This document shows, one piece after another, positions 1 to 64,000 of a stretch of DNA of 64,000 nucleotides. This stretch comes from Aphanizomenon flos-aquae FACHB-1287. GTDB lineage: Bacteria; Cyanobacteriota; Cyanobacteriia; Cyanobacteriales; Nostocaceae. The notes under the pieces were generated by a model, which saw nothing but the letters and a program-made list of their open reading frames with translations, searched no databases and was not told the DNA's origin. Location: NCBI RefSeq assembly GCF_014698755.1, contig NZ_JACJTO010000011.1, positions 1-64,000 of the forward strand. Direction: 5' to 3'. Numbering within the stretch: position 1 is the stretch's first letter; every line of letters begins with the position of its first letter. The translations under genes and the position numbers were made by a program.

Positions 1-121
1 TTTGTCTTATATCAGTCGAATATGCTGCTGCCATATATATCTCAATTATTTTCTTTTTTTTCCATCTTTAAAGTTTACCATCTTTGTACCGCTTTTGATC
101 TCAAACTGCTGTAATACAAAT

Positions 122-358
122 ATGCCTGAACAACAAATAATTAGTCCTTGGAAATATAAACCTTGGTGGTGTCAACCTTGGTCAATTGTGCTTACTACTG
201 TCACATTAATTAGCGGTAGTTGGCTAATATTTAAAATTATTTGGTTGACAATTCTATTAGCTATTCCTTTATTAATTTGGATGGGATTTTTTCTATTAAT
301 TTGGCCACAAATGATGATTCGTAGTGGAGTTTTGGATAATTTTGAAAAACATCCTTAA
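122..358 (+). CDS. small two-helix membrane protein (DUF6737-like)
   Basis: This encodes 78 residues. The frame is open upstream to position 2, but the ATG at 122 is preferred because the cyanobacterial family, as I recall it, starts just before the conserved WKYKPWWCQPW segment seen at residues 10-20. Two hydrophobic stretches follow (about residues 22-40 and 42-62), and the tail is short and polar, so it is probably an inner or thylakoid membrane protein. Function is unknown. It converges with the broken exchanger gene, with only 6 bp between the stop codons. Family assignment is from memory. Confidence 0.7.
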   Translation: MPEQQIISPWKYKPWWCQPWSIVLTTVTLISGSWLIFKIIWLTILLAIPLLIWMGFFLLIWPQMMIRSGVLDNFEKHP

Positions 359-364
359 TTACCA

Positions 365-1371
365 TCAAAATATATCCCGGTAAATCACGTACATTGCGCC
401 AATATAGAGGGCAACTAGAGTTAATCCATCCCAGGTAATGTACATTCGTGAACCACTTACAGCATGGTAAATTAGCCCATTAATAGCTACTGAAGTCATA
501 ATCATGGCAACAATAGCAGTAAATATATGTATCTGACTGATGTTTAACCAAAGATTACCTTGTAAATAGACCAAATCATAAACGCCCAAAATGGCTAAAT
601 TGGTGATATTAGAACCAAAAATATTGGATACTGCTAAATCAACGGCATTAAGTCGAATAGCAGCTAATGATGCTACTACTTCAGGAAGGGAAGTGGCTGT
701 AGCTAAGAGAATTGCACCAATAAAGCTTTGTCCTAATGCAGTTACCTCTGCAACTCTATCACCTAAAAAGCCAACCAAATACCGAGAATTACAATTATGA
801 CTGAGAGGAAAATAAACCTCAGATATGCTTGTTTTGAGGTAATATGTTGATATTGAAAAGCCTCAATTTCTTCCTCTAGCACTTGTGCGCGTCGTCTCAT
901 CTCAAATTGAGCAATCATGCGGGCGCTCAACCAATAGAGCCAGAGTAAGATGATACTAGGGATACCCACCCATCCTACAGCTAAATTCATTTCGGTTTTC
1001 GCTAGGAGTATTCCTAGAGTCGTCACACCTAGCATGACACAGCCCAAACTAGCGGCTAATCCATGACTAATCTGCGCTCGCTGTAGTACGGGTTCAGGTC
1101 CGTTGTAAATATCAAGTAATGCCAAAATGAGTAAATTAAAGAGACAACTGCCCAAGATGCCCCCTACAGCTAGGTCTGGAGAGTTAAACAGAATAATAGC
1201 ACTTGTCCCTGTGGCTAGTTCCGGCAAAGATGTGACACCTGCTAAGAGAATTGTTCCTACCCAAGTTCGTCCCATTCCGGTTTTTTCTGCTAATATATCG
1301 GCACTTTGGGAAAGTGATGAGCCGATGAAAATTACTAAAGTAATACATATAATAACTTGGAGAAATAGCAT
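365..1371 (-). pseudogene. Na+/Ca2+ exchanger family membrane antiporter, split by a -1 frameshift
   Basis: Two overlapping reading frames (763-1371 and 365-778) together make one CaCA-family exchanger of about 335 residues. The first half has the alpha-1 repeat (GTILLAGVTSLPELATGTSA) and the second half the alpha-2 repeat (GAILLATATSLPE, then NIFGSNITNLAIL). Each alone lacks half of the ion-binding site. The upstream frame stops at 763-765 directly after a run of five T (minus strand); reading one base back at that run gives ...GIWLAF-LGDRVAEV..., which restores a family-like sequence. The cause could be a lost T, an assembly error in a homopolymer, or slippage during expression. The gene normally exchanges cations across the plasma membrane. 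The N-terminal ATG is at 1371. Confidence 0.8.
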
Positions 1372-1444
1372 GATTATTGAGAGAATGTAGAACTTGTTTA
1401 AATATTATCAGGTTTCAAGAAAATAGCAAAAGTTTACTAGAATC

Positions 1445-2158
1445 ATGACGAAAATCATAAATCAAAATTTTAATCGGGACTTAATTTCTATTATTATTCC
1501 GACTCTCAATGAAGCTGATAATATTCAGGAGGCAATTATTAGCAGTCAAATTGGCAGTCATATAGAAATCATTATAGTTGATGGTGGTTCACAAGATCAA
1601 ACATTATTAATAGCCAAATCCTTAAATGTTCAGGCGATTATTTCTTCTCCGGGACGTGCTCATCAAATGAATGCAGGTGCTATGGCTGCTAGTGGGGAAA
1701 TTCTCCTGTTTCTCCATGCTGATACTCGTTTGCCGACTAATTTTGATCAGATGATTCGCACAACCTTAGCAAAACCAGGAATTGTCGCTGGTGCATTTAC
1801 TTTACAGATAAATTCACCTCATTGGGGGTTGCGTTTGGTCGAATTTGGGGTAAAATGGAGATGTAATCTTTGGCAAATGCCCTATGGTGATCAAGGTATT
1901 TTTCTAACTAAAGATGTATTTCAGCAAGTTGGTAATTTTCCACAAATACCAATTATGGAAGACTTTGAACTCATGAGAAAATTAAAAACTCTGGGAAAAA
2001 TTTATCTATTACCAACACCCGTAATTACTTCACCGCGCAGATGGTTAAAAAAAGGAATTTTGCAAACTACTCTTGGGAATCAAATTATTATCATTGCTTA
2101 TTTATTAGGTATTTCCCCAAATCAAATTCGTAATTGGTACTCTTCTCCAAAATTGTAA
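1445..2158 (+). CDS. TIGR04283-type (arsenosugar biosynthesis) family 2 glycosyltransferase
   Basis: A 237-residue GT-A fold enzyme. Visible motifs are the N-terminal SIIIPTLNEADNI (residues 15-27), the nucleotide-binding VDGGSQDQT (45-53), the metal-binding HADTRLP (91-97), GDQGIF (148-153) and the acidic MEDFEL (171-176). This pattern, with a short length, is typical of the TIGR04283 family that is often found with arsenosugar synthesis genes; no arsM or radical-SAM partner is seen here, so the arsenic link is only a family label. The next gene, a TVP38 membrane protein, starts 9 bp after its stop, so the two are probably co-transcribed. The gene is divergent from the broken exchanger. Confidence 0.8.
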   Translation: MTKIINQNFNRDLISIIIPTLNEADNIQEAIISSQIGSHIEIIIVDGGSQDQTLLIAKSLNVQAIISSPGRAHQMNAGAMAASGEILLFLHADTRLPTNFDQMIRTTLAKPGIVAGAFTLQINSPHWGLRLVEFGVKWRCNLWQMPYGDQGIFLTKDVFQQVGNFPQIPIMEDFELMRKLKTLGKIYLLPTPVITSPRRWLKKGILQTTLGNQIIIIAYLLGISPNQIRNWYSSPKL

Positions 2159-2167
2159 ATAAATTTT

Positions 2168-2848
2168 ATGCTTATGACATTTTTATCAGAAATAGATTTG
2201 ACTTTAGCACAGGAATCTATTAAAGCATCTTCTCCGAGTTTTTTCGCATTTTTACAAAATACCTTACAATGGATTAATAGTCTTGGTTCTTTGGGAGGAA
2301 TAGTATTTATTGGTATCTATATTATAGCTACTTTAGCTTTTTTACCAGCCGCAATTCTTACTTTAGGTGCTGGGGTAATTTTTGGGGTAATTTGGGGTTC
2401 TTTATATGTGTTTGTTGGTGCTACTTTAGGTGCTATAGCTGCATTTTTGGTAGGACGTTATTTAGCTAGAGGTTGGGTAAAAGAAAAAATATCTAGTTAC
2501 AAAAAATTTACCAATATTGATCAAGCAGTTAGCAAAGAAGGATTAAAAATTGTCTTTTTAATTCGACTTTCTCCTTTATTTCCCTTCAATTTATTAAACT
2601 ACGCTTTAGGACTTACTAATGTTTCCTTGAAAGACTATTCTTTAGCTTCATTTGGGATGATTCCGGGAACAATTATGTATGTTTATCTTGGATATTTAGC
2701 AGGAGATTTAGCTTTAATTGGTAATAAAAATCAACCTGATAATATGATTTTCCACTGGTTAATTCAAATTATTGGTTTGATATCTACAATTGCGGTTACT
2801 GTTTATGTAACTAAGATAGCTAAAAAATCTTTAGAAGAGGAAATTTAG
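2168..2848 (+). CDS. TVP38/TMEM64 (DedA superfamily) membrane protein
   Basis: A 226-residue integral membrane protein with a VTT/SNARE-associated domain. The core shows the family features FLPAAILTLGAGVIFG (about residues 56-71), a glycine-rich helix with FLVGRYLARG (about 93-102), IRLSPLFPFNLLNYALGLT (about 132-150) and a GMIPGTIMYVYLG helix. Related proteins act in lipid scrambling or transport in the inner membrane. It sits between a glycosyltransferase (9 bp upstream) and a MerA-like flavoprotein (144 bp downstream). TVP38 domains fused to or next to such flavoproteins are a known combination, so a shared role is plausible though undefined. Confidence 0.85.
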   Translation: MLMTFLSEIDLTLAQESIKASSPSFFAFLQNTLQWINSLGSLGGIVFIGIYIIATLAFLPAAILTLGAGVIFGVIWGSLYVFVGATLGAIAAFLVGRYLARGWVKEKISSYKKFTNIDQAVSKEGLKIVFLIRLSPLFPFNLLNYALGLTNVSLKDYSLASFGMIPGTIMYVYLGYLAGDLALIGNKNQPDNMIFHWLIQIIGLISTIAVTVYVTKIAKKSLEEEI

Positions 2849-2992
2849 AATAATATTCTATTTTTCATCTGCAAAAACTTGAGGAGATTTGTTAAATATA
2901 AAACTGACAAATTTTTGAAAATGATGTATCTATAAGTAAAGATTACCCAATCAAAAATATCCTTTATACGTAAATTTTCAGAGGTAATACTA

Positions 2993-4540
2993 ATGTCAAC
3001 TTCAGAATTTCCAAGAGTAACAATTCGTCCCATGGATGAATATAATCAAAAACTCCTCAAAAATGTTCACCCAGATAATTGGATTAATCCCCAAGCGGCT
3101 GATTTTTATGATTTGGTAGTAATTGGTGGAGGAACTGCGGGTTTAGTTGTAGCTGCAGGTGCTGCGGGTTTAGATATAGGTTTGAAAGTAGCATTAATTG
3201 AAAAAAATCTCATGGGAGGAGATTGTTTAAATTTTGGTTGTATACCTTCTAAATGCTTAATTCGTTCTTCCCGTGTGGTAGAAGAAATAAGAAAAGCCAA
3301 GGATTTAGGGATTAATGTTTCTCAACAATTTGATGTAGATTTCGCCACAGTTATGGGTAGAATGCGGCGCATTCGAGCAAGTATTAGTTATCATGATTCT
3401 GTAGAAAGATTTAAAAGTTTAGGAATTGATGTTTTTTTAGGTAATGGTAAATTTATAAGTAATAATTCTATAGAAGTTGCTAATCAAAACTTGAAATTTA
3501 AAAAAGCTGTTATTGCTACGGGTGCTAGAGCTATAAAACCGAAGATTAGAGGAATTGAAACAGCCGGTTATTTGACTAATGAAACTGTTTTTTCTCTAAC
3601 TCAAAAACCAGAAAAATTAGCAATAATTGGTGGCGGTCCTGTCGGCTGTGAATTAGCTCAAACTTTTCAGAGGTTGGGTTGTGAGGTGACATTATTTCAT
3701 CGTGGTTCACGTATTTTAAATCAGGAAGATAGAGAAGCTGCGGAAATTTTGCAAAAAGTTTTAATTGATGAAGGTATTCGTTTAGTATTAAATTGTCAAT
3801 TAGAAGAAGTGGTGACAGTTACAGAAGGAAAACGGCTATATTTTTCTGTAAATAGTGAACGAGATTCGATTACAGTTGATGAAATATTAGTTGGTGCGGG
3901 ACGTGCGCCGAATGTCGAAAATTTGAATTTAGCAGCAGCAGGTGTAGAATATGATCAAACTTTGGGTGTAAAAGTAAATGATTATTTGCAAACTACAAAT
4001 CCCAAAATTTACGCCGCTGGTGATATCTGCATGAATTGGAAATTTACCCATGCGGCAGATGCGGCGGCACGAATTGTAATAAAAAATACTCTATTTTCGC
4101 CCTTTGGTTGGGGACGATCTAAACTCAGTAGTTTAGTTATGCCTTGGGTGACATATACTAGCCCGGAAATTGCTCATGTAGGGATGTATGAAAATGATGG
4201 AGAGAAATTGGGTATAGAGATAGAAACTATTAAGATACCTTATACTCGCATAGATCGAGCGATCGCTGATCATGAAGAATCTGGTTTTTTAAAGATTCAT
4301 CACAAAAAAGGATCAGATCAAATCTTGGGTGCAACCATAGTTACTAATCATGCTGGTGAGATGATTTCGGAAATTACTACAGCTATGGTCCATCAAATCG
4401 GTTTGAGTAAACTTAGTAGTGTAATTCATCCTTACCCCACCCAAGCAGAAGCAATTAAAAAAGCCGCAGACGCTTATCGTAAGACCCTACTTACACCAAA
4501 AACTAAGCAATTATTGGGATTTTTAACAAAATTTTCTTAA
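2993..4540 (+). CDS. MerA/dihydrolipoamide dehydrogenase-like FAD disulfide oxidoreductase
   Basis: A 515-residue class I pyridine nucleotide-disulfide oxidoreductase. It has the FAD-binding GGGTAG (residues 45-50), the redox disulfide CLNFGC (C78 and C83), a second Rossmann motif IIGGGPVGCE for NAD(P)H, a GD motif at YAAGDI, and the C-terminal interface motif HPYPTQAE carrying the catalytic His. The N-terminal extension (residues 1-38) is typical of cyanobacterial MerA-like proteins. It lacks an HMA domain and the C-terminal vicinal cysteine pair of true mercuric reductases, so mercury reduction is unlikely; the substrate is unknown. Start: ATG at 2993 after AGAGGT. It probably belongs functionally with the upstream TVP38 gene. 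Confidence 0.85.
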   Translation: MSTSEFPRVTIRPMDEYNQKLLKNVHPDNWINPQAADFYDLVVIGGGTAGLVVAAGAAGLDIGLKVALIEKNLMGGDCLNFGCIPSKCLIRSSRVVEEIRKAKDLGINVSQQFDVDFATVMGRMRRIRASISYHDSVERFKSLGIDVFLGNGKFISNNSIEVANQNLKFKKAVIATGARAIKPKIRGIETAGYLTNETVFSLTQKPEKLAIIGGGPVGCELAQTFQRLGCEVTLFHRGSRILNQEDREAAEILQKVLIDEGIRLVLNCQLEEVVTVTEGKRLYFSVNSERDSITVDEILVGAGRAPNVENLNLAAAGVEYDQTLGVKVNDYLQTTNPKIYAAGDICMNWKFTHAADAAARIVIKNTLFSPFGWGRSKLSSLVMPWVTYTSPEIAHVGMYENDGEKLGIEIETIKIPYTRIDRAIADHEESGFLKIHHKKGSDQILGATIVTNHAGEMISEITTAMVHQIGLSKLSSVIHPYPTQAEAIKKAADAYRKTLLTPKTKQLLGFLTKFS

Positions 4541-4679
4541 CTTGGGAACAATAATTTCAGAAAGGGTTATAATCATAAAAGTTCGAGTGAATAACTAAGG
4601 AAAATATTCAGGGTAAAATTCATGAATGACGAGAAAAAATTAACCTATCTATGCCAGAATTATCAGGACATAAAACAAA

Positions 4680-5435
4680 ATGGAATATAAATCTCTGGCT
4701 GTTATCAGTAGTATTGTTATATTTGGAATATTAGAAACCTTAGTTCCTTTTTTTCAATATCATCAAACTCCTATTAAAAGGGTTATTCACAATTTAATTT
4801 TGGGTTTAATAAATTCTTTGGTAATTAACCTCACAGTTATTTTAATATTAAATTATATCTGGAAACCAACTTTATCTCCAGGATTTCTTGATGATATAAA
4901 TTTCCCCTGGTTACACTTTATTCTCTCTTTTTTAGTGCTGGATTTGTATATGTATACGTGGCATAGATTAATCCATACTTGGGGTTTTGCTTGGCGTTTT
5001 CATAAAGTTCATCATACAGATAGATGGATGAATATATCCACAGCTTACCGCTTTCATACAGTAGAAGTAGTTTTTGCTAATATCCCCAAATTTGGGTTAA
5101 TTTATTTATTGGGAATTACACAAAATGCTTGGATATTATATGAATCTTTATTTGCTGTATCATTAGTTTTTCATCATAGTAATTTTGCTTTACCTTTCAA
5201 AATAGATAAATTTCTGAGTTATATTATTGTTACACCTAATTATCATCGCGCTCATCATTGTCAATTAACAAAATATTTAAATAGTAATTACAGCAGTTTA
5301 TTAACTATATGGGATCTGATTTTTCAATCTCGTTATTATCCACCACAACCAGAAACAATCCAATTTGGTTTACCAGAAAAAACTAGAGAGTTTAATGTAA
5401 TCAGTTTATTAAAATTACCGTTTATGTCTGTGTAA
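4680..5435 (+). CDS. sterol desaturase / fatty acid hydroxylase superfamily membrane enzyme
   Basis: A 251-residue di-iron membrane oxygenase. The eight-histidine pattern is visible: HRLIH (residues 95-99), HKVHH (108-112), H126, HH (165-166) and HRAHH (189-193). Four hydrophobic segments surround these clusters. Members hydroxylate or desaturate lipids, sterols or carotenoids; the substrate cannot be read from sequence. An upstream ATG at 4651 is in another frame. The gene stands alone, 139 bp after the flavoprotein, and is followed by repeat sequence and the xisI relic. Confidence 0.85.
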   Translation: MEYKSLAVISSIVIFGILETLVPFFQYHQTPIKRVIHNLILGLINSLVINLTVILILNYIWKPTLSPGFLDDINFPWLHFILSFLVLDLYMYTWHRLIHTWGFAWRFHKVHHTDRWMNISTAYRFHTVEVVFANIPKFGLIYLLGITQNAWILYESLFAVSLVFHHSNFALPFKIDKFLSYIIVTPNYHRAHHCQLTKYLNSNYSSLLTIWDLIFQSRYYPPQPETIQFGLPEKTREFNVISLLKLPFMSV

Positions 5436-5440
5436 TAGAT

Positions 5441-5475
5441 AAAGATGTTGGGTCTCATTCCTCAACCCAACCTAC
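5441..5475. repeat. partial copy of the GTAGGTTGGGTT dispersed repeat
   Basis: The stretch has GTTGGGT, an ATTCCTC spacer and CAACCCAACCTAC. It matches the right half of the complete element at 8942-9010, including the preceding AAAGAT. It lies directly downstream of the desaturase-like gene and may act as a transcript-end hairpin. Confidence 0.6.
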
Positions 5476-5477
5476 AA

Positions 5478-5783
5478 CTAACCTACTGCAAAACCAGTAA
5501 ATTCTCTCACAAAAGGAGATTGAAAACCTAAAACTATATCGGTTTTTGGTACTCCTAATTCTACCAACTCACTAGCTACACCTTCCTCAGTAAAATCTCT
5601 CTGAATCCAGATTTTTCCATCTCTAATATCTACATGAATAATTGTCCCATAAGCCCTTTCATTATTTTCTCATCCTACATGAACTACTAAATAACTATTT
5701 CTTTCACAATCAAAAATTAACTCCTTTTCTGTTCCTTCTGATCTATGATTTTCGGTATGTCTTGCTAATACGGTTTTTACCAG
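5478..5783 (-). pseudogene. xisI: xisI pseudogene (nonsense mutation and lost N-terminus)
   Basis: On the minus strand this is nearly identical to the intact xisI at 10897-11226. The C-terminal part (GDIVLGF-like to FTGFAVG, stop at 5478-5480) is intact. The conserved Trp codon in the VGWENNERA segment is TGA here, and the match ends near 5783, so the first few residues with the start codon are missing. No protein of useful length can be made. Intact homologues are fdxN-element excision controlling factor XisI. The copy is flanked by two halves of a dispersed repeat. Confidence 0.85.
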
Positions 5784-5818
5784 AAGTGTTGAATGTTAAG
5801 AAAAGCCTGATAAAAATA

Positions 5819-5843
5819 GCCCAAAATATGTTAAATTTTGGGC
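5819..5843. repeat. perfect 9-bp hairpin next to xisI relic
   Basis: GCCCAAAAT and ATTTTGGGC form a perfect inverted repeat around a 7-base loop. It lies where the xisI relic has lost its 5' end and could be a terminator or the end of an inserted sequence; a poly-T tail is absent on both sides. Confidence 0.45.
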
Positions 5844-5883
5844 GAAGGATTAAAATATATAGTTTTAATCTTTTATTATATTC

Positions 5884-5935
5884 GTAGGTTAGGTTAAGCT
5901 GCATCACAACCCAACGCAATAACATTATAAAGATT
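5884..5935. repeat. partial GTAGGTTGGGTT repeat
   Basis: CGTAGGTTAGGTTAAGC followed by AACCCAACGCA and ATTATAAAGAT resembles the left part of the complete element at 8942-9010. The bases before it, ending CTTTTATT-ATTCG, also match those before 8942, so both loci share a longer common junction. Confidence 0.55.
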
Positions 5936-6036
5936 TTCTGAACCGATATATTAGTTATAAACTTTCTTGATTATTGATTAATGAAATTTATTTTGGTGGA
6001 GGTTTTAAGCCTCCTTTTTTTATAAAAAGTTTTAAA

Positions 6037-6372
6037 CTAAGTAATTGCAAATTCTGTATATTGTCTGATATCGGCTGGTTGGAAGGCTAAAACAATTTGA
6101 TTTTTAGGAATACCAGCGTTAACAAGTTCGTTGGCTATACCGTATTCTGTTCCGTCTCTTTGAATCCAGATTTTATCGTTGATTATGTCGATATGAACTA
6201 AGCAACCATGCACCCGTTGATTATTTTCCCAGCCTAATATTAGTAGTAGGTAATGGTTGGCAGTTTGGTCTATTATTAGTTGTCTTTCTAGTTCACCGTA
6301 AGCGTAGGGAAGTTGGGAATATTCGGTTAATATTTTTTGAATGTTTTGACGATAATTATTTAAGGTATCCAT
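6037..6372 (-). CDS. xisI: XisI family protein (fdxN element excision controlling factor)
   Basis: A 111-residue XisI homologue. Its ATG at 6372 is preferred over the longer frame to 6414, because the upstream part is the decayed end of xisH in another frame. Family features are the central GWENNQRVHG segment, HIDIINDKIWIQRD, GIANELVNAGIPKNQIVLAF and the C-terminal RQYTEFA. In Anabaena, XisI with XisH and XisF is required for developmentally programmed excision of the fdxN element; the biochemical role of XisI is unknown. Its partner xisH survives only as a 3' fragment here. This copy is more diverged from the other xisI copies of the window than they are from each other. Confidence 0.85.
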   Translation of the reverse strand: MDTLNNYRQNIQKILTEYSQLPYAYGELERQLIIDQTANHYLLLILGWENNQRVHGCLVHIDIINDKIWIQRDGTEYGIANELVNAGIPKNQIVLAFQPADIRQYTEFAIT

Positions 6373-6470
6373 TGCAGTATAATCTCTTGTTTGGAGTCGA
6401 AGACAAGTAAACAAAGGCGTTGATTTTCTAATAATATTTTACCAACAGGTTCTTGAAATAGTTGTGATTT
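6360..6470 (-). pseudogene. xisH: xisH 3'-terminal fragment
   Basis: The minus strand reads LFQEPVGKILLE, then CLLVFDSKQEIILQW, then IP and a stop at 6360-6362. This is the XisH C-terminal pattern (compare LLIFEAIKQEIVLW in the intact copy at 11214-11630). The match ends near 6470, so the catalytic N-terminal two thirds are gone. The fragment overlaps the start of the intact xisI by about 13 bp, the same overlap as in the complete pair. Confidence 0.75.
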
Positions 6471-6527
6471 TCGTTTCGCGTAAAGGAAAAATAAAACCCG
6501 AAACAAAGGTTTTTGTAATGTTACCTA

Positions 6528-6564
6528 TTGACAAATGATAAGGGTTACGTATAATAGTACGTAA
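6528..6564 (+). promoter_or_regulatory. sigma70-type promoter with palindromic operator
   Basis: A consensus TTGACA (6528-6533) and TATAAT (6550-6555) are separated by 16 bp. A perfect 7-bp inverted repeat, TTACGTA (6545-6551) and TACGTAA (6558-6564) with a 6-bp spacer, covers the -10 box. It lies 46 bp before the Phd-like antitoxin gene, as expected for an autoregulated toxin-antitoxin operator. Confidence 0.7.
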
Positions 6565-6609
6565 TATTATCTTCAGATTAAGTCAGCGTTTCTTGAAAAC
6601 GCAGGTATC

Positions 6610-7080
6610 ATGTCAATTGCAATTTTTAGCAATGCGTTCTCAGATGAGCTAATTACAGCCACTGAGTTGAATCGTCAACCTGGAAAGGTTCTAGATAAGG
6701 CTTATGAACACCCAATTACTATTACTAGAAATGACCAATCTTTTGCGCTGTTGCGTCGTGAAGATGTGGCTTATTTAGTGAAGGGTGTAACACAAAGTAA
6801 GGCTGTTTTTGAGGTGTTATCGGTTGCATTTCGGTTATTATTAGGACAAAAAATAGGTTATGAGCATCCTTGTGGATGGTTGAGCGTATTTGATGCTGAT
6901 GAATTGCAAGATTTTATTAAAGAAGTGAGTGAGGCTTTTCGCTTAACTGATACTTCTAATGAGGCTTGGGATTTGATTGATGCTACTATTCATGAATGGC
7001 ATGAAAGTGCAATAGCTACTATTAGTCCTGAGTTAGCAGCAGCTTTTAATAATGAAAATAAAGAGGGAAAATCATGTTAA
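6610..7080 (+). CDS. Phd/YefM-type antitoxin with C-terminal extension
   Basis: A 156-residue protein. The N-terminal 60 residues (ITATELNRQPGKVLDKAYEHPITITRNDQSFALLRREDV) match the Phd/YefM antitoxin fold, which binds operator DNA and neutralises a toxin. The remaining 95 residues are acidic and are presumably the toxin-binding part; this extension is longer than in typical Phd proteins. A strong promoter and palindrome lie just upstream. The expected downstream toxin gene is missing: only a start site overlapping this gene's stop remains (7074-7097). The start is the ATG at 6610. Confidence 0.75.
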   Translation: MSIAIFSNAFSDELITATELNRQPGKVLDKAYEHPITITRNDQSFALLRREDVAYLVKGVTQSKAVFEVLSVAFRLLLGQKIGYEHPCGWLSVFDADELQDFIKEVSEAFRLTDTSNEAWDLIDATIHEWHESAIATISPELAAAFNNENKEGKSC

Positions 7081-7097
7081 AATTTATGTCATGGTAA
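7074..7097 (+). other. ghost start of a lost toxin gene
   Basis: AGAGGG (7062-7067) is followed at suitable spacing by an ATG at 7074 that overlaps the antitoxin stop codon. The frame reads only MLKFMSW before TAA. Translational coupling of this kind is typical for the second gene of a toxin-antitoxin operon, so this may be the remnant of the toxin start. That is inference from position alone. Confidence 0.35.
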
Positions 7098-7100
7098 TAC

Positions 7101-7129
7101 TTGCAATTAAGCACAATTTAAGTTAAAAT
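7101..7129 (+). promoter_or_regulatory. putative sigma70-type promoter
   Basis: TTGCAA (7101-7106) and TAAAAT (7124-7129) are separated by 17 bp and lie 25 bp before the ATG of the next gene. It would drive the 7155-7831 two-gene unit. Confidence 0.5.
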
Positions 7130-7154
7130 AATAACTAGAGTTCAAGTTAATAAT

Positions 7155-7472
7155 ATGACTCACATAACATCAAAAAAAATGGTAAGAAGAGGAAGAATTT
7201 TTCCTGAATTGACTATATCACCAGAAGAATTAGCCAAACGAGAAGCAGAAGATGAAATATTTTATCAACGTTGTTTGGCAATTTTTGAGCGTGTCCGTCC
7301 TCAATATATCGAAAGTCACTATGGTTGGTATATTGCTATAGAACCAGATAGTGGAGAATATTTAATTGATCAGGATAGAATGCAATCTCATAAAAGAATG
7401 TTGGAAAAATATCCTCAAGCTAGACATTTCGTTTTTTGTTTGAATGAAACGGGGACAACTGGCACAATATGA
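7155..7472 (+). CDS. hypothetical protein, first gene of a two-gene unit
   Basis: A 105-residue soluble protein that I recognise only as a common cyanobacterial partner of the downstream protease-like gene. The N-terminus is basic (MVRRGRIFPEL), then comes a charged helix (SPEELAKREAEDEIFYQRCLAIFERV), followed by a beta-rich half with HYGWYIAIEPDSGEYLIDQD. There is no signal peptide or membrane segment. It overlaps the next gene by 4 bp (ATGA), so translation is coupled. The pair has a toxin-antitoxin-like size and layout, but no function is known to me. Confidence 0.65.
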   Translation: MTHITSKKMVRRGRIFPELTISPEELAKREAEDEIFYQRCLAIFERVRPQYIESHYGWYIAIEPDSGEYLIDQDRMQSHKRMLEKYPQARHFVFCLNETGTTGTI

Positions 7473-7831
7473 TAGAGGGTTATTTTGGAGATAATGGGCA
7501 ATTATTTTTTGAGATTGAATTAGTTACTAATGATGGCTTAAATCTTCCTATAGATGCCCTATTTGATACGGGCTTTGCAGGTTTCATGGCTATTAATACA
7601 CAAGATTTAGATGGATTAGAATGGTTGTATAGTGGGGAGGAAATGCTACGGACAGCTAAAGGTGAATCAAAATTTCAGATTTATTTAGGTCAAGTGATAT
7701 TAGACGGAAAGCAGTATCAAATTCCTGTGAATGTGGGTAAAGGAATTAATGAAATTTTGCTCGGTTCTGAGTGGTTAAAGTTGTTGCGTTTGGTGGTGGA
7801 TTTTCCAGAGAATATTTTAACTTTGGGATAA
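7469..7831 (+). CDS. retropepsin-like aspartic protease fold protein
   Basis: A 120-residue protein with a single aspartyl-protease motif, ALFDTGF (residues 30-36), and a second hydrophobic-hydrophobic-Gly element EILLGSEWL near residue 95. This is the clan AA retropepsin-like arrangement, which must dimerise to form an active site. There is no signal peptide, so it acts in the cytoplasm. It overlaps the upstream gene by 4 bp. The substrate is unknown; the upstream protein is an obvious candidate partner or target. Confidence 0.7.
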   Translation: MIEGYFGDNGQLFFEIELVTNDGLNLPIDALFDTGFAGFMAINTQDLDGLEWLYSGEEMLRTAKGESKFQIYLGQVILDGKQYQIPVNVGKGINEILLGSEWLKLLRLVVDFPENILTLG

Positions 7832-7874
7832 TTTTTTATTTCACGCAAAGACGCAAAGGAAGAGTGCAAAAAAA

Positions 7875-8207
7875 TTAACCCTCTGCAAAACCAGTAAACT
7901 GTCTCACATAAGGTGATCTAAAACCTAAAACAATATCTGATTTCGGCACACCTAACTCAACTAATTGATGAGGAATTCCTTCTTCCGTAAAATCTCTTTC
8001 AATCCAAATTTTTCCATCTTTAATACTAATATGAATGGGAAACCAATAAATTCTTTTTTCATCTTTCCATCCTGTAACCAATAATAAATAAACATCCCTT
8101 TCGGTATCAAAAACAAGTTCGATATTTTCTGAATCTTCTACACATTCTTCCTGTGCATACTTTTGAATGAAATTTTTAACTATTTCTCGATAATTTAATG
8201 TTTCCAT
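7875..8207 (-). CDS. xisI: XisI family protein, orphan copy beside hicB
   Basis: A 110-residue XisI homologue with GWKDEKRIYWFPIHI, GKIWIERDFTEEGIPHQLVELGVPKSDIVLGF and a C-terminal RQFTGFAEG. It is full length, with ATG at 8207. There is no xisH upstream; instead hicB lies 12 bp away on the same strand, so this xisI may be transcribed from the hicAB promoter. The N-terminal half differs from the copy at 10897-11226, while the C-terminal half is close to it. Confidence 0.85.
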   Translation of the reverse strand: METLNYREIVKNFIQKYAQEECVEDSENIELVFDTERDVYLLLVTGWKDEKRIYWFPIHISIKDGKIWIERDFTEEGIPHQLVELGVPKSDIVLGFRSPYVRQFTGFAEG

Positions 8208-8219
8208 AAGACTATAAAG

Positions 8220-8441
8220 TTATGAAGCTATTTGATAAATTACAGGTTTATATCTTGCTTCGGGAATCGGTTTACCTTCTATTTCCGCAGTTTCTAACCA
8301 AGCAGTTTTAGCTTTGAGAACTTCTTGCAGTGCTTCTTCTTCAGTTAAACCAAATCCTGAACAATATTTTAAATCAGGAATATCAGCAATATAACCTTCA
8401 TCTTCTTTACTGTAGAAAATATTAATGTGATACTGCTTCAT
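8220..8441 (-). CDS. hicB: HicB family antitoxin
   Basis: A 73-residue HicB-like protein with the partial RNase H fold pattern HINIFYSKEDEGYIADIPDL, a CSGFGLTEEEALQEV helix region and a short C-terminus with PIPEARYKP. HicB normally neutralises the HicA mRNA interferase. Here its ATG overlaps the hicA stop by 4 bp, the usual hicA-hicB order, but hicA carries a premature stop. No separate DNA-binding domain is visible. Confidence 0.85.
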   Translation of the reverse strand: MKQYHINIFYSKEDEGYIADIPDLKYCSGFGLTEEEALQEVLKAKTAWLETAEIEGKPIPEARYKPVIYQIAS

Positions 8442-8695
8442 TGCTCATTCTCCAAAGTGAGTGCGTATTCTTCAATCAAAATCAAAAATTGACGAACCTG
8501 ATAAGGAATAGCTTTACCATTGCGATTTTGTCAGTTAATAAGTTCGGGGATAGTTGGATGTGTAAAAATGTGATGACTACCGTTGATACGTGATAGGGAA
8601 AACCCAAAGGCTTCAACTAATGTCACTAAATCATCAAATTGAAGATTTTTAGATCCTGAAAGAACTTTCTCCAGTAATTTACGCTTTTTTGACAT
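8438..8695 (-). pseudogene. hicA: hicA toxin gene with in-frame stop
   Basis: The minus strand encodes an 85-codon HicA-like protein: MSKKRKLLEKVLSGSKN, a helix around FDDLVTLVEAFGF, the catalytic loop RINGSHHIFTHP with its His, then PELIN, a TGA at codon 55 (8531-8533), and QNRNGKAIPYQVRQFL to the end. Homologues have a hydrophobic residue where the TGA stands. The rest of the frame is clean, so the mutation looks recent. Readthrough could still yield toxin. The start is the ATG at 8695. Confidence 0.8.
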
Positions 8696-8707
8696 TACTT
8701 TATTTTA

Positions 8708-8851
8708 TCATTTTTTTACATTAAATTCTATCCTAATTTCATTATAATGATTTCTGGGATGATAAAATATTAATTGAAGTTCTGTTACTTTGGCTAAATG
8801 ATTTTCTGTATGTCTTGCTAATACTGTTTTGACTAATTCAGAATAATTCAT
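8708..8851 (-). pseudogene. xisI: xisI N-terminal fragment
   Basis: The frame starts MNYSELVKTVLARHTENH, which matches the N-terminus of the intact xisI at 10897-11226, continues with a diverged TELQLIFYHPRNHY and ends after 47 residues. The whole conserved central and C-terminal part is missing. Short in-frame read-in from upstream is possible but is not a real start. Confidence 0.7.
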
Positions 8852-8852
8852 T

Positions 8853-8920
8853 GTTTCTATAAAATAATCTCCTGTTTGATGAGTGGAAATACTAGCAATT
8901 TTAATTGATGTAAGGTATAA
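8853..8920 (-). pseudogene. xisH: xisH extreme 3' remnant
   Basis: The bases ATAAAATAATCTCCTGTTT and TAGCAATTTTAATTGATGT match the corresponding bases at 11222-11279, which is the end of the intact xisH. Only about 65 bp remain before the sequence passes into the dispersed repeat. This and the neighbouring fragment are the scar of a second complete xisH-xisI pair. Confidence 0.6.
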
Positions 8921-8941
8921 TAGTTTCAATCTTTTATTTTC

Positions 8942-9010
8942 GTAGGTTGGGTTAAGCGCAACGCACTTAAATTATAAAGATGTTGGGTTTTGTTTCTCAA
9001 CCCAACCTAC
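8942..9010. repeat. complete GTAGGTTGGGTT inverted-repeat element (69 bp)
   Basis: GTAGGTTGGGTT (8942-8953) and AACCCAACCTAC (8999-9010) are a perfect 12-bp inverted repeat, with an internal GTTGGGTTTTGTTTCTCAACCC hairpin near the right end. Related copies occur at 5441, 5884, 15501 and 25403, so it is a small dispersed, possibly MITE-like family. Confidence 0.65.
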
Positions 9011-9073
9011 ATAACTATCATTATTTTTTTGCAATCTTACGAACTAAAACAAATTAATACCTACTGGGAGATT

Positions 9074-10654
9074 ATGCTTACCTTATTTAATGAACCAAAT
9101 TCCACTTCGTTACTAAGTTTTATAACAGAAAAAGTTAAATCACTTAACACGGAAGATAATAATAGTTGGATATTCTATGCTATTACTTGCTACTTCAATC
9201 CCAAAACATTTAAAAATTTAATAGCTGAACTAAAAAAAATACTAGGTAATAAATTATCAGGTGTACATATATTAATTGATAGTCAGCAATGGGTCAAAAA
9301 AGGTCAAAATAAGGATGATTATATCAAAGATATTAGTGCAAATACACAAATACCTTCCAGCCAAATTACATTGACACCTATTGATTATCAAAATAAACTT
9401 TTTCATGCTAAAGGATACGCAATGATTAGTTCTTTAGATACCAGTGTTAAAAATCAACCTGAAGGCTTTGCTATTATCACTTCTGGAAATTTAACTAAAT
9501 CAGGTTTGAATTCAAATATTGAACTTGGAAAAATTGTTTATGATAGTAATTCGCTTGAAGAATTCATGAACATTTTTTTTCAGTTGCAAAATAATTATTC
9601 ATTATCACCACAAAAAGAAGCTGAACTAAGAAAATATCAGATTATTGCAAAAGGCACTTTTTATCATAAATGGCATCCTACAATTAATTTAAAAATTGAA
9701 CTTGAATTGTCTTCGGAAGAGAAGAAAAGATTATACGAACTGACCAATAACGAAGAAACTAGGAAGAAGTTAGAAATATTTAAACTACAAAAACAGGAAT
9801 CAATAACTGATGACCCAATAAATATAGAATCAGTTTTTGATATTTGTCCAGAGCCTATTCCTGCTAGTATATGGGCGAACTACAGTATTGATACTTTGTT
9901 AGGTCAATGGATGCCGTCTGAGATTAGTAAACTCATTGAGGAAGAAGTAGAAGAAAGTAAAAAAATTTTGAAACCACTTTTACAGGAAATTGGTGATTCC
10001 GAAAAAATAGCTCAATATACTAGAGAATTTAACGAATACGTAGACTGTAAAATGAGAGAAAATTTTATTGAGTTTAGTACAGATAATTTATTCGCCACTA
10101 AAAAATGGCAAGAAAGAGTAACTGCTTTCTTTGCAGATGATAATTTATTAAACGTTTTTATCTGTGACTATGAAAAAATTAATGTATCAGTCAATAAAAT
10201 TAAATTCGATTTAATTAAGGAAATTCATAACCGCATTCAAGATTTTTATTACTCTCCTAATAGACATATAGGTTTAGGAAGAACTTTTGCCAACTTGAAA
10301 AATGAAAGTAAGCAAATGGAATTCGATAAAGAAATATCTGAAGTCAAAGAAAAATTAAAAAGACATAGGCTAGGAGCATTATATTATGAATTACAACAAA
10401 ATAATCAAACTCCCACTCCAAAAAATACAGGAAATAAGCGTCTTCAACCAGGTGATATTTTTATTGCTTTTGAAATAATCAATAATAACGAAGAAATTAA
10501 ATACGAAAGGTTAGATGGTGTTTTTATACGTCTTGATAAATCTCATGAAGACGGCACAGTAGACACTCTAATTTACAAAACCTCTGAAAGTAGTAAAGAA
10601 AAGAGTATAGCAATAAATAAATTGAGAACTTTCAAAAAACAATGGCTCTCCTAG
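9074..10654 (+). CDS. phospholipase D-like nuclease-type protein
   Basis: A 526-residue protein. ATG 9074 is chosen because GGGAG lies just before it (9066-9070) and the longer frame from 8990 would run through a dispersed repeat. Residues 60-150 form a PLD-like domain with an HxK motif (FHAKGY, H111 and K113), the SGNLT element (137-141) and a following Glu. Only one HKD-like half is seen, so it would act as a dimer, as in Nuc-type nucleases. The C-terminal 370 residues are charged and unrecognised, apart from a small domain at the very end (PGDIFIAFEI..., about 455-526). There is no signal peptide. Its place in a toxin-antitoxin and xis-rich island suggests a defence or DNA-processing role, which is inference. 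Confidence 0.7.
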   Translation: MLTLFNEPNSTSLLSFITEKVKSLNTEDNNSWIFYAITCYFNPKTFKNLIAELKKILGNKLSGVHILIDSQQWVKKGQNKDDYIKDISANTQIPSSQITLTPIDYQNKLFHAKGYAMISSLDTSVKNQPEGFAIITSGNLTKSGLNSNIELGKIVYDSNSLEEFMNIFFQLQNNYSLSPQKEAELRKYQIIAKGTFYHKWHPTINLKIELELSSEEKKRLYELTNNEETRKKLEIFKLQKQESITDDPINIESVFDICPEPIPASIWANYSIDTLLGQWMPSEISKLIEEEVEESKKILKPLLQEIGDSEKIAQYTREFNEYVDCKMRENFIEFSTDNLFATKKWQERVTAFFADDNLLNVFICDYEKINVSVNKIKFDLIKEIHNRIQDFYYSPNRHIGLGRTFANLKNESKQMEFDKEISEVKEKLKRHRLGALYYELQQNNQTPTPKNTGNKRLQPGDIFIAFEIINNNEEIKYERLDGVFIRLDKSHEDGTVDTLIYKTSESSKEKSIAINKLRTFKKQWLS

Positions 10655-10800
10655 AATTTGTTGTTTTAATAACAATATCTCTGAACGTTCTATCACTATA
10701 ACGAAGTAAATAACCTGTTTTCATTCCCAAAATATTTTCTAGTTTAACTAGGTCAAGGTTTGATATATCTGCGATTTTACCAATAGTTCTTGTAGAAATT
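10655..10800 (-). pseudogene. unrecognised coding remnant
   Basis: The minus strand has an open stretch of about 48 codons without a start, reading IADISNLDLVKLENILG then MKTGYLLRYSDRTFRDIV. It looks like protein-coding sequence, similar in style to parts of uncharacterised abortive-infection-like proteins, but I cannot name the family. It stops just before the xisI terminator. Confidence 0.3.
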
Positions 10801-10831
10801 TACTGTGCATTATGATTACACCATGATATAC

Positions 10832-10866
10832 AAAAAAAAGGGATAAGCAAAACGCCTATCCCCAAA
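10832..10866 (-). terminator. rho-independent terminator of xisHI
   Basis: On the minus strand GGGGATAGGC, a GTTTT loop and GCTTATCCC are followed by eight T. It lies 31 bp after the xisI stop. It is almost identical to the sahH terminator at 11698-11735. Confidence 0.8.
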
Positions 10867-10873
10867 AAATCAA
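10832..10873. repeat. left copy of 42-bp direct repeat flanking xisHI
   Basis: These 42 bp match 11698-11739 with one mismatch (C at 10853 against A). The repeat contains the terminator hairpin plus CCAAAAAATCAA. Together the two copies bracket the complete xisH-xisI pair. Confidence 0.8.
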
Positions 10874-10896
10874 GTTATTAAAATTGAATAAAAAAT

Positions 10897-11226
10897 CTAA
10901 ACTGATGCAAAATCAGTAAACTGTCTCATATAAGGTGGCTTAAAACCTAAAACAATATCCGTTTTTGGTACTCCCAAATCTACCAACTCACTAGCTACCC
11001 CTTCCTCAGTAAAATCTCTCTGAATCCAGATTTTTCCATCTCTAATATCTACATGAATAATTGTCCCATAAGCCCTTTCATTATTTTCCCATCCTACATG
11101 AACTACTAAATAACTATTTCTTTCACAATCAAAAATTAACTCCTTTTCTGTTCCTTTGGAAGCATGATTTTCTGTATGTCTTGCTAATACAGTTTTTACC
11201 AATTCAGGATAATTCATTCCTTCCAT
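10897..11226 (-). CDS. xisI: XisI family protein, partner of intact xisH
   Basis: A 109-residue full-length XisI: MNYPELVKTVLARHTENH, VVHVGWENNERAYGTIIHVDI, GKIWIQRDFTEEGVASELVDLG, TDIVLGF and a C-terminal RQFTDFASV. It overlaps the end of xisH by 13 bp, so the two are translationally coupled. The pair is known from Anabaena as fdxN-element excision controlling factors, but most cyanobacterial copies are far from any fdxN element. It has its own terminator 31 bp downstream. Confidence 0.9.
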   Translation of the reverse strand: MEGMNYPELVKTVLARHTENHASKGTEKELIFDCERNSYLVVHVGWENNERAYGTIIHVDIRDGKIWIQRDFTEEGVASELVDLGVPKTDIVLGFKPPYMRQFTDFASV

Positions 11227-11630
11227 AAAACAATCTCCTGTTTAATAGCTTCAAATATCAGTAATTTTAATTGATGTTCAGCAATGATTTCTTGAATAAA
11301 CGGAATAAGAAAAAATTCTTTGTATATTTCATTACCAATCGCTAGATATAAAATGCGGTTGGGTTCTTTTTTTCTTAAAACAGAACGGTAATTTAGTGTT
11401 TGTCCTAAAGCTATATGAAATTCAGTAACTTCAGATTGACCTAAAAAAGATTTTATCTCAACTGCTATTTTTTGACCTTCCTTTTCTGCTCCTAATAGTC
11501 TTTCTGCTCCTAAATCAATTCTAAAGTCAAGAGTATCTACTGTAAATGATAAAGGATCATTAGTAATTAACCAACCATCTTTTTCTAAAGCTAACCTAAC
11601 TGCATCGTGAAAAAAATCTTTTGCTGACAT
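11214..11630 (-). CDS. xisH: XisH family protein (PD-(D/E)XK nuclease-like)
   Basis: A 138-residue XisH. It starts MSAKDFFHDAVRLALEKDGW and has TVDTLDFRIDLGAERLL, then the IAVEIKSF motif (E-x-K) and a Q-rich helix HIALGQTLNYR. This D...E-x-K arrangement, a restriction-endonuclease-like fold, is typical of XisH (PF08814 family). It ends LLIFEAIKQEIVLWKE. It is the only complete xisH in the window and lies upstream of xisI, like a toxin gene in a HicAB-type operon. Nuclease activity is inferred from the fold only. Confidence 0.9.
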   Translation of the reverse strand: MSAKDFFHDAVRLALEKDGWLITNDPLSFTVDTLDFRIDLGAERLLGAEKEGQKIAVEIKSFLGQSEVTEFHIALGQTLNYRSVLRKKEPNRILYLAIGNEIYKEFFLIPFIQEIIAEHQLKLLIFEAIKQEIVLWKE

Positions 11631-11697
11631 ACAAACTTAGAACAACACCCTCCATCTCATTCTATCCTCTCTCTGCGCCTCTGCGCCTCTGCGAGAG

Positions 11698-11735
11698 AAA
11701 AAAAAGGGATAAGCAAAAAGCCTATCCCCAAAAAA
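11698..11735 (-). terminator. rho-independent terminator of sahH
   Basis: On the minus strand GGGGATAGGC, a TTTTT-containing loop and TTATCCC are followed by a run of T. It lies 14 bp beyond the sahH stop. Confidence 0.8.
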
Positions 11736-11739
11736 TCAA
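11698..11739. repeat. right copy of 42-bp direct repeat flanking xisHI
   Basis: This copy matches 10832-10873 with one mismatch. It is preceded by CTCTGCGCCTCTGCGCCTCTGCG, a simple repeat frequent between cyanobacterial genes. Confidence 0.8.
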
Positions 11740-11748
11740 CTAAATGAC

Positions 11749-13038
<1,290 letters not shown>

Positions 13039-13247
13039 CTAAAAAACGAAACAGGTACTCAGACCTTCACGTACTGTAACAATATTTTTTCACAACTAGC
13101 CATATTTTCTTGTAAATACCTGTCTGCATGGTTCATAGTTACTTCAACTAGCTTCACCTTTGATATAAGCAATATCAAGACCCTATATAGCTTTTGGCTT
13201 TTTCATCATTCTCTGGTAAGAATATAGCAACTCCAACGGGAATAGGT

Positions 13248-13272
13248 GATTGGTAATTGGTAATTGGTAATT
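13248..13272. repeat. TTGGTAA heptanucleotide tandem repeat in the sahH/mscS intergenic region
   Basis: Three consecutive TTGGTAA units are followed by a partial copy. The surrounding 334 bp between sahH and the MscS gene (13027-13360) hold the divergent promoters, but no further motif that I can name. Such short repeats are common in Nostocales spacers. Confidence 0.6.
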
Positions 13273-13381
13273 TGGGAAAGGGAATAGAAAATAGATAAAA
13301 ATTTATTCTCCCCCCGCACCCTGCTACCTGCACCCTTGCTTCTTCTCCCCTACTCCTTCATTGACACAAGGAGGTGTTTTA

Positions 13382-14974
13382 GTGATACTTCGATTTTTAG
13401 CGGTAGCAGGAACAATGGTAATGACCATCAGTTCTGTCACCAAAGCCACAGCCCAGTTTTCTCCTTTACCTTTCCTGTCAACTCCTAGTAGTTTGAAAAA
13501 TCAGGTAGATGATAAAATAACATCTGGTTGGATTTATTTAGATGGTCGTCCTTTATTTAACATTACCGCATCAAAAACCAATTTTCCCGCCCGGTTTCAA
13601 AATATTCAACAGAATCTACAAGATATTACCCATAATTACTTACAGACATCTGCAGCAGAAATTAAAGTGCAGAATCGCATAGTTAAAGGATTACCAAATA
13701 TTTATGTTAATGACCAATACTTAATGACCATAACTTATGAGGATGCTAGACAGATAAACCCATTAACATTAGCAAATCAAATTAGTGATGAATTACAACA
13801 ACACCTTAAACAAGCTAAACAAGAACGACAATCACACTTTTTAATCCAACAAGGTGAAATTGCTGCTGTTGGAACATTGGCAATGATCATCATCAGTTGG
13901 GGGGTCGGACGTTGGCAAAAGCGTTTAATTAAAAATGCAAGCGATTCTATCCCTAATATTCCCACAAAATCCCAACCAATCACCACACTATTAAATCAAC
14001 AACAGCAGCATCTTCAAGAAGTCAAAACTAGACTATTTCAAACAGCACAAGCGGGGATTTGGGGAAGTGGTAGTTTAATTATTTTAGGACTATTTCCCTA
14101 CACCCGCGCCTGGCAAATTGCCATTCTCACTATTGCCCAAATTCCCGTCAAGTTAATGATTGTAGCTGTGGGAACTTATGTAGCTGTGCGGTTTACTTAT
14201 GCTTTAATAGATCATTTTACCTCAACAATAGTTAGTGGTGGAGCTTTATTAACCCCAGAAACATCCGAACGTTTGCAATTAAGAATATCTACATTTTCCG
14301 GCGTAACTAAAAGTATCACTACAATTATTTTCGTAGGAGCAGGTAGCTTACTCTCTTTAATATCTTTAGGTATAGATATCGTTCCTTTATTAGCTGGTGC
14401 TGGTTTGGTGGGTGTAGCTATATCCCTCGCTTCCCAAAACTTAATCAAAGACGCAATTAACGGCTTTCTGATTATTTTTGAAGATCAATATGCCCTGGGT
14501 GATATGATTACTGTTGGTACTGTAGGCGGTTTGGTAGAAAAATTGAACCTGCGAATGACTCAGGTTCGAGATTCGGAAGGACGCTTAATTACTATCCCTA
14601 ATAGTGAAGTTAAAATTGTTGCCAATCTTTCCAGTCGTTGGTCACGGGCTGATTTAAGTATTCCGGTCTCTTACCAGGCCGATGTAGACGCAGCTTTGCG
14701 GTTAATTGAAGATGTGGGCTTGGAGATGAGTCAAGATCCCCAATGGCAACATCAAATTCTGGAAAAGCCTAATGTTTTGGGAGTTGAACATTTTAGCGAT
14801 CGCGGTGTCATGATTCGCGTTTGGATTAAAACCCAACCTCTCAAGCAATGGACTGTAGCCCGAGAATACCGTCGTCGCTTGAAAATCACCTTAGACGCAG
14901 CCGGAATCTATATTCCCGTACCGCAACAAGCAAATTGGATTAATGACGAGCAGTTATTGAACCCTCAGGACTAA
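13382..14974 (+). CDS. MscS-type mechanosensitive ion channel family protein
   Basis: A 530-residue membrane protein. The GTG at 13382 is preferred because AAGGAGGTG (13368-13376) precedes it by 5 bp; the frame is open from 13361. Residues 1-25 are a signal peptide ending near TAQFS. A periplasmic domain follows (about 40-140), then several membrane helices and the MscS pore and beta domain: GLVGVAISLASQNLIKDAING, FEDQYALGDMITVGTVGG and RLITIPNSEV. MscS channels release solutes on osmotic downshock. The long extracytoplasmic N-terminal domain is typical of cyanobacterial members. It stands alone. Confidence 0.9.
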   Translation: MILRFLAVAGTMVMTISSVTKATAQFSPLPFLSTPSSLKNQVDDKITSGWIYLDGRPLFNITASKTNFPARFQNIQQNLQDITHNYLQTSAAEIKVQNRIVKGLPNIYVNDQYLMTITYEDARQINPLTLANQISDELQQHLKQAKQERQSHFLIQQGEIAAVGTLAMIIISWGVGRWQKRLIKNASDSIPNIPTKSQPITTLLNQQQQHLQEVKTRLFQTAQAGIWGSGSLIILGLFPYTRAWQIAILTIAQIPVKLMIVAVGTYVAVRFTYALIDHFTSTIVSGGALLTPETSERLQLRISTFSGVTKSITTIIFVGAGSLLSLISLGIDIVPLLAGAGLVGVAISLASQNLIKDAINGFLIIFEDQYALGDMITVGTVGGLVEKLNLRMTQVRDSEGRLITIPNSEVKIVANLSSRWSRADLSIPVSYQADVDAALRLIEDVGLEMSQDPQWQHQILEKPNVLGVEHFSDRGVMIRVWIKTQPLKQWTVAREYRRRLKITLDAAGIYIPVPQQANWINDEQLLNPQD

Positions 14975-15199
14975 GTTATTTACAAGTTCTTTTAGTCACA
15001 TTATCTGTTTTCATCTCAGGCAAGAAAATCCTAGAGGCGTTTCCTGTAACGTCTTGGGAATTTTGTATTTTTGTATACAAACTCGCTGATCTGATTCAAT
15101 GCTTTTTTTGATCATTCCCTTGCCAGATTAGTAATTTTGTACTATACTATAAGAATAGCCTTCGAGCCTGGAAAGACTGATAGAAGAGGGATTTTACCT

Positions 15200-15463
15200 A
15201 TGATGAAGCATTATATTCTCAATCTTAACCCTACCGCAAAGCAGGAATGGGATCGTTGTATTATCCGTGATCCTCTGACAGGAAAACGTCCAGATATAGC
15301 TAAATTAATTTCTGAGGCCATAGGTACAGATACAGGCAATTATTTAGTCAGTGTAAATATTGAAGTCACAGTATTACAAGAAGCATCCATACCATCAGCG
15401 GACCAACTTTCCCTAGCATTTCCAGAAGTCTCTGTATCCACCCAATTGCGGGAAGCAGCGTAG
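15200..15463 (+). CDS. conserved small protein of unknown function
   Basis: An 87-residue soluble protein. ATG 15200 follows GAAGAGGG at 9 bp, which is better than the upstream in-frame ATG at 15137. It contains LNLNPTAKQEWDRCIIRDPLTGKRPDIAKLISEAIG and ends in an alanine-tipped tail. No known domain is recognised. The phrase LTGKRPDIAKLI may be a nucleic-acid or partner-binding helix, but that is a guess. It is monocistronic; a GGTTGGGTT/AACCCAACC hairpin 38 bp past its stop could end the transcript. Confidence 0.6.
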   Translation: MMKHYILNLNPTAKQEWDRCIIRDPLTGKRPDIAKLISEAIGTDTGNYLVSVNIEVTVLQEASIPSADQLSLAFPEVSVSTQLREAA

Positions 15464-15500
15464 AAGCTGTAAATTATTCGCTTTGACTAATTTTATCGGA

Positions 15501-15528
15501 GGTTGGGTTAAAATAAGTAAACCCAACC
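15501..15528. repeat. GGTTGGGTT hairpin (9-bp arms)
   Basis: GGTTGGGTT (15501-15509) and AACCCAACC (15520-15528) form a perfect inverted repeat. It is a short member of the dispersed family and may act as a terminator. The rest of 15464-15767 shows nothing else recognisable. Confidence 0.6.
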
Positions 15529-15767
15529 ATTTATAAACCTTTGTCAAGGCTAAAAAATAAAAAAAGCCCAAGCAAATTATATCTATAATAATAGCACAAA
15601 AAGTCAAGGGGTACTTATCAATCTTGTAAGAACCTATTTCCGTTAGCTTATTGATAACATTGTCAATATTATTGAGAATAAAGGAAATTATTGTCAATAA
15701 ACATTAAATTTACCAATTTTACAAGAATGCCTATTTAAAAAACTTATACCTCTTTCTTTCTCCTGAA

Positions 15768-17108
15768 CTATACTAAGTGCATAAAGATAATATTTAGCAA
15801 TTCAGTACGAGTAAAGGGTTTTGTTAGATATCCAGAAGCCCCAACAAATCTCGCTTTGACCTTATCTATGATTCCCTTATTACTAGTAACAAAAATAATG
15901 GGAATATTTTTAAACATAGAATTATTACGGATAATGCGACATAGTTCATAACCATCAATTCCTGCCATATTTAAGTCCAGTAAAATCAAATCTGGCTTAT
16001 GTCTAATAATTGACATTACCGCTTTTACTGGTTCATTAATAGTCACCAAATTAAAATTCTCATTTTCTAAATAACGGCTAATTTCCTTGAGAATTGCGGG
16101 ACTATCATCCACAGAAATAATTTTGTAAATCTTTTGTGTAATTTTGGGATCAAATTCGACTTTTTGTGAATTAGTATCTATATTACCATCAACAATTTCC
16201 TTTGAAAAATCCTCTTGAGGTAAATTAGAAATAATTGGAGTTTCTGTAGTAGTATCTTGGGTTAGTACCATATCTGAAACAAATAATTCATTTCTAATTA
16301 ACTCCGTAGTGTTTTCAGGCAAAAATAATGAACTTTCACTGATTTTAGGTAATTTATCAAATGGAGGATCAGGTTCATGTAATACTATCGAACCCTTGAC
16401 AATATAGGGATATAAACTTAAAGCTAGTCGCAATTCATCCTGATTGATAATAATTGCTAAATGACGTAAGCTAAAACCTTTCATCCAATTGGTTATATTT
16501 TCCCGAATAGGTGGTAATCTTTTATCCTGAAATTTACTACTAACTAATAAATATGGCCGCTGATAGGGAGAGGATATATATTTACTAAGATAGCGCCAAT
16601 TTTGTAACTTATTTTGACATTGTTCTACGATATCATAAATATTTAATTGGCAAATTTTGGTAAAATTACTCGGTATTGTTGTTAATTGATAAGTACCGGA
16701 CTTAATGAGAATAAATGATTCAATTACTTCTTTAACTAATTCTTGAATCAGTAATTTTGCTTGATCAGTAATCAAATATTGTTCAGTAATTAGCCAATTA
16801 ATAGCTTCATATTCTGAGGGGTAATTGAGTAAATGATCATTACTTTCAGATTCAAATATCAAGCGCATTTTGACACGCACTTCATTATCTACAAGAGGAA
16901 TTTGTTCATAGAGACGACGTATCTGTCGTTCTAATCTATCAAATGGTTCTACAGAATGAGTTCCATAGATAATTTTTCCTTGTTCTATATATATCAACCA
17001 AGATACAGAGTTGCTATATACTTGTAAACAGGTAGTTTCATAACAATTGCTCAATTGTCTTAATAAACCTTGGGGAGATAATTTGGTAAATGTGCCAGTA
17101 TTTTTCAT
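15768..17108 (-). CDS. PatA-type response regulator (PATAN domain plus receiver)
   Basis: A 446-residue protein, read from the ATG at 17108 (MKNTGTFTKLSP); an in-frame start at 17141 would add 11 residues. The N-terminal 250 residues resemble the PATAN region (FTKLSPQGLLRQL, WLIYIEQGKIIYG), a spacer follows, and the C-terminal 120 residues are a CheY-like receiver: DD near SVDDSPAI, phospho-acceptor Asp in LLDLNMAGIDGYE, Thr in FVTSN and Lys in LTKPFT. PatA, PixG and TaxP1 share this layout and control heterocyst pattern or phototaxis. This gene is not followed by CheW or MCP genes, so it resembles the free-standing PatA form. It is not necessarily patA itself. Confidence 0.8.
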   Translation of the reverse strand: MKNTGTFTKLSPQGLLRQLSNCYETTCLQVYSNSVSWLIYIEQGKIIYGTHSVEPFDRLERQIRRLYEQIPLVDNEVRVKMRLIFESESNDHLLNYPSEYEAINWLITEQYLITDQAKLLIQELVKEVIESFILIKSGTYQLTTIPSNFTKICQLNIYDIVEQCQNKLQNWRYLSKYISSPYQRPYLLVSSKFQDKRLPPIRENITNWMKGFSLRHLAIIINQDELRLALSLYPYIVKGSIVLHEPDPPFDKLPKISESSLFLPENTTELIRNELFVSDMVLTQDTTTETPIISNLPQEDFSKEIVDGNIDTNSQKVEFDPKITQKIYKIISVDDSPAILKEISRYLENENFNLVTINEPVKAVMSIIRHKPDLILLDLNMAGIDGYELCRIIRNNSMFKNIPIIFVTSNKGIIDKVKARFVGASGYLTKPFTRTELLNIIFMHLV

Positions 17109-17322
17109 ATTTTTACATTTTTTGGGCGGATGGATTAACATAGTATTGGAAAAGATGAAATATCATTATGCTCATTATCAGAGTTATGAAATTATGAATA
17201 TCAATGAGAAACATTCTCTAAAAATTTTCTTAACGACATTGAATGTAACAGTTTTTCTGGTGTTTGATTCTGAATTATTTAGTAGTTGTCTGGATAAAAA
17301 TCTCTGTCCTGCTATTTTGTAG

Positions 17323-17852
17323 TTAGTTTTGAGTAACTACATAGTGACAAATAAAGACACTGGTATTACATTGGTAATTTAAATTGATAAAATTTCCTAT
17401 TGATACTCCTTTTCTTTCTGGACGTAATCATGAATTGATTTAGCTAAAGGCAGACGAAATCCCATATAAAATCTTTAAAAATTTTTGGAGGTAAACGTAT
17501 ATATTGATTATTAGAGTCGCTTGCGAATAGATAAACCAGAAAATCTGGCTAAAAACTAGACATTCAAGCTGTTTGACTCTGACTTCTAACTTAGTAACTC
17601 CTGAGTTATCTGATTTTAACTGTAGACAAGTTCAATTATGCTAGACATTTTACAACAAGTAAGATTAAATATCCTCATAAATTACCAGTGATTAAGTAGT
17701 TATGAAGAGAGGGAGAGAGAGTTGGCGGATTTGCCCCAAATCTATATATTTACTCAAAAAATCAAGTACCTCCCAGAAAATACCATAATTTCAGTCATAC
17801 TAGCGGGATAAACCGATAAAGTATATACTTTGAGTAAAAGGGAAATAAGACT
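17323..17852. other. 530-bp spacer with a possible frameshifted coding remnant at 17397-17518 (minus)
   Basis: On the minus strand 17397-17518 reads NNQYIRLPPKIFKDFIW and, after a one-base shift, GFRLPLAKSIHDYVQKEKEYQ then a stop. This looks like a decayed gene end of unknown family. The rest probably holds the promoter of the VWA gene; no strong motif was identified. Confidence 0.3.
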
Positions 17853-17879
17853 TTGGATTATAACATAACACAAAAAGTT

Positions 17880-18560
17880 ATGATTGATACATTTAATCTT
17901 GACGAAGTTGTAGAATTTGCGGAAAATCCTGAACCCCGTTGTCCATGCGTGTTATTGCTAGACACATCTGGCTCAATGCAAGGGGAACGAATCGAAGCTT
18001 TAAATCAAGGTTTGTTGAGTTTAAAGGATGAATTGGTAAAAAATTCTCTAGCGGCCAGAAGAGTAGAGATAGCCGTTATTACATTTGACAGTAGTGTTAA
18101 TGTCGTGCAGGACTTTGTAACTGCTGACCAATTTAACCCACCTATTCTCACAGCCCAGGGATTGACAATCATGGGTTCAGCAATTCATAGAGCATTAGAC
18201 ATTATTCAAGAGCGCAAATCCCAATATCGGACTAATGGTATTGCTTACTACCGTCCGTGGGTATTCATGATTACAGATGGTGAACCCCAAGGTGAACTAG
18301 ATCATGTTGTTGAACAAGCAGCCCAAAGACTGCAAGCGGACGAGACTGATAAGCGTGTTGCCTTCTTCTCGGTAGGAGTAGACAATGCGAACATGAGTCG
18401 ATTAAGTCAAATCGCTGTGAGGAGTCCACTCAAGCTCAAAGGATTAAATTTTATTGAAATGTTTGTTTGGCTGTCCGCCAGTATGTCAGCAGTATCTCAT
18501 TCTCAGGTAGATGTAGATGAGCAGGTAGCGCTACCACCAATTGGTTGGGGATCTGTTTAA
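17880..18560 (+). CDS. TerY-like VWA domain protein
   Basis: A 226-residue protein that is almost entirely a von Willebrand A domain: LLLDTSGSM forms the MIDAS metal site, TIMGSAIHRAL provides the conserved Thr region, and FMITDGEPQGE the second acidic site. It is read from ATG 17880; a TTG at 17853 is possible. It is the first of three genes, followed 52 bp on by a PP2C phosphatase and then by a kinase. This VWA-PP2C-kinase set is the TerY-P triad described in comparative genomics of tellurite-resistance-linked stress systems. Its VWA protein is thought to bind metal and act as scaffold or kinase target. Confidence 0.85.
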   Translation: MIDTFNLDEVVEFAENPEPRCPCVLLLDTSGSMQGERIEALNQGLLSLKDELVKNSLAARRVEIAVITFDSSVNVVQDFVTADQFNPPILTAQGLTIMGSAIHRALDIIQERKSQYRTNGIAYYRPWVFMITDGEPQGELDHVVEQAAQRLQADETDKRVAFFSVGVDNANMSRLSQIAVRSPLKLKGLNFIEMFVWLSASMSAVSHSQVDVDEQVALPPIGWGSV

Positions 18561-18612
18561 TGAAAATTACAGCTTGTTGTTTAAACTGAACTAGCTGTGG
18601 AAAACAAATTAT

Positions 18613-19395
18613 ATGAATACATCAAAACAGACTTCTCAATGGCGGATAGTAGCAGCATCTGTATGTGGAACTAGTCACTCCAAAAACCAGCAACTTTGTC
18701 AGGACGCTCACCATTGGCAACTATTAGCCAATAATGTTTTGGTAATAGCAGTAGCCGATGGTGCAGGTTCTGCTAAACTGGGAAAGGTGGGGTCAATGAT
18801 TGCGGTAGAAACAGCAATAGAACATCTTGCTCGTCAAGAGATTACTGGAGAAACCCTTGCTAATGATGATTTTTTGCGTTATTTGCTAAATGATGCCATG
18901 TTAGTAGCCCGCACAGCTATAGAAACCGAAGCAGACGTTTGTAATAATCAATCCCATGATTTAGCGACTACCTTAATTCTGATAATTGCTGCACCACAAA
19001 TTGTGGCTGTAGCCCAGGTTGGGGACGGTTTGGCTGTTGCTAAAAATAGCATAGGCGAACTGATCGCATTAACCATACCTAGTAATGGTGAATATGTCAA
19101 TCAAACTACCTTTTTAACATCTGCTGATGCTTTAGAGACAGCACAAATTAAAATAAGGCGGGAAGAAATTGTTAATGTTGGTGTGCTAACTGATGGATTG
19201 CAAATGTTAGCTTTGAATAGGATTATTAATGAACCTCATAAACCCTTCTTTTTCCCTTTATTTGAGTTTGTAGCAAATGCTGGAGATAAAATACTAGCAA
19301 AAGAAAATTTAATGAGGTTTTTAAGCTCTGATAAGATTACCCAGCGAACTGATGATGATTTAACCTTAGTGCTGGCTGCATTTATTAACTCATGA
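18613..19395 (+). CDS. PP2C-type serine/threonine protein phosphatase
   Basis: A 260-residue cytoplasmic phosphatase. Metal-binding PP2C motifs are seen: VADGAGSAKLGKVGS near residue 46-60, VAQVGDGLAVA near 136, VLTDGLQ near 195 and RTDDDLTLVLA near the end. No extra domain is present. It lies between the VWA and kinase genes on the same strand, so it probably reverses phosphorylation made by that kinase on the VWA protein or another target. Start: ATG at 18613. Confidence 0.85.
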   Translation: MNTSKQTSQWRIVAASVCGTSHSKNQQLCQDAHHWQLLANNVLVIAVADGAGSAKLGKVGSMIAVETAIEHLARQEITGETLANDDFLRYLLNDAMLVARTAIETEADVCNNQSHDLATTLILIIAAPQIVAVAQVGDGLAVAKNSIGELIALTIPSNGEYVNQTTFLTSADALETAQIKIRREEIVNVGVLTDGLQMLALNRIINEPHKPFFFPLFEFVANAGDKILAKENLMRFLSSDKITQRTDDDLTLVLAAFINS

Positions 19396-19497
19396 GTTGT
19401 AGTTAACAGGGATGAAAAACAGGTCAGTATCAGCCATACTCTTGAGTTTCTGAAATTTTGATTGATTCCAATTACTTCACATAACCTTAATTTTTCC

Positions 19498-21693
19498 ATG
19501 CAGGTACTACGTCGTCTTCCCAACCCCGAAATTCTCAACCTCTCTGTCAGTCTGGGACATGGTGGTGAAGCTTGTATCTATGCGGTACCATCGGATAAGA
19601 ATTTAGTAGCGAAAATCTATCACAAACCAACGACCTCTTATGTCCAAAAGCTGCAGGCTATGCTTGCTAATCCGCCAGTTAATCCCACAGACAATTTAGG
19701 GCATATTTCCATCGCTTGGCCGCAGGAATTGTTACAAGCGGCAGATGGTAGCGGTAAGATTGTGGGCTTTGTGATGCCAAGGATTTGGGGAATGCGGCCA
19801 ATTATGGATTTTTATAATCCAGGGATTCGGCGACAACATTGCCCTTTGTTCAATTATCACTATTTATTGCGGACTGCTCGCAATCTAGCGTCGGCTTTTG
19901 CGGCCTTGCACACTAGTGGATACTGTATTGGTGATGTGAATGAGTCGAATATCTTGGTGAGTGATACAGCTTTGGTAACCTTGGTAGATACGGACTCGTT
20001 CCAAGTTCCTGAACCGTTACGGGATGTTGTTTATCGTTGTTCTGTGGGTAAGCCTGAATATACTCCTCCTGAATTACAGAATAAAACTTTTGCTGACCAT
20101 GACCGGGAAAGTTATCATGATTTGTTTGGGTTGGGAGTGTTGATTTTTCAATTGTTAATGGAAGGAACTCACCCCTTTTCTGGGATATTTCAAGGGAAAA
20201 TTGACCCTCCGACCTACCAAGGACGGATACTTGCTGGCCATTTTACTTATAGTCAAAAGAAACAAGTACCTTACCTGCCTACTCCTATTTCTCCCAATTG
20301 GGATCTACTTCATCCCAGCTTACAGGATTTATTTGTACGTTGTTTTGAAGATGGTCATGATCATCCTCGTTTACGCCCTAATGCTCAGAGTTGGTTATCA
20401 GCATTAACGGCGGTGGAAGAGAGTTTAGTAACTTGTGGGACTAATATCCAGCATATTTATTACAATCATTTGGATAAGTGTCCTTGGTGTGAACGGACTA
20501 GACGATTAGGTGGAAGAGATCCGTTTCCGTCACTGTTGATGGTAACTTCTAAGCAGCATCTGCAACCACGTCAAAAATCGTTGTCTAAAACTAAGCGTCG
20601 CTATAATCCTATTTTACAGCCATTAAGGGTAAATTCTCCGGTATATCATTGGCAACCAATAAACCGACAGTTTTATCATGTTCCCTCTCCTCAAAAGTTC
20701 AACCGCAAGCTATATGCTGTAATTTTTAGTGTGATGGGATTGGGTTTTTTAGGGTATTTGGATGTAATGATTAAATTTACCCGTCCTTTTGTGTCCCAAA
20801 ATCCTTACACTCAACAAAGTTTGATATCTCATGCAGATGATCAGACTCCTAAGGATAAGGGAACAAATCTCTCTTTTGCGGATTATTACCAGCGTGGTGA
20901 TACTGCTTATCAACAGCAAGACTATCAAAAAGCAGTTATCAATTTTACTCAAGCTGTTATAAAGAATCCCCAGTTTATCAAAGGGTATATAAATTTGGGT
21001 AATTCTCATTACAATTTAAATGATTACAAGGCTGCATTAGTTAACTATAATGAAGCTTTGAAGTTAGATCCTCAAGAAGTTAAAGCTTATGTAAATCGCG
21101 GTAATGCTTATTATATGCTGGCTAACTATAGTAGTGATCCTGATAAGGAATATAAACAAGCGATTGCGGATTTTACTGCTGCTATCAGCATAGATGGAAA
21201 TGATGCAGAAGCTTATATCAGGAGAGGTATTGTGCAATTTGAAATTAATAAATACATCAATAATTCTTTTCATGAATATGAAAGAGCAATTGCGGATTTT
21301 ACTGAAGCAATTAAACTTAATTCGTCGAAGCTAGAGGCCTACTTTCAACGGGGTTTAGTTCGTTATCAAATGGCTCAATATAGCACAAATTATGCAGTAG
21401 AATATAAACGAGCGATCGCGGATTTCACTACAGCATTAAAAATCAACCCTAGATTGGCTAAAATTTATTTAAAACGTGGTATGGCTTACTATGAACTATC
21501 GCAATATGGAGAAGGCAGTGCTGACAAAAATCATATTCAAGCAGTTGCAGATTTAAAAGCAGCCGCTAAACTTTCTTTAGAGGAAAATGATCCAGATAAT
21601 TATCAACAGTCTGTCAGTAACATTTGTATTGTTGTTGCTAATAAATGCGACAGTTTATTATCTAATTCAACCTTGATGGGGCAAAATAATTGA
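19498..21693 (+). CDS. TerY-P triad Ser/Thr kinase with zinc knuckle, membrane helix and TPR repeats
   Basis: A 731-residue protein read from ATG 19498 (the longer frame begins with TTG 19462). Kinase features: a glycine loop SLGHGGEACIYAV, Lys in VAKIYHK, a catalytic loop GDVNESNIL without the HRD arginine, and DTDSF in place of DFG. After the kinase come one CPWC knuckle (near residue 335), a transmembrane helix (VIFSVMGLGFLGYL, near 415) and six TPR-like units to the end (about 465-700). The triad kinase in other bacteria ends in a zinc ribbon; here a membrane anchor and TPRs are added. TPRs may lie on the opposite side of the membrane from the kinase. Confidence 0.85.
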   Translation: MQVLRRLPNPEILNLSVSLGHGGEACIYAVPSDKNLVAKIYHKPTTSYVQKLQAMLANPPVNPTDNLGHISIAWPQELLQAADGSGKIVGFVMPRIWGMRPIMDFYNPGIRRQHCPLFNYHYLLRTARNLASAFAALHTSGYCIGDVNESNILVSDTALVTLVDTDSFQVPEPLRDVVYRCSVGKPEYTPPELQNKTFADHDRESYHDLFGLGVLIFQLLMEGTHPFSGIFQGKIDPPTYQGRILAGHFTYSQKKQVPYLPTPISPNWDLLHPSLQDLFVRCFEDGHDHPRLRPNAQSWLSALTAVEESLVTCGTNIQHIYYNHLDKCPWCERTRRLGGRDPFPSLLMVTSKQHLQPRQKSLSKTKRRYNPILQPLRVNSPVYHWQPINRQFYHVPSPQKFNRKLYAVIFSVMGLGFLGYLDVMIKFTRPFVSQNPYTQQSLISHADDQTPKDKGTNLSFADYYQRGDTAYQQQDYQKAVINFTQAVIKNPQFIKGYINLGNSHYNLNDYKAALVNYNEALKLDPQEVKAYVNRGNAYYMLANYSSDPDKEYKQAIADFTAAISIDGNDAEAYIRRGIVQFEINKYINNSFHEYERAIADFTEAIKLNSSKLEAYFQRGLVRYQMAQYSTNYAVEYKRAIADFTTALKINPRLAKIYLKRGMAYYELSQYGEGSADKNHIQAVADLKAAAKLSLEENDPDNYQQSVSNICIVVANKCDSLLSNSTLMGQNN

Positions 21694-21737
21694 TATATAG
21701 GACTGTTATTTGATTTTTGAAGTTGAGAGTTTCAGAT

Positions 21738-21770
21738 ATCCCCGAATTCTTAAAGAAGTCGGGGATTTTG
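21738..21770 (+). terminator. terminator of the TerY-P triad operon
   Basis: ATCCCCGA, TTCTT, AA, AGAA and TCGGGGAT form a long hairpin followed by TTTTG. It lies 45 bp after the kinase stop. The remainder of the spacer to 22190 shows nothing recognisable apart from AT-rich sequence. Confidence 0.8.
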
Positions 21771-22190
21771 TTAGATAAAACCTACATTTTTTTCTAGTTT
21801 AAAGGGAAGGTAAATGGCTATACTACACATCTTTTGATAGTTTTAAGACCTCTGAAAAAATACACTCTACCCACAGTGTCAAACACTCTCCCCTAAGTAA
21901 AGAGAGAATTATCGGTAATTTTGTATCCCACTAGAGAGGGGAAGGCTATATTCTTTAAACCTGATTTACTTTTTTAAATTTACTCCTTTATTTATAAATA
22001 TTTTACAGATAAAATATGTTAATTTATTTGTTCTTTATCATTTTCTAGAAAATTACAGTTAAATTATATTTATCTACCTTCGACAGAGAAAGTAAGAAGT
22101 AATGATTCAATATTCCTCATATCATACTGCATTCTCCTAATCTCAAATTCATTAAATTAGAAACCACTAGCAAATGTTTTAGGTAACTAT

Positions 22191-22964
22191 ATGAAAGCAG
22201 TAATTTTAGCGGGAGGTTTGGGTACAAGGTTAAGCGAAGAAACCAGTATCAAACCTAAACCCATGGTTGAAGTTGGTGGTAAGCCAATTCTCTGGCACAT
22301 CATGAAGATTTATTCTGCTCATGGTATTAATGATTTCATCATTTGTTGTGGCTATAAAGGGTACATTATTAAAGAATATTTTGCCAACTATTTCTTACAT
22401 ATGTCAGACGTGACATTTGATATGCGATTTAATCAAATGAATGTCCATTCTGGATATGCTGAACCTTGGCGGGTTACCTTAGTAAATACAGGTGATCATA
22501 CAATGACAGGTGGACGTTTAAAACAAGTTCGTGAACATATTGGTAATGAAACTTTTTGTTTTACCTATGGTGACGGTGTAAGTAATATCAATATTACAGA
22601 ATTAATTAAATTTCATCAAGAACAAAAGACATTAGCGACACTCAGCGCGGTACAACCAGCGGGAAGATTTGGAGCAATTTCTCTAGGACAAGAACAAACT
22701 AAAATAACTAGTTTTAAAGAAAAACCTGAAGGTGATGGTGCTTGGATTAATGGTGGTTATTTTGTTCTCGAACCACAAGTAATTGATTTTATTGCTAATA
22801 GCTCAACAGTGTGGGAGAAAGAACCATTAGAAAAGTTAGCTGATTTAGAACAATTATCGGCTTATAAACATAATGGTTTTTGGCAACCAATGGACACATT
22901 AAGAGATAAAAACTATCTAGAGGATCTTTGGAAAAGTGGTAAAGCTCCCTGGCAAGTTTGGTAA
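22191..22964 (+). CDS. rfbF: glucose-1-phosphate cytidylyltransferase
   Basis: A 257-residue nucleotidyltransferase making CDP-glucose from CTP and glucose 1-phosphate. The N-terminus AVILAGGLGTRLSEET, KPKPMVEVGG and PILWHIMK is the signature of RfbF-type enzymes; FTYGDGVSNI carries the metal-binding Asp. It is the first gene of a plus-strand polysaccharide cluster that runs to 45428 and, by recalled order, corresponds to the start of the heterocyst envelope polysaccharide island (alr2825 in Anabaena PCC 7120). No CDP-glucose 4,6-dehydratase is obvious; the SDR gene at 24349 may take that or a related role. Confidence 0.93.
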   Translation: MKAVILAGGLGTRLSEETSIKPKPMVEVGGKPILWHIMKIYSAHGINDFIICCGYKGYIIKEYFANYFLHMSDVTFDMRFNQMNVHSGYAEPWRVTLVNTGDHTMTGGRLKQVREHIGNETFCFTYGDGVSNINITELIKFHQEQKTLATLSAVQPAGRFGAISLGQEQTKITSFKEKPEGDGAWINGGYFVLEPQVIDFIANSSTVWEKEPLEKLADLEQLSAYKHNGFWQPMDTLRDKNYLEDLWKSGKAPWQVW

Positions 22965-23016
22965 TAGTAATTTTTGATTTTAGATTCTGAAATTTTGGAT
23001 TAGGGAAAGATTAATA

Positions 23017-24228
23017 ATGTATGATTTTGCGATTATTGGTGGGGGAATAGTTGGACTTTCCACCGCAATGGCTTTAGGTGAAAGTTATCCTCATGCCCAA
23101 ATATTGGTATTAGAAAAAGAGAGTCAATGGGCATTTCATCAAACTGGTAATAATAGCGGTGTAATTCATTCTGGTATTTATTATAAACCAGGAAGTTTTA
23201 AAGCTAAATTTTCCCGTGATGGTAGCCGTTCCATGGTAGAATTTTGCCAGAAATATGATATTGATCATGAAGTTTGTGGTAAAGTGATTGTGGCTAGTAA
23301 TCAACAAGAATTACCTCGCTTAGAAAATCTCTATACACGCGGTTTAGAAAACGGTATTCCTGTTAAAAGAATTAGTCCAGAAGAAGTCAAAGAAATTGAA
23401 CCTCATGTTAGTTGTGTTGGTGGAGTTCAAGTATTTAGTACAGGAATTGTTAACTACAAAAAAGTTTGTTTAAAATATGCGGAATTAATTAGAAATCAAG
23501 GGGGAGATTTACGTCTCAATACCCAAGTTTTAAAAATTGTCACTAGGGGAAAAAATCAGGTACTAGAAACTAATAATGGCAGTTTTGAAACTCGATTCAT
23601 AATTAATTGTGCCGGATTACATAGCGATCGCATTGCACAATTAAATAACCTTAACCCCCAAGCTAAGATCGTTCCCTTTCGCGGTGAATATTACGAATTA
23701 GTCCCGGAAAAACGCTATTTGGTGAAAACTCTCATTTATCCAGTTCCTAACCCTGATTTCCCCTTTCTCGGCGTGCATTTCACCCGCATGATTGATAACA
23801 GCGTTCATGCTGGACCAAATGCAGTTTTGAGTCTGAAACGTGAAGGTTATAAAAAAACCGATTTTGACTTCAGAGATTTTGCCGAAGTTATTAGTTATCC
23901 TGGGTTTTGGAAACTAGCAGGAAAACACGCTGACGAAGGAATTAAAGAAATAATTCGTTCCTTTAGTAAAGCAGCTTTTGTGAAAAGTTTACAAAAACTA
24001 ATTCCCGAAGTCCAAGCAGAAGATATAATACCCACTCATGCAGGAGTTCGCGCACAAGCATTAATGAATAATGGTGCATTAGTAGATGACTTTTTAATCA
24101 TTAACGGTGACAATTCCATTCATGTTTGTAATGCACCTTCACCCGCTGCAACTTCTTCCTTGGAAATCGGGAAAGCCATTGTTAAGCAAATACCAGAACC
24201 AACGCATTTACATAGTTTAGTAGGGTAA
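23017..24228 (+). CDS. lhgO: L-2-hydroxyglutarate oxidase-like FAD protein
   Basis: A 403-residue FAD-dependent oxidoreductase of the DAO family. The N-terminus FAIIGGGIVGLSTAMAL binds FAD; HQTGNNSGVIHSGIYYKPGS is the family signature, and INCAGLHSDRIA and HAGPNAVL follow. LhgO oxidises L-2-hydroxyglutarate in the respiratory chain in enterobacteria. Inside a sugar cluster its substrate may instead be a sugar-derived hydroxy acid. It follows rfbF by 52 bp and precedes an SDR. A homologue occupies the same place in the Anabaena HEP island, from memory. Confidence 0.88.
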   Translation: MYDFAIIGGGIVGLSTAMALGESYPHAQILVLEKESQWAFHQTGNNSGVIHSGIYYKPGSFKAKFSRDGSRSMVEFCQKYDIDHEVCGKVIVASNQQELPRLENLYTRGLENGIPVKRISPEEVKEIEPHVSCVGGVQVFSTGIVNYKKVCLKYAELIRNQGGDLRLNTQVLKIVTRGKNQVLETNNGSFETRFIINCAGLHSDRIAQLNNLNPQAKIVPFRGEYYELVPEKRYLVKTLIYPVPNPDFPFLGVHFTRMIDNSVHAGPNAVLSLKREGYKKTDFDFRDFAEVISYPGFWKLAGKHADEGIKEIIRSFSKAAFVKSLQKLIPEVQAEDIIPTHAGVRAQALMNNGALVDDFLIINGDNSIHVCNAPSPAATSSLEIGKAIVKQIPEPTHLHSLVG

Positions 24229-24348
24229 TAGAACATCTCTTATCTGTGTTCATCTGCGTTTATCTGCGGTTAATTATTCTAGAAATTTTCTTCTCTAGGG
24301 ACTCTTCAAGAAACAAGTTAATTTCACACATCAAAAGTTTTAAAAATC

Positions 24349-25386
24349 ATGAAAATATTAGTCACCGGAACAGAAGGTTATCTTGGTTCTTTATTACCTT
24401 CTTTGCTAATACAAAAAGGACATGAAGTTATTGGAGTTGATACTGGATTTTATAAAGTTGGCTGGCTATATAACGGAACTAACTTAACAGCTAAAACCCT
24501 AAATAAAGATATTCGTGATATTAATCCCGAAGATTTACAAGGGGTAGAAGCTATTGTTCACATGGCGGAATTATCTAACGATCCTACTGGACAATTATCA
24601 CCAAATATCACTTATGATATTAATCATTTAGGTTCAGTTCGTCTGGCTAATCTAGCCAAATCAATTGGTGTTCGTCGCTTTGTTTATATGTCCTCCTGTA
24701 GTGTTTATGGTGTAGCTAGTGAAGGTGATATTACAGAAGAATCACCAGTTAATCCGCAGACAGCTTACGCCGAATGTAAAACATTAGTAGAAAGAGATGT
24801 TCAAGCATTAGCTGATGATGATTTTTCGCCTAGTTTCATGCGGAATGCGACAGCTTTTGGTGCTTCCCCTAGAATGCGATTTGATATAGTTTTAAACAAC
24901 TTGACGGGGTTAGCTTGGACTACAAAAGAAATTAAAATGACCAGTGATGGTAAACCTTGGAGGCCATTAGTTCACGCTTTAGATATTTGCAAAGCCATTG
25001 TTTGTACATTAGAAGCACCTAGAGATATTATTCACAATCAAATTTTTAATGTTGGCGATACTGCAAATAATTATCGAGTTAAAGAAATAGCAGAAATAGT
25101 TGCTGATGTTTTCCCTGGTTGTCAATTATCTTTTGGTAATAATGGTGCAGATAATCGCAGCTATCGAGTTTGTTTTGAGAAGATAAACAGTATTTTACCG
25201 GGATTTAAATGTGATTGGAATGCTCAACTTGGGGCTGAACAACTATTTAATTTGTTCAAAAAAATTGACATGACAGAAGATACATTTTTATTTAGAGGTT
25301 TTACAAGATTAAAGCAATTAGAATATCTGATTCGCACAGAACAAATTGATCGGGATTTTTTCTGGAATAAACAGGAAAATTATTAA
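24349..25386 (+). CDS. NAD-dependent sugar-nucleotide epimerase/dehydratase (extended SDR)
   Basis: A 345-residue extended SDR. The Rossmann motif GTEGYLGS lies at the N-terminus, SSCSVYG and YAECK (catalytic Tyr and Lys) near residues 124-145, then RNATAFGASPRMRFDIVLNN and WRPLVHALDI typical of nucleotide-sugar enzymes. The exact reaction (epimerisation, dehydration or reduction) cannot be told. With rfbF upstream, a CDP-linked sugar is the likely substrate. It is preceded by a 120-bp gap and followed by a MITE-like repeat. Confidence 0.88.
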   Translation: MKILVTGTEGYLGSLLPSLLIQKGHEVIGVDTGFYKVGWLYNGTNLTAKTLNKDIRDINPEDLQGVEAIVHMAELSNDPTGQLSPNITYDINHLGSVRLANLAKSIGVRRFVYMSSCSVYGVASEGDITEESPVNPQTAYAECKTLVERDVQALADDDFSPSFMRNATAFGASPRMRFDIVLNNLTGLAWTTKEIKMTSDGKPWRPLVHALDICKAIVCTLEAPRDIIHNQIFNVGDTANNYRVKEIAEIVADVFPGCQLSFGNNGADNRSYRVCFEKINSILPGFKCDWNAQLGAEQLFNLFKKIDMTEDTFLFRGFTRLKQLEYLIRTEQIDRDFFWNKQENY

Positions 25387-25402
25387 TTTATTCCGAAAAT
25401 AT

Positions 25403-25481
25403 TGTAGGTTGGGTTGAGTGACAGCAAAACCCAAGACGATTAATAATTTTATTGGATTTCCTTGAGTTAACCCAACCTACA
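25403..25481. repeat. MITE-like element with 13-bp terminal inverted repeats (79 bp)
   Basis: TGTAGGTTGGGTT (25403-25415) and AACCCAACCTACA (25469-25481) are perfect inverted repeats around an AT-rich core. It is the longest copy of the dispersed family in the window and lies between the SDR and first glycosyltransferase gene. Confidence 0.75.
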
Positions 25482-25524
25482 TTTCTTATATACCAAGCTA
25501 TTTTCTCATGCAGTATTAAATATC

Positions 25525-26493
25525 ATGCAAAAACTACTTACTATTGCCATTCCTACTTATAATCGTGCTGCATTGTTAGATAAACAACTGGCTTGGTTAG
25601 CAACAGCAATTAAAGGTTTTGAATCCGAATGTGAAATTATTATTTCTGATAATTGCTCAACAGATAATACACCAGGAATTGTAAAAAAATGGCAATCTAA
25701 TTTTAGTAAAAATGTATTTATAGCGAATAGAAATCGGGAAAATATAGGGCTAATGCCAAATATTGTTTTTTGTCTTCAAGCTGCTGGGAGTAAATATGTT
25801 TGGACTGTAGGTGATGATGATCCAATTCAAGAAAAAACGCTGGCTTATGTAATAACTAAACTTAAACAAAATCAGAGTTTAAATTTAATGTTTCTCAATT
25901 GTTGTGGACGAGATAAAAATACAAATAAAGTTTTAGTAAAACACTGGTTTACTAGTGATAATGATGAAATTATTGCTGACAGTAAACCTGTATTTCAAAG
26001 GTATTTACAGAATAGTTTTGGTGGGGTACTGTTCATGACAGCTATCATTTATAAAACCGAACTTGTACAGCAAGCTTTACAAAACTGGACTACTTCTTAT
26101 AAAAATTTAGCATCTCAAGCATATTGGACTGGATTTTGTGCTGCTCATGGAAATATGATTGTTACTCAAGATAATTATTTGGAATGTACAATGCACGCTA
26201 GTTCCTTAGAAGAAAATCCTCGTTGGTCATTAATAATGCGATATGTGTACATCCCAGAGATCTATCTGAAATTGTTAAGTTTAGGATATTCTTCTAAATT
26301 TTGTCAACGGATGATTCTAGAAAATATTTTCAAACTTAGTGATTGGAAAATATTATTGGGTGCTTTAAAAAGATGGCCAATTTTAGCCACAAATATTATA
26401 ATTACCTACTTGCAATTGATAGTAAAATTTATCTATAAACTGAATTTTAGTCCAAAAAAATCAGAAATAAATATCTCACACCTAAGCAATTAA
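25525..26493 (+). CDS. family 2 glycosyltransferase, first of three tandem paralogues
   Basis: A 322-residue GT-A enzyme. Motifs: LTIAIPTYNRAALLDKQLAWL, IISDNCSTDNT for nucleotide binding and TVGDDDPIQEKT with the DxD metal site. The C-terminal 150 residues, including YWTGFCAAHGN and a hydrophobic tail, are shared with the paralogues at 26551 and 28489. It would transfer a sugar to the growing heterocyst polysaccharide repeat unit at the cytoplasmic membrane. The three paralogues are about equally similar to each other by eye, which points to old tandem duplication. Confidence 0.88.
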   Translation: MQKLLTIAIPTYNRAALLDKQLAWLATAIKGFESECEIIISDNCSTDNTPGIVKKWQSNFSKNVFIANRNRENIGLMPNIVFCLQAAGSKYVWTVGDDDPIQEKTLAYVITKLKQNQSLNLMFLNCCGRDKNTNKVLVKHWFTSDNDEIIADSKPVFQRYLQNSFGGVLFMTAIIYKTELVQQALQNWTTSYKNLASQAYWTGFCAAHGNMIVTQDNYLECTMHASSLEENPRWSLIMRYVYIPEIYLKLLSLGYSSKFCQRMILENIFKLSDWKILLGALKRWPILATNIIITYLQLIVKFIYKLNFSPKKSEINISHLSN

Positions 26494-26550
26494 CTAAAAT
26501 ATCAAATCTACCTTCATAAAAATTCTCAAATATTTTTTGTACCGAAAACT

Positions 26551-27564
26551 ATGAACAAATTACTAACTATTGCCATTCCTACTTACAATCGAGCCGAGTT
26601 ATTAGATAAACAATTAACTTGGTTATCCCAAGCTATTAAAGGATTTGAAACAGAATGTGAGATTTTAGTTTCTGATAACTGTTCTACAGATCATACTCAA
26701 TCTATTATTAGTAAATGGCAAAATATTCTCAAAAACATCACATTTAAATCAAATAAAAATCCTGAAAACATAGGCGTAATGCGAAATATTTTTTATTGCC
26801 TAAGTGCTGCCACAACTGAGTATGTTTGGACAATTGGGGATGATGATCCAATTCAAGAAATAGCAGTTGCTTATGTGATGGATAAAATTAAAAATATTGA
26901 TGATTTATCATTATTGTTTCTGAATTTTTCTGGTCGAAATCAAATTACTGGTGAAGCAGTACATCCACCAAAAATAGTTGATAATCGCTGGTTTGATGCT
27001 GATACAGAAGATGGTGAAGGTGATGGTAAAGCAATATTTGAACATTGTTTTGCTAAAAGTGTAGGAGCAGTAATTTTTCTAACTGCTACAGTATATCGTG
27101 CTGATTTAATTAAACGCGCTCTCCAAATTTGGCCAACTGCTAGTAATAATTGGATATCTTTAGCATATTTAGCCGGTTATTGTGCTGCTAATGGCAAAGT
27201 AATTGTCACTAAAGATGTCTATTTAGAATGTATTGTTGGTGTTAGTTATTGGCAAAAACAACCAAAGTCTGCACTTTTAATGCAATATCAACACATACCT
27301 GAAGTTATTTTAAAACTTGAGCAAGTTGGTTATTCTAAAGCATATTGTTGTCGAATGCTTTTACAAAACTACCATGAAGTAGACCTGAAAGTTTTTTTAG
27401 GAGCAATGAGAAGATGGCCTATTTCAGCTATTAAGACAGTAGTTCCTTTTTTAGCTTTAGCTAGTGTAGCTGCATTGGAATTAATACCCATGAGAGAATT
27501 TAAAGTAGCGGAAGCAGAACTGGAGAGAACAAAAACTTCCGAAGTCAGAAGCCATAGAGGATAA
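26551..27564 (+). CDS. family 2 glycosyltransferase, second paralogue
   Basis: A 337-residue paralogue of the gene at 25525, with LTIAIPTYNRAELLDKQL, VSDNCSTDHTQS and TIGDDDPIQE. It has a small insertion after SGRNQITGEA (DTEDGEGDGKA) and a longer charged C-terminus. It lies 57 bp after the first paralogue and 27 bp before a 2-oxoglutarate oxygenase gene, so it is co-transcribed with both. Confidence 0.88.
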   Translation: MNKLLTIAIPTYNRAELLDKQLTWLSQAIKGFETECEILVSDNCSTDHTQSIISKWQNILKNITFKSNKNPENIGVMRNIFYCLSAATTEYVWTIGDDDPIQEIAVAYVMDKIKNIDDLSLLFLNFSGRNQITGEAVHPPKIVDNRWFDADTEDGEGDGKAIFEHCFAKSVGAVIFLTATVYRADLIKRALQIWPTASNNWISLAYLAGYCAANGKVIVTKDVYLECIVGVSYWQKQPKSALLMQYQHIPEVILKLEQVGYSKAYCCRMLLQNYHEVDLKVFLGAMRRWPISAIKTVVPFLALASVAALELIPMREFKVAEAELERTKTSEVRSHRG

Positions 27565-27591
27565 AGGTTACTATTAATTGGTAAGTACACA

Positions 27592-28434
27592 ATGCTTCAA
27601 AAAATTCAAGACAAAATCCCAAGTTTAAGTTCTGATTTAAATTATCGCCTATCACTTTGGCATCATGCTAAAAATTTACCTGCTATTAATTCAACAGATA
27701 AATTGATTGTTGATACTCTCAAAAAATCAGGTGTTTACATCACATCTTTGGAAGATTTAGCTTTTTCATCTACTTCTAAAATGTTAGCTATTGCTAATAG
27801 TTGTACTGATAATATGGTAAATCCTAGAGATATTCATGCAGGATACAAACTACCACAAATTTACACGGTTACAGATTTACCAGAATTTCTGAATTGGGGA
27901 ATTGAAACCCGACTAGAAAATATCATTGAGCATTATATAGGTTTACCTATTGCTTTTCATGGTGTTCATGTGCGGAAAGACTTTCCTAATGAAAAACAAT
28001 TGGAAACTTTACTATGGCATAAAGATTCTGAAGATAGACGCATGATTAAAGTCATTATTTATCTAAATGATGTAACTGAAGAACATGGACCATTTGAATA
28101 TATCCCACTACCAAAAAATTCTCTAGAACGATTAAATAATTATCGAATTGATTATGAATTATGGCGTGTTAATTTTTTAGGAATTAATGATGATACAATG
28201 ATGAAAGTCATTCCTAAATCAGCTTGGAAATCATGCCCTGGTAAAGCTGGAACTGTGATTTTTGCAGATGTGAGAAATATTTTACATCATGGGACTGTGC
28301 GAACCCAAGAACGATCAACTATATTTTTCACATACACGGCTAAATTTCCTAAACGACCTGAACTTTGTACACAATATTATGATGATACCTTTCCCAAAAT
28401 AAGCCAACAATCAATAACTGGCAGATTAGTTTAA
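27592..28434 (+). CDS. phytanoyl-CoA dioxygenase-like 2OG/Fe(II) oxygenase
   Basis: A 280-residue double-stranded beta-helix oxygenase. The iron facial triad is visible as H-x-D in LLWHKDSEDRR (near residue 142) and the distal His in NILHHGTVRTQERST, with the Arg that binds 2-oxoglutarate nearby. LNDVTEEHGPFEYIP is the usual family segment. Such enzymes hydroxylate small molecules or sugar parts. It lies between two glycosyltransferase paralogues, so it may modify a sugar or an acceptor of the polysaccharide. A 67-bp relic of a second copy lies after the third paralogue. Confidence 0.82.
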   Translation: MLQKIQDKIPSLSSDLNYRLSLWHHAKNLPAINSTDKLIVDTLKKSGVYITSLEDLAFSSTSKMLAIANSCTDNMVNPRDIHAGYKLPQIYTVTDLPEFLNWGIETRLENIIEHYIGLPIAFHGVHVRKDFPNEKQLETLLWHKDSEDRRMIKVIIYLNDVTEEHGPFEYIPLPKNSLERLNNYRIDYELWRVNFLGINDDTMMKVIPKSAWKSCPGKAGTVIFADVRNILHHGTVRTQERSTIFFTYTAKFPKRPELCTQYYDDTFPKISQQSITGRLV

Positions 28435-28488
28435 AGATGGAAAATAATAGCCAAAAACATTCGTACTTTCAATAATAAATTATCTACT

Positions 28489-29445
28489 ATGAATGCACTA
28501 CTGACCATTGCTGTACCCACATACAATCGTGCGGAATTATTAAATAAACAGTTGGCTTGGTTAGCTAAATCTATCAAAGGTTATGAATCTGAGTGTGAAA
28601 TTATTATTTCTGATAATTGTTCAGAAGATAATACACAGGAAATAGTTAAAAAATGGCAGTCATCTTTACCAGCCACAACATTTCATATCAACAGAAATAG
28701 TGAAAATGTTGGCGTAATGAAAAATATTACTTATTGCATTGAAGCAACAAAAAGTAAATATATTTGGACTATTAGTGATGATGATATTATCGCTGATAAA
28801 ACGATCTCTTATATCATCAATACCTTAAAGAAAGAGCCAGATTTAGCATTACTAATTTTGAATTTTTCCTGTCGTCATGAAGTCACAGGTGAATTATTAT
28901 ATGAGCGCTGTTATGAGCTTGATTTTGAACAAGTTGAACATCATGGCAAAGTGGCATTTGAGAAGTGTATACAGAAGAATCGCTCTGGTGTACAACTGAT
29001 GTCTGCTCAAATATACAAAACAGAATTAGCTCAAGGCGCTCTACGAAAATGGACTGATGGTGTGAAAAACTTAGATTACCAGGTCTATTTAACTGGGTTT
29101 TGTGCTTTTCATGGCAGTGTAAAAATAACCAAAGAAACTTTTTTAGAAAATGCTTTTGGTGCTAGTCATTGGATGGTAAAGCCAAAGCTATTGCTGAAAA
29201 TGCAATATACTTATTCACCGGAAGTTAATATCAAACTCAAGGAAATAGGATACTCTAAATTATTTTGTAACCAATTAATTCTTCAGCACTTCACTGGCAA
29301 TAATTGGCGAGTTTTCTTCGGTGCTTTAAGAAGATGGCCTATCATAGCAGTTATCACAATCGTTCCTTATTTTGGTTTAGTGATTACGTCAGTTTTGGAA
29401 AATGTTATTTCACAACAAGAAAGAGAAATTAAAATTTACCAATGA
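28489..29445 (+). CDS. family 2 glycosyltransferase, third paralogue
   Basis: A 318-residue paralogue of the genes at 25525 and 26551, with LTIAVPTYNRAELLNKQLAWL, IISDNCSEDNTQE and TISDDDIIADK. DDD is retained, but the following proline is replaced by Ile-Ile. Its C-terminal end has the same hydrophobic segment. It lies 54 bp after the oxygenase gene and is followed by the relic of another oxygenase copy, giving the order GT-GT-oxygenase-GT-(oxygenase). Confidence 0.88.
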   Translation: MNALLTIAVPTYNRAELLNKQLAWLAKSIKGYESECEIIISDNCSEDNTQEIVKKWQSSLPATTFHINRNSENVGVMKNITYCIEATKSKYIWTISDDDIIADKTISYIINTLKKEPDLALLILNFSCRHEVTGELLYERCYELDFEQVEHHGKVAFEKCIQKNRSGVQLMSAQIYKTELAQGALRKWTDGVKNLDYQVYLTGFCAFHGSVKITKETFLENAFGASHWMVKPKLLLKMQYTYSPEVNIKLKEIGYSKLFCNQLILQHFTGNNWRVFFGALRRWPIIAVITIVPYFGLVITSVLENVISQQEREIKIYQ

Positions 29446-29466
29446 AGCAAATTAGAAAATAAAAAA

Positions 29467-29533
29467 ATATCATGATGATACTTTTACCAAAATAAATCCT
29501 CAACTGAGATTACAATTAGGATTAAAGGTATAA
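29467..29533 (+). pseudogene. 3' scar of a second 2OG-oxygenase copy
   Basis: The frame reads YHDDTFTKINPQLRLQLGLKV and a stop. It matches the last residues of the oxygenase at 27592-28434 (YYDDTFPKISQQ). Only the tail remains, placed at the same position relative to a paralogous glycosyltransferase, so it marks a deleted duplicate. Confidence 0.7.
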
Positions 29534-29584
29534 ACCTAAAACAAAAAAATTCTATTATCCTCAACGAAAATTTCCTAAAAAACC

Positions 29585-30130
29585 ATGATTTTTACCTCTA
29601 CTAAACTCGCTGGTGCTTTCATTATTGACTTAGAAGAAAAGCCTGATTCTCGCGGTTTTTTTGCTCGAACTTTTTGCGCTGATGAATTTTTAGCACATGG
29701 CTTAAAACCAACAGTTGCCCAATGCAACCTTTCTTTTAATCATAAAAAAGGCACATTGCGAGGAATGCACTATCAAACTCTCCCCGCAGCGGAAACAAAA
29801 TTAATTCGCTGCACACAAGGAGCTATTTATGATGTAATTGTTGATATGCGTCCTGAATCTCCAACTTATTTATCGCATATTGGTATAGAACTGAGTGCAG
29901 AAAATCGTCGCGCTCTTTATGTTCCAGAAATGTTTGCTCATGGTTATCAAGCTTTAACAGATGGTGCAGAAGTTGGATATCAAGTGGGTGAATTTTACAC
30001 TCCTGGATATGAACGAGGTTTACGTTATGATGACCCAATTTTAGAAATTTCTTGGCCATTAACTGCTACAGAAATGTCTGATAAAGATCGGAATTGGCCT
30101 TTACTAGAATCTATTTTGATAGGAGTTTAA
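29585..30130 (+). CDS. rfbC: dTDP-4-dehydrorhamnose 3,5-epimerase family protein
   Basis: A 181-residue cupin-fold epimerase. Signature segments are DSRGFFARTFCADEF, GTLRGMHYQ (catalytic His), IRCTQGAIYDVIVDMR and PEMFAHGYQ. RfbC converts dTDP-4-keto-6-deoxyglucose to dTDP-4-keto-rhamnose, but in this cluster, which begins with a cytidylyltransferase, the substrate may be a CDP-linked ketosugar. The next gene begins 3 bp after its stop. From memory, the HEP island homologue is alr2830. Confidence 0.9.
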   Translation: MIFTSTKLAGAFIIDLEEKPDSRGFFARTFCADEFLAHGLKPTVAQCNLSFNHKKGTLRGMHYQTLPAAETKLIRCTQGAIYDVIVDMRPESPTYLSHIGIELSAENRRALYVPEMFAHGYQALTDGAEVGYQVGEFYTPGYERGLRYDDPILEISWPLTATEMSDKDRNWPLLESILIGV

Positions 30131-30132
30131 TT

Positions 30133-31446
30133 ATGATTATTGTTGATAAAGCTTTACAAGCACGGGCTGCATTAGGTAAACCAGTGAAAGTGGCGATGAT
30201 TGGCGCTGGTTTTATGGGTCGAGGAATTGCTAATCAAATTATCAATTCTGTGCCAGGAATGGAGTTAGTAGCTATTTCTAATCGTCACATTGATACAGCT
30301 AAACGAGCTTATTTAGAAGCCGGAATTGAAGATATCAAAATTGTTAGCAATTTAGCTGATTTAGAAGATGCCATAGCTCAAAATAAATATGCAATCACCG
30401 AAGATGCTATGCTCTTGTGTGAAGCAGATGGTATAGATGCAATCATTGAAGTTACCGGGACAATTGAATACGCTGCTCATTTGGTTATGTGTGCGATCGC
30501 TCATCACAAGCATATCATCCTCATGAATGCTGAACTTGATGGCACAATTGGACCCATCCTCAAGGTTCACGCAGACCGGGCTGGAGTCATCCTAAGTGCC
30601 TGTGACGGCGACCAACCAGGGGTAGAGATGAACCTGTACCGCTTTGTCAAAAGCATCGGTTTAAAGCCCCTTCTGTGCGGCAACATCAAAGGTTTACAAG
30701 ACCCCTACCGCAACCCCACCACCCAAGCCGGTTTTGCTCAACGCTGGGGTCAAAATCCCGCCATGGTGACAAGTTTTGCTGACGGTACAAAAATCTCCTT
30801 TGAGCAAGCCATAGTAGCCAATGGCACAGGGATGAAAGTAGCCAAGCGGGGGATGCTGGGATATGATTATACAGGTCACGTAGATGAAATGACCAAAATG
30901 TATGATATTGACCAACTTCAAGAACTAGGCGGTATCGTTGATTACGTAGTTGGCACTAAACCCGGTCCAGGAGTATTCGTATTTGCTACCCACGAAGACC
31001 CTAAACAACGTCATTATCTGAACCTTTATAAACTCGGTGAAGGACCCCTGTACAGCTTCTACACACCCTATCACCTGTGCCATTTTGAAGTTCCTCTCTC
31101 TGTAGCCCGTGCTGTCCTCTTCCATGATGCTGTGCTTGCACCCATCGCAGGCCCCGTTGTGGATGTCGTCACTACCGCCAAAATTGACCTCCAAGCCGGA
31201 GAAACCCTTGATGGTATTGGTTATTACATGACCTATGGACAATGTGAAAATTCCCCCATTGTGCAACAAGAAAACTTACTACCCATGGGTCTTGCAGAAG
31301 GATGTCGCTTGAAGCGCGATATTCCTAAAGATCAAGTTCTCACTTACGATGATGTAGAATTACCCGAAGGCAGACTTGGCGATAAATTACGTGCTGAACA
31401 ATCAGTTTATTTTGCTCCGGCGAAAACTTTAGCATTAACAAAATAG
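30133..31446 (+). CDS. homoserine dehydrogenase-like NAD(P) oxidoreductase with SAF domain
   Basis: A 437-residue protein read from ATG 30133, which follows rfbC by 2 bp (a start at 30094 would overlap rfbC). The N-terminus AMIGAGFMGRGIANQI is a Rossmann fold, and MNAELDGTIGP lies further on. The C-terminal 80 residues (CRLKRDIPKDQVLTYDDVELP) form a SAF domain. Such proteins occur next to rfbC-type epimerases in polysaccharide loci; the reaction is unknown, possibly sugar-nucleotide reduction. Base composition changes sharply inside: the first 130 codons are AT-rich and the middle is much richer in G and C. Confidence 0.8.
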   Translation: MIIVDKALQARAALGKPVKVAMIGAGFMGRGIANQIINSVPGMELVAISNRHIDTAKRAYLEAGIEDIKIVSNLADLEDAIAQNKYAITEDAMLLCEADGIDAIIEVTGTIEYAAHLVMCAIAHHKHIILMNAELDGTIGPILKVHADRAGVILSACDGDQPGVEMNLYRFVKSIGLKPLLCGNIKGLQDPYRNPTTQAGFAQRWGQNPAMVTSFADGTKISFEQAIVANGTGMKVAKRGMLGYDYTGHVDEMTKMYDIDQLQELGGIVDYVVGTKPGPGVFVFATHEDPKQRHYLNLYKLGEGPLYSFYTPYHLCHFEVPLSVARAVLFHDAVLAPIAGPVVDVVTTAKIDLQAGETLDGIGYYMTYGQCENSPIVQQENLLPMGLAEGCRLKRDIPKDQVLTYDDVELPEGRLGDKLRAEQSVYFAPAKTLALTK

Positions 31447-31592
31447 TTTTCAAATTAGCATCAAGATAATTCAGAGGTTTCCTGATATTTTCATTTAACC
31501 TCTGAATTTACATATAGCAGCTTCGAGCGGTTAAACGGCAAATCCTTTGCAAGCCTCCGTAATTAAAATTAGTATATCTCATTTCCCAATCT

Positions 31593-31676
31593 AATGAAGT
31601 ATACACCAATTTATCCCCTGTTACCTAAACCTAAAAAACCGCGCATCTCACGAGTATATTAACTGCTATATACAGT
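31593..31676. repeat. dispersed repeat A (about 85 bp), also at 35828
   Basis: AATGAAGTATACACCAATTTAT to ACGAGTATATTAACTGCTAT resembles 35828-35914 over the whole length with scattered differences. The rest of the 514-bp spacer 31447-31960 is AT-rich, probably holds the promoter of the next gene and shows no gene. Confidence 0.6.
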
Positions 31677-31960
31677 AGATAACAGAGATTATTTTTGATA
31701 ATATAGAGAGGTATTTGATCATGGTAACTCATATTAAATAAAATAAATTAGTTGATACCAAAGAAGTGATCCAACTTAGTCATGCAACATTACAAATTAA
31801 ATTACTAAGTCAGTTCATACAATAAAACCAAAACCTAAAATCGCTGAAAACTTTACTCTTGCCTCTTGCCTTTTACTATAACGACAATTTTTAATGCCAA
31901 CCTAATTAGAGGATAAAGATTAAAACCAACCGTCAATTACCAAATTATAGAGAAGAAAAA

Positions 31961-33055
31961 ATGAAAATAGCTCTCGTCCATGATTACTTAACCCAACGCG
32001 GTGGAGCAGAGCGCGTATTTGAATTATTGTGTAAACGCTATCCCGACGCTGACATTTTCACCTCATTATATGATGCACAAAAAAGTATTGATTTCGGTGA
32101 ACGAATTATTAATACCACATTTTTGCAAAAAATTCCTGGTGCAACCAAATATTTTCGGATGTTGGCTCCCTTATATTTTCCTGCATTTCGTTCCTTAGAT
32201 CTTCAAGACTATGATCTAATTATTAGCAGTAGCACTAGTTTTGCCAAGGCAGTACGGAAAAAAAACCAAGCCAGACATATTTGTTTTTGTCATAATGTTA
32301 CCCGCTTTTTATGGGATACAGAAACATATTTACGGGAATACGGAGACTATAAATACTTTGCTCCTGTGATTGAAAAAATCTTTCAAATGATGAGAGATGT
32401 AGACCTGAAATATGCTCAAGAACCCGATCTCTACATTGCTAACTCTACCATTGTTGCCCAGCGAATTGAAAAGATCTATAAGAAACAAGCCATTGCTATT
32501 AACTATCCAATTGATACTAGCAACTTTGTTTTTTCCGATACTAAAGAAGAATATTACTTGGCATCGGCGCGGATGATAAGCTATAAACGTCTTGATATAA
32601 TAGTCGAAGCTTTTAATTGGTTAGGCTGGAACTTATTAATATCAGGTGATGGACCAGAACAAGAAAGATTAAAAGCCCAGGCATTACCTAATATCCAATT
32701 TTTAGGCCATGTCAGTGATAGAGAACGTAAAGACTTATTTTCTAAAGCAAAATCAATTATTGTGGCAGCTTTAGAAGATTATGGATTAGTTCCAGTCGAG
32801 GCAAATGCTAGTGGTACACCAGTTATTGCTTATGGAGCAGGTGGAGTCTTAGATACTCAAATACCAGGTAAAACTGGTGTGTTTTTCAAAAGACAAACAC
32901 CATGTTCTTTACAAGAAGCTTTACTAGAAGCTGGAGGAATATCTTGGGATTACGAAACCATCCGTAATCATGCTGTTAGCAATTTCTCAGAACAGTCATT
33001 CTTTAGTAAAGTTGAGCAAGTTATTAATAAAGCTAGTGCAGCATGGCAAAAATAA
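31961..33055 (+). CDS. family 4 glycosyltransferase
   Basis: A 364-residue GT-B enzyme. The N-terminus KIALVHDYLTQRGGAERVFE is typical of mannosyl- or galactosyl-type GT4 enzymes. ASARMISYKRLDIIVEAF marks the nucleotide-sugar domain, and ALEDYGLVPVEANASGTPVIAYGAGG carries the conserved E-x7-E site. It works at the cytoplasmic membrane face. It corresponds by position to alr2832 of the Anabaena HEP island (recalled). ATG 31961 follows AGAGAAG. Confidence 0.9.
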   Translation: MKIALVHDYLTQRGGAERVFELLCKRYPDADIFTSLYDAQKSIDFGERIINTTFLQKIPGATKYFRMLAPLYFPAFRSLDLQDYDLIISSSTSFAKAVRKKNQARHICFCHNVTRFLWDTETYLREYGDYKYFAPVIEKIFQMMRDVDLKYAQEPDLYIANSTIVAQRIEKIYKKQAIAINYPIDTSNFVFSDTKEEYYLASARMISYKRLDIIVEAFNWLGWNLLISGDGPEQERLKAQALPNIQFLGHVSDRERKDLFSKAKSIIVAALEDYGLVPVEANASGTPVIAYGAGGVLDTQIPGKTGVFFKRQTPCSLQEALLEAGGISWDYETIRNHAVSNFSEQSFFSKVEQVINKASAAWQK

Positions 33056-33195
33056 CTGATCATTAAAAATTTCTAAAAAGCTTGTACAATTCGCTTTTTT
33101 AATTTTTAACGCCCTGCGGTATTGAAGGTGTACATCGGTAATTCATTTAATTTTTTAGGTGTTTGCGTAGTGTATCGCAGATAAGGATAATAAAA

Positions 33196-35424
33196 GTGGT
33201 TCAAACTAGTCTAAATCCCAATATAAATCCAGCATCAGAAACAGAACCAGGTTATGGACAAATGTTTGCGGTAATTCTGCGAAGATTTCCCTGGTTATTA
33301 TTAGTATTGCTTAGTTCTACAGCTATTGCTGGTATCATTACATTAAAAACACAGCCTACTTTCAAAAGCACCATGCAATTGTTGGTAGAACCTAACTATC
33401 AAGGCAAGAAAGAAAGGGATAACACTGAAACTCAATTTACCGATGCTAATGTGGAGGTAGATACTGCTACCCAATTAAATTTGATGCAGAGCTCTGGACT
33501 TATTAGAAAAGCAGTTGATAAACTTAAAGCTGAATATCCAGACTTGACCGTAATGGATTTAAAAAAATCCTTAGTTCTAACTCAAATTAAGAGTCCAGAG
33601 GATCAAGTTGCCACTAAAATATTCCAAGTTGATTACACAGATAAAAGTCCAGAAAAAAGTCAAAAAATTCTCAAAACAATTCAACAAGTTTACTTGGAGT
33701 ACAACAAACAACAGCAAGATTCACGTCTACAAAAAGGTTTACAAGTCATCAGAGATCAATTAAGAAAAGCTACTGATGAAGTAACTGCTTCCGAAACAAA
33801 TCTACAAAGATTTCGGAGAAGTCAAAATTTAATTGATCCCGATGCTCAAGCTAAAGCCATAGAGACAACTTTAAATACTGTCCAACAGGAACGACAAACA
33901 ACTCGTTCCCAATATGAAGAAGCTTTAGCAAAGCAAAAATCTTTGCAAGTACAACTGAACCGTTCTCCACAAAATGCTTTAGTTTCTTCTCGTCTGAGTC
34001 AATCTACACGCTATCAAGGTTTACTCAATGAAATCCAAAAAACAGAACTGGCTTTAGCACAAGAACGGTTACGTTTTACTGATGATACTCCCAGCGTTCA
34101 AAAGTTAAATGAACAACTACAAAGTCAAAAACAACTTTTACAAAAAGAAGTCAGTAGAACTTTAGGTGAAAGAACTAATCCTGTCTTTAGTTCTAAAGAC
34201 AATCTTTTAGAACAAGGACAACTGGGACAAATTGATCTTAATCTTGCAGGTCAATTAGTGGAAACCCAAACTACCATAGTTACATTAACCGCCCGCGACC
34301 AAATTTTAGTAGCAAAAGAGAAAGAATTGCAAGCTGATCTCAAGCGTTTTCCTTCTCTATTAGCTTATTATAATCGCATCCTTCCGCAATTACAATTTAG
34401 CCGAGAAAGATTAGAGCAATTATTAAGAGCAGAACAAAAATTACGCCAGGAACTTTCTAAAGGTGGATTTAATTGGGAAGTAGTAGAAGAACCTCAAGAA
34501 GGGATTAAAACTGGTCCTAACCTCAGCCAAAATCTCTTATTAGGAGGAGTAATTGGGTTAATGTTAGGGGGGATTACTGCCTTTATTCGTGAAGCATCTG
34601 ATGACGCTGTACACACTACTGCAGAATTAGAGAAACAGTCCGCACTCCCATTATTAGGAACAACTCCTAAATTACCAGATACTAGACCCAGAGAATCAAT
34701 GATAAAATTGCCATTTGGCAAACCAGAAGTTCTTGCTCCTTGGACAATTCAAGTATTACAATCTTCTCCTCGTTGGGAATCCCTTGATCTGATTTATAAA
34801 AATATTGAACTACTCAATAATGTCGCTGATTTAAGATCATTAATGGTAACATCAGCATTACCAGATGATGGTAAGTCAGCCTTAGCATTAGGTCTAGCTA
34901 TGAGTGCGACTCGCTTACATAAAAAGGTTTTACTAATTGATGCTAACCTCCGCGATCCTAATCTGCACAAACAACTAAATCTCCCCAATGAACAGGGACT
35001 TTCAACTTTATTAGAAAGTGAAGCTAATCTACCTAATCATATCAGTGTTTCTTACTCTGGATCATCTTACATTGACATTTTAACCGCTGGACCAATACCG
35101 ACTGATCCTGCCCATCTTTTGAGCTCTCCCCGCATGGTGCAATTGATAGCTGCATTTGAAGAAAATTATGATTTGGTACTCATAGATGCTCCCTCTGTTC
35201 TTGGTTTAGTGGATGCTATGCTCACAGCATCATCTTGTCGCAGTGTGATTATGATGGCAAGTATTGGTAAAGTGACACGCACCCAACTTAATCAAGCTAC
35301 AGCGATGTTAAGTAAGTTAAATTTAATTGGAGTTGTAGCTAATGGTGTATCTGCATCTGATAGTACCTATGTCCCTTATGTTAAGCCAAAACAATTCGTT
35401 TTGCAACCAGCAATAGACGAATAA
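33196..35424 (+). CDS. Wzc-like polysaccharide chain-length protein and tyrosine kinase
   Basis: A 742-residue membrane protein; GTG 33196 is chosen (AAGGAT about 8 bp before), and the frame is open from 33163. Residues 28-62 hold the first membrane helix with a Wzz/PCP domain; a coiled-coil region follows (about 165-420), then the second helix (LLLGGVIGLMLGGITAFI). The C-terminal BY-kinase has a Walker A variant ALPDDGKSALALG, Walker A' VLLIDANLRDP and Walker B LVLIDAPS. The C-terminus holds only two tyrosines (STYVPYVK) rather than a large cluster. It probably controls polysaccharide length and export. Position equals alr2833 from memory. Confidence 0.9.
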   Translation: MVQTSLNPNINPASETEPGYGQMFAVILRRFPWLLLVLLSSTAIAGIITLKTQPTFKSTMQLLVEPNYQGKKERDNTETQFTDANVEVDTATQLNLMQSSGLIRKAVDKLKAEYPDLTVMDLKKSLVLTQIKSPEDQVATKIFQVDYTDKSPEKSQKILKTIQQVYLEYNKQQQDSRLQKGLQVIRDQLRKATDEVTASETNLQRFRRSQNLIDPDAQAKAIETTLNTVQQERQTTRSQYEEALAKQKSLQVQLNRSPQNALVSSRLSQSTRYQGLLNEIQKTELALAQERLRFTDDTPSVQKLNEQLQSQKQLLQKEVSRTLGERTNPVFSSKDNLLEQGQLGQIDLNLAGQLVETQTTIVTLTARDQILVAKEKELQADLKRFPSLLAYYNRILPQLQFSRERLEQLLRAEQKLRQELSKGGFNWEVVEEPQEGIKTGPNLSQNLLLGGVIGLMLGGITAFIREASDDAVHTTAELEKQSALPLLGTTPKLPDTRPRESMIKLPFGKPEVLAPWTIQVLQSSPRWESLDLIYKNIELLNNVADLRSLMVTSALPDDGKSALALGLAMSATRLHKKVLLIDANLRDPNLHKQLNLPNEQGLSTLLESEANLPNHISVSYSGSSYIDILTAGPIPTDPAHLLSSPRMVQLIAAFEENYDLVLIDAPSVLGLVDAMLTASSCRSVIMMASIGKVTRTQLNQATAMLSKLNLIGVVANGVSASDSTYVPYVKPKQFVLQPAIDE

Positions 35425-35465
35425 ACCAAAATATTTGCTTGCTATTTAACTAGATACAACAGATT

Positions 35466-35493
35466 AACCCCTGTCGAATACAGGGGTTTTTGT
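35466..35493 (+). terminator. rho-independent terminator after the Wzc-like gene
   Basis: AACCCCTGT, CGAAT and ACAGGGGTT are followed by TTTTG. It lies 41 bp after the stop, so the HEP-like island contains at least two transcription units. Confidence 0.85.
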
Positions 35494-35827
35494 ATTAACT
35501 AATATTCATTTCACCATATCTTAATATTATGGGCAGAAAAGTAATTTTTATTTAAAGAGTAAATAAAGAAGTTGTTTATTAATGATTTATTAATCAAGAG
35601 TCTTATATTCTAGAAATTGAAACAACAAACTCTCAAAAATAATAGTGATGCAGTTTTATCAGATTTGTGAAAATTCAGTATCTTATCTTTGATTAATACT
35701 CCTTACAATAAATACCAATGGTTGTTGTAATTAAGCATTTGTATTTAGTTTGACATAAATAAACGCCTGTATTTTTTATAATTGAGAAGATCTTAATTTT
35801 CTCATTGTATATATCCTTTTCTCCTGT

Positions 35828-35914
35828 AATGAAGTACACACCAATTTATTCTTTGTTCCCTGTTTTCTAAAACTAAAAAACTTTGTACTTTACGAGTATG
35901 GGAACTGCTATAAA
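35828..35914. repeat. dispersed repeat A, second copy
   Basis: AATGAAGTACACACCAATTTAT to ACGAGTATGGGAACTGCTATAA resembles 31593-31676. The extended frame of the HepC-like gene begins inside this repeat, which argues for the later start at 35952. The remainder of 35494-35827 shows no gene and no clear motif. Confidence 0.6.
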
Positions 35915-35951
35915 TCAAGTCAATTTTTCACTAATTTATCACTTTCAATAT

Positions 35952-36668
35952 ATGCCAATCTCAATCATTTCTAACCTAAATAATAACTATATTATCCCCC
36001 AGCAATCTAAAAATATTAACTTCCTGTCATGTACCTTAAAATGGCGTAGGGGAAAGTTATTGGTGAAAGGAAAGAGGCAGTTACCACAGCCACATTTAGC
36101 CGCATTAGAAAATGAAGAATCATTAATAGATTGTTTAAAACATTCTCCAGTGAGTTTAGTCAGCATAGATCCAAAAATCGGTGATTCTTTATTAAAAGTT
36201 TGGGCAAATGCTTGTCAAAAAGCTAATAAACCCATATTTATTAATATTTATGGGCATCAAAAATTATCGAAACAGGGTAATCAAATTTTCAAAAATTTAC
36301 AAATAATAATTGATTGGACTTGGGCTGTATTTCTACTAATATTGATGAGTCCAGCCATTCTAGGAGGACTGATAACTATGCAAATATATTCCCCAAAATT
36401 GCTGTTTGATTATGAGTGGTATGTGGGAGAAAATAAACAACTTTTTAAAGTTATTAAATTTAGCTCAATGGCTAAACAAGAAATGACAAATTTTAATATT
36501 ATTGTAGGGACATTCTTTTTGAATAATCTATCTAATGCCTTGAATCTATTCCAAGGAAAATTTTGCCTAATCAATAATCGCTGCTTATCTTTAGAAAATG
36601 CAGTTAAATTAAGTCTAGAGCCACAGAATAACAAATTAAACAAACAACACAAATGTAGCAAAGATTAG
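35952..36668 (+). CDS. hepC: HepC-like heterocyst polysaccharide sugar-phosphate transferase, divergent
   Basis: A 238-residue protein read from ATG 35952. The N-terminal WRRGKLLVKGKRQL, then LIDCLKHSPVSLVSIDPKIGDS, is the special N-terminal domain that I recall for HepC. A membrane helix (TWAVFLLILMSPAILGGL) and VGENKQLFKVIKFSSM follow, as in PF02397 sugar transferases. The catalytic DELPQ-like motif and the GPRP motif are replaced (NLSNA and NNRC) and the domain is short, so activity as an initiating transferase is doubtful. In Anabaena, hepC lies just upstream of hepA and is needed for the heterocyst envelope polysaccharide. Here one gene separates the two. Confidence 0.72.
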   Translation: MPISIISNLNNNYIIPQQSKNINFLSCTLKWRRGKLLVKGKRQLPQPHLAALENEESLIDCLKHSPVSLVSIDPKIGDSLLKVWANACQKANKPIFINIYGHQKLSKQGNQIFKNLQIIIDWTWAVFLLILMSPAILGGLITMQIYSPKLLFDYEWYVGENKQLFKVIKFSSMAKQEMTNFNIIVGTFFLNNLSNALNLFQGKFCLINNRCLSLENAVKLSLEPQNNKLNKQHKCSKD

Positions 36669-36784
36669 GATAAAATAAATATATTGACTATGTGTCCTTA
36701 GGCATTTTTATCCAATTAATAATTATTTCCTGTTTTCATTGTAGTTATCATGAATTATGTACCTAATAAAAAATAATAAACACC

Positions 36785-37729
36785 ATGCAGACAGCTATTT
36801 GTACAGTATTTGAAAAAGACTATCATTATGGTGTGGGAGCTTTAGCAAATTCCTTATATCATCACGGATTTCGAGGCATATTTTGGGCTGGTTATCGTGG
36901 AAATACACCGCATTGGGCTAAGTTTCTAAAAACAGAAAATGGTTATCAGGAGTTTTCTTTAGGTGAAGGTTGTGTAATCCGATTTGTCAAGCTAACAACT
37001 CCAAAACATCTAGGTTTTTATAAACCTGATTTTATGTGCCAATTATGGGAGAATTATTGCCCAGATATTGATGCTTTATTTTACTTTGATCCTGATATTG
37101 TCAATAAATGTGAGTGGGATTTTTATGAAAATTGGGTAAGTCGAGGAATTGCTCTTTGCGGTGATTCTTGGTATCTTGTGCCGGCAAATCATCCTCGACG
37201 GTTAGCATGGAAAGAATTTGCTGAAAATAATGGTTTTGTTTGTGAAAGTGAGTTAGATTATCACTACAATAGTGGCTTCATTGGAGTTCATAAAAACTAC
37301 AAATCTATCTTGGAAATTTGGCAGAAATTAGAAGAATTAGGTGAGATAGCAGGATATGCCAATTTACAGGATCTTTATAACGATAATACCTTTAATCGTT
37401 ATCCATATCTTTATGGAGATCAGACTTATTTAAACTTAGCATTAATGCTAACTAATTATCCTTTAAGTACCGTTGGACCAGACGGTATGGACTTTGTTCC
37501 CGGTGGTACTATCATGTCTCATGCTACAGTCCCACATATTAAACCTTGGCGCAAAAAATTGCTTTTCAGTGCTTTAAATGGTAATTCTCCTACCATAACT
37601 GATAAATTATATTGGCGACATACCCAAACACCTATTCAACTGTATTCAATGGCAAAAATATTATGGCAAAAATTTGAAATTCTTTGTGGTTCTGCCCTTG
37701 GTCGTTTTATTCGTCGCGCTCCTATGTAA
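36785..37729 (+). CDS. putative GT-A type glycosyltransferase
   Basis: A 314-residue protein with a nucleotide-diphospho-sugar transferase look: TAICTVFEKDYHYGVGALANSL at the N-terminus, FYFDPDI (DxD, near residue 98), YHYNSGFIGVHK, GDQTYLNLAL and SHATVPHIKPW near the end. This arrangement resembles GT8-like enzymes, but I do not assign it firmly. It lies between hepC and hepA on the same strand, so a role in HEP synthesis is likely. Confidence 0.7.
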   Translation: MQTAICTVFEKDYHYGVGALANSLYHHGFRGIFWAGYRGNTPHWAKFLKTENGYQEFSLGEGCVIRFVKLTTPKHLGFYKPDFMCQLWENYCPDIDALFYFDPDIVNKCEWDFYENWVSRGIALCGDSWYLVPANHPRRLAWKEFAENNGFVCESELDYHYNSGFIGVHKNYKSILEIWQKLEELGEIAGYANLQDLYNDNTFNRYPYLYGDQTYLNLALMLTNYPLSTVGPDGMDFVPGGTIMSHATVPHIKPWRKKLLFSALNGNSPTITDKLYWRHTQTPIQLYSMAKILWQKFEILCGSALGRFIRRAPM

Positions 37730-37789
37730 GCATATTTTTTAGATTGGTGCTTCTATACTTGATTATCAAAATTATCGGCCAAAATTTCT

Positions 37790-39619
37790 ATGGATTTTAC
37801 ACTGCTACCTTCAACCGTAAAAATATTACAAGCTACAAATTTATGGCAAAATAATCGGTTAATATTACGAGAATTTAAACACTTTCGAGTTGTGGCAATT
37901 TTAGCTGTAGTGTTTTCGGCTTTAGCTGCAAGTTTTGAAGGATTTGGTTTAGGATTCTTACTAGTTTTCCTGCAAAGTTTAACTACTCCTGGGGCTGAAC
38001 CTGTGAAAACAGGAGTTGAGTGGTTTGATATTTTCATCTTAGGAATTAATGCTTCCACAACAGAGCGATTATATCGAATATCAGCTTTAATTGTTGTTAC
38101 AACCTGTATGCGAGCATCCTTCAATTATATAGGACAGATTTGCATCCAGTTTAGTGAAATAAGTTTAGTAGATAATCTCCGTAAACGAATTTTTCAACAG
38201 TTAGCGGCTCAAACTCTCAATTACTTCAGTCATAAAAATTCTGGAGAATTAGTTAATATTCTTACCAGCGAAATGGAGAGAATTAGACAAATTTTTGGTG
38301 GACTAGCTTTTTTAATAACTAGAAGTTTTACACTGATTATTTATTCTATTTCCTTATTTCTTCTTTCGTGGAAACTTACTATAGTTTCTATTTTGCTATT
38401 TAGTCTTTTAGCGGTAGCATTATCTACACTCAATAAACAAATTAGAGAACGTAGTTTTGCTATTACGTCGGCTAATGATAATTTTACTGCTAGAGTGTTA
38501 GAATTTATCGAAGGTATTCGCACAATTCATGCTTTTTCTACTCAAGAATTTGAGCGAAAACGGTATTATCAAGCCAGTGAGAAAATTGTTAATACTTGGA
38601 AAAGTGTTTATTGGATTTCTTTGATAGTTAAACCTTTGGCTGAGAGTATATCTACACTAATTCTGATTAGTATGATTATTGTAGCTCTAGCAACAGGTTT
38701 AATGAAAGTTTCGGCTTTATTAACTTTCTTTTTTGTACTGTTTCGCATTATCCCTATGACTCAAGATTTGAATGGAGTTGTAGCTTTTTTAAGTACCCAA
38801 GCGGGAGCAGTAGAAAATATCAAGGATTTGTTAAAAACTGATGATAAAATCTATTTTCAAAATGGCTCACTCAGATTTCCTGGTTTTAAACGATCAATTG
38901 ATTTAGTGTCGGTAGATTTTGATTATAGTCTCAATCAACGAGTTTTACATAATATTACTCTCTCAATTAAACAAGGTGAAATGACGGCTTTAATTGGTTC
39001 ATCTGGGGCTGGAAAAACTACACTTGCGGATTTAATTCCGCGTTTTCATGATGCTACTGATGGCTATATTTATATAGATGAAGTTGATATTCGCAAATTT
39101 GAAATAAATTCTCTTCGTTCTAAAATTGCAGTTGTTAGTCAGAACACATTTATTTTCAATACTTCTGTTTGGAATAATATTGCTTATGGAACACCAACCG
39201 CTACAAAAGCAGAAATTCAAGAAGCTGCACAATTGGCAAATGCTCTAGAATTTATTCTCGAAATGCCTGAAGGTTTTAATACACAATTAGGAGATAGAGG
39301 TGTACGATTATCAGGAGGACAAAAACAAAGAATTGCGATCGCTCGTGCATTGTTAAAAAATCCAGAGATTCTGATTTTAGATGAGGCTACAAGTGCTTTA
39401 GATTCTCTCTCTGAGCGGTTAATTCAAGAATCACTAGAAAAGCTATCTGTTGGTCGTACAGTAATTGCGATCGCTCACCGTCTTTCTACTATTGCAAAAG
39501 CAGATAAAGTTGTGGTTTTAGAACAAGGAAAAATCGTAGAACAGGGACCATATCAAGAGTTACTTCAACAACGTGGTAAGTTTTGGCAATACTATCAAAT
39601 TCAAAATGAAGTGAGATAA
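37790..39619 (+). CDS. hepA: ABC exporter HepA (heterocyst envelope polysaccharide)
   Basis: A 609-residue half-transporter of the MsbA/exporter type. The N-terminal 330 residues have about six membrane helices, with a long first loop. The C-terminal ATPase shows Walker A GSSGAGKTT, Q-loop region, LSGGQ signature, Walker B ILILDEATS and the H-loop AHRLST. Together with HepC and the surrounding enzymes this fits HepA (alr2835, recalled), which is needed to deposit the heterocyst polysaccharide layer. It would work as a homodimer, flipping lipid-linked saccharide across the plasma membrane. The next gene starts 14 bp later. Confidence 0.9.
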   Translation: MDFTLLPSTVKILQATNLWQNNRLILREFKHFRVVAILAVVFSALAASFEGFGLGFLLVFLQSLTTPGAEPVKTGVEWFDIFILGINASTTERLYRISALIVVTTCMRASFNYIGQICIQFSEISLVDNLRKRIFQQLAAQTLNYFSHKNSGELVNILTSEMERIRQIFGGLAFLITRSFTLIIYSISLFLLSWKLTIVSILLFSLLAVALSTLNKQIRERSFAITSANDNFTARVLEFIEGIRTIHAFSTQEFERKRYYQASEKIVNTWKSVYWISLIVKPLAESISTLILISMIIVALATGLMKVSALLTFFFVLFRIIPMTQDLNGVVAFLSTQAGAVENIKDLLKTDDKIYFQNGSLRFPGFKRSIDLVSVDFDYSLNQRVLHNITLSIKQGEMTALIGSSGAGKTTLADLIPRFHDATDGYIYIDEVDIRKFEINSLRSKIAVVSQNTFIFNTSVWNNIAYGTPTATKAEIQEAAQLANALEFILEMPEGFNTQLGDRGVRLSGGQKQRIAIARALLKNPEILILDEATSALDSLSERLIQESLEKLSVGRTVIAIAHRLSTIAKADKVVVLEQGKIVEQGPYQELLQQRGKFWQYYQIQNEVR

Positions 39620-39633
39620 ATAAGTGCAAAAAC

Positions 39634-40758
39634 ATGAGACATGAACAGTTAACTAACTTTAATGGCAAAATATATTTTTTCTGTTTACCTAGAGGAGAAG
39701 GTGAAAAGGAAGATCAATTTCAGCATTTGCTGATTTGTTTAGGAGAAGGCTTGCGAGAATTAGGAATATCCTTTGTTTCTAATATCAATTACTGGCAAGA
39801 GTCAACGGAAAAAGAAGAATATCTCTTTCGTCATGATCCAGCTATCACAACCGATGACTGTTCTATTGTCGTATTTAGTAATAATTGGTTCAATATTAAT
39901 CATCCTCTGCCAGATAATTTATTTCATGCAGAACGAAAATATTTAACCGTTTATTTAGATGGTAATGATAACGATAAAGATTATCATAAATTACCAGAAT
40001 ATAAAGAATTTGATTTCATTCTCAAGACCCATTCTAATCACCATCTAAATTATCTAGATAATTTTTATCCCTGGTCTTTTGGATTGAGTAACCGGATATT
40101 ACAGGAATTGAAAGAAGTTCCAAATTTCCAGGACAAAAAAAGACAAATACTTATTAATTTCCGACATTGGCAAACTGGTCATCCCGTCAGAAATATTAGT
40201 TCTAGCCTCTTAATCCTAAAAATTAGTGATATTTTCCAAATCAATAATACTGTTGATAACCAAGCTGAATATCCAACTGAACCCTATCATCATCTCCATT
40301 GGTTACAAACTGGTAAACGTCATTATCCAAATTACTATAACCGCCTCAAATATTCAACCGCTTGTGCTTGTTTTGGTAGTTTTTTTGTCCCTGCTTGGCC
40401 TAAAAATTCAGGTGGTTTAATTAATCGGAATATTCAGCGGGTAATCAAAAAATTGCGGTTAAAATCAAATACAATTCTACAATGGGATAGTTGGCGATTT
40501 TGGGAATCTTTAGCCGCAGGATGTGTGACATTTCATGTTGATTTTGAAAAATATGGGATTACTTTACCTGTAATGCCTGAAAATTGGCGACATTATATTG
40601 GTGTAGATTTAGATAATGTTCAAGCCACAATAGATAGAATTACAGAAAATCCCGAAATTCTCGAATATATTTCTCAAGAAGGAAGACGTTGGGCAATTAA
40701 AAATTATAGTCCTGTCCCTACAGCTTTGCGTTTTTTAGAGATAGTTTTCCAAAAATAA
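39634..40758 (+). CDS. HEP-cluster glycosyltransferase (GT1-like)
   Basis: A 374-residue protein that starts 14 bp after hepA. The C-terminal part FWESLAAGCVTFHVDFEKYG, then PENWRHYIGVDLDN and ATIDRITENPEIL, resembles the nucleotide-sugar domain of exostosin- or GT1-like enzymes; the N-terminal half is unrecognised and lacks a membrane segment. It probably adds a sugar to the HEP repeat unit. From memory, a GT gene follows hepA in Anabaena (alr2836). Confidence 0.75.
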   Translation: MRHEQLTNFNGKIYFFCLPRGEGEKEDQFQHLLICLGEGLRELGISFVSNINYWQESTEKEEYLFRHDPAITTDDCSIVVFSNNWFNINHPLPDNLFHAERKYLTVYLDGNDNDKDYHKLPEYKEFDFILKTHSNHHLNYLDNFYPWSFGLSNRILQELKEVPNFQDKKRQILINFRHWQTGHPVRNISSSLLILKISDIFQINNTVDNQAEYPTEPYHHLHWLQTGKRHYPNYYNRLKYSTACACFGSFFVPAWPKNSGGLINRNIQRVIKKLRLKSNTILQWDSWRFWESLAAGCVTFHVDFEKYGITLPVMPENWRHYIGVDLDNVQATIDRITENPEILEYISQEGRRWAIKNYSPVPTALRFLEIVFQK

Positions 40759-40808
40759 ACAACAACTAAAAGTAGTTTATTTTCTCATCCTACAGTCAAC
40801 TACAGTCA

Positions 40809-41795
40809 ATGTTAAATATTAACTCCTCCGAACCTTTGGTAAGCGTGATTATCCCCACCTATAATCGCCTAGAATACCTAAAACAAGCTATTTCTAGTGC
40901 CGTTCAACAAACTTATCAAAATCTAGAAATTATCGTCTCTGATAATTGCAGTTTTGAAAATCCTCAAGCACTAGTTGAATCATTTCAAGATTCACGAATT
41001 AAATTTTGGCGACATAAAGAAAATATTGGGATGTTAGCTAACCAGTTTCATGGTTTTAAAATTGCACAAGGTAAATATGTAGCTAGTCTCCATGACGATG
41101 ATATATGGAATGAGGATTTTTTATCTAAACTTGTTCCCAATTTAGAAGCAAATCCTCATCTAATTCTGGCATTTTGTGACCAATATATTATAGATAGTGA
41201 TAGTAAAATTAATGTAGCTGCGACTGAAAACAATACCCGCAGTTATAAGCGAGATCAAATCACTCCGGGAGTTCATAAAAATTTTCATCAAATTGGCCTA
41301 ATTGATAAAAGTATCCCCACTGCGGCTGCTTGTGTAATTAGAAATGGTCTCCTGAATTGGGATAATATTCCGGTAGAAGTTGATGGAATGTGGGATTTAT
41401 ATTTAACTTACCTTTGTTGTATTTCTGGTTATGGAGTTTATTATGTTCCCGAAAAATTAACCAAATATCGAGAGCATGAACAAACTGATACTATGCTCAG
41501 TGGTAGTCGCAATGTTCAAGCAAAAATCCGTAAAGGTAAAAGTGAGATATTCTGTTATCAAACTTTTATGGAAGATCAACGTTTACAAGAATTTAATTCT
41601 TACTTTAGAAACAAATGGCTAGAAGCTAATACAACTTTAGGAATCGGCTTATTACGAGATCAAAAAAATACAGATGCTCGTCGTTATTTCTGGCAAACTT
41701 TAAGTGAACAAAAATTTAATTTACGCACTTTAGTAGCTTTAATTATCAGTTTTATTCCTACCAATTTAACTAATAAAATCTGGAATATTTCCTAA
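40809..41795 (+). CDS. family 2 glycosyltransferase
   Basis: A 328-residue GT-A enzyme: VSVIIPTYNRLEYLKQAI, IIVSDNCSFEN and SLHDDDIWNEDFL with the DxD site. The C-terminal third, with KYREHEQTDT, is typical for GT2 enzymes of surface polysaccharide loci. It lies 50 bp after the previous gene and 25 bp before the next, in the same operon. The start is ATG 40809. The sugar donor is unknown. Confidence 0.88.
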   Translation: MLNINSSEPLVSVIIPTYNRLEYLKQAISSAVQQTYQNLEIIVSDNCSFENPQALVESFQDSRIKFWRHKENIGMLANQFHGFKIAQGKYVASLHDDDIWNEDFLSKLVPNLEANPHLILAFCDQYIIDSDSKINVAATENNTRSYKRDQITPGVHKNFHQIGLIDKSIPTAAACVIRNGLLNWDNIPVEVDGMWDLYLTYLCCISGYGVYYVPEKLTKYREHEQTDTMLSGSRNVQAKIRKGKSEIFCYQTFMEDQRLQEFNSYFRNKWLEANTTLGIGLLRDQKNTDARRYFWQTLSEQKFNLRTLVALIISFIPTNLTNKIWNIS

Positions 41796-41820
41796 TTTAG
41801 TAAATTACAAGAGGTTATGA

Positions 41821-43023
41821 GTGAAAATTTGTATTGTTACCCACAAAATCAGAAAAGGCGATGGTCAAGGCAGAGTTAATTATGAAGTGGTTCAAGAAGC
41901 CATTCGTCGTGGTCATGATCTGACATTATTAGCTAGTGAAATTGCCCCAGAATTATCTGAAAATAATGCTGTTAATTGTATTTATATTCCAGTAGAAAGG
42001 TATCCTACGGAATTTATTCGCAATTTCATCTTTGCTAAAAAAAGTGCCGATTGGTTGCGTAAAAATCGAGCTAATTTGGATTTAATTAAAGTCAATGGTG
42101 CGATTACTATGGGGGCAAGTGATGTGAATGCCGTGCATTTTGTGCATGGTTCATGGTTGAATTCTTCTGTTCATATTTCTCGCACCCGTAAAGATTTGTA
42201 TGGTTTATATCAATGGTTATTTACTGCGGCTAATGCCTATTGGGAAAAACAAGCTTTTCAGCAATCTAAAATTATCATTTCCGTCTCAGAAAAAGTGGCA
42301 CAAGAATTAGTAAATATTGGTGTTTCTCGACAAAAAATTCGCGTAATTGTCAATGGCGTGGACTTACAAGAATTTGCGCCTGGTGTCAGTTCTCGGACTA
42401 CATTAGGATTACCTGAAAACGTCAATTTGGCTTTGTTTGTCGGTGATATTCGCACACCCAGAAAAAATTTAGATACGATATTACAAGCTCTAAAAAAAGT
42501 TCCTAATTTACATTTAGCCGTAGTAGGAGACACCAAAGGAAGTCCATTTTTAGAATTAGCAAATAATTTAGGTATACGTGAACGAGTACATTTTTTGGGA
42601 TATCGTCGAGATATTGCTAAAATTATGCAAGCAGCAGATTTATTTGTGTTTCCTTCCCGTTACGAAGCTTGCACTCTCGTACTGTTAGAAGCATTAGCTT
42701 CTGGACTTCCAACTATTACAGCCACCGCTACAGGAGGCGCAGAATTAGTCACAGCAGAAGCAGGAATTGTCTTGCCAGAAACGGATGACATTGATAGTTT
42801 AGCCACAAGTTTATCTATTTTAACCAGCGATCGCCCACTGCGTCAAAAAATGGGTAAAGTCGCCCGGACTATTGCTGAACAACATAGTTGGTCAAAAATG
42901 GCACAAACTTATTTAAATATATTTGAGGAGTTAATCACCCATGAGAAACACAGTTCTCATCCCCACCTATCGCCGTCCTCAAGACCTTGGCCGCTGTCTG
43001 AAAGCACTCCAACAGCAAACTAA
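41821..43023 (+). CDS. family 4 glycosyltransferase
   Basis: A 400-residue GT-B enzyme starting with GTG after GAGGTTAT. Signs are KICIVTHKIRKGDGQGRVNYE at the N-terminus, VNGVDLQEFAPG, FVGDIRTPRKNLDTILQAL and PSRYEACTLVLLEALASGLPTI (E-x7-E). The last 28 residues (HEKHSSHPHLSP...) lie in the overlap with the next gene, 83 bp in all, and are rich in Ser and Pro, so the natural end is probably just before them. A lost stop codon may have extended it. Confidence 0.88.
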   Translation: MKICIVTHKIRKGDGQGRVNYEVVQEAIRRGHDLTLLASEIAPELSENNAVNCIYIPVERYPTEFIRNFIFAKKSADWLRKNRANLDLIKVNGAITMGASDVNAVHFVHGSWLNSSVHISRTRKDLYGLYQWLFTAANAYWEKQAFQQSKIIISVSEKVAQELVNIGVSRQKIRVIVNGVDLQEFAPGVSSRTTLGLPENVNLALFVGDIRTPRKNLDTILQALKKVPNLHLAVVGDTKGSPFLELANNLGIRERVHFLGYRRDIAKIMQAADLFVFPSRYEACTLVLLEALASGLPTITATATGGAELVTAEAGIVLPETDDIDSLATSLSILTSDRPLRQKMGKVARTIAEQHSWSKMAQTYLNIFEELITHEKHSSHPHLSPSSRPWPLSESTPTAN

Positions 43024-43903
43024 ATCCGTTGATCAGGCGATCATTGTTGTCAGAGATACAGACACAGAAACCCAGCAATTCCTCGAACAATTTCCAGCCC
43101 ACATCCTCCCAGTACAAATTGTCACCGTCACCCAGCCGGGAGTCGTCGCCGCCCTCAATGCCGGACTCGCACAAGTACAGGGAGACATTGTTTCCATAAC
43201 TGATGACGACGCTGCGCCCCATCCTGATTGGTTAGCTAAAATTAATACTCAATTCAGCGTTAATCATGCCATTGGTGGCGTTGGTGGCCGTGATTGGGTG
43301 TATCAAGGAAACAAATTAGAAAATGGTTCTCGTCCCATAGTTGGTAAATTGCAATGGTTTGGGCGCGTTATTGGCAACCATCACTTAGGAATTGGCTCAC
43401 CCCGTGAGGTAGATGTCCTCAAAGGTGTAAATATGAGCTTTCGCACTCAAGCCATCGGCAAATTGTGTTTTGATGACAGAATGCAAGGAACAGGTGCACA
43501 AGTTCATTTTGAAATGTCCTTTGTTCTCACACTGAAACGTGCTGGATGGAAAATGATTTACGATCCTAGCATTGCAGTAGATCACTATCCAGCCCAACGA
43601 TTTGATGAAGATCAACGCCACAATTTTAACAACACTGCCTTAATTAACTTAGTTCATAACGAAACCTTAATTTTATTAGAACATTTTTCTCCTCTGCGTC
43701 AAATTGTATTTTTATCCTGGTCAATTTTAGTTGGGACAAGGGAAAGTTTAGGAATATTTCAATGGTTAAGATTATTTCCCCAACAAGGAGAAATTGCTAG
43801 TAAAAAATTCCTTGCCTCTTTACAGGGAAGATGGTTAGGATATCAAAAATATAAAATGGAATCTCAAAAATTTGCCCTTGAAAAACAACATTTTGGCTAT
43901 TAA
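42941..43903 (+). CDS. family 2 glycosyltransferase
   Basis: A 320-residue GT-A enzyme: TVLIPTYRRPQDLGRCLKAL, VTQPGVVAALNAG and VSITDDDAAPHPDWL with the DxD site. GVNMSFRTQAIG and the conserved EMSFVLTLKRAGW, DHYPAQRFDED segments follow. It overlaps the end of the previous gene by 83 bp. The first 100 codons are unusually rich in C and G compared with the rest of the gene, and a hairpin terminator follows. Confidence 0.88.
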   Translation: MRNTVLIPTYRRPQDLGRCLKALQQQTKSVDQAIIVVRDTDTETQQFLEQFPAHILPVQIVTVTQPGVVAALNAGLAQVQGDIVSITDDDAAPHPDWLAKINTQFSVNHAIGGVGGRDWVYQGNKLENGSRPIVGKLQWFGRVIGNHHLGIGSPREVDVLKGVNMSFRTQAIGKLCFDDRMQGTGAQVHFEMSFVLTLKRAGWKMIYDPSIAVDHYPAQRFDEDQRHNFNNTALINLVHNETLILLEHFSPLRQIVFLSWSILVGTRESLGIFQWLRLFPQQGEIASKKFLASLQGRWLGYQKYKMESQKFALEKQHFGY

Positions 43904-43917
43904 ATACCCTAACTCAT

Positions 43918-43951
43918 ATCCTCAATTTCTTAAAGAATTTGAGGATCTTTT
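43918..43951 (+). terminator. terminator inside the HEP-like island
   Basis: ATCCTCAA, TTCTT, AA, AGAA and TTGAGGAT form a long hairpin followed by CTTTTTCC, just after the glycosyltransferase stop. It may separate the polymerase-like gene from the upstream operon. Confidence 0.75.
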
Positions 43952-43994
43952 TCCTAACTCAACTTTTTATAGAATATAGAATATTCAGATAAAA

Positions 43995-45428
43995 ATGATT
44001 TCTAAACAAATACTTTTTAATACTGTTTTAAAAGAACAATTTTCTCCCCAAGATCGATCTGCCCAAAGTTGGATCATCATCCTTGGTTTTGTCTTTCTAA
44101 TAACAGCTTGCTACTTTACAAGTACAGCTAGTTTACACCTCGTTTTTCCCGCTACATCTTTTCTAGTCGGCTTGTTTTTATACTTACGGCATCCCATTCA
44201 CTATATTGGCTTCACATGGTGGATATGGTTTCTCACGCCCTTAATCACTCGTTTAGTTGACTATCGAGTTGGCTGGGATCCTACCCGACAAATGTTAATT
44301 GCACCTTATTTAGTCGTATTCCTGACCATATTCACCTTTTTAAAACATCTACCTAGCAGTCTTCGTCAAGGGGGACTGCCTTTTCTTTTAGCAGTCATAG
44401 GAGTTTCTTATGGATGTTTAATAGGTTTAATTTACAATCAACCACTCCCTGTAGTTCGGAGTTTTTTAGATTGGTTAAGTCCGATAATTTTTGCTTTTCA
44501 CCTATTTTCTAATTGGCGAGATTATCCCACTTATCGTCAGCATCTCCAAAGAACTTTTATTTGGTGTGTAATCATCTTGGGATCTTACGGTGTTTATCAA
44601 TTTGTTGTCGCTCCTGAATGGGATCGATATTGGCTAATCCAATCGAAAATGTTTACCAGTGCTGGAGATCCTATCCCCTTTGGAATGCGTATCTGGAGCA
44701 CACTCCACTCATCAGGACCATTTGGGACTGTAATGCAGACTGGATTACTATTATTATTTACCACCACCGGTCCGTTAATTTTTCCTGCTTCTGCTGTGGG
44801 TTATTTATCGTTTTTACTTTCCCAAGTTCGTACCAGTTGGGGCGGCTGGTTGCTAGGAATAATTATGATTTTTGGTTCGGTAAAACCCCAGATTCAAATG
44901 CGATTAATGACCATAATTTTAGTGATGACAATTTGTGTTATCCCCTTGGTAACTATTGAACCTCTTTCTAAAGTCATTACTACTCGAATGGAAAGTTTTT
45001 CCAATTTAGAAAAAGATGGTAGCTTTAGAGATAGATCAGCTACCTATGACAGAAGTCTGAATTTAGCTCTTTCTAATGTTATCGGTAATGGCTTTGGAAA
45101 TACCTGGAAAGTTAATGAAAAAACTGGACAAATAGAGGTAGTTGTTATTGATAGCGGCATTTTAGATATGTTTTTTACTTTGGGTTGGATTGGTGCTATA
45201 CCTTATATTAGTGGGTTAGTATTGATGCTAATTACTGTTGGCAATTATACGGAAGGTCGTTTTGATAGTTTTCTCAGCGCTGCCCGTGCTATTGGTATCA
45301 GTTCTTGCGCCCAGTTAATTATCTATAGCGGAATGTTGAGTATTTCAGGGATGATTATGTGGGGATTTTTAGCAATGGCTATGGCAGGACATAAATACTA
45401 TAGCAGAAGTCAGAAATTAGGACTTTGA
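43995..45428 (+). CDS. O-antigen polymerase/ligase-like membrane protein
   Basis: A 477-residue protein with about ten hydrophobic helices and one large extracytoplasmic loop (about residues 200-250). The pattern QVRTSWGGWLLGI near residue 276 and FRDRSATYDRSLNLALSNVIGNGFG near 348-372 are typical for Wzy/WaaL-like polymerases or ligases of polysaccharide loci. It probably joins repeat units in the periplasm. It is the last gene of the HEP-like island and matches the position of alr2841, recalled. Confidence 0.82.
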   Translation: MISKQILFNTVLKEQFSPQDRSAQSWIIILGFVFLITACYFTSTASLHLVFPATSFLVGLFLYLRHPIHYIGFTWWIWFLTPLITRLVDYRVGWDPTRQMLIAPYLVVFLTIFTFLKHLPSSLRQGGLPFLLAVIGVSYGCLIGLIYNQPLPVVRSFLDWLSPIIFAFHLFSNWRDYPTYRQHLQRTFIWCVIILGSYGVYQFVVAPEWDRYWLIQSKMFTSAGDPIPFGMRIWSTLHSSGPFGTVMQTGLLLLFTTTGPLIFPASAVGYLSFLLSQVRTSWGGWLLGIIMIFGSVKPQIQMRLMTIILVMTICVIPLVTIEPLSKVITTRMESFSNLEKDGSFRDRSATYDRSLNLALSNVIGNGFGNTWKVNEKTGQIEVVVIDSGILDMFFTLGWIGAIPYISGLVLMLITVGNYTEGRFDSFLSAARAIGISSCAQLIIYSGMLSISGMIMWGFLAMAMAGHKYYSRSQKLGL

Positions 45429-45432
45429 TTTA

Positions 45433-45466
45433 CTCCTCCCCAAGCCTTTTATTCGGACGGGGAGGG
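45433..45466. terminator. hairpin at the end of the HEP-like island
   Basis: CCTCCCC (45435-45441) and GGGGAGG (45459-45465) form a GC-rich stem between the converging polymerase and ABC1-kinase genes. No clear poly-T follows, so efficiency is uncertain. Confidence 0.55.
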
Positions 45467-45533
45467 TGTATTTCTTGAGGTTGGGAATTGCTATATCTAA
45501 ACTAGAAACATCAGAAAAATCACAGTTCAAAAA

Positions 45534-47522
45534 TTATTCAGATGCTAATAATTCTCGAATAATTCGAGTTACAGCTTTCTGGGTAACACGAGTAGCAATT
45601 TGTTGACCTAAAAGTTGAACTCCTGGATTAACAATGATTTGGGCTAATTGAGGAGCAAATTTTGTGGCATCAAAGCCTTTAGTTTCTCGCAAAATACCAG
45701 CAATACGTTTAATATATTCTAAGGTTTGTTGTTGTTCAACTGAGGCTGAGGGAATTTGATTAATTGCGGTGATTCCTACCCTTTCTCGCAGTACATAAGT
45801 AAAGTTATGCAAGGCATTTTTACTAACAGCATCTACACTGTTAAAAAATTCATCAATTAATCTATCACGAATAAATGAACCTCGTTTAGAAGATAAAAAT
45901 TCTACTCCTTGATTAACAACTAAGTTAAGATCATATTCTTGGTTACTGCGGGCATTTTTTAACAAATTTTCTAAACGATTCCACCGGAATTTACCATCTT
46001 TAAAAAGTAACTCCTGTAATGATGTTCTTAATTCATCTGCGGGATCTGTTAATAGTCTTTTAGCAACATAAGGATAGGCTTCACTGAGAACTTTGAAATT
46101 TGGATCTATATAAATTGCAATTCCTTCTAAAGTAACAAGAGAACGAATAATTAAGGCGTAATAGGGTGGGACACGGAAAGGATATTCATACATTAAAGCC
46201 GATAAATCATCGGTGATGCTTTTAATATTCAAATCCGCCACACTTGCACCTTCCGCGTTAGCAAATACCTTAGCAAATGCAGGAATAATGGGGGTAAGGT
46301 CTGTTTCTGGAGTGAGAAATTCTAACTTTACATAGTCTTTTGCTAAACTATCAAATTCTCGGTTAACAACATGAACAATTGCCTCAATTAAACCATAGCG
46401 TTGGGCTGGTTTAACTTCGCTCATCATGCCAAAATCAAGATAGGCTAATTTACCATCCATTGTAGCTAATAAGTTGCCTGGATGGGGGTCAGCGTGGAAA
46501 AATCCATGTTCTAATAATTGACGTAAAGAACATTGAACACCAACTTCAATTAAATACCGTGCATTGACTCCTAAAGCGGCTATTTTTTCCGGTTGAGTTA
46601 ATTTGATACCGTTAATCCATTCCATCGTTAAAACGCGACGGTTTGTGTATTCCCAGTAAATTTTTGGTACATAAATATCCTTCATGTTACCATATAATTC
46701 AAAAAAACGTTCTGCATTTTCGCCTTCATGAATATAGTCCATTTCTTCAAAAATGCGATCGCCTAACTCATCCAAAATCCCGACTAAATCACTACGTACC
46801 CGTTTGATATTTCGCTGTACCCAAGCAGCCAGTTTTCGCAAAATATACAAATCTATAGTAATTCGTTCCCGCAAATCTGGACGTTGTACTTTAATCGCTA
46901 CTTCTTCCCCAGTTTTCAATCTTCCCTGATATACCTGTCCCAAGGAAGCCGCCGCAATCGGTTGTGACGATAATTCTGCATAAATTTCTGAGGGTGGCGC
47001 TCCCAATTCTTCCTCAATAAATTGGTAAGCTATTTCATTAGGAAAAGCTGGTAATTGATCTTGGAGTCTAGTTAGTTCTTCTAAGTAAATTGGTGGTACT
47101 AAATCTGGTCTGGTAGATAAAGCTTGACCGATTTTAATGTAAGCTGGACCCAATTTTGTTAATAGATCTCTGAGTTGAACAGCGCGACGGCGTTCATTTT
47201 TGACCAAAGTTCCCCATCGTTTATCCGACCATAATCCTAATATAAAGGCCAGAATTGGCTTGAGAACTGTGAAAATTCGCCGGATAACTTGCAGGAATCG
47301 ACCATTATACTGTGTTTCTATTTCTACGGGATCATAAAGCACCGTCTCCGGTTCTAATCCCGCCATTACCCGGGCTTTGTGTCTTGGCTGTCGAGAAGCT
47401 TCAGCCGATTTGATGACTTTCTGTGTACTTTGTTCTGCTATTACCTCAATCACGGACAATTCGCCTCCGCGACTGTCCTCCTGACTTGTTCGAGAACTAG
47501 GGGGAAGTGTCTTAACCATCAT
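45534..47522 (-). CDS. ABC1/UbiB (AarF) family atypical protein kinase
   Basis: A 662-residue member of the ABC1/ADCK family. Typical marks are IKIGQALSTRPDLVPP (KxGQ motif, about residue 145), AAASLGQVYQG (alanine-rich loop), FHADPHPGNLL and LAYLDFGM (metal-binding). Such proteins regulate prenylquinone metabolism, here plastoquinone or tocopherol-type quinones, in thylakoid or plastoglobule-like membranes. The C-terminus has a hydrophobic segment region. The start is ATG 47522, with a second ATG one codon later. It is monocistronic and converges with the HEP-like island. Confidence 0.92.
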   Translation of the reverse strand: MMVKTLPPSSRTSQEDSRGGELSVIEVIAEQSTQKVIKSAEASRQPRHKARVMAGLEPETVLYDPVEIETQYNGRFLQVIRRIFTVLKPILAFILGLWSDKRWGTLVKNERRRAVQLRDLLTKLGPAYIKIGQALSTRPDLVPPIYLEELTRLQDQLPAFPNEIAYQFIEEELGAPPSEIYAELSSQPIAAASLGQVYQGRLKTGEEVAIKVQRPDLRERITIDLYILRKLAAWVQRNIKRVRSDLVGILDELGDRIFEEMDYIHEGENAERFFELYGNMKDIYVPKIYWEYTNRRVLTMEWINGIKLTQPEKIAALGVNARYLIEVGVQCSLRQLLEHGFFHADPHPGNLLATMDGKLAYLDFGMMSEVKPAQRYGLIEAIVHVVNREFDSLAKDYVKLEFLTPETDLTPIIPAFAKVFANAEGASVADLNIKSITDDLSALMYEYPFRVPPYYALIIRSLVTLEGIAIYIDPNFKVLSEAYPYVAKRLLTDPADELRTSLQELLFKDGKFRWNRLENLLKNARSNQEYDLNLVVNQGVEFLSSKRGSFIRDRLIDEFFNSVDAVSKNALHNFTYVLRERVGITAINQIPSASVEQQQTLEYIKRIAGILRETKGFDATKFAPQLAQIIVNPGVQLLGQQIATRVTQKAVTRIIRELLASE

Positions 47523-47657
47523 GAAGAAGCCACCAGTTAAATCAACGTTGTTAAATATTGTAACAATATCTTGTCTTTTCGGGATATTTTCAACAGTTAG
47601 AAATTATTGTTTCTACTTTCTTTTTTATTTTCTGTTAACGCATTAAAATATACTTAG

Positions 47658-48085
47658 CTTTGAGCAATCTTGTTTAAGCTTAACTTGATTACTTTTCAGT
47701 ATTATTAAGCTTTCCTGCATTTAAATTTATAATCTAAAATCAATCTAATTCTTGTGGGGTGAGCATCCCTGCCCGCCCTAATGTATAAACTATGTGCATT
47801 TTAGCTTATCAATATTCATCTGCATTGGTAAAGCTATTTTTTTCAATTTTTGATATTTTGCTTTAAATTATAAATAAGTGCGAACAATCCTATTTAAACT
47901 TAAATTATTACATTTTAGTTTTATTAAGCTTTCCTGCATTTAAATAGTATAATCTAAAATCAATCTAATTCTTGTGGGGTAAGCATCCCTGCCCGCCCTA
48001 ATGTATAAACTATGTGCATTTTAGCTTATCAATATTTATCTGCATTGGTAAAGCTATTTTTTTCAATTTTTGATATTTTGCTTTT
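47658..48085. repeat. tandem duplication of a 220-bp intergenic unit
   Basis: The units 47658-47875 and about 47878-48085 are nearly the same, with an offset of 219-220 bp. The best-conserved core contains TAATCTAAAATCAATCTAAT, CTTGTGGGGT and CATCCCTGCCCGCCCTAATG. A shorter relative of the TGGGGTGGGCATC part is at 56081. The 696-bp spacer 47523-48218 holds no gene. Confidence 0.85.
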
Positions 48086-48218
48086 AATGACTTGTATTTC
48101 TGGGAGAATTGTACTTTTCAGGATTTTTTTGATTGGAGAATTTACAACAATTGACAAATTTTAAGATATGGATATTAATATGATTATATCCTGAAAATAC
48201 AAATTTTATCATCAAGAA

Positions 48219-49184
48219 ATGATTAAACATCTTCAAGGAAAAATAGCATTAGTCACAGGTGCTACCAGAGGTATTGGTAAAGGAATTGCAATTGGATTAG
48301 GTGAATCTGGCGCTACAGTGTATATTACAGGGCGAACTCTTGAACCTACTAATGATAGTCTTGGTGGTAGTTTACAAGAAACTCAAACCGCAGTCATAGA
48401 AGCTGGTGGAGTTTGTATTCCTATTCAAGTTAATCATAGTGATGATCAGCAAATTTGCCGACTTTTTGAACGGATTGAGAGAGAACAAAATGGTCAATTA
48501 GATATTTTAGTTAATAATGTTTATGCAGGAGTGCAATCCATAAGAGAAGCCTATGGTAAAACATTTTGGGAATTAGAACCGAGTTTTTGGGATGCTGCAA
48601 ATAATGTAGGTTTACGAAGTCATTATGTAGCTAGTATTTATGCTGCAAGAATGATGACAAAAAGAAAACAGGGAATTATTTTTACTATTTCTTCTTGGGG
48701 AGGAATGTCTTATATTTTTAATGTTCCTTATGGTGTGGGAAAAAGTGCTTGTGATAGATTAGCTGCGGATATGGCTAAGGAATTAAAACAATATAATGTA
48801 ACTTCTCTAGCTATTTATCCCGGTATTGTGGGTACAGAACAGATTACAAATTTTGCCAAAGAACAGAGTTCAGAAAATGGTAATTCTTCATTATTTGCTG
48901 ATGGTTATAATTGGGAAACACCATTATTTACTGGTAGAGCGATCGCTAGTTTAGCAACTGATGCTAATATTATCAAATATACAGGTAAAATTCAAATTGT
49001 CGCTGAAGTTGCCAAGAAATATGGAATTGTAGATCAAAATGGTAATCGTCCTGTATCTTTACGTTCTTTGCGGTTTATTTTAGCAATGGCTATACCTTTT
49101 TTAAGAAATTATGCTTGGTTAATTCCTGATTTAACAATACCTTGGTTAGTGATTTTCTTCTTGATGATTAGCAGTAGATTTTAG
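48219..49184 (+). CDS. short-chain dehydrogenase/reductase (DHRS1-like)
   Basis: A 321-residue classical SDR. TGATRGIGKGIA binds the nicotinamide nucleotide, VNNVYAG follows, SSWGG and YGVGKSACDRLAADMA carry Ser, Tyr and Lys of the active site. The length and the C-terminal extension (ending in a hydrophobic helix, WLIPDLTIPWLVIFFLM) resemble DHRS1-type enzymes. Substrate is unknown. ATG 48219; the C-terminal helix suggests membrane association. Confidence 0.85.
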   Translation: MIKHLQGKIALVTGATRGIGKGIAIGLGESGATVYITGRTLEPTNDSLGGSLQETQTAVIEAGGVCIPIQVNHSDDQQICRLFERIEREQNGQLDILVNNVYAGVQSIREAYGKTFWELEPSFWDAANNVGLRSHYVASIYAARMMTKRKQGIIFTISSWGGMSYIFNVPYGVGKSACDRLAADMAKELKQYNVTSLAIYPGIVGTEQITNFAKEQSSENGNSSLFADGYNWETPLFTGRAIASLATDANIIKYTGKIQIVAEVAKKYGIVDQNGNRPVSLRSLRFILAMAIPFLRNYAWLIPDLTIPWLVIFFLMISSRF

Positions 49185-49243
49185 GAATTGGGATTTTTTA
49201 CAAAAGCCTATTAAAATCTTAATTTCTAGAGAAATAGTATACA

Positions 49244-49792
49244 ATGAATAAAAATTCCTCAAGTAGTGAATTTATTAGGAAATTAAATGAATACAACTTA
49301 GCTTATGTTGTAGCAATTAGAAGTAATTATGGAGTCTGGATGCCATGTAATCAAAGAATTAGGGCGAATAAGGGTGTAAATTTGAAAGAACATTTAGCAA
49401 TTAAAAATCAGAAACCACTCAAAAGTAGTAAGAAACAAGGGCGAGTTAATATCATTGCTGCCTATTCTAATGGTAAGTTATTCGCTCCGTTTACTGTTGA
49501 GGGTGCTTGTAACCGAAGCGTCTTTGAAACTTGGCTAGAAACTTGTTTGCTCCCATCACTAAAACCTGGACAAATAGTCATTGCAAACAATGCTATATTT
49601 CATAAAGGTGGACTAATTAAAGAATTAATTGAAGCCGCAGGATGTCAGTTAAAATACTTGCCGCCCTATTCGCCTGACCTTAATAAAATTGAGCGATGTT
49701 GGTCATGGTTAAAAAGCCGAATTCGCAAACAACTAATTCAATTTGACTCTTTCCGGGATGCTATGGAAGATGCGTTTCGTACAGCGTCCTAA
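49244..49792 (+). pseudogene. chimeric transposase relic (IS701-like start joined to IS630-like end)
   Basis: The 182-codon frame is a fusion. Codons 1-42 (FIRKLNEYNLAYVVAIRSNYGVW) resemble an internal part of IS701-type DDE transposases. From about codon 60 on, LFAPFTVEGACNRSVFETWLE, KYLPPYSPDLNKIERCWSWLKSRIRK is the C-terminal half of an IS630-type transposase. The middle catalytic Asp, normally in a DNA-x-FH motif, is Asn here (ANNAIFHK), so the enzyme is dead. No inverted repeats were found. It is most likely two overlapping IS remains. Confidence 0.7.
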
Positions 49793-49895
49793 TCTCCCTG
49801 TCTATTGCTATATATAAAATATTAATGCAGGATTTATCCTAAAACTAGCTTTAATTCCCCCTGTTATGCACAAATATTCAACTAACATTTACCTG

Positions 49896-49930
49896 ATAAA
49901 AACCCACCCCTCAATGCGTTAGGGGTGGGT
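49896..49930 (-). terminator. terminator of groEL
   Basis: On the minus strand ACCCACCCCT, AACGCATTG and AGGGGTGGGT are followed by TTTTTA. It lies 44 bp beyond the groEL stop. Confidence 0.88.
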
Positions 49931-49973
49931 AATTCATAAATTACATAAATTATGGATTAGGGAGAGTGGCAAA

Positions 49974-51683
49974 TTAGAACATACCCATACCGCCCATACC
50001 GCCCATACCGCCCATACCGCCCATACCGCCCATACCGCCCATACCGCCCATACCGCCCATACCGCCCATACCGCCCATACCACCATCAGGTGATCCAGCG
50101 GCTTGTTTCTCAGGCTTTTGAGCAATAATGGCTTCAGTGGTTAGTACCATACCAGCAATAGAAGCGGCATTTTGTAAAGCAGAACGAACCACTTTTGCAG
50201 GATCAATAATACCAGCAGCAATTAAGTCTTCAAACTCGCCTGTAGCTGCGTTGTAGCCGATATTTAAACCAGTTTCTCTGACTCTGGCCACAATGACAGA
50301 ACCTTCTGCCCCAGCGTTGTCTGCGATTTGCCGGAGGGGTGCTTCTAAAGCCTTTTGGACAATATCAGCGCCAATTCTTTCTTCAGGAGTGAGGCTGTTT
50401 TTAATTGCTTCTACCTTGCTAGATAGATAAATTAAAGTTGCACCACCACCGGGAACAATACCTTCTTCTACTGCTGCTTTGGTGGCATTGAGTGCATCTT
50501 CAATCCGCAATGTTCTGTCCTTGAGTTCGGTTTCTGTAGCTGCACCGACTTTAATCACGGCAATACCACCAGCTAACTTAGCAATGCGTTCTTGCAGTTT
50601 TTCAGTATCATAATCGGAATCTGTTGCCGCCAATTGTTTGCGAATTTGCTCAATCCGTATTTGGATTTCTGGTTTAGCAACATTACCAGCCACAATAGTG
50701 GTATTTTCCTTGTCAATGTGGATTTTCTCTGCAGTTCCCAACATTTCCAAAGTGGCAGTATCTAAGCTCAAGCCAATTTCTTCAGAAATCATTTGTCCAT
50801 TGGTGAGAATGGCAATATCTTCTAACATAGCTTTGCGGCGTTCGCCAAAACCGGGAGCTTTAATAGCAGCTACAGCCAAGACACCACGCGCTTTATTGAC
50901 AACCAGAGTTGCTAAGGCATCACCATCTACATCTTCTGCAATAATCAATAAAGGCTGACCTAAACGAGCAACTTTTTCGAGAATGGGGACTAGATCTTGA
51001 ATGCTGCTGATTTTTTTATCGACAATCAGGATGCGGGCGTTTTCAAACTCTACTGTCATTCGTTCATTGTTGGTGATGAAGTAGGGAGAAATATAACCTC
51101 TGTCAACCTGCATCCCTTCAACTACTTCTAGTTCAGTGATTAGAGATTTGGATTCTTCAACGGTGATAACACCATCTTTACTCACTTTTTCCATGGCCAA
51201 TGCCAGCATATTGCCAACTTCAGCGTCATTGCCAGCGGAGACTGTGGCAACTTGAGCGATCGCACTGCCTTCTACAGGTTTAGCGATCTTAGCAATTTCC
51301 TTTACCAGAGCCTCAACGGTTTTATCAATACCCCGTTTTAAGCTGATGGGATTTGTCCCTGCAGCTACATTCTTTAAACCTTCCTTAATCAAGGCTTGTG
51401 CTAGAACTGTGGCAGTGGTGGTTCCATCGCCAGCTACATCTTTAGTTTTTGATGCTACTTCTTGAATCAACTTAGCACCAGTATTTTCTAAAGGGTCTTC
51501 TAACTCAATCTCTTTGGCAACAGTGATACCGTCGTTGACAATTTGGGGGATACCGAATTTTTTCTCTAATAGGACGTTACGACCTCTTGGACCTAAGGTG
51601 ATTTTCACGGCATCCGCTAATGCGTTGATGCCTCTTTCTAAAGCCCGCCGTGATTCTTCATTAAATGCAATAATTTTAGTCAT
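49974..51683 (-). CDS. groL: 60-kDa chaperonin GroEL
   Basis: A 569-residue chaperonin subunit that forms tetradecamers and folds proteins with ATP. Family signs are [48 protein letters not shown] and the C-terminal GGM tail. The tail has eleven GGM units plus GMF; E. coli GroEL has four. No groES precedes it, so this is the separate groEL (groEL2-type) copy of cyanobacteria. A perfect CIRCE operator lies 33 bp upstream, so HrcA repression is expected. The start is ATG 51683. Confidence 0.97.
49984..50082. repeat. 9-bp tandem repeat (CCCATACCG) in groEL 3' end
   Basis: Ten perfect copies of CCCATACCG on the plus strand (49984-50073) plus one variant encode the GGM tail on the minus strand. 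The identity of the copies at DNA level suggests recent slippage growth. The array may vary in length between strains. Confidence 0.9.
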
Positions 51684-51715
51684 GTTTTATTTTTCCATTG
51701 CTTCCATTAGACAAT

Positions 51716-51742
51716 TTAGCACTCACTGACCAAGAGTGCTAA
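51716..51742 (-). promoter_or_regulatory. CIRCE operator (HrcA binding site)
   Basis: TTAGCACTC (51716-51724), a 9-bp spacer and GAGTGCTAA (51734-51742) match the CIRCE consensus perfectly. It lies just before the groEL ATG and would mediate heat-shock control by HrcA. Confidence 0.97.
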
Positions 51743-51846
51743 TCTCTTGCCACAATTTAGATTATGAACCACAATCCCAAAATTGACTAATATTAACAGT
51801 TGATACTTATGTTTGACCATAAAACTGATGATTATATTGGGAGCAA

Positions 51847-52932
51847 ATGAACCTACTAGTCAACTCCCTTAAATCCCTTGGCATTGCTGACCCTAGCGGT
51901 TCCGGCTGGTTAGCTGTAGTCTTTACATTTCTATTAGCTTTAGTTGTTACTTGGCGTTTAATTCCCACAATTCGTAAATTTGCCTTAGAGGTAGGTTGGG
52001 CAGATCAACCCAATGCTCGACGCTTGAATCAAGAACCCTTACCTAATGCGGGCGGTTTGGCAATCTATGCCGGGGTGATTGCGGCTTTGGTCTTGGCTAG
52101 TCTCTTGCGGCCAATTGAACTCCAAGGGGTTTTGGCTCAGGTCTTAACAATTCTTCTGGGTGGTTCAATTTTAGTATTAGTGGGTTTTATTGATGATCAG
52201 TTTAGCTTACCTCCATCTGTGCGACTTTGGGCGCAGGTAACGACAGCACTATTGCTAGTTGGTAATGGTATTAGCATTAAAGTGGTTTTTGGTACACCCA
52301 TTGATTCTCTCCTGTCTATGGCCTTAACGGTGTTGTGGGTGGTGGGGATTACTAATGCTATTAACCTGATGGATGGTATGGATGGTTTAGCTGGTGGCAT
52401 TAGCTTTATTACTGCCATCAGTTTATTAGGAGTTTCTGCCCAGTTTGATAATCGGGCGGCAGCGACTTTAGTTTTAGCAGCTTTGGGAGGGGCTGCGCTG
52501 GGCTTTTTACGCCATAATTTTCACCCCTCACACATAATTATGGGTGATGCTGGAGCGTACTTTTTTGGCTATGTGTTAGCAGCAACCAGCATCTTAGGTA
52601 AACTCCAATTAAATACAATCTATGCCCTAATCCCGACAGTTTTATTCCTGTTGTTGCCAGTTCTTGACACTACTCAAGTTTTTGTACGTCGGCTCATGGC
52701 AGGTAAAAACCCTCTGAGTACACCAGGTAAAGACCACTTACATCACCGCTTGTTAGCCTGGGGACTATCTCAAAGAAATGCAGCTTTTATCCTTTGGTCA
52801 ATTACTTTAGGTTGTAATTTGCTGGCTATGAAGATCCAGGGGATGAGTTTTTTCGTAATTCTGGCTACTGCGGTCGGTATTATCTTGCTGTTAGGACTAA
52901 CGCTTTGGCAAAGAATATTGAATAATCGCTGA
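51847..52932 (+). CDS. WecA/MraY-like polyprenyl-phosphate sugar-1-phosphate transferase
   Basis: A 361-residue membrane enzyme with about ten helices. FIDDQFSLPPSVRLWAQ, NAINLMDGMDGLAGGIS and MGDAGAYFFGYVL are the catalytic acidic loops of the PNPT family (WecA, TagO, MraY); PGKDHLHHRLL is the H-rich loop typical of WecA-type enzymes. It would transfer GlcNAc-1-phosphate or a similar sugar to undecaprenyl phosphate, starting cell-surface polymer synthesis. It is divergent from groEL and converges with fabG. Confidence 0.9.
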   Translation: MNLLVNSLKSLGIADPSGSGWLAVVFTFLLALVVTWRLIPTIRKFALEVGWADQPNARRLNQEPLPNAGGLAIYAGVIAALVLASLLRPIELQGVLAQVLTILLGGSILVLVGFIDDQFSLPPSVRLWAQVTTALLLVGNGISIKVVFGTPIDSLLSMALTVLWVVGITNAINLMDGMDGLAGGISFITAISLLGVSAQFDNRAAATLVLAALGGAALGFLRHNFHPSHIIMGDAGAYFFGYVLAATSILGKLQLNTIYALIPTVLFLLLPVLDTTQVFVRRLMAGKNPLSTPGKDHLHHRLLAWGLSQRNAAFILWSITLGCNLLAMKIQGMSFFVILATAVGIILLLGLTLWQRILNNR

Positions 52933-52983
52933 ATAGGAAACAGAAATTTTACGACTGAAAACGAACAATTGACCACTGACAAA

Positions 52984-53724
<741 letters not shown>

Positions 53725-53976
53725 CTATTTTTCCTCAATTTTTGGAGATACCGCGCTAATTATCTTATAATCTTAAGTTATACGGAAGTGAAAAATTCAT
53801 TAATAAAGCTAGTTAGTTAAGAATATATCGAAATTGCTGCTGATGTATAAAGTCGAAAACCCTGACTTGCTGTTATTTCTGCTGAGGTACAGAGCATAGT
53901 AGTTCTAAAATTTTAGCGATAATTGTTTTTTATGGGAAAATTATGCCAAAATATACAGAAATCCTTCTGTATGATC

Positions 53977-55716
53977 ATGATTGGGCAAACATTACGACAG
54001 CGTTATAAAATTACCAAGGAGTTAGGAAAAGAGGGGATTGGCAAAACCTATTTAGCTGAGTACCCGGTTGATTTGCCTGTTACTCCTCAGTATCACTGTG
54101 TTATTAAAGAACTTATCAAACCCTGGAAACCAGATTTAGATCCATTAGATACAGAAGAAAGGTTTAAAAAGGAAGCGGCAGTTTTATTTACTTTGGGAAA
54201 AAACCATGCCCAAATTCCTGAACTGTATGATTTTTTTGAGGAAAATAAAAAATTTTATCTTGTTCAAGAGTACATTCATGGACAAGATTTGAGTTATGAA
54301 ATAAGTTCGGGTCAAAAATGGAGTGAGGTTGAGGTAATTAAATTTTTGGAAGAAATTTTAGAAGTGCTAACTTTTCTCCATGAACAAAATGTTATTCACC
54401 GAGATATTCAACCATTAAATTTAATACGCCGTTATTCTGATAATAAACTGGTTTTGATTGACTTTGCAGTATTTAAAGAAATCAGCACTTTGGAAGTGAA
54501 TGCTCAAGGAAAAATAACTAGTGCTATTCCTATTGGTACTCCCGGTTATATGCCAAATGAACAGTTTAATGGATATCCTCAATTATGCAGTGATATTTAT
54601 GCTCTGGGGATGACAGCAATTCAAGCAATAACTGGATTATCACCTCAGGAATTAGGAAGAGATACCAACACATTAGAGGTTATTTGGAGAGAAGAAGCTC
54701 AAATAAGTGAAGCATTGGCAGATATCCTCACCAAGATGGTTAGATATCATTACAAAGATAGATATACAGATGCTCATGAAACTTTACAAACTTTAAAACA
54801 AGCTGGGTTATTTTCAGAATTTTCTGCCACCTCACTACACCCAATTAAGATTGATGACAAGTATGGCTATATAGACCAGACAGGAAGGGTAGTTATTCAA
54901 CCCCAATTTGATAGTGCTAGGAATTTTTCTGGAGGTATGGCAGTTATCCAAATGGGTAAAAAGTATGGTTTTATTGATAAAAAAGGGTATCTAGTCATAC
55001 CACATCAATTTGATATTGCTTGGAATTTTTCTGAAGGTTTAGCCATGGTAAAGATAGACAATGAATATGGCTATATTAACAAAAGTGGGCAGTTATTTAT
55101 ACCACATCAATTTGATTTTGCTGAGAACTTTTCCGAAGGTTTAGCTATGGTGAAAATAGATAATAAACATGGCTATATTGGCAAAAGTGGACAGTTTGTG
55201 ATCCCTCCTCAATTTGATATTGCTTTGAACTTTTCCGAAGGTTTAGCAATGGTAAATCTGGATGAAAAATATGGTTATATTGGCAAAAGTGGACAGTTTG
55301 TCATCCCTCCTCAATTTGATGATGCTTTGAGTTTTTTAGAAGGTTTAGCCATGGTGAAGATAGATAATAAATATGGCTATATTAACAAAACTGGACAGTT
55401 TATGATCCCACCTCAATTTGATTTTGCTGAGAATTTTTCTGAAGGTCTAGCAATAGTTATGATCAATGAAAAATGGGGCTATATTGGCAAAAGTGGACAG
55501 TTTATGATTCCACCTCAATTCGATTTTGCTTGGAACTTTTCCGAGGGTTTAGCATCTGTTGAGATAGACAATAAATATGGCTATATTGACAAAAGTGGAC
55601 AGTTTATGATTCCACCTCAATTTGATATTGCTGGGTACTTTTTTGAAGGTATCGCAATGGTAAAAATTGGCGAACAAGAACGTTATATAGATAAGAAAGG
55701 AAGGTTTATTTATTAG
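53977..55716 (+). CDS. Ser/Thr protein kinase-like protein with WG repeats
   Basis: A 579-residue protein; ATG 53977 is chosen (MIGQTLRQRYKI is the typical start), and 53971 is close. The kinase domain (residues 1-280) has ELGKEGIGKTYLAEY, Lys in CVIKELI, HRDIQPLNLI where the usual Lys of HRDxKxxN is Gln, and DFA in place of DFG. After a linker come eight WG-type repeats of 34 residues (for example YGYINKSGQLFIPHQFDFAE) and a ninth, truncated one. WG repeats are ligand- or protein-binding beta units. The altered loops suggest reduced or absent kinase activity. Confidence 0.82.
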   Translation: MIGQTLRQRYKITKELGKEGIGKTYLAEYPVDLPVTPQYHCVIKELIKPWKPDLDPLDTEERFKKEAAVLFTLGKNHAQIPELYDFFEENKKFYLVQEYIHGQDLSYEISSGQKWSEVEVIKFLEEILEVLTFLHEQNVIHRDIQPLNLIRRYSDNKLVLIDFAVFKEISTLEVNAQGKITSAIPIGTPGYMPNEQFNGYPQLCSDIYALGMTAIQAITGLSPQELGRDTNTLEVIWREEAQISEALADILTKMVRYHYKDRYTDAHETLQTLKQAGLFSEFSATSLHPIKIDDKYGYIDQTGRVVIQPQFDSARNFSGGMAVIQMGKKYGFIDKKGYLVIPHQFDIAWNFSEGLAMVKIDNEYGYINKSGQLFIPHQFDFAENFSEGLAMVKIDNKHGYIGKSGQFVIPPQFDIALNFSEGLAMVNLDEKYGYIGKSGQFVIPPQFDDALSFLEGLAMVKIDNKYGYINKTGQFMIPPQFDFAENFSEGLAIVMINEKWGYIGKSGQFMIPPQFDFAWNFSEGLASVEIDNKYGYIDKSGQFMIPPQFDIAGYFFEGIAMVKIGEQERYIDKKGRFIY

Positions 55717-55764
55717 TTGATAAATTAAAAGTTTTTGTGAATAGGACTTACGCAAAATATTCCT

Positions 55765-56030
55765 CAAGCCCTTAATTGATAATGTTTCAATAGCCGGATG
55801 ATCGGGCGTAGTAACTTTTGTTGTTCTTGCAGGTTACTATACCCATCTTTTTTAGGAAGACACCACACCAGCATTTTTAGGGTAATTAATTGTGTACTGC
55901 TGAGGTACTTGGATAGGATTGGTTGATAGTGTTAATTTGATGAGACCATTCTTGTAATCCCCTCAAGAAATTCAGATTTTTGAGGATTGAATGATTTTCT
56001 GAATAATTTCGTACCAATTCAGAAGGTTTT
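55765..56030 (-). pseudogene. frameshifted coding remnant of unknown family
   Basis: On the minus strand pieces in different frames read IAKNLLNWYEIIQKIIQSSKI, then LQEWSHQINTINQSYP, then WCLPKKDGYSNLQEQQKLLRP. The style is protein-like, but the family is not recognised; it may be an IS or phage relic. GACTTACGCAA, common at cyanobacterial IS ends, is at 55745-55755. Confidence 0.3.
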
Positions 56031-56080
56031 TGGCAATTAATCCAGTCAAAATTTAAACAGCATAACTAATGGCATCTTGT

Positions 56081-56108
56081 TGTGGGGTGGGCATCTTGCC
56101 TGCCCATT
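56081..56108. repeat. TGTGGGGTGGGCATC dispersed repeat fragment
   Basis: TTGTGGGGTGGGCATCTTGCC, then TGCCC, matches the core of the 47658-48085 duplication (CTTGTGGGGT, GCATCCCTGCCCGCCC). It lies directly before the psaB terminator. Confidence 0.5.
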
Positions 56109-56109
56109 A

Positions 56110-56144
56110 AAAAAAATCCCCCACCTCATGACAGGGGATTTTTA
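56110..56144 (-). terminator. terminator of psaB
   Basis: AAAAATCCCC (56112-56121) and GGGGATTTTT (56134-56143) form a strong hairpin with T runs on both strands. It lies 25 bp past the psaB stop and could act in both directions. Confidence 0.85.
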
Positions 56145-56168
56145 ATTATCTACAACCAGTAGTTAAGA

Positions 56169-58400
56169 TCAACCGAACTTACCAGCAGTAGAAGCAATGA
56201 GGAACGCTGCATAGGTAACGATGTAGCCAATAGTGAAGTGAGCTAAACCAACCACACGAGCTTGAACAATCGAGAGAGCAACGGGCTTATCCTTCCAGCG
56301 AACCAAGTTAGCTAAAGGAGTACGTTCGTGCGCCCAAACCAAGGTTTCGATTAACTCTTGCCAGTAACCTCTCCAAGAGATGAGGAACATGAAACCAGTA
56401 GCCCAGACTAGGTGTCCGAAGAGGAACATCCAAGCCCAAACAGACAAGTTATTCATGCCGTAGGGGTTGTAACCGTTAATCAACTGAGCAGAGTTAGCCC
56501 AGAGGTAATCACGGAACCAGCCCATGAGGTAGGTAGAGTTTTCGTTGAACTGAGCAACGTTACCTTGCCAAATACCTAAATGTTTCCAGTGCCAGTAGAA
56601 GGTTACCCAACCAATGGTATTCAACATCCAGAACATAGACAGGTAGAAAGAGTCCCATGCGGAGATATCGCAAGTACCGCCACGGCCTGGACCGTCGCAG
56701 GGGAACGCATAACCGAAGTCCTTTTTATCGGGCATCAGTTTAGAACCACGAGCATCCAAAGCACCCTTAACGAGTACCAAGGTGGTGGTGTGGATAGCCA
56801 AAGCGAAAGCGTGGTGAACCAAGAAGTCGCCAGGTCCAATGGTCAGGAACAAGGAATTTGTGCCTGAGTTGATGGCATCTAACCAGCCAGACAACCAAAC
56901 GTTACCAGCATTGGGGTAAGCGGTGTAAGCAATACTGTCGGGGTTAGACAACAGTACATTCAAGCCATACAAAGCTTTACCTTGGGCAGCTTGGATGAAT
57001 TGAGCAAATACTGGCTCAATCAAGATTTGTTTTTCAGGAGTACCGAAGGCCACAACTACGTCGTTGTGAACGTACAAGCCCAAGGTGTGGAAGCCTAAGA
57101 AGAGAGATACCCAGCTAAGGTGGGAAATGATCGCTTCTTTGTGCTGTAACATCCGGTCAAGAACGTTACCTTTGTTTTGTTCGGGGTCGTAGTCACGAAC
57201 CCAGAAGATTGCCGCGTGAGCAAAAGCACCAACCATCAAGAAACCAGCGATGTACTGGTGGTGGGTATACAATGCTGCCTGTGTGGTGTAATCCTTAGCG
57301 ATGAAAGCATAAGGAGGCAGAGCGTACATATGCTGCGCTACCAAGGAACAAATAGTTCCCAAAGATGCCAAAGCTAATGACAACTGGAAGTGCAGGGAGT
57401 TGTTGATGGTGTCGTAAAGACCTTGGTGGGGCAGGTTGAACTGACCTTCGCTCTTGCTACCGGGAATTAAACCGGATTTGGAGTTCAGCATTTCTTTGAT
57501 GCTGTGACCAATTCCGAAGTTAGTCCGGTACATATGACCAGCGATGATGAACAAAACTGCGATCGCCAAGTGGTGGTGAGCCATGTCAGTCAACCACAAG
57601 GATTCTGTTTGGGGGTGGAAACCGCCCAAGAAGGTCAGAATCGCAGTCCCAGCACCGGTGGAAGTACCAAATAAATGGCCAGCGGTGTCAGGGTTTTGAG
57701 CGTAAACGCCCCAGTTACCTGTGAAGAAAGGAGTTAAACCTGCTGGATGGGGAGCTACACTTAAGAAGTTATCCCAACCTACGTGAATACCACGAGATTC
57801 AGGAATGGCGACGTGAACCAAGTGACCAGTCCAAGCTAAGGAGCTAACACCGAACAAACCAGCGAGGTGGTGATTCAGACGGGGTTCAGCGCTCTTGAAC
57901 CAAGATAGACTAGGACGAAACTTGGGTTGTAAATGTAACCAACCAGCAAATAGGAACAATGCCGCCAACAGGAGCAAACCAACGGAACCAGTATATAGTT
58001 CGCTGTTTGTCCGCATCCCGATGGTGTACCACCAGTGATAAACACCGGAGTAAGCGATGTTTACGGGGTTGCTTGCACCAGCTTGGGTGAAAGCTTCAAT
58101 TGCTGCTTCACCGAAGTGAGGGTCCCAAATTGCATGGGCAATGGGACGGACGTGAAGGGGATCTTTAATCCACTGTTCAAAGTTACCTTGCCAGGCTACG
58201 TGGAACAGGAGGCTGGATGCCCACAGGAAGATGATTGCCAAGTGACCGAAGTGCGTAGCGAAAATCTTTTGGTAAAGATTCTCTTCCGTCATGCCATCGT
58301 GGCTTTCAAAGTCGTTGCCTGTAGCGATCGCATACCAAATCCGACGAGTAGTCGGGTCCTGTGCGAGATCCTGGCTAAATTTTGGAAATTTTGTTGCCAT
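56169..58400 (-). CDS. psaB: photosystem I P700 apoprotein A2
   Basis: A 743-residue thylakoid protein with eleven membrane helices; with PsaA it binds P700, chlorophylls, phylloquinone and the 4Fe-4S centre Fx. The Fx loop [12 protein letters not shown] holds two of the four ligating cysteines; the rest come from Psa[17 protein letters not shown] is the expected N-terminus. It lies 120 bp downstream of psaA in the classical psaAB operon, and an unusual hairpin fills part of the gap. Its codon use reflects high expression. Confidence 0.98.
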
Positions 58401-58459
58401 AGGTGTGATCTGTCCTCTGACCTTTAGCCATTATTTGTCAGCAAAATTTTAGATTCTAG

Positions 58460-58509
58460 ATTTTGGATTTTGGATTGAATCTAAAATCTTAGAATCCAAA
58501 ACCCAAAAT
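58460..58509 (-). promoter_or_regulatory. psaA-psaB intercistronic hairpin
   Basis: ATTTTGGATTTTGGATT (58460-58476) pairs with AATCCAAAACCCAAAAT (58493-58509), 17 bp arms with one mismatch. It could stabilise psaA mRNA or modulate the psaB level. The stem is made of repeated TTTTGGAT units like those near 22990. Confidence 0.6.
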
Positions 58510-58520
58510 TCTACTGATTT

Positions 58521-60779
58521 TTATCCTACTGAGAGGATGTGTGCGTGGAAGAATGCCCAAGTGGTGGCAATTCCTCCTAATAGGTAGTGAGCCACACCTA
58601 CAGCCCGACCTTGAGTGATGCTCAGTGCGCGAGGCTGAATTGTTGGGGCTACTTTCAGTTTATTGTGCGCCCAAACGATGGACTCAATTAGTTCTTGCCA
58701 GTAGCCACGACCGCTGAACAGGAACATTAAGCTGAACGCCCAAATAAAGTGAGCGCCTAAGAACATGAGTCCGTAAGCGGATAACTCAGTTCCGTAGGAG
58801 TTAATTACTTGTGTAGCTTGCGCCCACAGGAAGTCACGTAACCAACCGTTGATGGTGATAGCACTTTCTGCAAAGTTGCCACCAGTAATGTGATTTACTG
58901 TACCATCTGGGTCTACTGTTCCCCAGACATCAGATTGCATCTTCCAGCTAAAGTGGAAAATTACAATTGATAGGGAGTTATACATCCAGAACAGTCCCAG
59001 GAAGATATGATCCCAACCGGAAACTTGGCAAGTACCACCACGGCCTGGACCATCGCAAGGGAATCGGAAGCCTAAGTTAGCCTTGTCTGGTATCAGACGA
59101 GAACTGCGGGCGTACAATACACCTTTGAGCAAGATGAGAACAGTAACGTGAATGGTGAATGCGTGGATGTGGTGAACCATGAAGTCCGCTGTACCCAATG
59201 TAATGGGCATCATAGCGATCTTATCGCCGATGGCAACAATTCCACCACCAAAAGCATGACTAACTACTTGGAGAGCGTTAGGTGCTGTGTTACCAGGAGC
59301 TAATGTGTGCAGGTTTTGCACCCACTGAGCAAATACTGGCTGCAATTGAATTGCGCTGTCGGAGAACATATCTTGGGGACGACCCAAAGCACGCATGGTG
59401 TCATTGTGGATGTACAAACCGAAGCTGTGGAAGCCTAAGAAAATACAAACCCAGTTAAGGTGAGAAATGATAGCGTCACGGTGACGAATCACGCGATCTA
59501 AAACGTTGTTTTGGTTAACAACAGGATCGTAATCCCGCACCATGAAGATGGCCGCGTGAGCCGCACCACCAACAATCAAGAAACCACCGATCCAAATATG
59601 GTGAGTGAAGATACACAATTGTGTTGCGTAGTCTGTCGCCAAGTAAGGATAGGGAGGCATCGCGTACATATGATGGGCGATGATGATTGTCAAGGAACCC
59701 AAGAAAGCTAGGTTAGTAGCCAATTGAGCGTGCCAAGAAGTGGTGAGGTTTTCGTAAAGACCTTTGTGACCTTCGCCAGTGAAAGGACCTTTATGAGCTT
59801 CTAGAATATCTTTGATGCTGTGACCGATACCCCAGTTGGTACGGTACATATGACCAGCAACGATGAACAGTACAGCGATCGCTAGGTGGTGATGAGAAAT
59901 ATCAGTCATCCACAAGCCGCCTGTAACTGGGTTTAAACCACCCTTAAATGTGAGGATATCAGCATAAGCTCCCCAATTTAAGGTGAAGAAAGGTGTTAAA
60001 CCACTAGCGAAACCAGGGTAAAGTTCTGCCATTTTTGCTGTATTAAACAGCAATTCATGAGGCAGAGGGATGTCCTTAGCTGCTACACCTGCATCTAACA
60101 GTTTGTTGATTGGTGCAGATACATGGATTAAGTGACCAGCCCATCCCAAAGAACCGCAGCCTAGCAACACTGATAGGTGATGATTCAGCATTGACTCCAC
60201 ATTCTGGAACCATTCCAGTTTAGGAGCGCGTTTGTGGTAGTGAAACCAGCCAGCAAATAAGAACAAGCCTGCTAATACCAAGCCGCCAATTGCAGTTACA
60301 TATAGCTGGAAGGAGCTAGTGATACCCCAGCCACGCCATACTTGGAACAAGCCAGAGGTGGTTTGAATGCCGCGGAAACCGCCGCCCATATCACCATTTA
60401 AAATGTCTTGACCAACAATAGACCAAACTGTTTGGGCGCTGGGCTTAACTCCTAATGGATCAGCCAGCCAAGCTTCGTAGTTAGAGAACTTAGCGCCGTG
60501 GAACAACATCCCGCTCAACCAGATTGCTACTACGGACAAATGACCGAAGTGAGCGGCGAATATCTTGCGGGAGATGTCTTCTAAATCGCTTGTATGTGTA
60601 TCAAAATCATGGGCGAGGGCATGGAGATCCCAAATCCAGGTTGTGGTTTTTGGGCCTCTCGATAAGGATCTGTCGAAATGTCCTGGCTTTGCCCATTTTT
60701 CAAATGAGGTAGGAACCGGATCATTGTCAACGATCACTCTTGCTTTTTTTTCCTCTCGCTCCGGAGGACTAATCGTCAT
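58521..60779 (-). CDS. psaA: photosystem I P700 apoprotein A1
   Basis: A 752-residue thylakoid protein with eleven membrane helices; it forms the photosystem I core with PsaB. The N-terminus [20 protein letters not shown], the Fx-binding [12 protein letters not shown] and the C-terminal [20 protein letters not shown] are typical of cyanobacterial PsaA. ATG 60779 follows GAGGAGGTCGA, a strong ribosome site. It is the first gene of the psaAB operon. The upstream 531 bp, shared with the lipoprotein gene, should contain its light-regulated promoter. Confidence 0.98.
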
Positions 60780-61310
60780 TCGACCTCCTCTCTATAAGGA
60801 ATGGGGAATCATGAATACCACCTAGAATAGCACAGTCGCTGTTTTCAGATTGCTCTGTTTTGGCGATGCGGTTGCCGTGTGGAAAAGAAAAGTTGTTTCT
60901 GTTGAATTATAGAGTCTTAACTTGCATATTGTTATAGACCTGTTAACAATAATTAAAAATAGCCAAATTTATTCTCTAGTTGGCTCTGGAAGTTACTACA
61001 CATTGTCCAAAAGTCAATAGGCTCTTCATTTAATTTACAAAGAACAACAATTGGAAAAACTTATCATTTATACGGAAAGTGGCTCAAACCCTTACTATTT
61101 AACTGTTTTTACCCAAAAGTAGCGGCATCAAAGCCAATTTCTGCCCTGAGATAAAGTCAAAAAAATCACTTATTTGTTAATGTAATCGGAGAAATGTAGG
61201 TAAATTTATAACTCTTGACATAGATTTATGCACTTAATCCATAGTCTATGATTCACAATTTGCGCGACAATGATTGAGTTAATTGTTAAAAACTATTACG
61301 GAATCAAAAC
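60780..61310. promoter_or_regulatory. divergent spacer between psaA and the lipoprotein gene
   Basis: The 531 bp contain the psaA promoter. A TATAAT on the minus strand (60906-60911) is a possible -10 box, without a clear -35. A TTGACA on the plus strand (61216-61221) may belong to the lipoprotein gene, but its -10 box is unclear. No high-light element could be placed with confidence. Confidence 0.4.
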
Positions 61311-62591
61311 ATGAACACTGGGTACAGAAAATTTTTTGAGCCACTTTTCTCGAACAAATTCCCAATTATTAAATGGTTTGTTACATTAGTTCTAATTGTA
61401 GCTTTGACTGGTTGCGTTGAGTCGGCGACTAGCAAAGAAGTATCTATAAACCCTCTTGTGAAAGCGTCACCGGCATTAGAGGTTTATGGGAAATTTTCAG
61501 AAACCTCACCACCAGATATTATCCAAGCATTACGTCCCAGTTTAGAGGGTTATCAACCCCAAGTTAGCATCCTTAGCCCCCAGGCAGATGAAATTCTCCA
61601 AGACAATATAGCTAAAGTCCGTTTACAAGTTAAGGATTTACCGATATTTAAAGACCCTCAATGGCAACTTGGACCTCATTTGCACCTAATTTTAGATAAT
61701 CAACCTTACATGGCTGTTTACGACTTAAATCAGCCAGTGGTATTATCGGATTTATCCCCTGGTACTCATACTCTCCGGGTTTTTGCTTCTCGTCCGTGGC
61801 ATGAAAGTTTTAAAAATGAAGGTGCTTATACTCAAACCACATTTCACGTTTTGACGAAAACTGAGGAAAATAACCCAGATTCTCAATTACCTCTACTTAC
61901 TTACAGTCGTCCTAATGGTAGTTATGGTGCAGAACCAATTATGCTGGATTTCTACCTAACTAATGCACCACTACATGATGTTGCTGAAACTAATCCTGAC
62001 GACACCATGAGTAATTGGCGCATTCGTAGTACAGTTAATGGTGAAAGTTTTATTATTGACCGTTGGCAACCAATTTATCTGAAAGGGTTTAAACCTGGTA
62101 AAACTTTGGTACAATTGGAATTCCTAGATAATCAGGGACAACCTGTAATTAATGCCTTTAATACCACTGTCAGATTAATTAATTACGAACCTAATGGTCA
62201 GGATACTTTATCAAAAATTGTCAGGGGGGAGTTGACAGCAGATGAAGTTCGTGGGATTGTAGACCCTAATTATGCCTCGAAGATTCCCGCTATTGAATCT
62301 ACTCCTACAGCAATTCCAGCAGTAAAGGTCGAAAAACAGCCAATTCCTGAAGTTGAAATTCCTGAAATTATCCCAACTCCAGAAGTAAAGATCGAAAAAC
62401 AGCCAATTCCTGAAGTTGAAATTCCTGAAATTATCCCAACTCCAGCAGTAAAAGTCGAAAAACAGCCAATTCCTGAAGCTGAAATTCCTGAAATTACCCC
62501 AACTCCAGAAACAGAAGTAATAGAAACAAAAGAGTCAAATTTGGATAAAATAGATACAGGTTCAGCTAACCAATCTCAAATTCAAGAATAA
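61311..62591 (+). CDS. lipoprotein with C-terminal Pro/Glu-rich repeats
   Basis: A 426-residue exported lipoprotein. A basic N-terminus is followed by a hydrophobic core and the lipobox LTGC near residue 35. The central part has beta-rich segments, including LGPHLHLILDNQPYMAVYDL and LSDLSPGTHTLRVFASRPWHES, an Ig-like or CHRD-like look, but the family is unnamed to me. The C-terminal residues 337-402 are three copies of a 22-residue unit (AVKVEKQPIPEVEIPEIIPTPE), probably a rigid spacer through the peptidoglycan. It abuts the convergent glutaminase gene without a gap. Confidence 0.75.
   Translation: MNTGYRKFFEPLFSNKFPIIKWFVTLVLIVALTGCVESATSKEVSINPLVKASPALEVYGKFSETSPPDIIQALRPSLEGYQPQVSILSPQADEILQDNIAKVRLQVKDLPIFKDPQWQLGPHLHLILDNQPYMAVYDLNQPVVLSDLSPGTHTLRVFASRPWHESFKNEGAYTQTTFHVLTKTEENNPDSQLPLLTYSRPNGSYGAEPIMLDFYLTNAPLHDVAETNPDDTMSNWRIRSTVNGESFIIDRWQPIYLKGFKPGKTLVQLEFLDNQGQPVINAFNTTVRLINYEPNGQDTLSKIVRGELTADEVRGIVDPNYASKIPAIESTPTAIPAVKVEKQPIPEVEIPEIIPTPEVKIEKQPIPEVEIPEIIPTPAVKVEKQPIPEAEIPEITPTPETEVIETKESNLDKIDTGSANQSQIQE
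62319..62516 (+). repeat. three 66-bp tandem repeats in the lipoprotein gene
   Basis: Units at 62319-62384, 62385-62450 and 62451-62516 code for 22 residues each (Pro/Glu/Ile/Val-rich). The copies are almost identical at DNA level, so they arose recently by unequal recombination. Confidence 0.85.
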
Positions 62592-63551
62592 TTAACAAAA
62601 AATACTCAATTGCAACTTTTGAGATATAGTTTCCATTAGTGCCAAACCAGCTACAGGATTACCTACAATATCTAGAGCAGGACTGTAGCTGGCTATTGTT
62701 CCCTGATTTGGTATTATTGTCAAAAGTCCACCGCCAATACCTGATTTTATCGGTAAACCAATTTTCACAGCATACTCAGCGGACGCTTCATATAAGCCGC
62801 AAGTTAACATAACGGTGTTCACAATTTGACGGTGTTGATTTTTAATAAAATCGCTTGTACAAGTTAATATATTTCCTAGTTTAGCTAAATCTTCTACCCG
62901 TCCAGATATACAGCATATTTGTTCATAAGCATCAAGAGATAATTCAATATTCTTTAAATTTCCGGTTTTGTAAAGGTAGTGAGTAATATCTATATTTATC
63001 TGAGAACGATTAATGCGAACTGAATTTAGAATATCTGCATCTATATATAATTGAGTACCTGCTAATTCATTTAACCATTTACAAAACAATTGTGTACAAT
63101 CAATTCCATTGTCTCCTGGTAACTTCTCAGCGAGAGTAATAGCACCACTATTAATCATGGGGTTGCGAGGATATCCATTATCTGCTATTAATTGCGTTAA
63201 AGAATTAAAAGGCGCGTCCGATGGTTTTACCCCAACCCATTGTAAAACCTTTTCTGCTCCGTAATGTTCGAGTAGGTATAGTAGCGAAAATGGTTTTATC
63301 ACACTCATGAAAGGAAATATACAATCCGTATCTCCGAGACTATAATTTTCTCCCGCTTTACAAATTATATGAACAGCAAACCAGTTAGGATTAGCTACAG
63401 CGAGTTGAGGAATGCGTTTAATAACTTCTCCGTGTAGTGATTGGGTTTTAGCTTGTTCTACCCACTTAGATAAATTATGTATATTAATGCTTTTTATTCC
63501 TAGCAAAAGCCCAAACCTCAAATTATAATAGTAAGGTAGACTGATCAACAA
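62592..63551 (-). CDS. glsA: glutaminase (serine-dependent, GlsA family)
   Basis: A 319-residue beta-lactamase-like-fold glutaminase that converts L-glutamine to glutamate and ammonia. Signs are FPFMSVIKPF (catalytic Ser and Lys, S-x-x-K), NPMINSGAI, a Tyr in the DAYEQICCISGRVEDLAKLGN region and GIGGGLLTIIPNQGTIASYSP near the end. No ATG is present in the first 70 residues; the frame opens with TTG 63551, and a later TTG (near residue 16) is also possible. The natural start is therefore unsure. The gene ends against the lipoprotein gene. Confidence 0.88.
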   Translation of the reverse strand: MLISLPYYYNLRFGLLLGIKSINIHNLSKWVEQAKTQSLHGEVIKRIPQLAVANPNWFAVHIICKAGENYSLGDTDCIFPFMSVIKPFSLLYLLEHYGAEKVLQWVGVKPSDAPFNSLTQLIADNGYPRNPMINSGAITLAEKLPGDNGIDCTQLFCKWLNELAGTQLYIDADILNSVRINRSQINIDITHYLYKTGNLKNIELSLDAYEQICCISGRVEDLAKLGNILTCTSDFIKNQHRQIVNTVMLTCGLYEASAEYAVKIGLPIKSGIGGGLLTIIPNQGTIASYSPALDIVGNPVAGLALMETISQKLQLSIFC

Positions 63552-63611
63552 CCAAGTTGTCGGAAAAGATAAATTGGTTTATTTCCATAATGACAAGGTT
63601 TTTAACAGTAC

Positions 63612-63977
63612 ATGAACAAAAGATTTATTTTAACTTTGATTTCTAGCCCCGTATTGTTCACATCCATGATATCTATGGTAATGATAGCTAGACCTGCTCA
63701 TGCTAGTCAAACAGTTGACACTTCTGGAACTCATCTATCTTGTGTTATGTCTCCCCATTCTGCAAGTCTGAAACAGGTATGTATGCAAGTAAGTAATACT
63801 CCTCCCTCAGTTGCAAAAGAACCCATACAAATAGCACAAGCACAAATAAATAATCCCAAAGAATTAGAATTTTCTGATGCAGAAAGTGATCTAGCTATCA
63901 AGTTATTTGGCTGTGATTGCCCTGTTTGTATCAATGCTGCTCGGCAATTGAATGGTTCAGCACCTTTACCAGTTTAA
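63612..63977 (+). CDS. small exported protein of unknown function
   Basis: A 121-residue protein with a clear signal peptide (residues 1-31, hydrophobic core LISSPVLFTSMISMVMIA, cleavage near AHA-SQ). The mature part ends in SDLAIKLFGCDCPVCINAARQLNG, with a CDCPVC cysteine cluster that might bind metal or form disulfides. I do not recognise a family. It is divergent from the glutaminase gene. Start: ATG 63612. Confidence 0.7.
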   Translation: MNKRFILTLISSPVLFTSMISMVMIARPAHASQTVDTSGTHLSCVMSPHSASLKQVCMQVSNTPPSVAKEPIQIAQAQINNPKELEFSDAESDLAIKLFGCDCPVCINAARQLNGSAPLPV

Positions 63978-64000
63978 TAGATAATGGGTAATTGGGAAGA

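Follow-up and report, generated by a model that had tools for sequence, protein, structure and literature searches.

TerY-P triads (Anantharaman et al. 2012, as described in passages of PMC11090510) encode a TerY-like VWA protein, a PP2C phosphatase and a Ser/Thr kinase that bears a zinc-type site at its C terminus, and have been described there as hypothesised metal-sensing switches. Antiphage TerY-P systems of the same three-protein composition have also been published, in which the stand-alone kinase has a C-terminal OB fold (Gao et al. 2020, via passages of PMC11090510, PMC7699616 and PMC10889362). The closest characterised example to the locus studied here is YegL-PphC-YegI of E. coli K-12 (b2073, b2072 and b2070). 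Passages of PMC13232886, which cites the original work, describe YegI as a membrane Ser kinase that autophosphorylates and is dephosphorylated by PphC; they give expression of the three genes as absent or weak in standard growth, and the condition promoting yegI and pphC expression as undefined.

A conserved triad of VWA, PP2C and kinase genes

We analysed a 64,000-nucleotide stretch of Aphanizomenon flos-aquae FACHB-1287 (hereafter the window), in which a sequence-only reading had proposed a TerY-P triad linked to tellurite or metal stress. The genes follow the proposed order on a single strand:

17853..18560 (alternative start ATG 17880), forward: VWA protein, YegL/TerY-like, MIDAS motifs intact
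18613..19395, forward: PP2C phosphatase, PphC-like, metal-site motifs intact
19498–21693 (best start ATG 19498), forward: kinase gene, PF00069 plus TPRs

Pfam recovered the VWA domain (PF00092, 8e-12), the PP2C domain (PF13672, 4e-55), the TPRs and a kinase domain that is barely past the cut-off (PF00069, 1e-7). To these we added the best 80 of 415 relatives, giving 81 loci (78 assigned to Nostocales by NCBI), and the complete triad was found with order and strand kept in all of them, as were the VWA motifs DTSGS, GLTxMG and ITDGEP and the PP2C motifs QDA, ADG, GDG and TDDD. Every locus therefore holds a VWA protein with MIDAS, a PP2C and a Ser/Thr kinase in one gene set, which bears out the proposed triad type. 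Since the link to ter and restriction genes is an association and not a part of the triad, we keep the label broad, as TerY-P-like. The triad occurs as one copy in the genome, with median dN/dS values by domain of 0.04-0.32 across relatives and single pairs of up to 1.57 in the linker/helix part of the kinase.

Median ORF gaps inside the triad are 51 and 58 bases, and we infer a single transcript. It is bounded by the following elements:

17824..17882, forward: conserved leader with TATACT (17824-17829), a Shine-Dalgarno-like AGGGA (17839-17843) and a TTG start candidate (17853)
17864-17882, forward: inverted repeat CATAAC-N7-GTTATG, overlapping ATG 17880
21738..21774, forward: terminator-like hairpin and T run 3' of the kinase (-17.6 kcal/mol, z -3.4)

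TATACT lies somewhere in the leader in 69 of 78 distinct loci, and the inverted repeat is intact in 73, compensated in one and broken in four; the repeat is conserved, and its variation is too small to prove an RNA or an operator. For the VWA gene, TTG 17853, with AGGGA nine bases before it, is a possible start besides ATG 17880; for the kinase, the orthologs open with MQVLR or similar at the counterpart of ATG 19498. A terminator-like hairpin was found in the 300 bases 3' of the kinase in 52/80 loci, compared to 1/80 after one base shuffle each, and inside the two triad gaps, which are shorter than 300 bases, in 2/81 and 1/81. Rfam gave no match at 17000-22400, and a promoter scan returned 15 sites versus 18.4 in shuffles.

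The kinase and its membrane-anchored tail

The same reading had described a membrane-anchored TPR kinase with unusual catalytic motifs and a single CPWC knuckle, and had suggested a form specific to cyanobacteria. The parts of the protein are:

19498..20427, forward: kinase domain, residues 1-310 (K39, GDVNESN, DTDS)
20434..20490, forward: putative zinc-type site C313-x5-H319-x8-C328-PW-C331
20707..20778, forward: predicted membrane helix, residues 404-427, N side predicted inside
20875..21633, forward: TPR domain (Pfam), residues 460-712, predicted outside the membrane

The unusual motifs are confirmed, with GDVNESN conserved in the kinases of all 81 loci and D-x-D-S-x-Q in 48/48 kinases of a broader comparison, E. 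coli YegI included. These 48 rows are the window and 47 of 63 fetched loci (L038-L100), two of the rows being from E. coli; loci with no separate kinase ORF and a fusion (L076) were left out. The single knuckle has to be revised: C313 and H319 complete a four-ligand pattern with C328 and C331, and these four candidate ligands are invariant in the same 48 rows, again including YegI, a pattern that would suit zinc binding. They are thus candidates for the zinc ribbon to which kinases of TerY-P triads are fused at the C terminus.

The membrane anchor, itself a prediction, and the TPRs both held up. The kinases of all 81 loci have a hydrophobic helix, with a maximum of 1.75 or more, and its N side is more positive than its C side in 80 of them, with one tie. 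This positive-inside bias is consistent with a predicted topology in which the catalytic and zinc parts lie inside and the TPRs outside. The tail was confidently modelled as seven TPR-like helix pairs, in a 731-residue model with a mean pLDDT of 59 where the TPRs are good, the kinase part poor and the membrane helix of low confidence; Foldseek searches with this model gave TPR proteins as best rows, with no functional hint. Median dN/dS of the TPR part is 0.13, indicating purifying selection.

Specificity to cyanobacteria was not supported; it is the tail that differs. The C/H/C/C site, the helix and DxDS are found in E. coli YegI too, and hence are not cyanobacterial inventions. Among sampled group-I kinases, TPR tails were encountered in the window's family alone, others bearing WD40 or multi-helix tails, yet TPR tails also appear in two loci of the more distant group II (L067 and L075). 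One natural fusion of VWA and kinase (L076) supports a joint action of the two proteins, although its kinase may be inactive, as the first Asp of DTDS is replaced by Asn.

The heterocyst envelope polysaccharide island next door

The triad lies between a divergent regulator gene and a heterocyst envelope polysaccharide (HEP) island:

15768..17141, reverse: PATAN (DUF4388) and response-regulator gene, divergent (Pfam PF00072, 1e-25; PF14332, 1e-15)
22191..45428, forward: HEP island (Pfam; landmark order as alr2825-alr2841, PMC4390870)
22191, forward: rfbF-like gene
23017, forward: FAD oxidoreductase
24349, forward: epimerase
within 22191..45428, forward: glycosyltransferases (Pfam)
29585, forward: rfbC-like gene
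30094, forward: DRL oxidoreductase
35883, forward: Bac_transf, HepC-like (name from position and family)
37790, forward: ABC transporter, HepA-like (name from position and family)
43995, forward: Wzy_C (Pfam)

The rfbF-like gene is found downstream of the triad in 78 of the 81 loci, as the next ORF in 73 (no ORF of 100 or more codons between) and as the second in 5; two of the three misses are contig ends and one is a real break (L127). The FAD oxidoreductase (73 loci) and the epimerase (72) follow downstream, and the PATAN-response regulator is divergent and upstream in 78, the three misses being contig ends. In a second sample of the family the triad sits just upstream of the HEP island in 19/22 loci and the PATAN-response regulator is present in 20/22; adjacency to HEP is broken or not seen in the other three (one of them, L089, before a contig end), as in one of five genomes of another genus. 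The window's two next genes further upstream recur in just 6-7 loci, so the linkage of triad and HEP is not background synteny. That the triad is kept in place beside HEP genes in nearly all examined relatives suggests a role in controlling coat making.

Within the window's family, a group-I VWA (E <= 1e-70) was found in 215/217 genomes and HepA (E <= 1e-150) also in 215/217. Of the two VWA misses (G534 and G535), one falls at a contig break and retains PP2C and kinase; G534 (88% complete) has HepA, with VWA and kinase unmatched. The HepA misses fall in different genomes (G155 and G531), and three of these four are assemblies of 860-1110 contigs, so that they give no evidence of co-loss. NifH (E <= 1e-100) was found in 179/217 family genomes and is unmatched in the window's genome, possibly because of interrupted genes, so we base no conclusion on this marker.

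Outside this family the triad is often incomplete. In the fetched stretches, a group-I VWA is accompanied by PP2C only in five loci and has neither a kinase nor a PP2C match in four, while in group II two loci have PP2C only and five have neither as a separate gene. Six loci from other families (L040, L044, L045 and L050-L052) carry group-I triads, and the 9.5-13 kb retrieved around these contained no counterpart of the genes that flank the triad in the window (14003-27999); in two of them (L044 and L045) the kinase lies several ORFs from the VWA gene. Control of HEP is therefore not the ancestral role.

The HEP island of Anabaena PCC 7120 (alr2822-alr2841) has the same landmark order as 17853-45428 of the window, with three genes ahead of the rfbF-like alr2825 as here, and by synteny the triad would correspond to alr2822–alr2824. 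Published passages label these genes hypothetical, and alr2822 also as a "hep island protein". At 8 h after nitrogen removal alr2822, alr2823 and alr2824 change by log2 -1.48, -1.58 and -2.24 in a sigC disruptant and by -1.42, -1.60 and -1.93 in a sigE disruptant, the HEP island falling together with them (passages of PMC4390870). Deletion of cse lowers alr2822-alr2841 by 2-3.5-fold (passages of PMC7065334), and the alr2816-all2838 region is raised by 12 h after step-down (passages of PMC3141674). Such co-regulation of alr2822-alr2824 could also be ordinary heterocyst co-expression, which counts against control of HEP.

In the published passages covering these genes we found no data on mutants, substrates, localisation, phenotype or phosphotransfer, and in an open-licence library no paper naming the triad, nor, among the titles and abstract openings listed, one that links it to heterocysts; PMC7159879 and PMC1262709 contain the terms heterocyst, VWA and PP2C. 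A match to "tery" in a passage of PMC2821919 refers to Trichodesmium erythraeum and not to TerY.

Proposed function and comparison with known triads

From the genomic and transcriptional link to HEP, we consider it fairly probable that the triad forms a phospho-switch at the membrane which adjusts the synthesis or export of HEP and probably receives its signal on the outer side, through the TPRs. The kinase would span the cytoplasmic membrane, its catalytic and zinc parts facing inwards and its TPR domain outwards; contact of the TPRs with an envelope protein or with the polysaccharide export machinery would set kinase activity. Besides autophosphorylating, the kinase would phosphorylate the VWA protein, an enzyme or regulator of HEP, or both. 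PP2C would reset the kinase, and the Mg-dependent VWA protein would be a phospho-controlled adaptor passing the signal to the target. In this scheme, phosphotransfer to VWA and HEP as the target are both presumed.

A more specific version, which we put forward tentatively, is that the triad acts as a transmembrane checkpoint while the heterocyst (and akinete) coat is being built, in which the outward-facing TPRs dock on the export apparatus or the growing coat and kinase, PP2C and VWA switch HEP enzymes according to coat status. Periplasmic TPR scaffolds dock similarly in other exopolysaccharide systems.

A less likely alternative is a general switch for envelope or wall stress that predates heterocysts, is co-expressed beside HEP and has other envelope targets. 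The group-I triads in families with no tested flanking genes nearby fit this alternative, as do the different tails (TPR, WD40 and multi-helix) borne by one kinase lineage and the triad's own terminator-like hairpin, which stands between it and rfbF. Passages of PMC2821919 add that the heterocyst-less R. brookii D9 retains the HEP cluster, so this neighbourhood is not bound to heterocysts alone. A general switch accounts less well for an adjacency to HEP that is highly conserved though the outer upstream neighbours turn over, and for the dependence on sigC, sigE and cse shared with HEP in the published passages. From R. brookii D9 and the group-I triads away from HEP, we do not claim a heterocyst-only function.

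It is very improbable that the triad is an antiphage module akin to TerY-P defence, with the kinase signalling infection. It is of the same three-protein kind as the published module, its kinase domain weakly matches PADLOC kinase models (best 3e-8), and related VWA genes (<60% identity) occur in 2,323/72,556 plasmid records; against this, VWA and PP2C have no PADLOC match, viral contigs gave no confirmed kinase relative, and the VWA gene is nearly universal in the family, with conserved synteny. A tellurite or metal-stress sensor, as first proposed, is hardly credible despite the metal-sensing hypothesis for TerY-P and the intact MIDAS and zinc-type sites: TerD had no match in the 4.35-Mb genome and the two TerB matches are on other contigs, in agreement with the sequence-only reading that ter genes are absent nearby; the conserved neighbours are polysaccharide genes; and EMSA was negative for the FurC box predicted at alr2822 (passages of PMC10406281).

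If the phospho-switch reading is right, it would name a phosphorylation layer for the heterocyst coat, for which one published regulon lists three genes as "hypothetical". Under the checkpoint version, TerY-P-like triads would in addition gain a role in development, and a single kinase core would prove to have been fitted with exchangeable sensor tails (TPR, WD40 or multi-helix). Because the triad is fixed beside a well-studied, tractable developmental island with a visible readout, its function is directly testable in Anabaena PCC 7120.

Compared to the TerY-P triads of the available passages, the window triad has the same VWA and PP2C and a kinase with a putative zinc-type site; it differs in that ter or restriction genes were not seen alongside, and in the membrane helix and TPR tail beyond the zinc-type site. 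Unlike antiphage TerY-P, the locus is core and syntenic, and its proteins have no Pfam match to an OB fold. E. coli is closer: phmmer with the window proteins retrieved yegL (5e-70), pphC (1e-40) and yegI (3e-55), and the protein annotated yegL is 51% identical to the window VWA over 95%. Gene order is the same, with a reverse-strand yegJ between pphC and yegI, and YegI has the GDVN loop, DSDS, the C/H/C/C pattern and hydrophobic helices after the kinase. In contrast to the window kinase, however, YegI has two such helices, which would leave the end of its tail on the cytoplasmic side, and it shows a weak helix-hairpin-helix match and no TPRs; nor was a polysaccharide island seen beside the E. 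coli genes. Quick trees place the window kinase and VWA inside a 29-row cyanobacterial clade (97 and 97) and the E. coli rows outside this subgroup, beside three loci of another class (99 and 89).

Gene content and setting of the triad

A TerY-P triad had been proposed at 17880-21693 by the sequence-only reading, and coordinates together with Pfam matches establish its VWA (YegL/TerY-like), PP2C (PphC-like) and kinase (YegI-like) genes as real.

Features of the triad and its surroundings
15768-17141, minus strand: PATAN/DUF4388 plus receiver protein (response regulator), divergent from the triad
17824-17882: conserved leader, whose inverted repeat CATAAC-N7-GTTATG overlaps the VWA ATG
17880-18560 (or from TTG 17853), plus strand: VWA, Pfam VWA 8e-12
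18613-19395, plus strand: PP2C, Pfam PP2C_2 4e-55
19498-21693 (from ATG), plus strand: kinase of 731 residues, Pfam Pkinase 1e-7 plus TPRs
22191-45428, plus strand: heterocyst envelope polysaccharide (HEP) island

The triad was complete and collinear in all 81 loci of our synteny sample (the window with its best 80 relatives out of 415, 78 of these 80 placed in Nostocales). Among relatives that carry names, the nearest are Dolichospermum, Anabaena and Cuspidothrix strains, identity over the kinase part being 82-89% for the 12 best loci; the genome holding the window measures 4.35 Mb. The response regulator, a candidate partner or regulator of the triad, lies 5' of it and divergent in 78/81 loci, the misses (L133, L144, L176) all being contig ends. 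On the 3' side an rfbF-like gene is found in 78/81 loci, as the first ORF of 100+ codons past the kinase in 73 and as the second in 5; L144 and L176 are again contig ends, and L127 is a real break. An FAD oxidoreductase lies downstream in 73 of the 81 loci and an epimerase in 72, and the next two genes past the response regulator in the window were found again in just 6-7. Among 22 further family (Nostocaceae) loci, some probably from the same strains, rfbF follows the triad in 19 (exceptions: L038, L039, and L089 before a contig end), while the response regulator lies ahead of it in 20 (exceptions: L097, L100). Five further genomes (one other genus) gave the triad followed by rfbF in four (L182-L185) and not in L181. 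In L038, ORFs that we read as glycosyltransferase-like and Wzy-like lie 3' of the triad and point towards it.

Downstream to 45428 the window encodes glycosyltransferases, an rfbC-like protein, a DRL oxidoreductase, Bac_transf, an ABC transporter and Wzy_C. In the published description of Anabaena PCC 7120, the HEP island includes, in this order, alr2825 (glucose-1-P cytidylyltransferase), alr2827 (epimerase), alr2830 (rfbC), alr2831 (oxidoreductase), alr2832 (glycosyltransferase), alr2834 (hepC), alr2835 (hepA) and more glycosyltransferases up to alr2841; the window's landmarks follow this order without being a gene-for-gene match (PMC4390870). An ABC1 atypical-kinase gene (45534-47522, minus strand) is convergent with the island's end.

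Transcription and start of the triad

In the 300 bases that follow the kinase, a hairpin with a T run is present in 52/80 loci, against 1/80 with one base shuffle each, and in the two gaps inside the triad, which are shorter than 300 bases, in 2/81 and 1/81. Frequent after the kinase and rare within the triad, it suggests a tricistronic unit separate from the biosynthetic genes. The VWA leader is strongly conserved. Of 78 distinct loci, 69 have TATACT somewhere in the leader; the inverted repeat is intact in 73, compensated in one (L175) and broken in four, and may serve as an operator or form a hairpin at the start codon. VWA may start at TTG 17853 or at ATG 17880, with sequence evidence pointing both ways. 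The ATG reads ATA in L128 and L175, which favours TTG, while in L152 a stop in the TTG frame ahead of the ATG counts against it. AGGGA lies nine bases 5' of the TTG, and third-position conservation is 0.93 over codons 2-10 after it versus 0.78 over the next codons.

In PCC 7120 three same-strand genes published as hypothetical proteins, alr2822, alr2823 and alr2824, precede alr2825 (PMC4390870), and from synteny we infer that they correspond to the triad. After 8 h without nitrogen their transcripts fall along with the island in the sigC disruptant (log2 -1.48/-1.58/-2.24) and in the sigE disruptant (-1.42/-1.60/-1.93), direct and indirect effects being inseparable according to the authors (PMC4390870). 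Deletion of cse lowers alr2822-alr2841 2-3.5-fold (PMC7065334), the alr2816-all2838 region is up by 12 h after step-down (PMC3141674), and a FurC box predicted at alr2822 was negative by EMSA (PMC10406281).

A probable inherited switch with differing tails

Active-site motifs were intact in 81/81 loci: DTSGS, GLTxMG and ITDGEP in VWA, QDA, ADG, GDG and TDDD in PP2C, and GDVNESN in the kinase, which thus looks active despite a catalytic loop devoid of the HRD Arg. D-x-D-S-x-Q occupies the DFG position in all 48 kinases aligned and is a family signature. The single CPWC knuckle initially described proved to be one part of a larger pattern, since C313 and H319 precede C328-x-W-C331, and these four residues are invariant in the 48-kinase alignment, which takes in E. 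coli YegI and three kinases of another class (L055-L057). Immediately C-terminal to the kinase C-lobe, they form a complete candidate zinc site.

The site is followed first by a variable linker, then by a membrane helix and finally by seven TPR-like helix pairs. By the positive-inside rule, the more positive flank of a membrane helix faces the cytoplasm. The N side was more positive in 80/81 loci, with one tie, so the TPR domain should face outward. Other group-I triads (the lineage of the window and its closer relatives) carry WD40 tails by Pfam (L040, L050, L051) or by tree assignment (L052, as sister of L051), or multi-helix tails (L044, L045). In the more distant group II, WD40 (L079), TPR (L075) and TPR plus PDZ (L067) tails occur, so the window's family is not alone in having TPR tails. 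In quick trees carrying long-branch warnings, the 23 family rows formed one clade for each protein (kinase 100, VWA 96, PP2C 97), and L055-L057, first labelled group I, fell beside E. coli. A 29-row cyanobacterial clade in the equally quick kinase and VWA trees (97 and 97) includes TPR, WD40 and multi-helix forms, suggesting a single inherited switch refitted with differing sensor tails.

Comparison of the window and 12 close relatives gave a median dN/dS of 0.04 for VWA, 0.14 for PP2C, 0.11 for kinase plus zinc site, 0.13 for the TPRs and 0.32 for linker plus helix (single pairs up to 1.57). VWA is slowest, as might be expected of a hub with several partners.

Function and known systems

That the module exists as such is practically beyond doubt. 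We propose that it would work as a phospho-switch in the membrane, sensing through outward-facing TPRs, relaying through VWA as adaptor and targeting HEP synthesis or export; we consider a role in that process somewhat probable. A natural fusion of Band_7, VWA and kinase domains with the C/H/CYWC pattern in a single ORF (L076:5578-9189) supports direct cooperation of triad members, although its kinase may be inactive, DTDS reading NTDS. The main competing explanation is a general envelope switch of greater age that is simply expressed together with HEP. It draws on group-I triads outside the family that lack the tested flanking genes; set against the conserved setting within the family, we hold it possible at about one chance in a few. 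An uninterrupted nifH match (E <= 1e-100) was absent from the window's genome and from 11 of 15 others of the genus, which may mean that the gene is interrupted or that nitrogen fixation has been lost.

In the family, 215/217 genomes carry group-I VWA (E <= 1e-70). Of the two that do not, G535 shows PP2C and kinase at the start of a contig, and G534 (88% complete) gave neither a VWA nor a kinase match and has HepA. The window's genome gave one VWA and one kinase match. Across the phylum, 108/386 genomes have a VWA match at E <= 0.001, distant VWA proteins counted too. Related VWA proteins occur on 2,323/72,556 plasmid records, all below 60% identity, and on 3/50,697 phage records; viral contigs scanned with the kinase yielded no confirmed relative. 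This is the pattern of a core, vertically inherited module and not of mobile defence or resistance. An antiphage role is very improbable, and a part in metal stress just as hard to credit. Elsewhere, a VWA of the triad's family is fused to a GUN4 domain (L077:4813-8658), and two group-I VWA genes with no PP2C or kinase match nearby (L041, L042) each adjoin an unlabelled protein, the same in both loci, that has a WLDLLDSYRFKKRLERAR stretch and from reading alone would be a candidate for a SWIM/SNF2 association.

Among the open-licence papers that we searched, none names this triad beside the HEP island. Of the characterised systems, E. coli YegI/PphC/YegL comes closest; in it YegI is an autophosphorylating membrane Ser kinase dephosphorylated by PphC, according to a citing paper (PMC13232886). 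TerY-P kinases are said to bear a zinc ribbon after the kinase domain (PMC11090510), and the window's candidate zinc site lies at the equivalent position. The triad is of a known kind; what is new is its setting and architecture.
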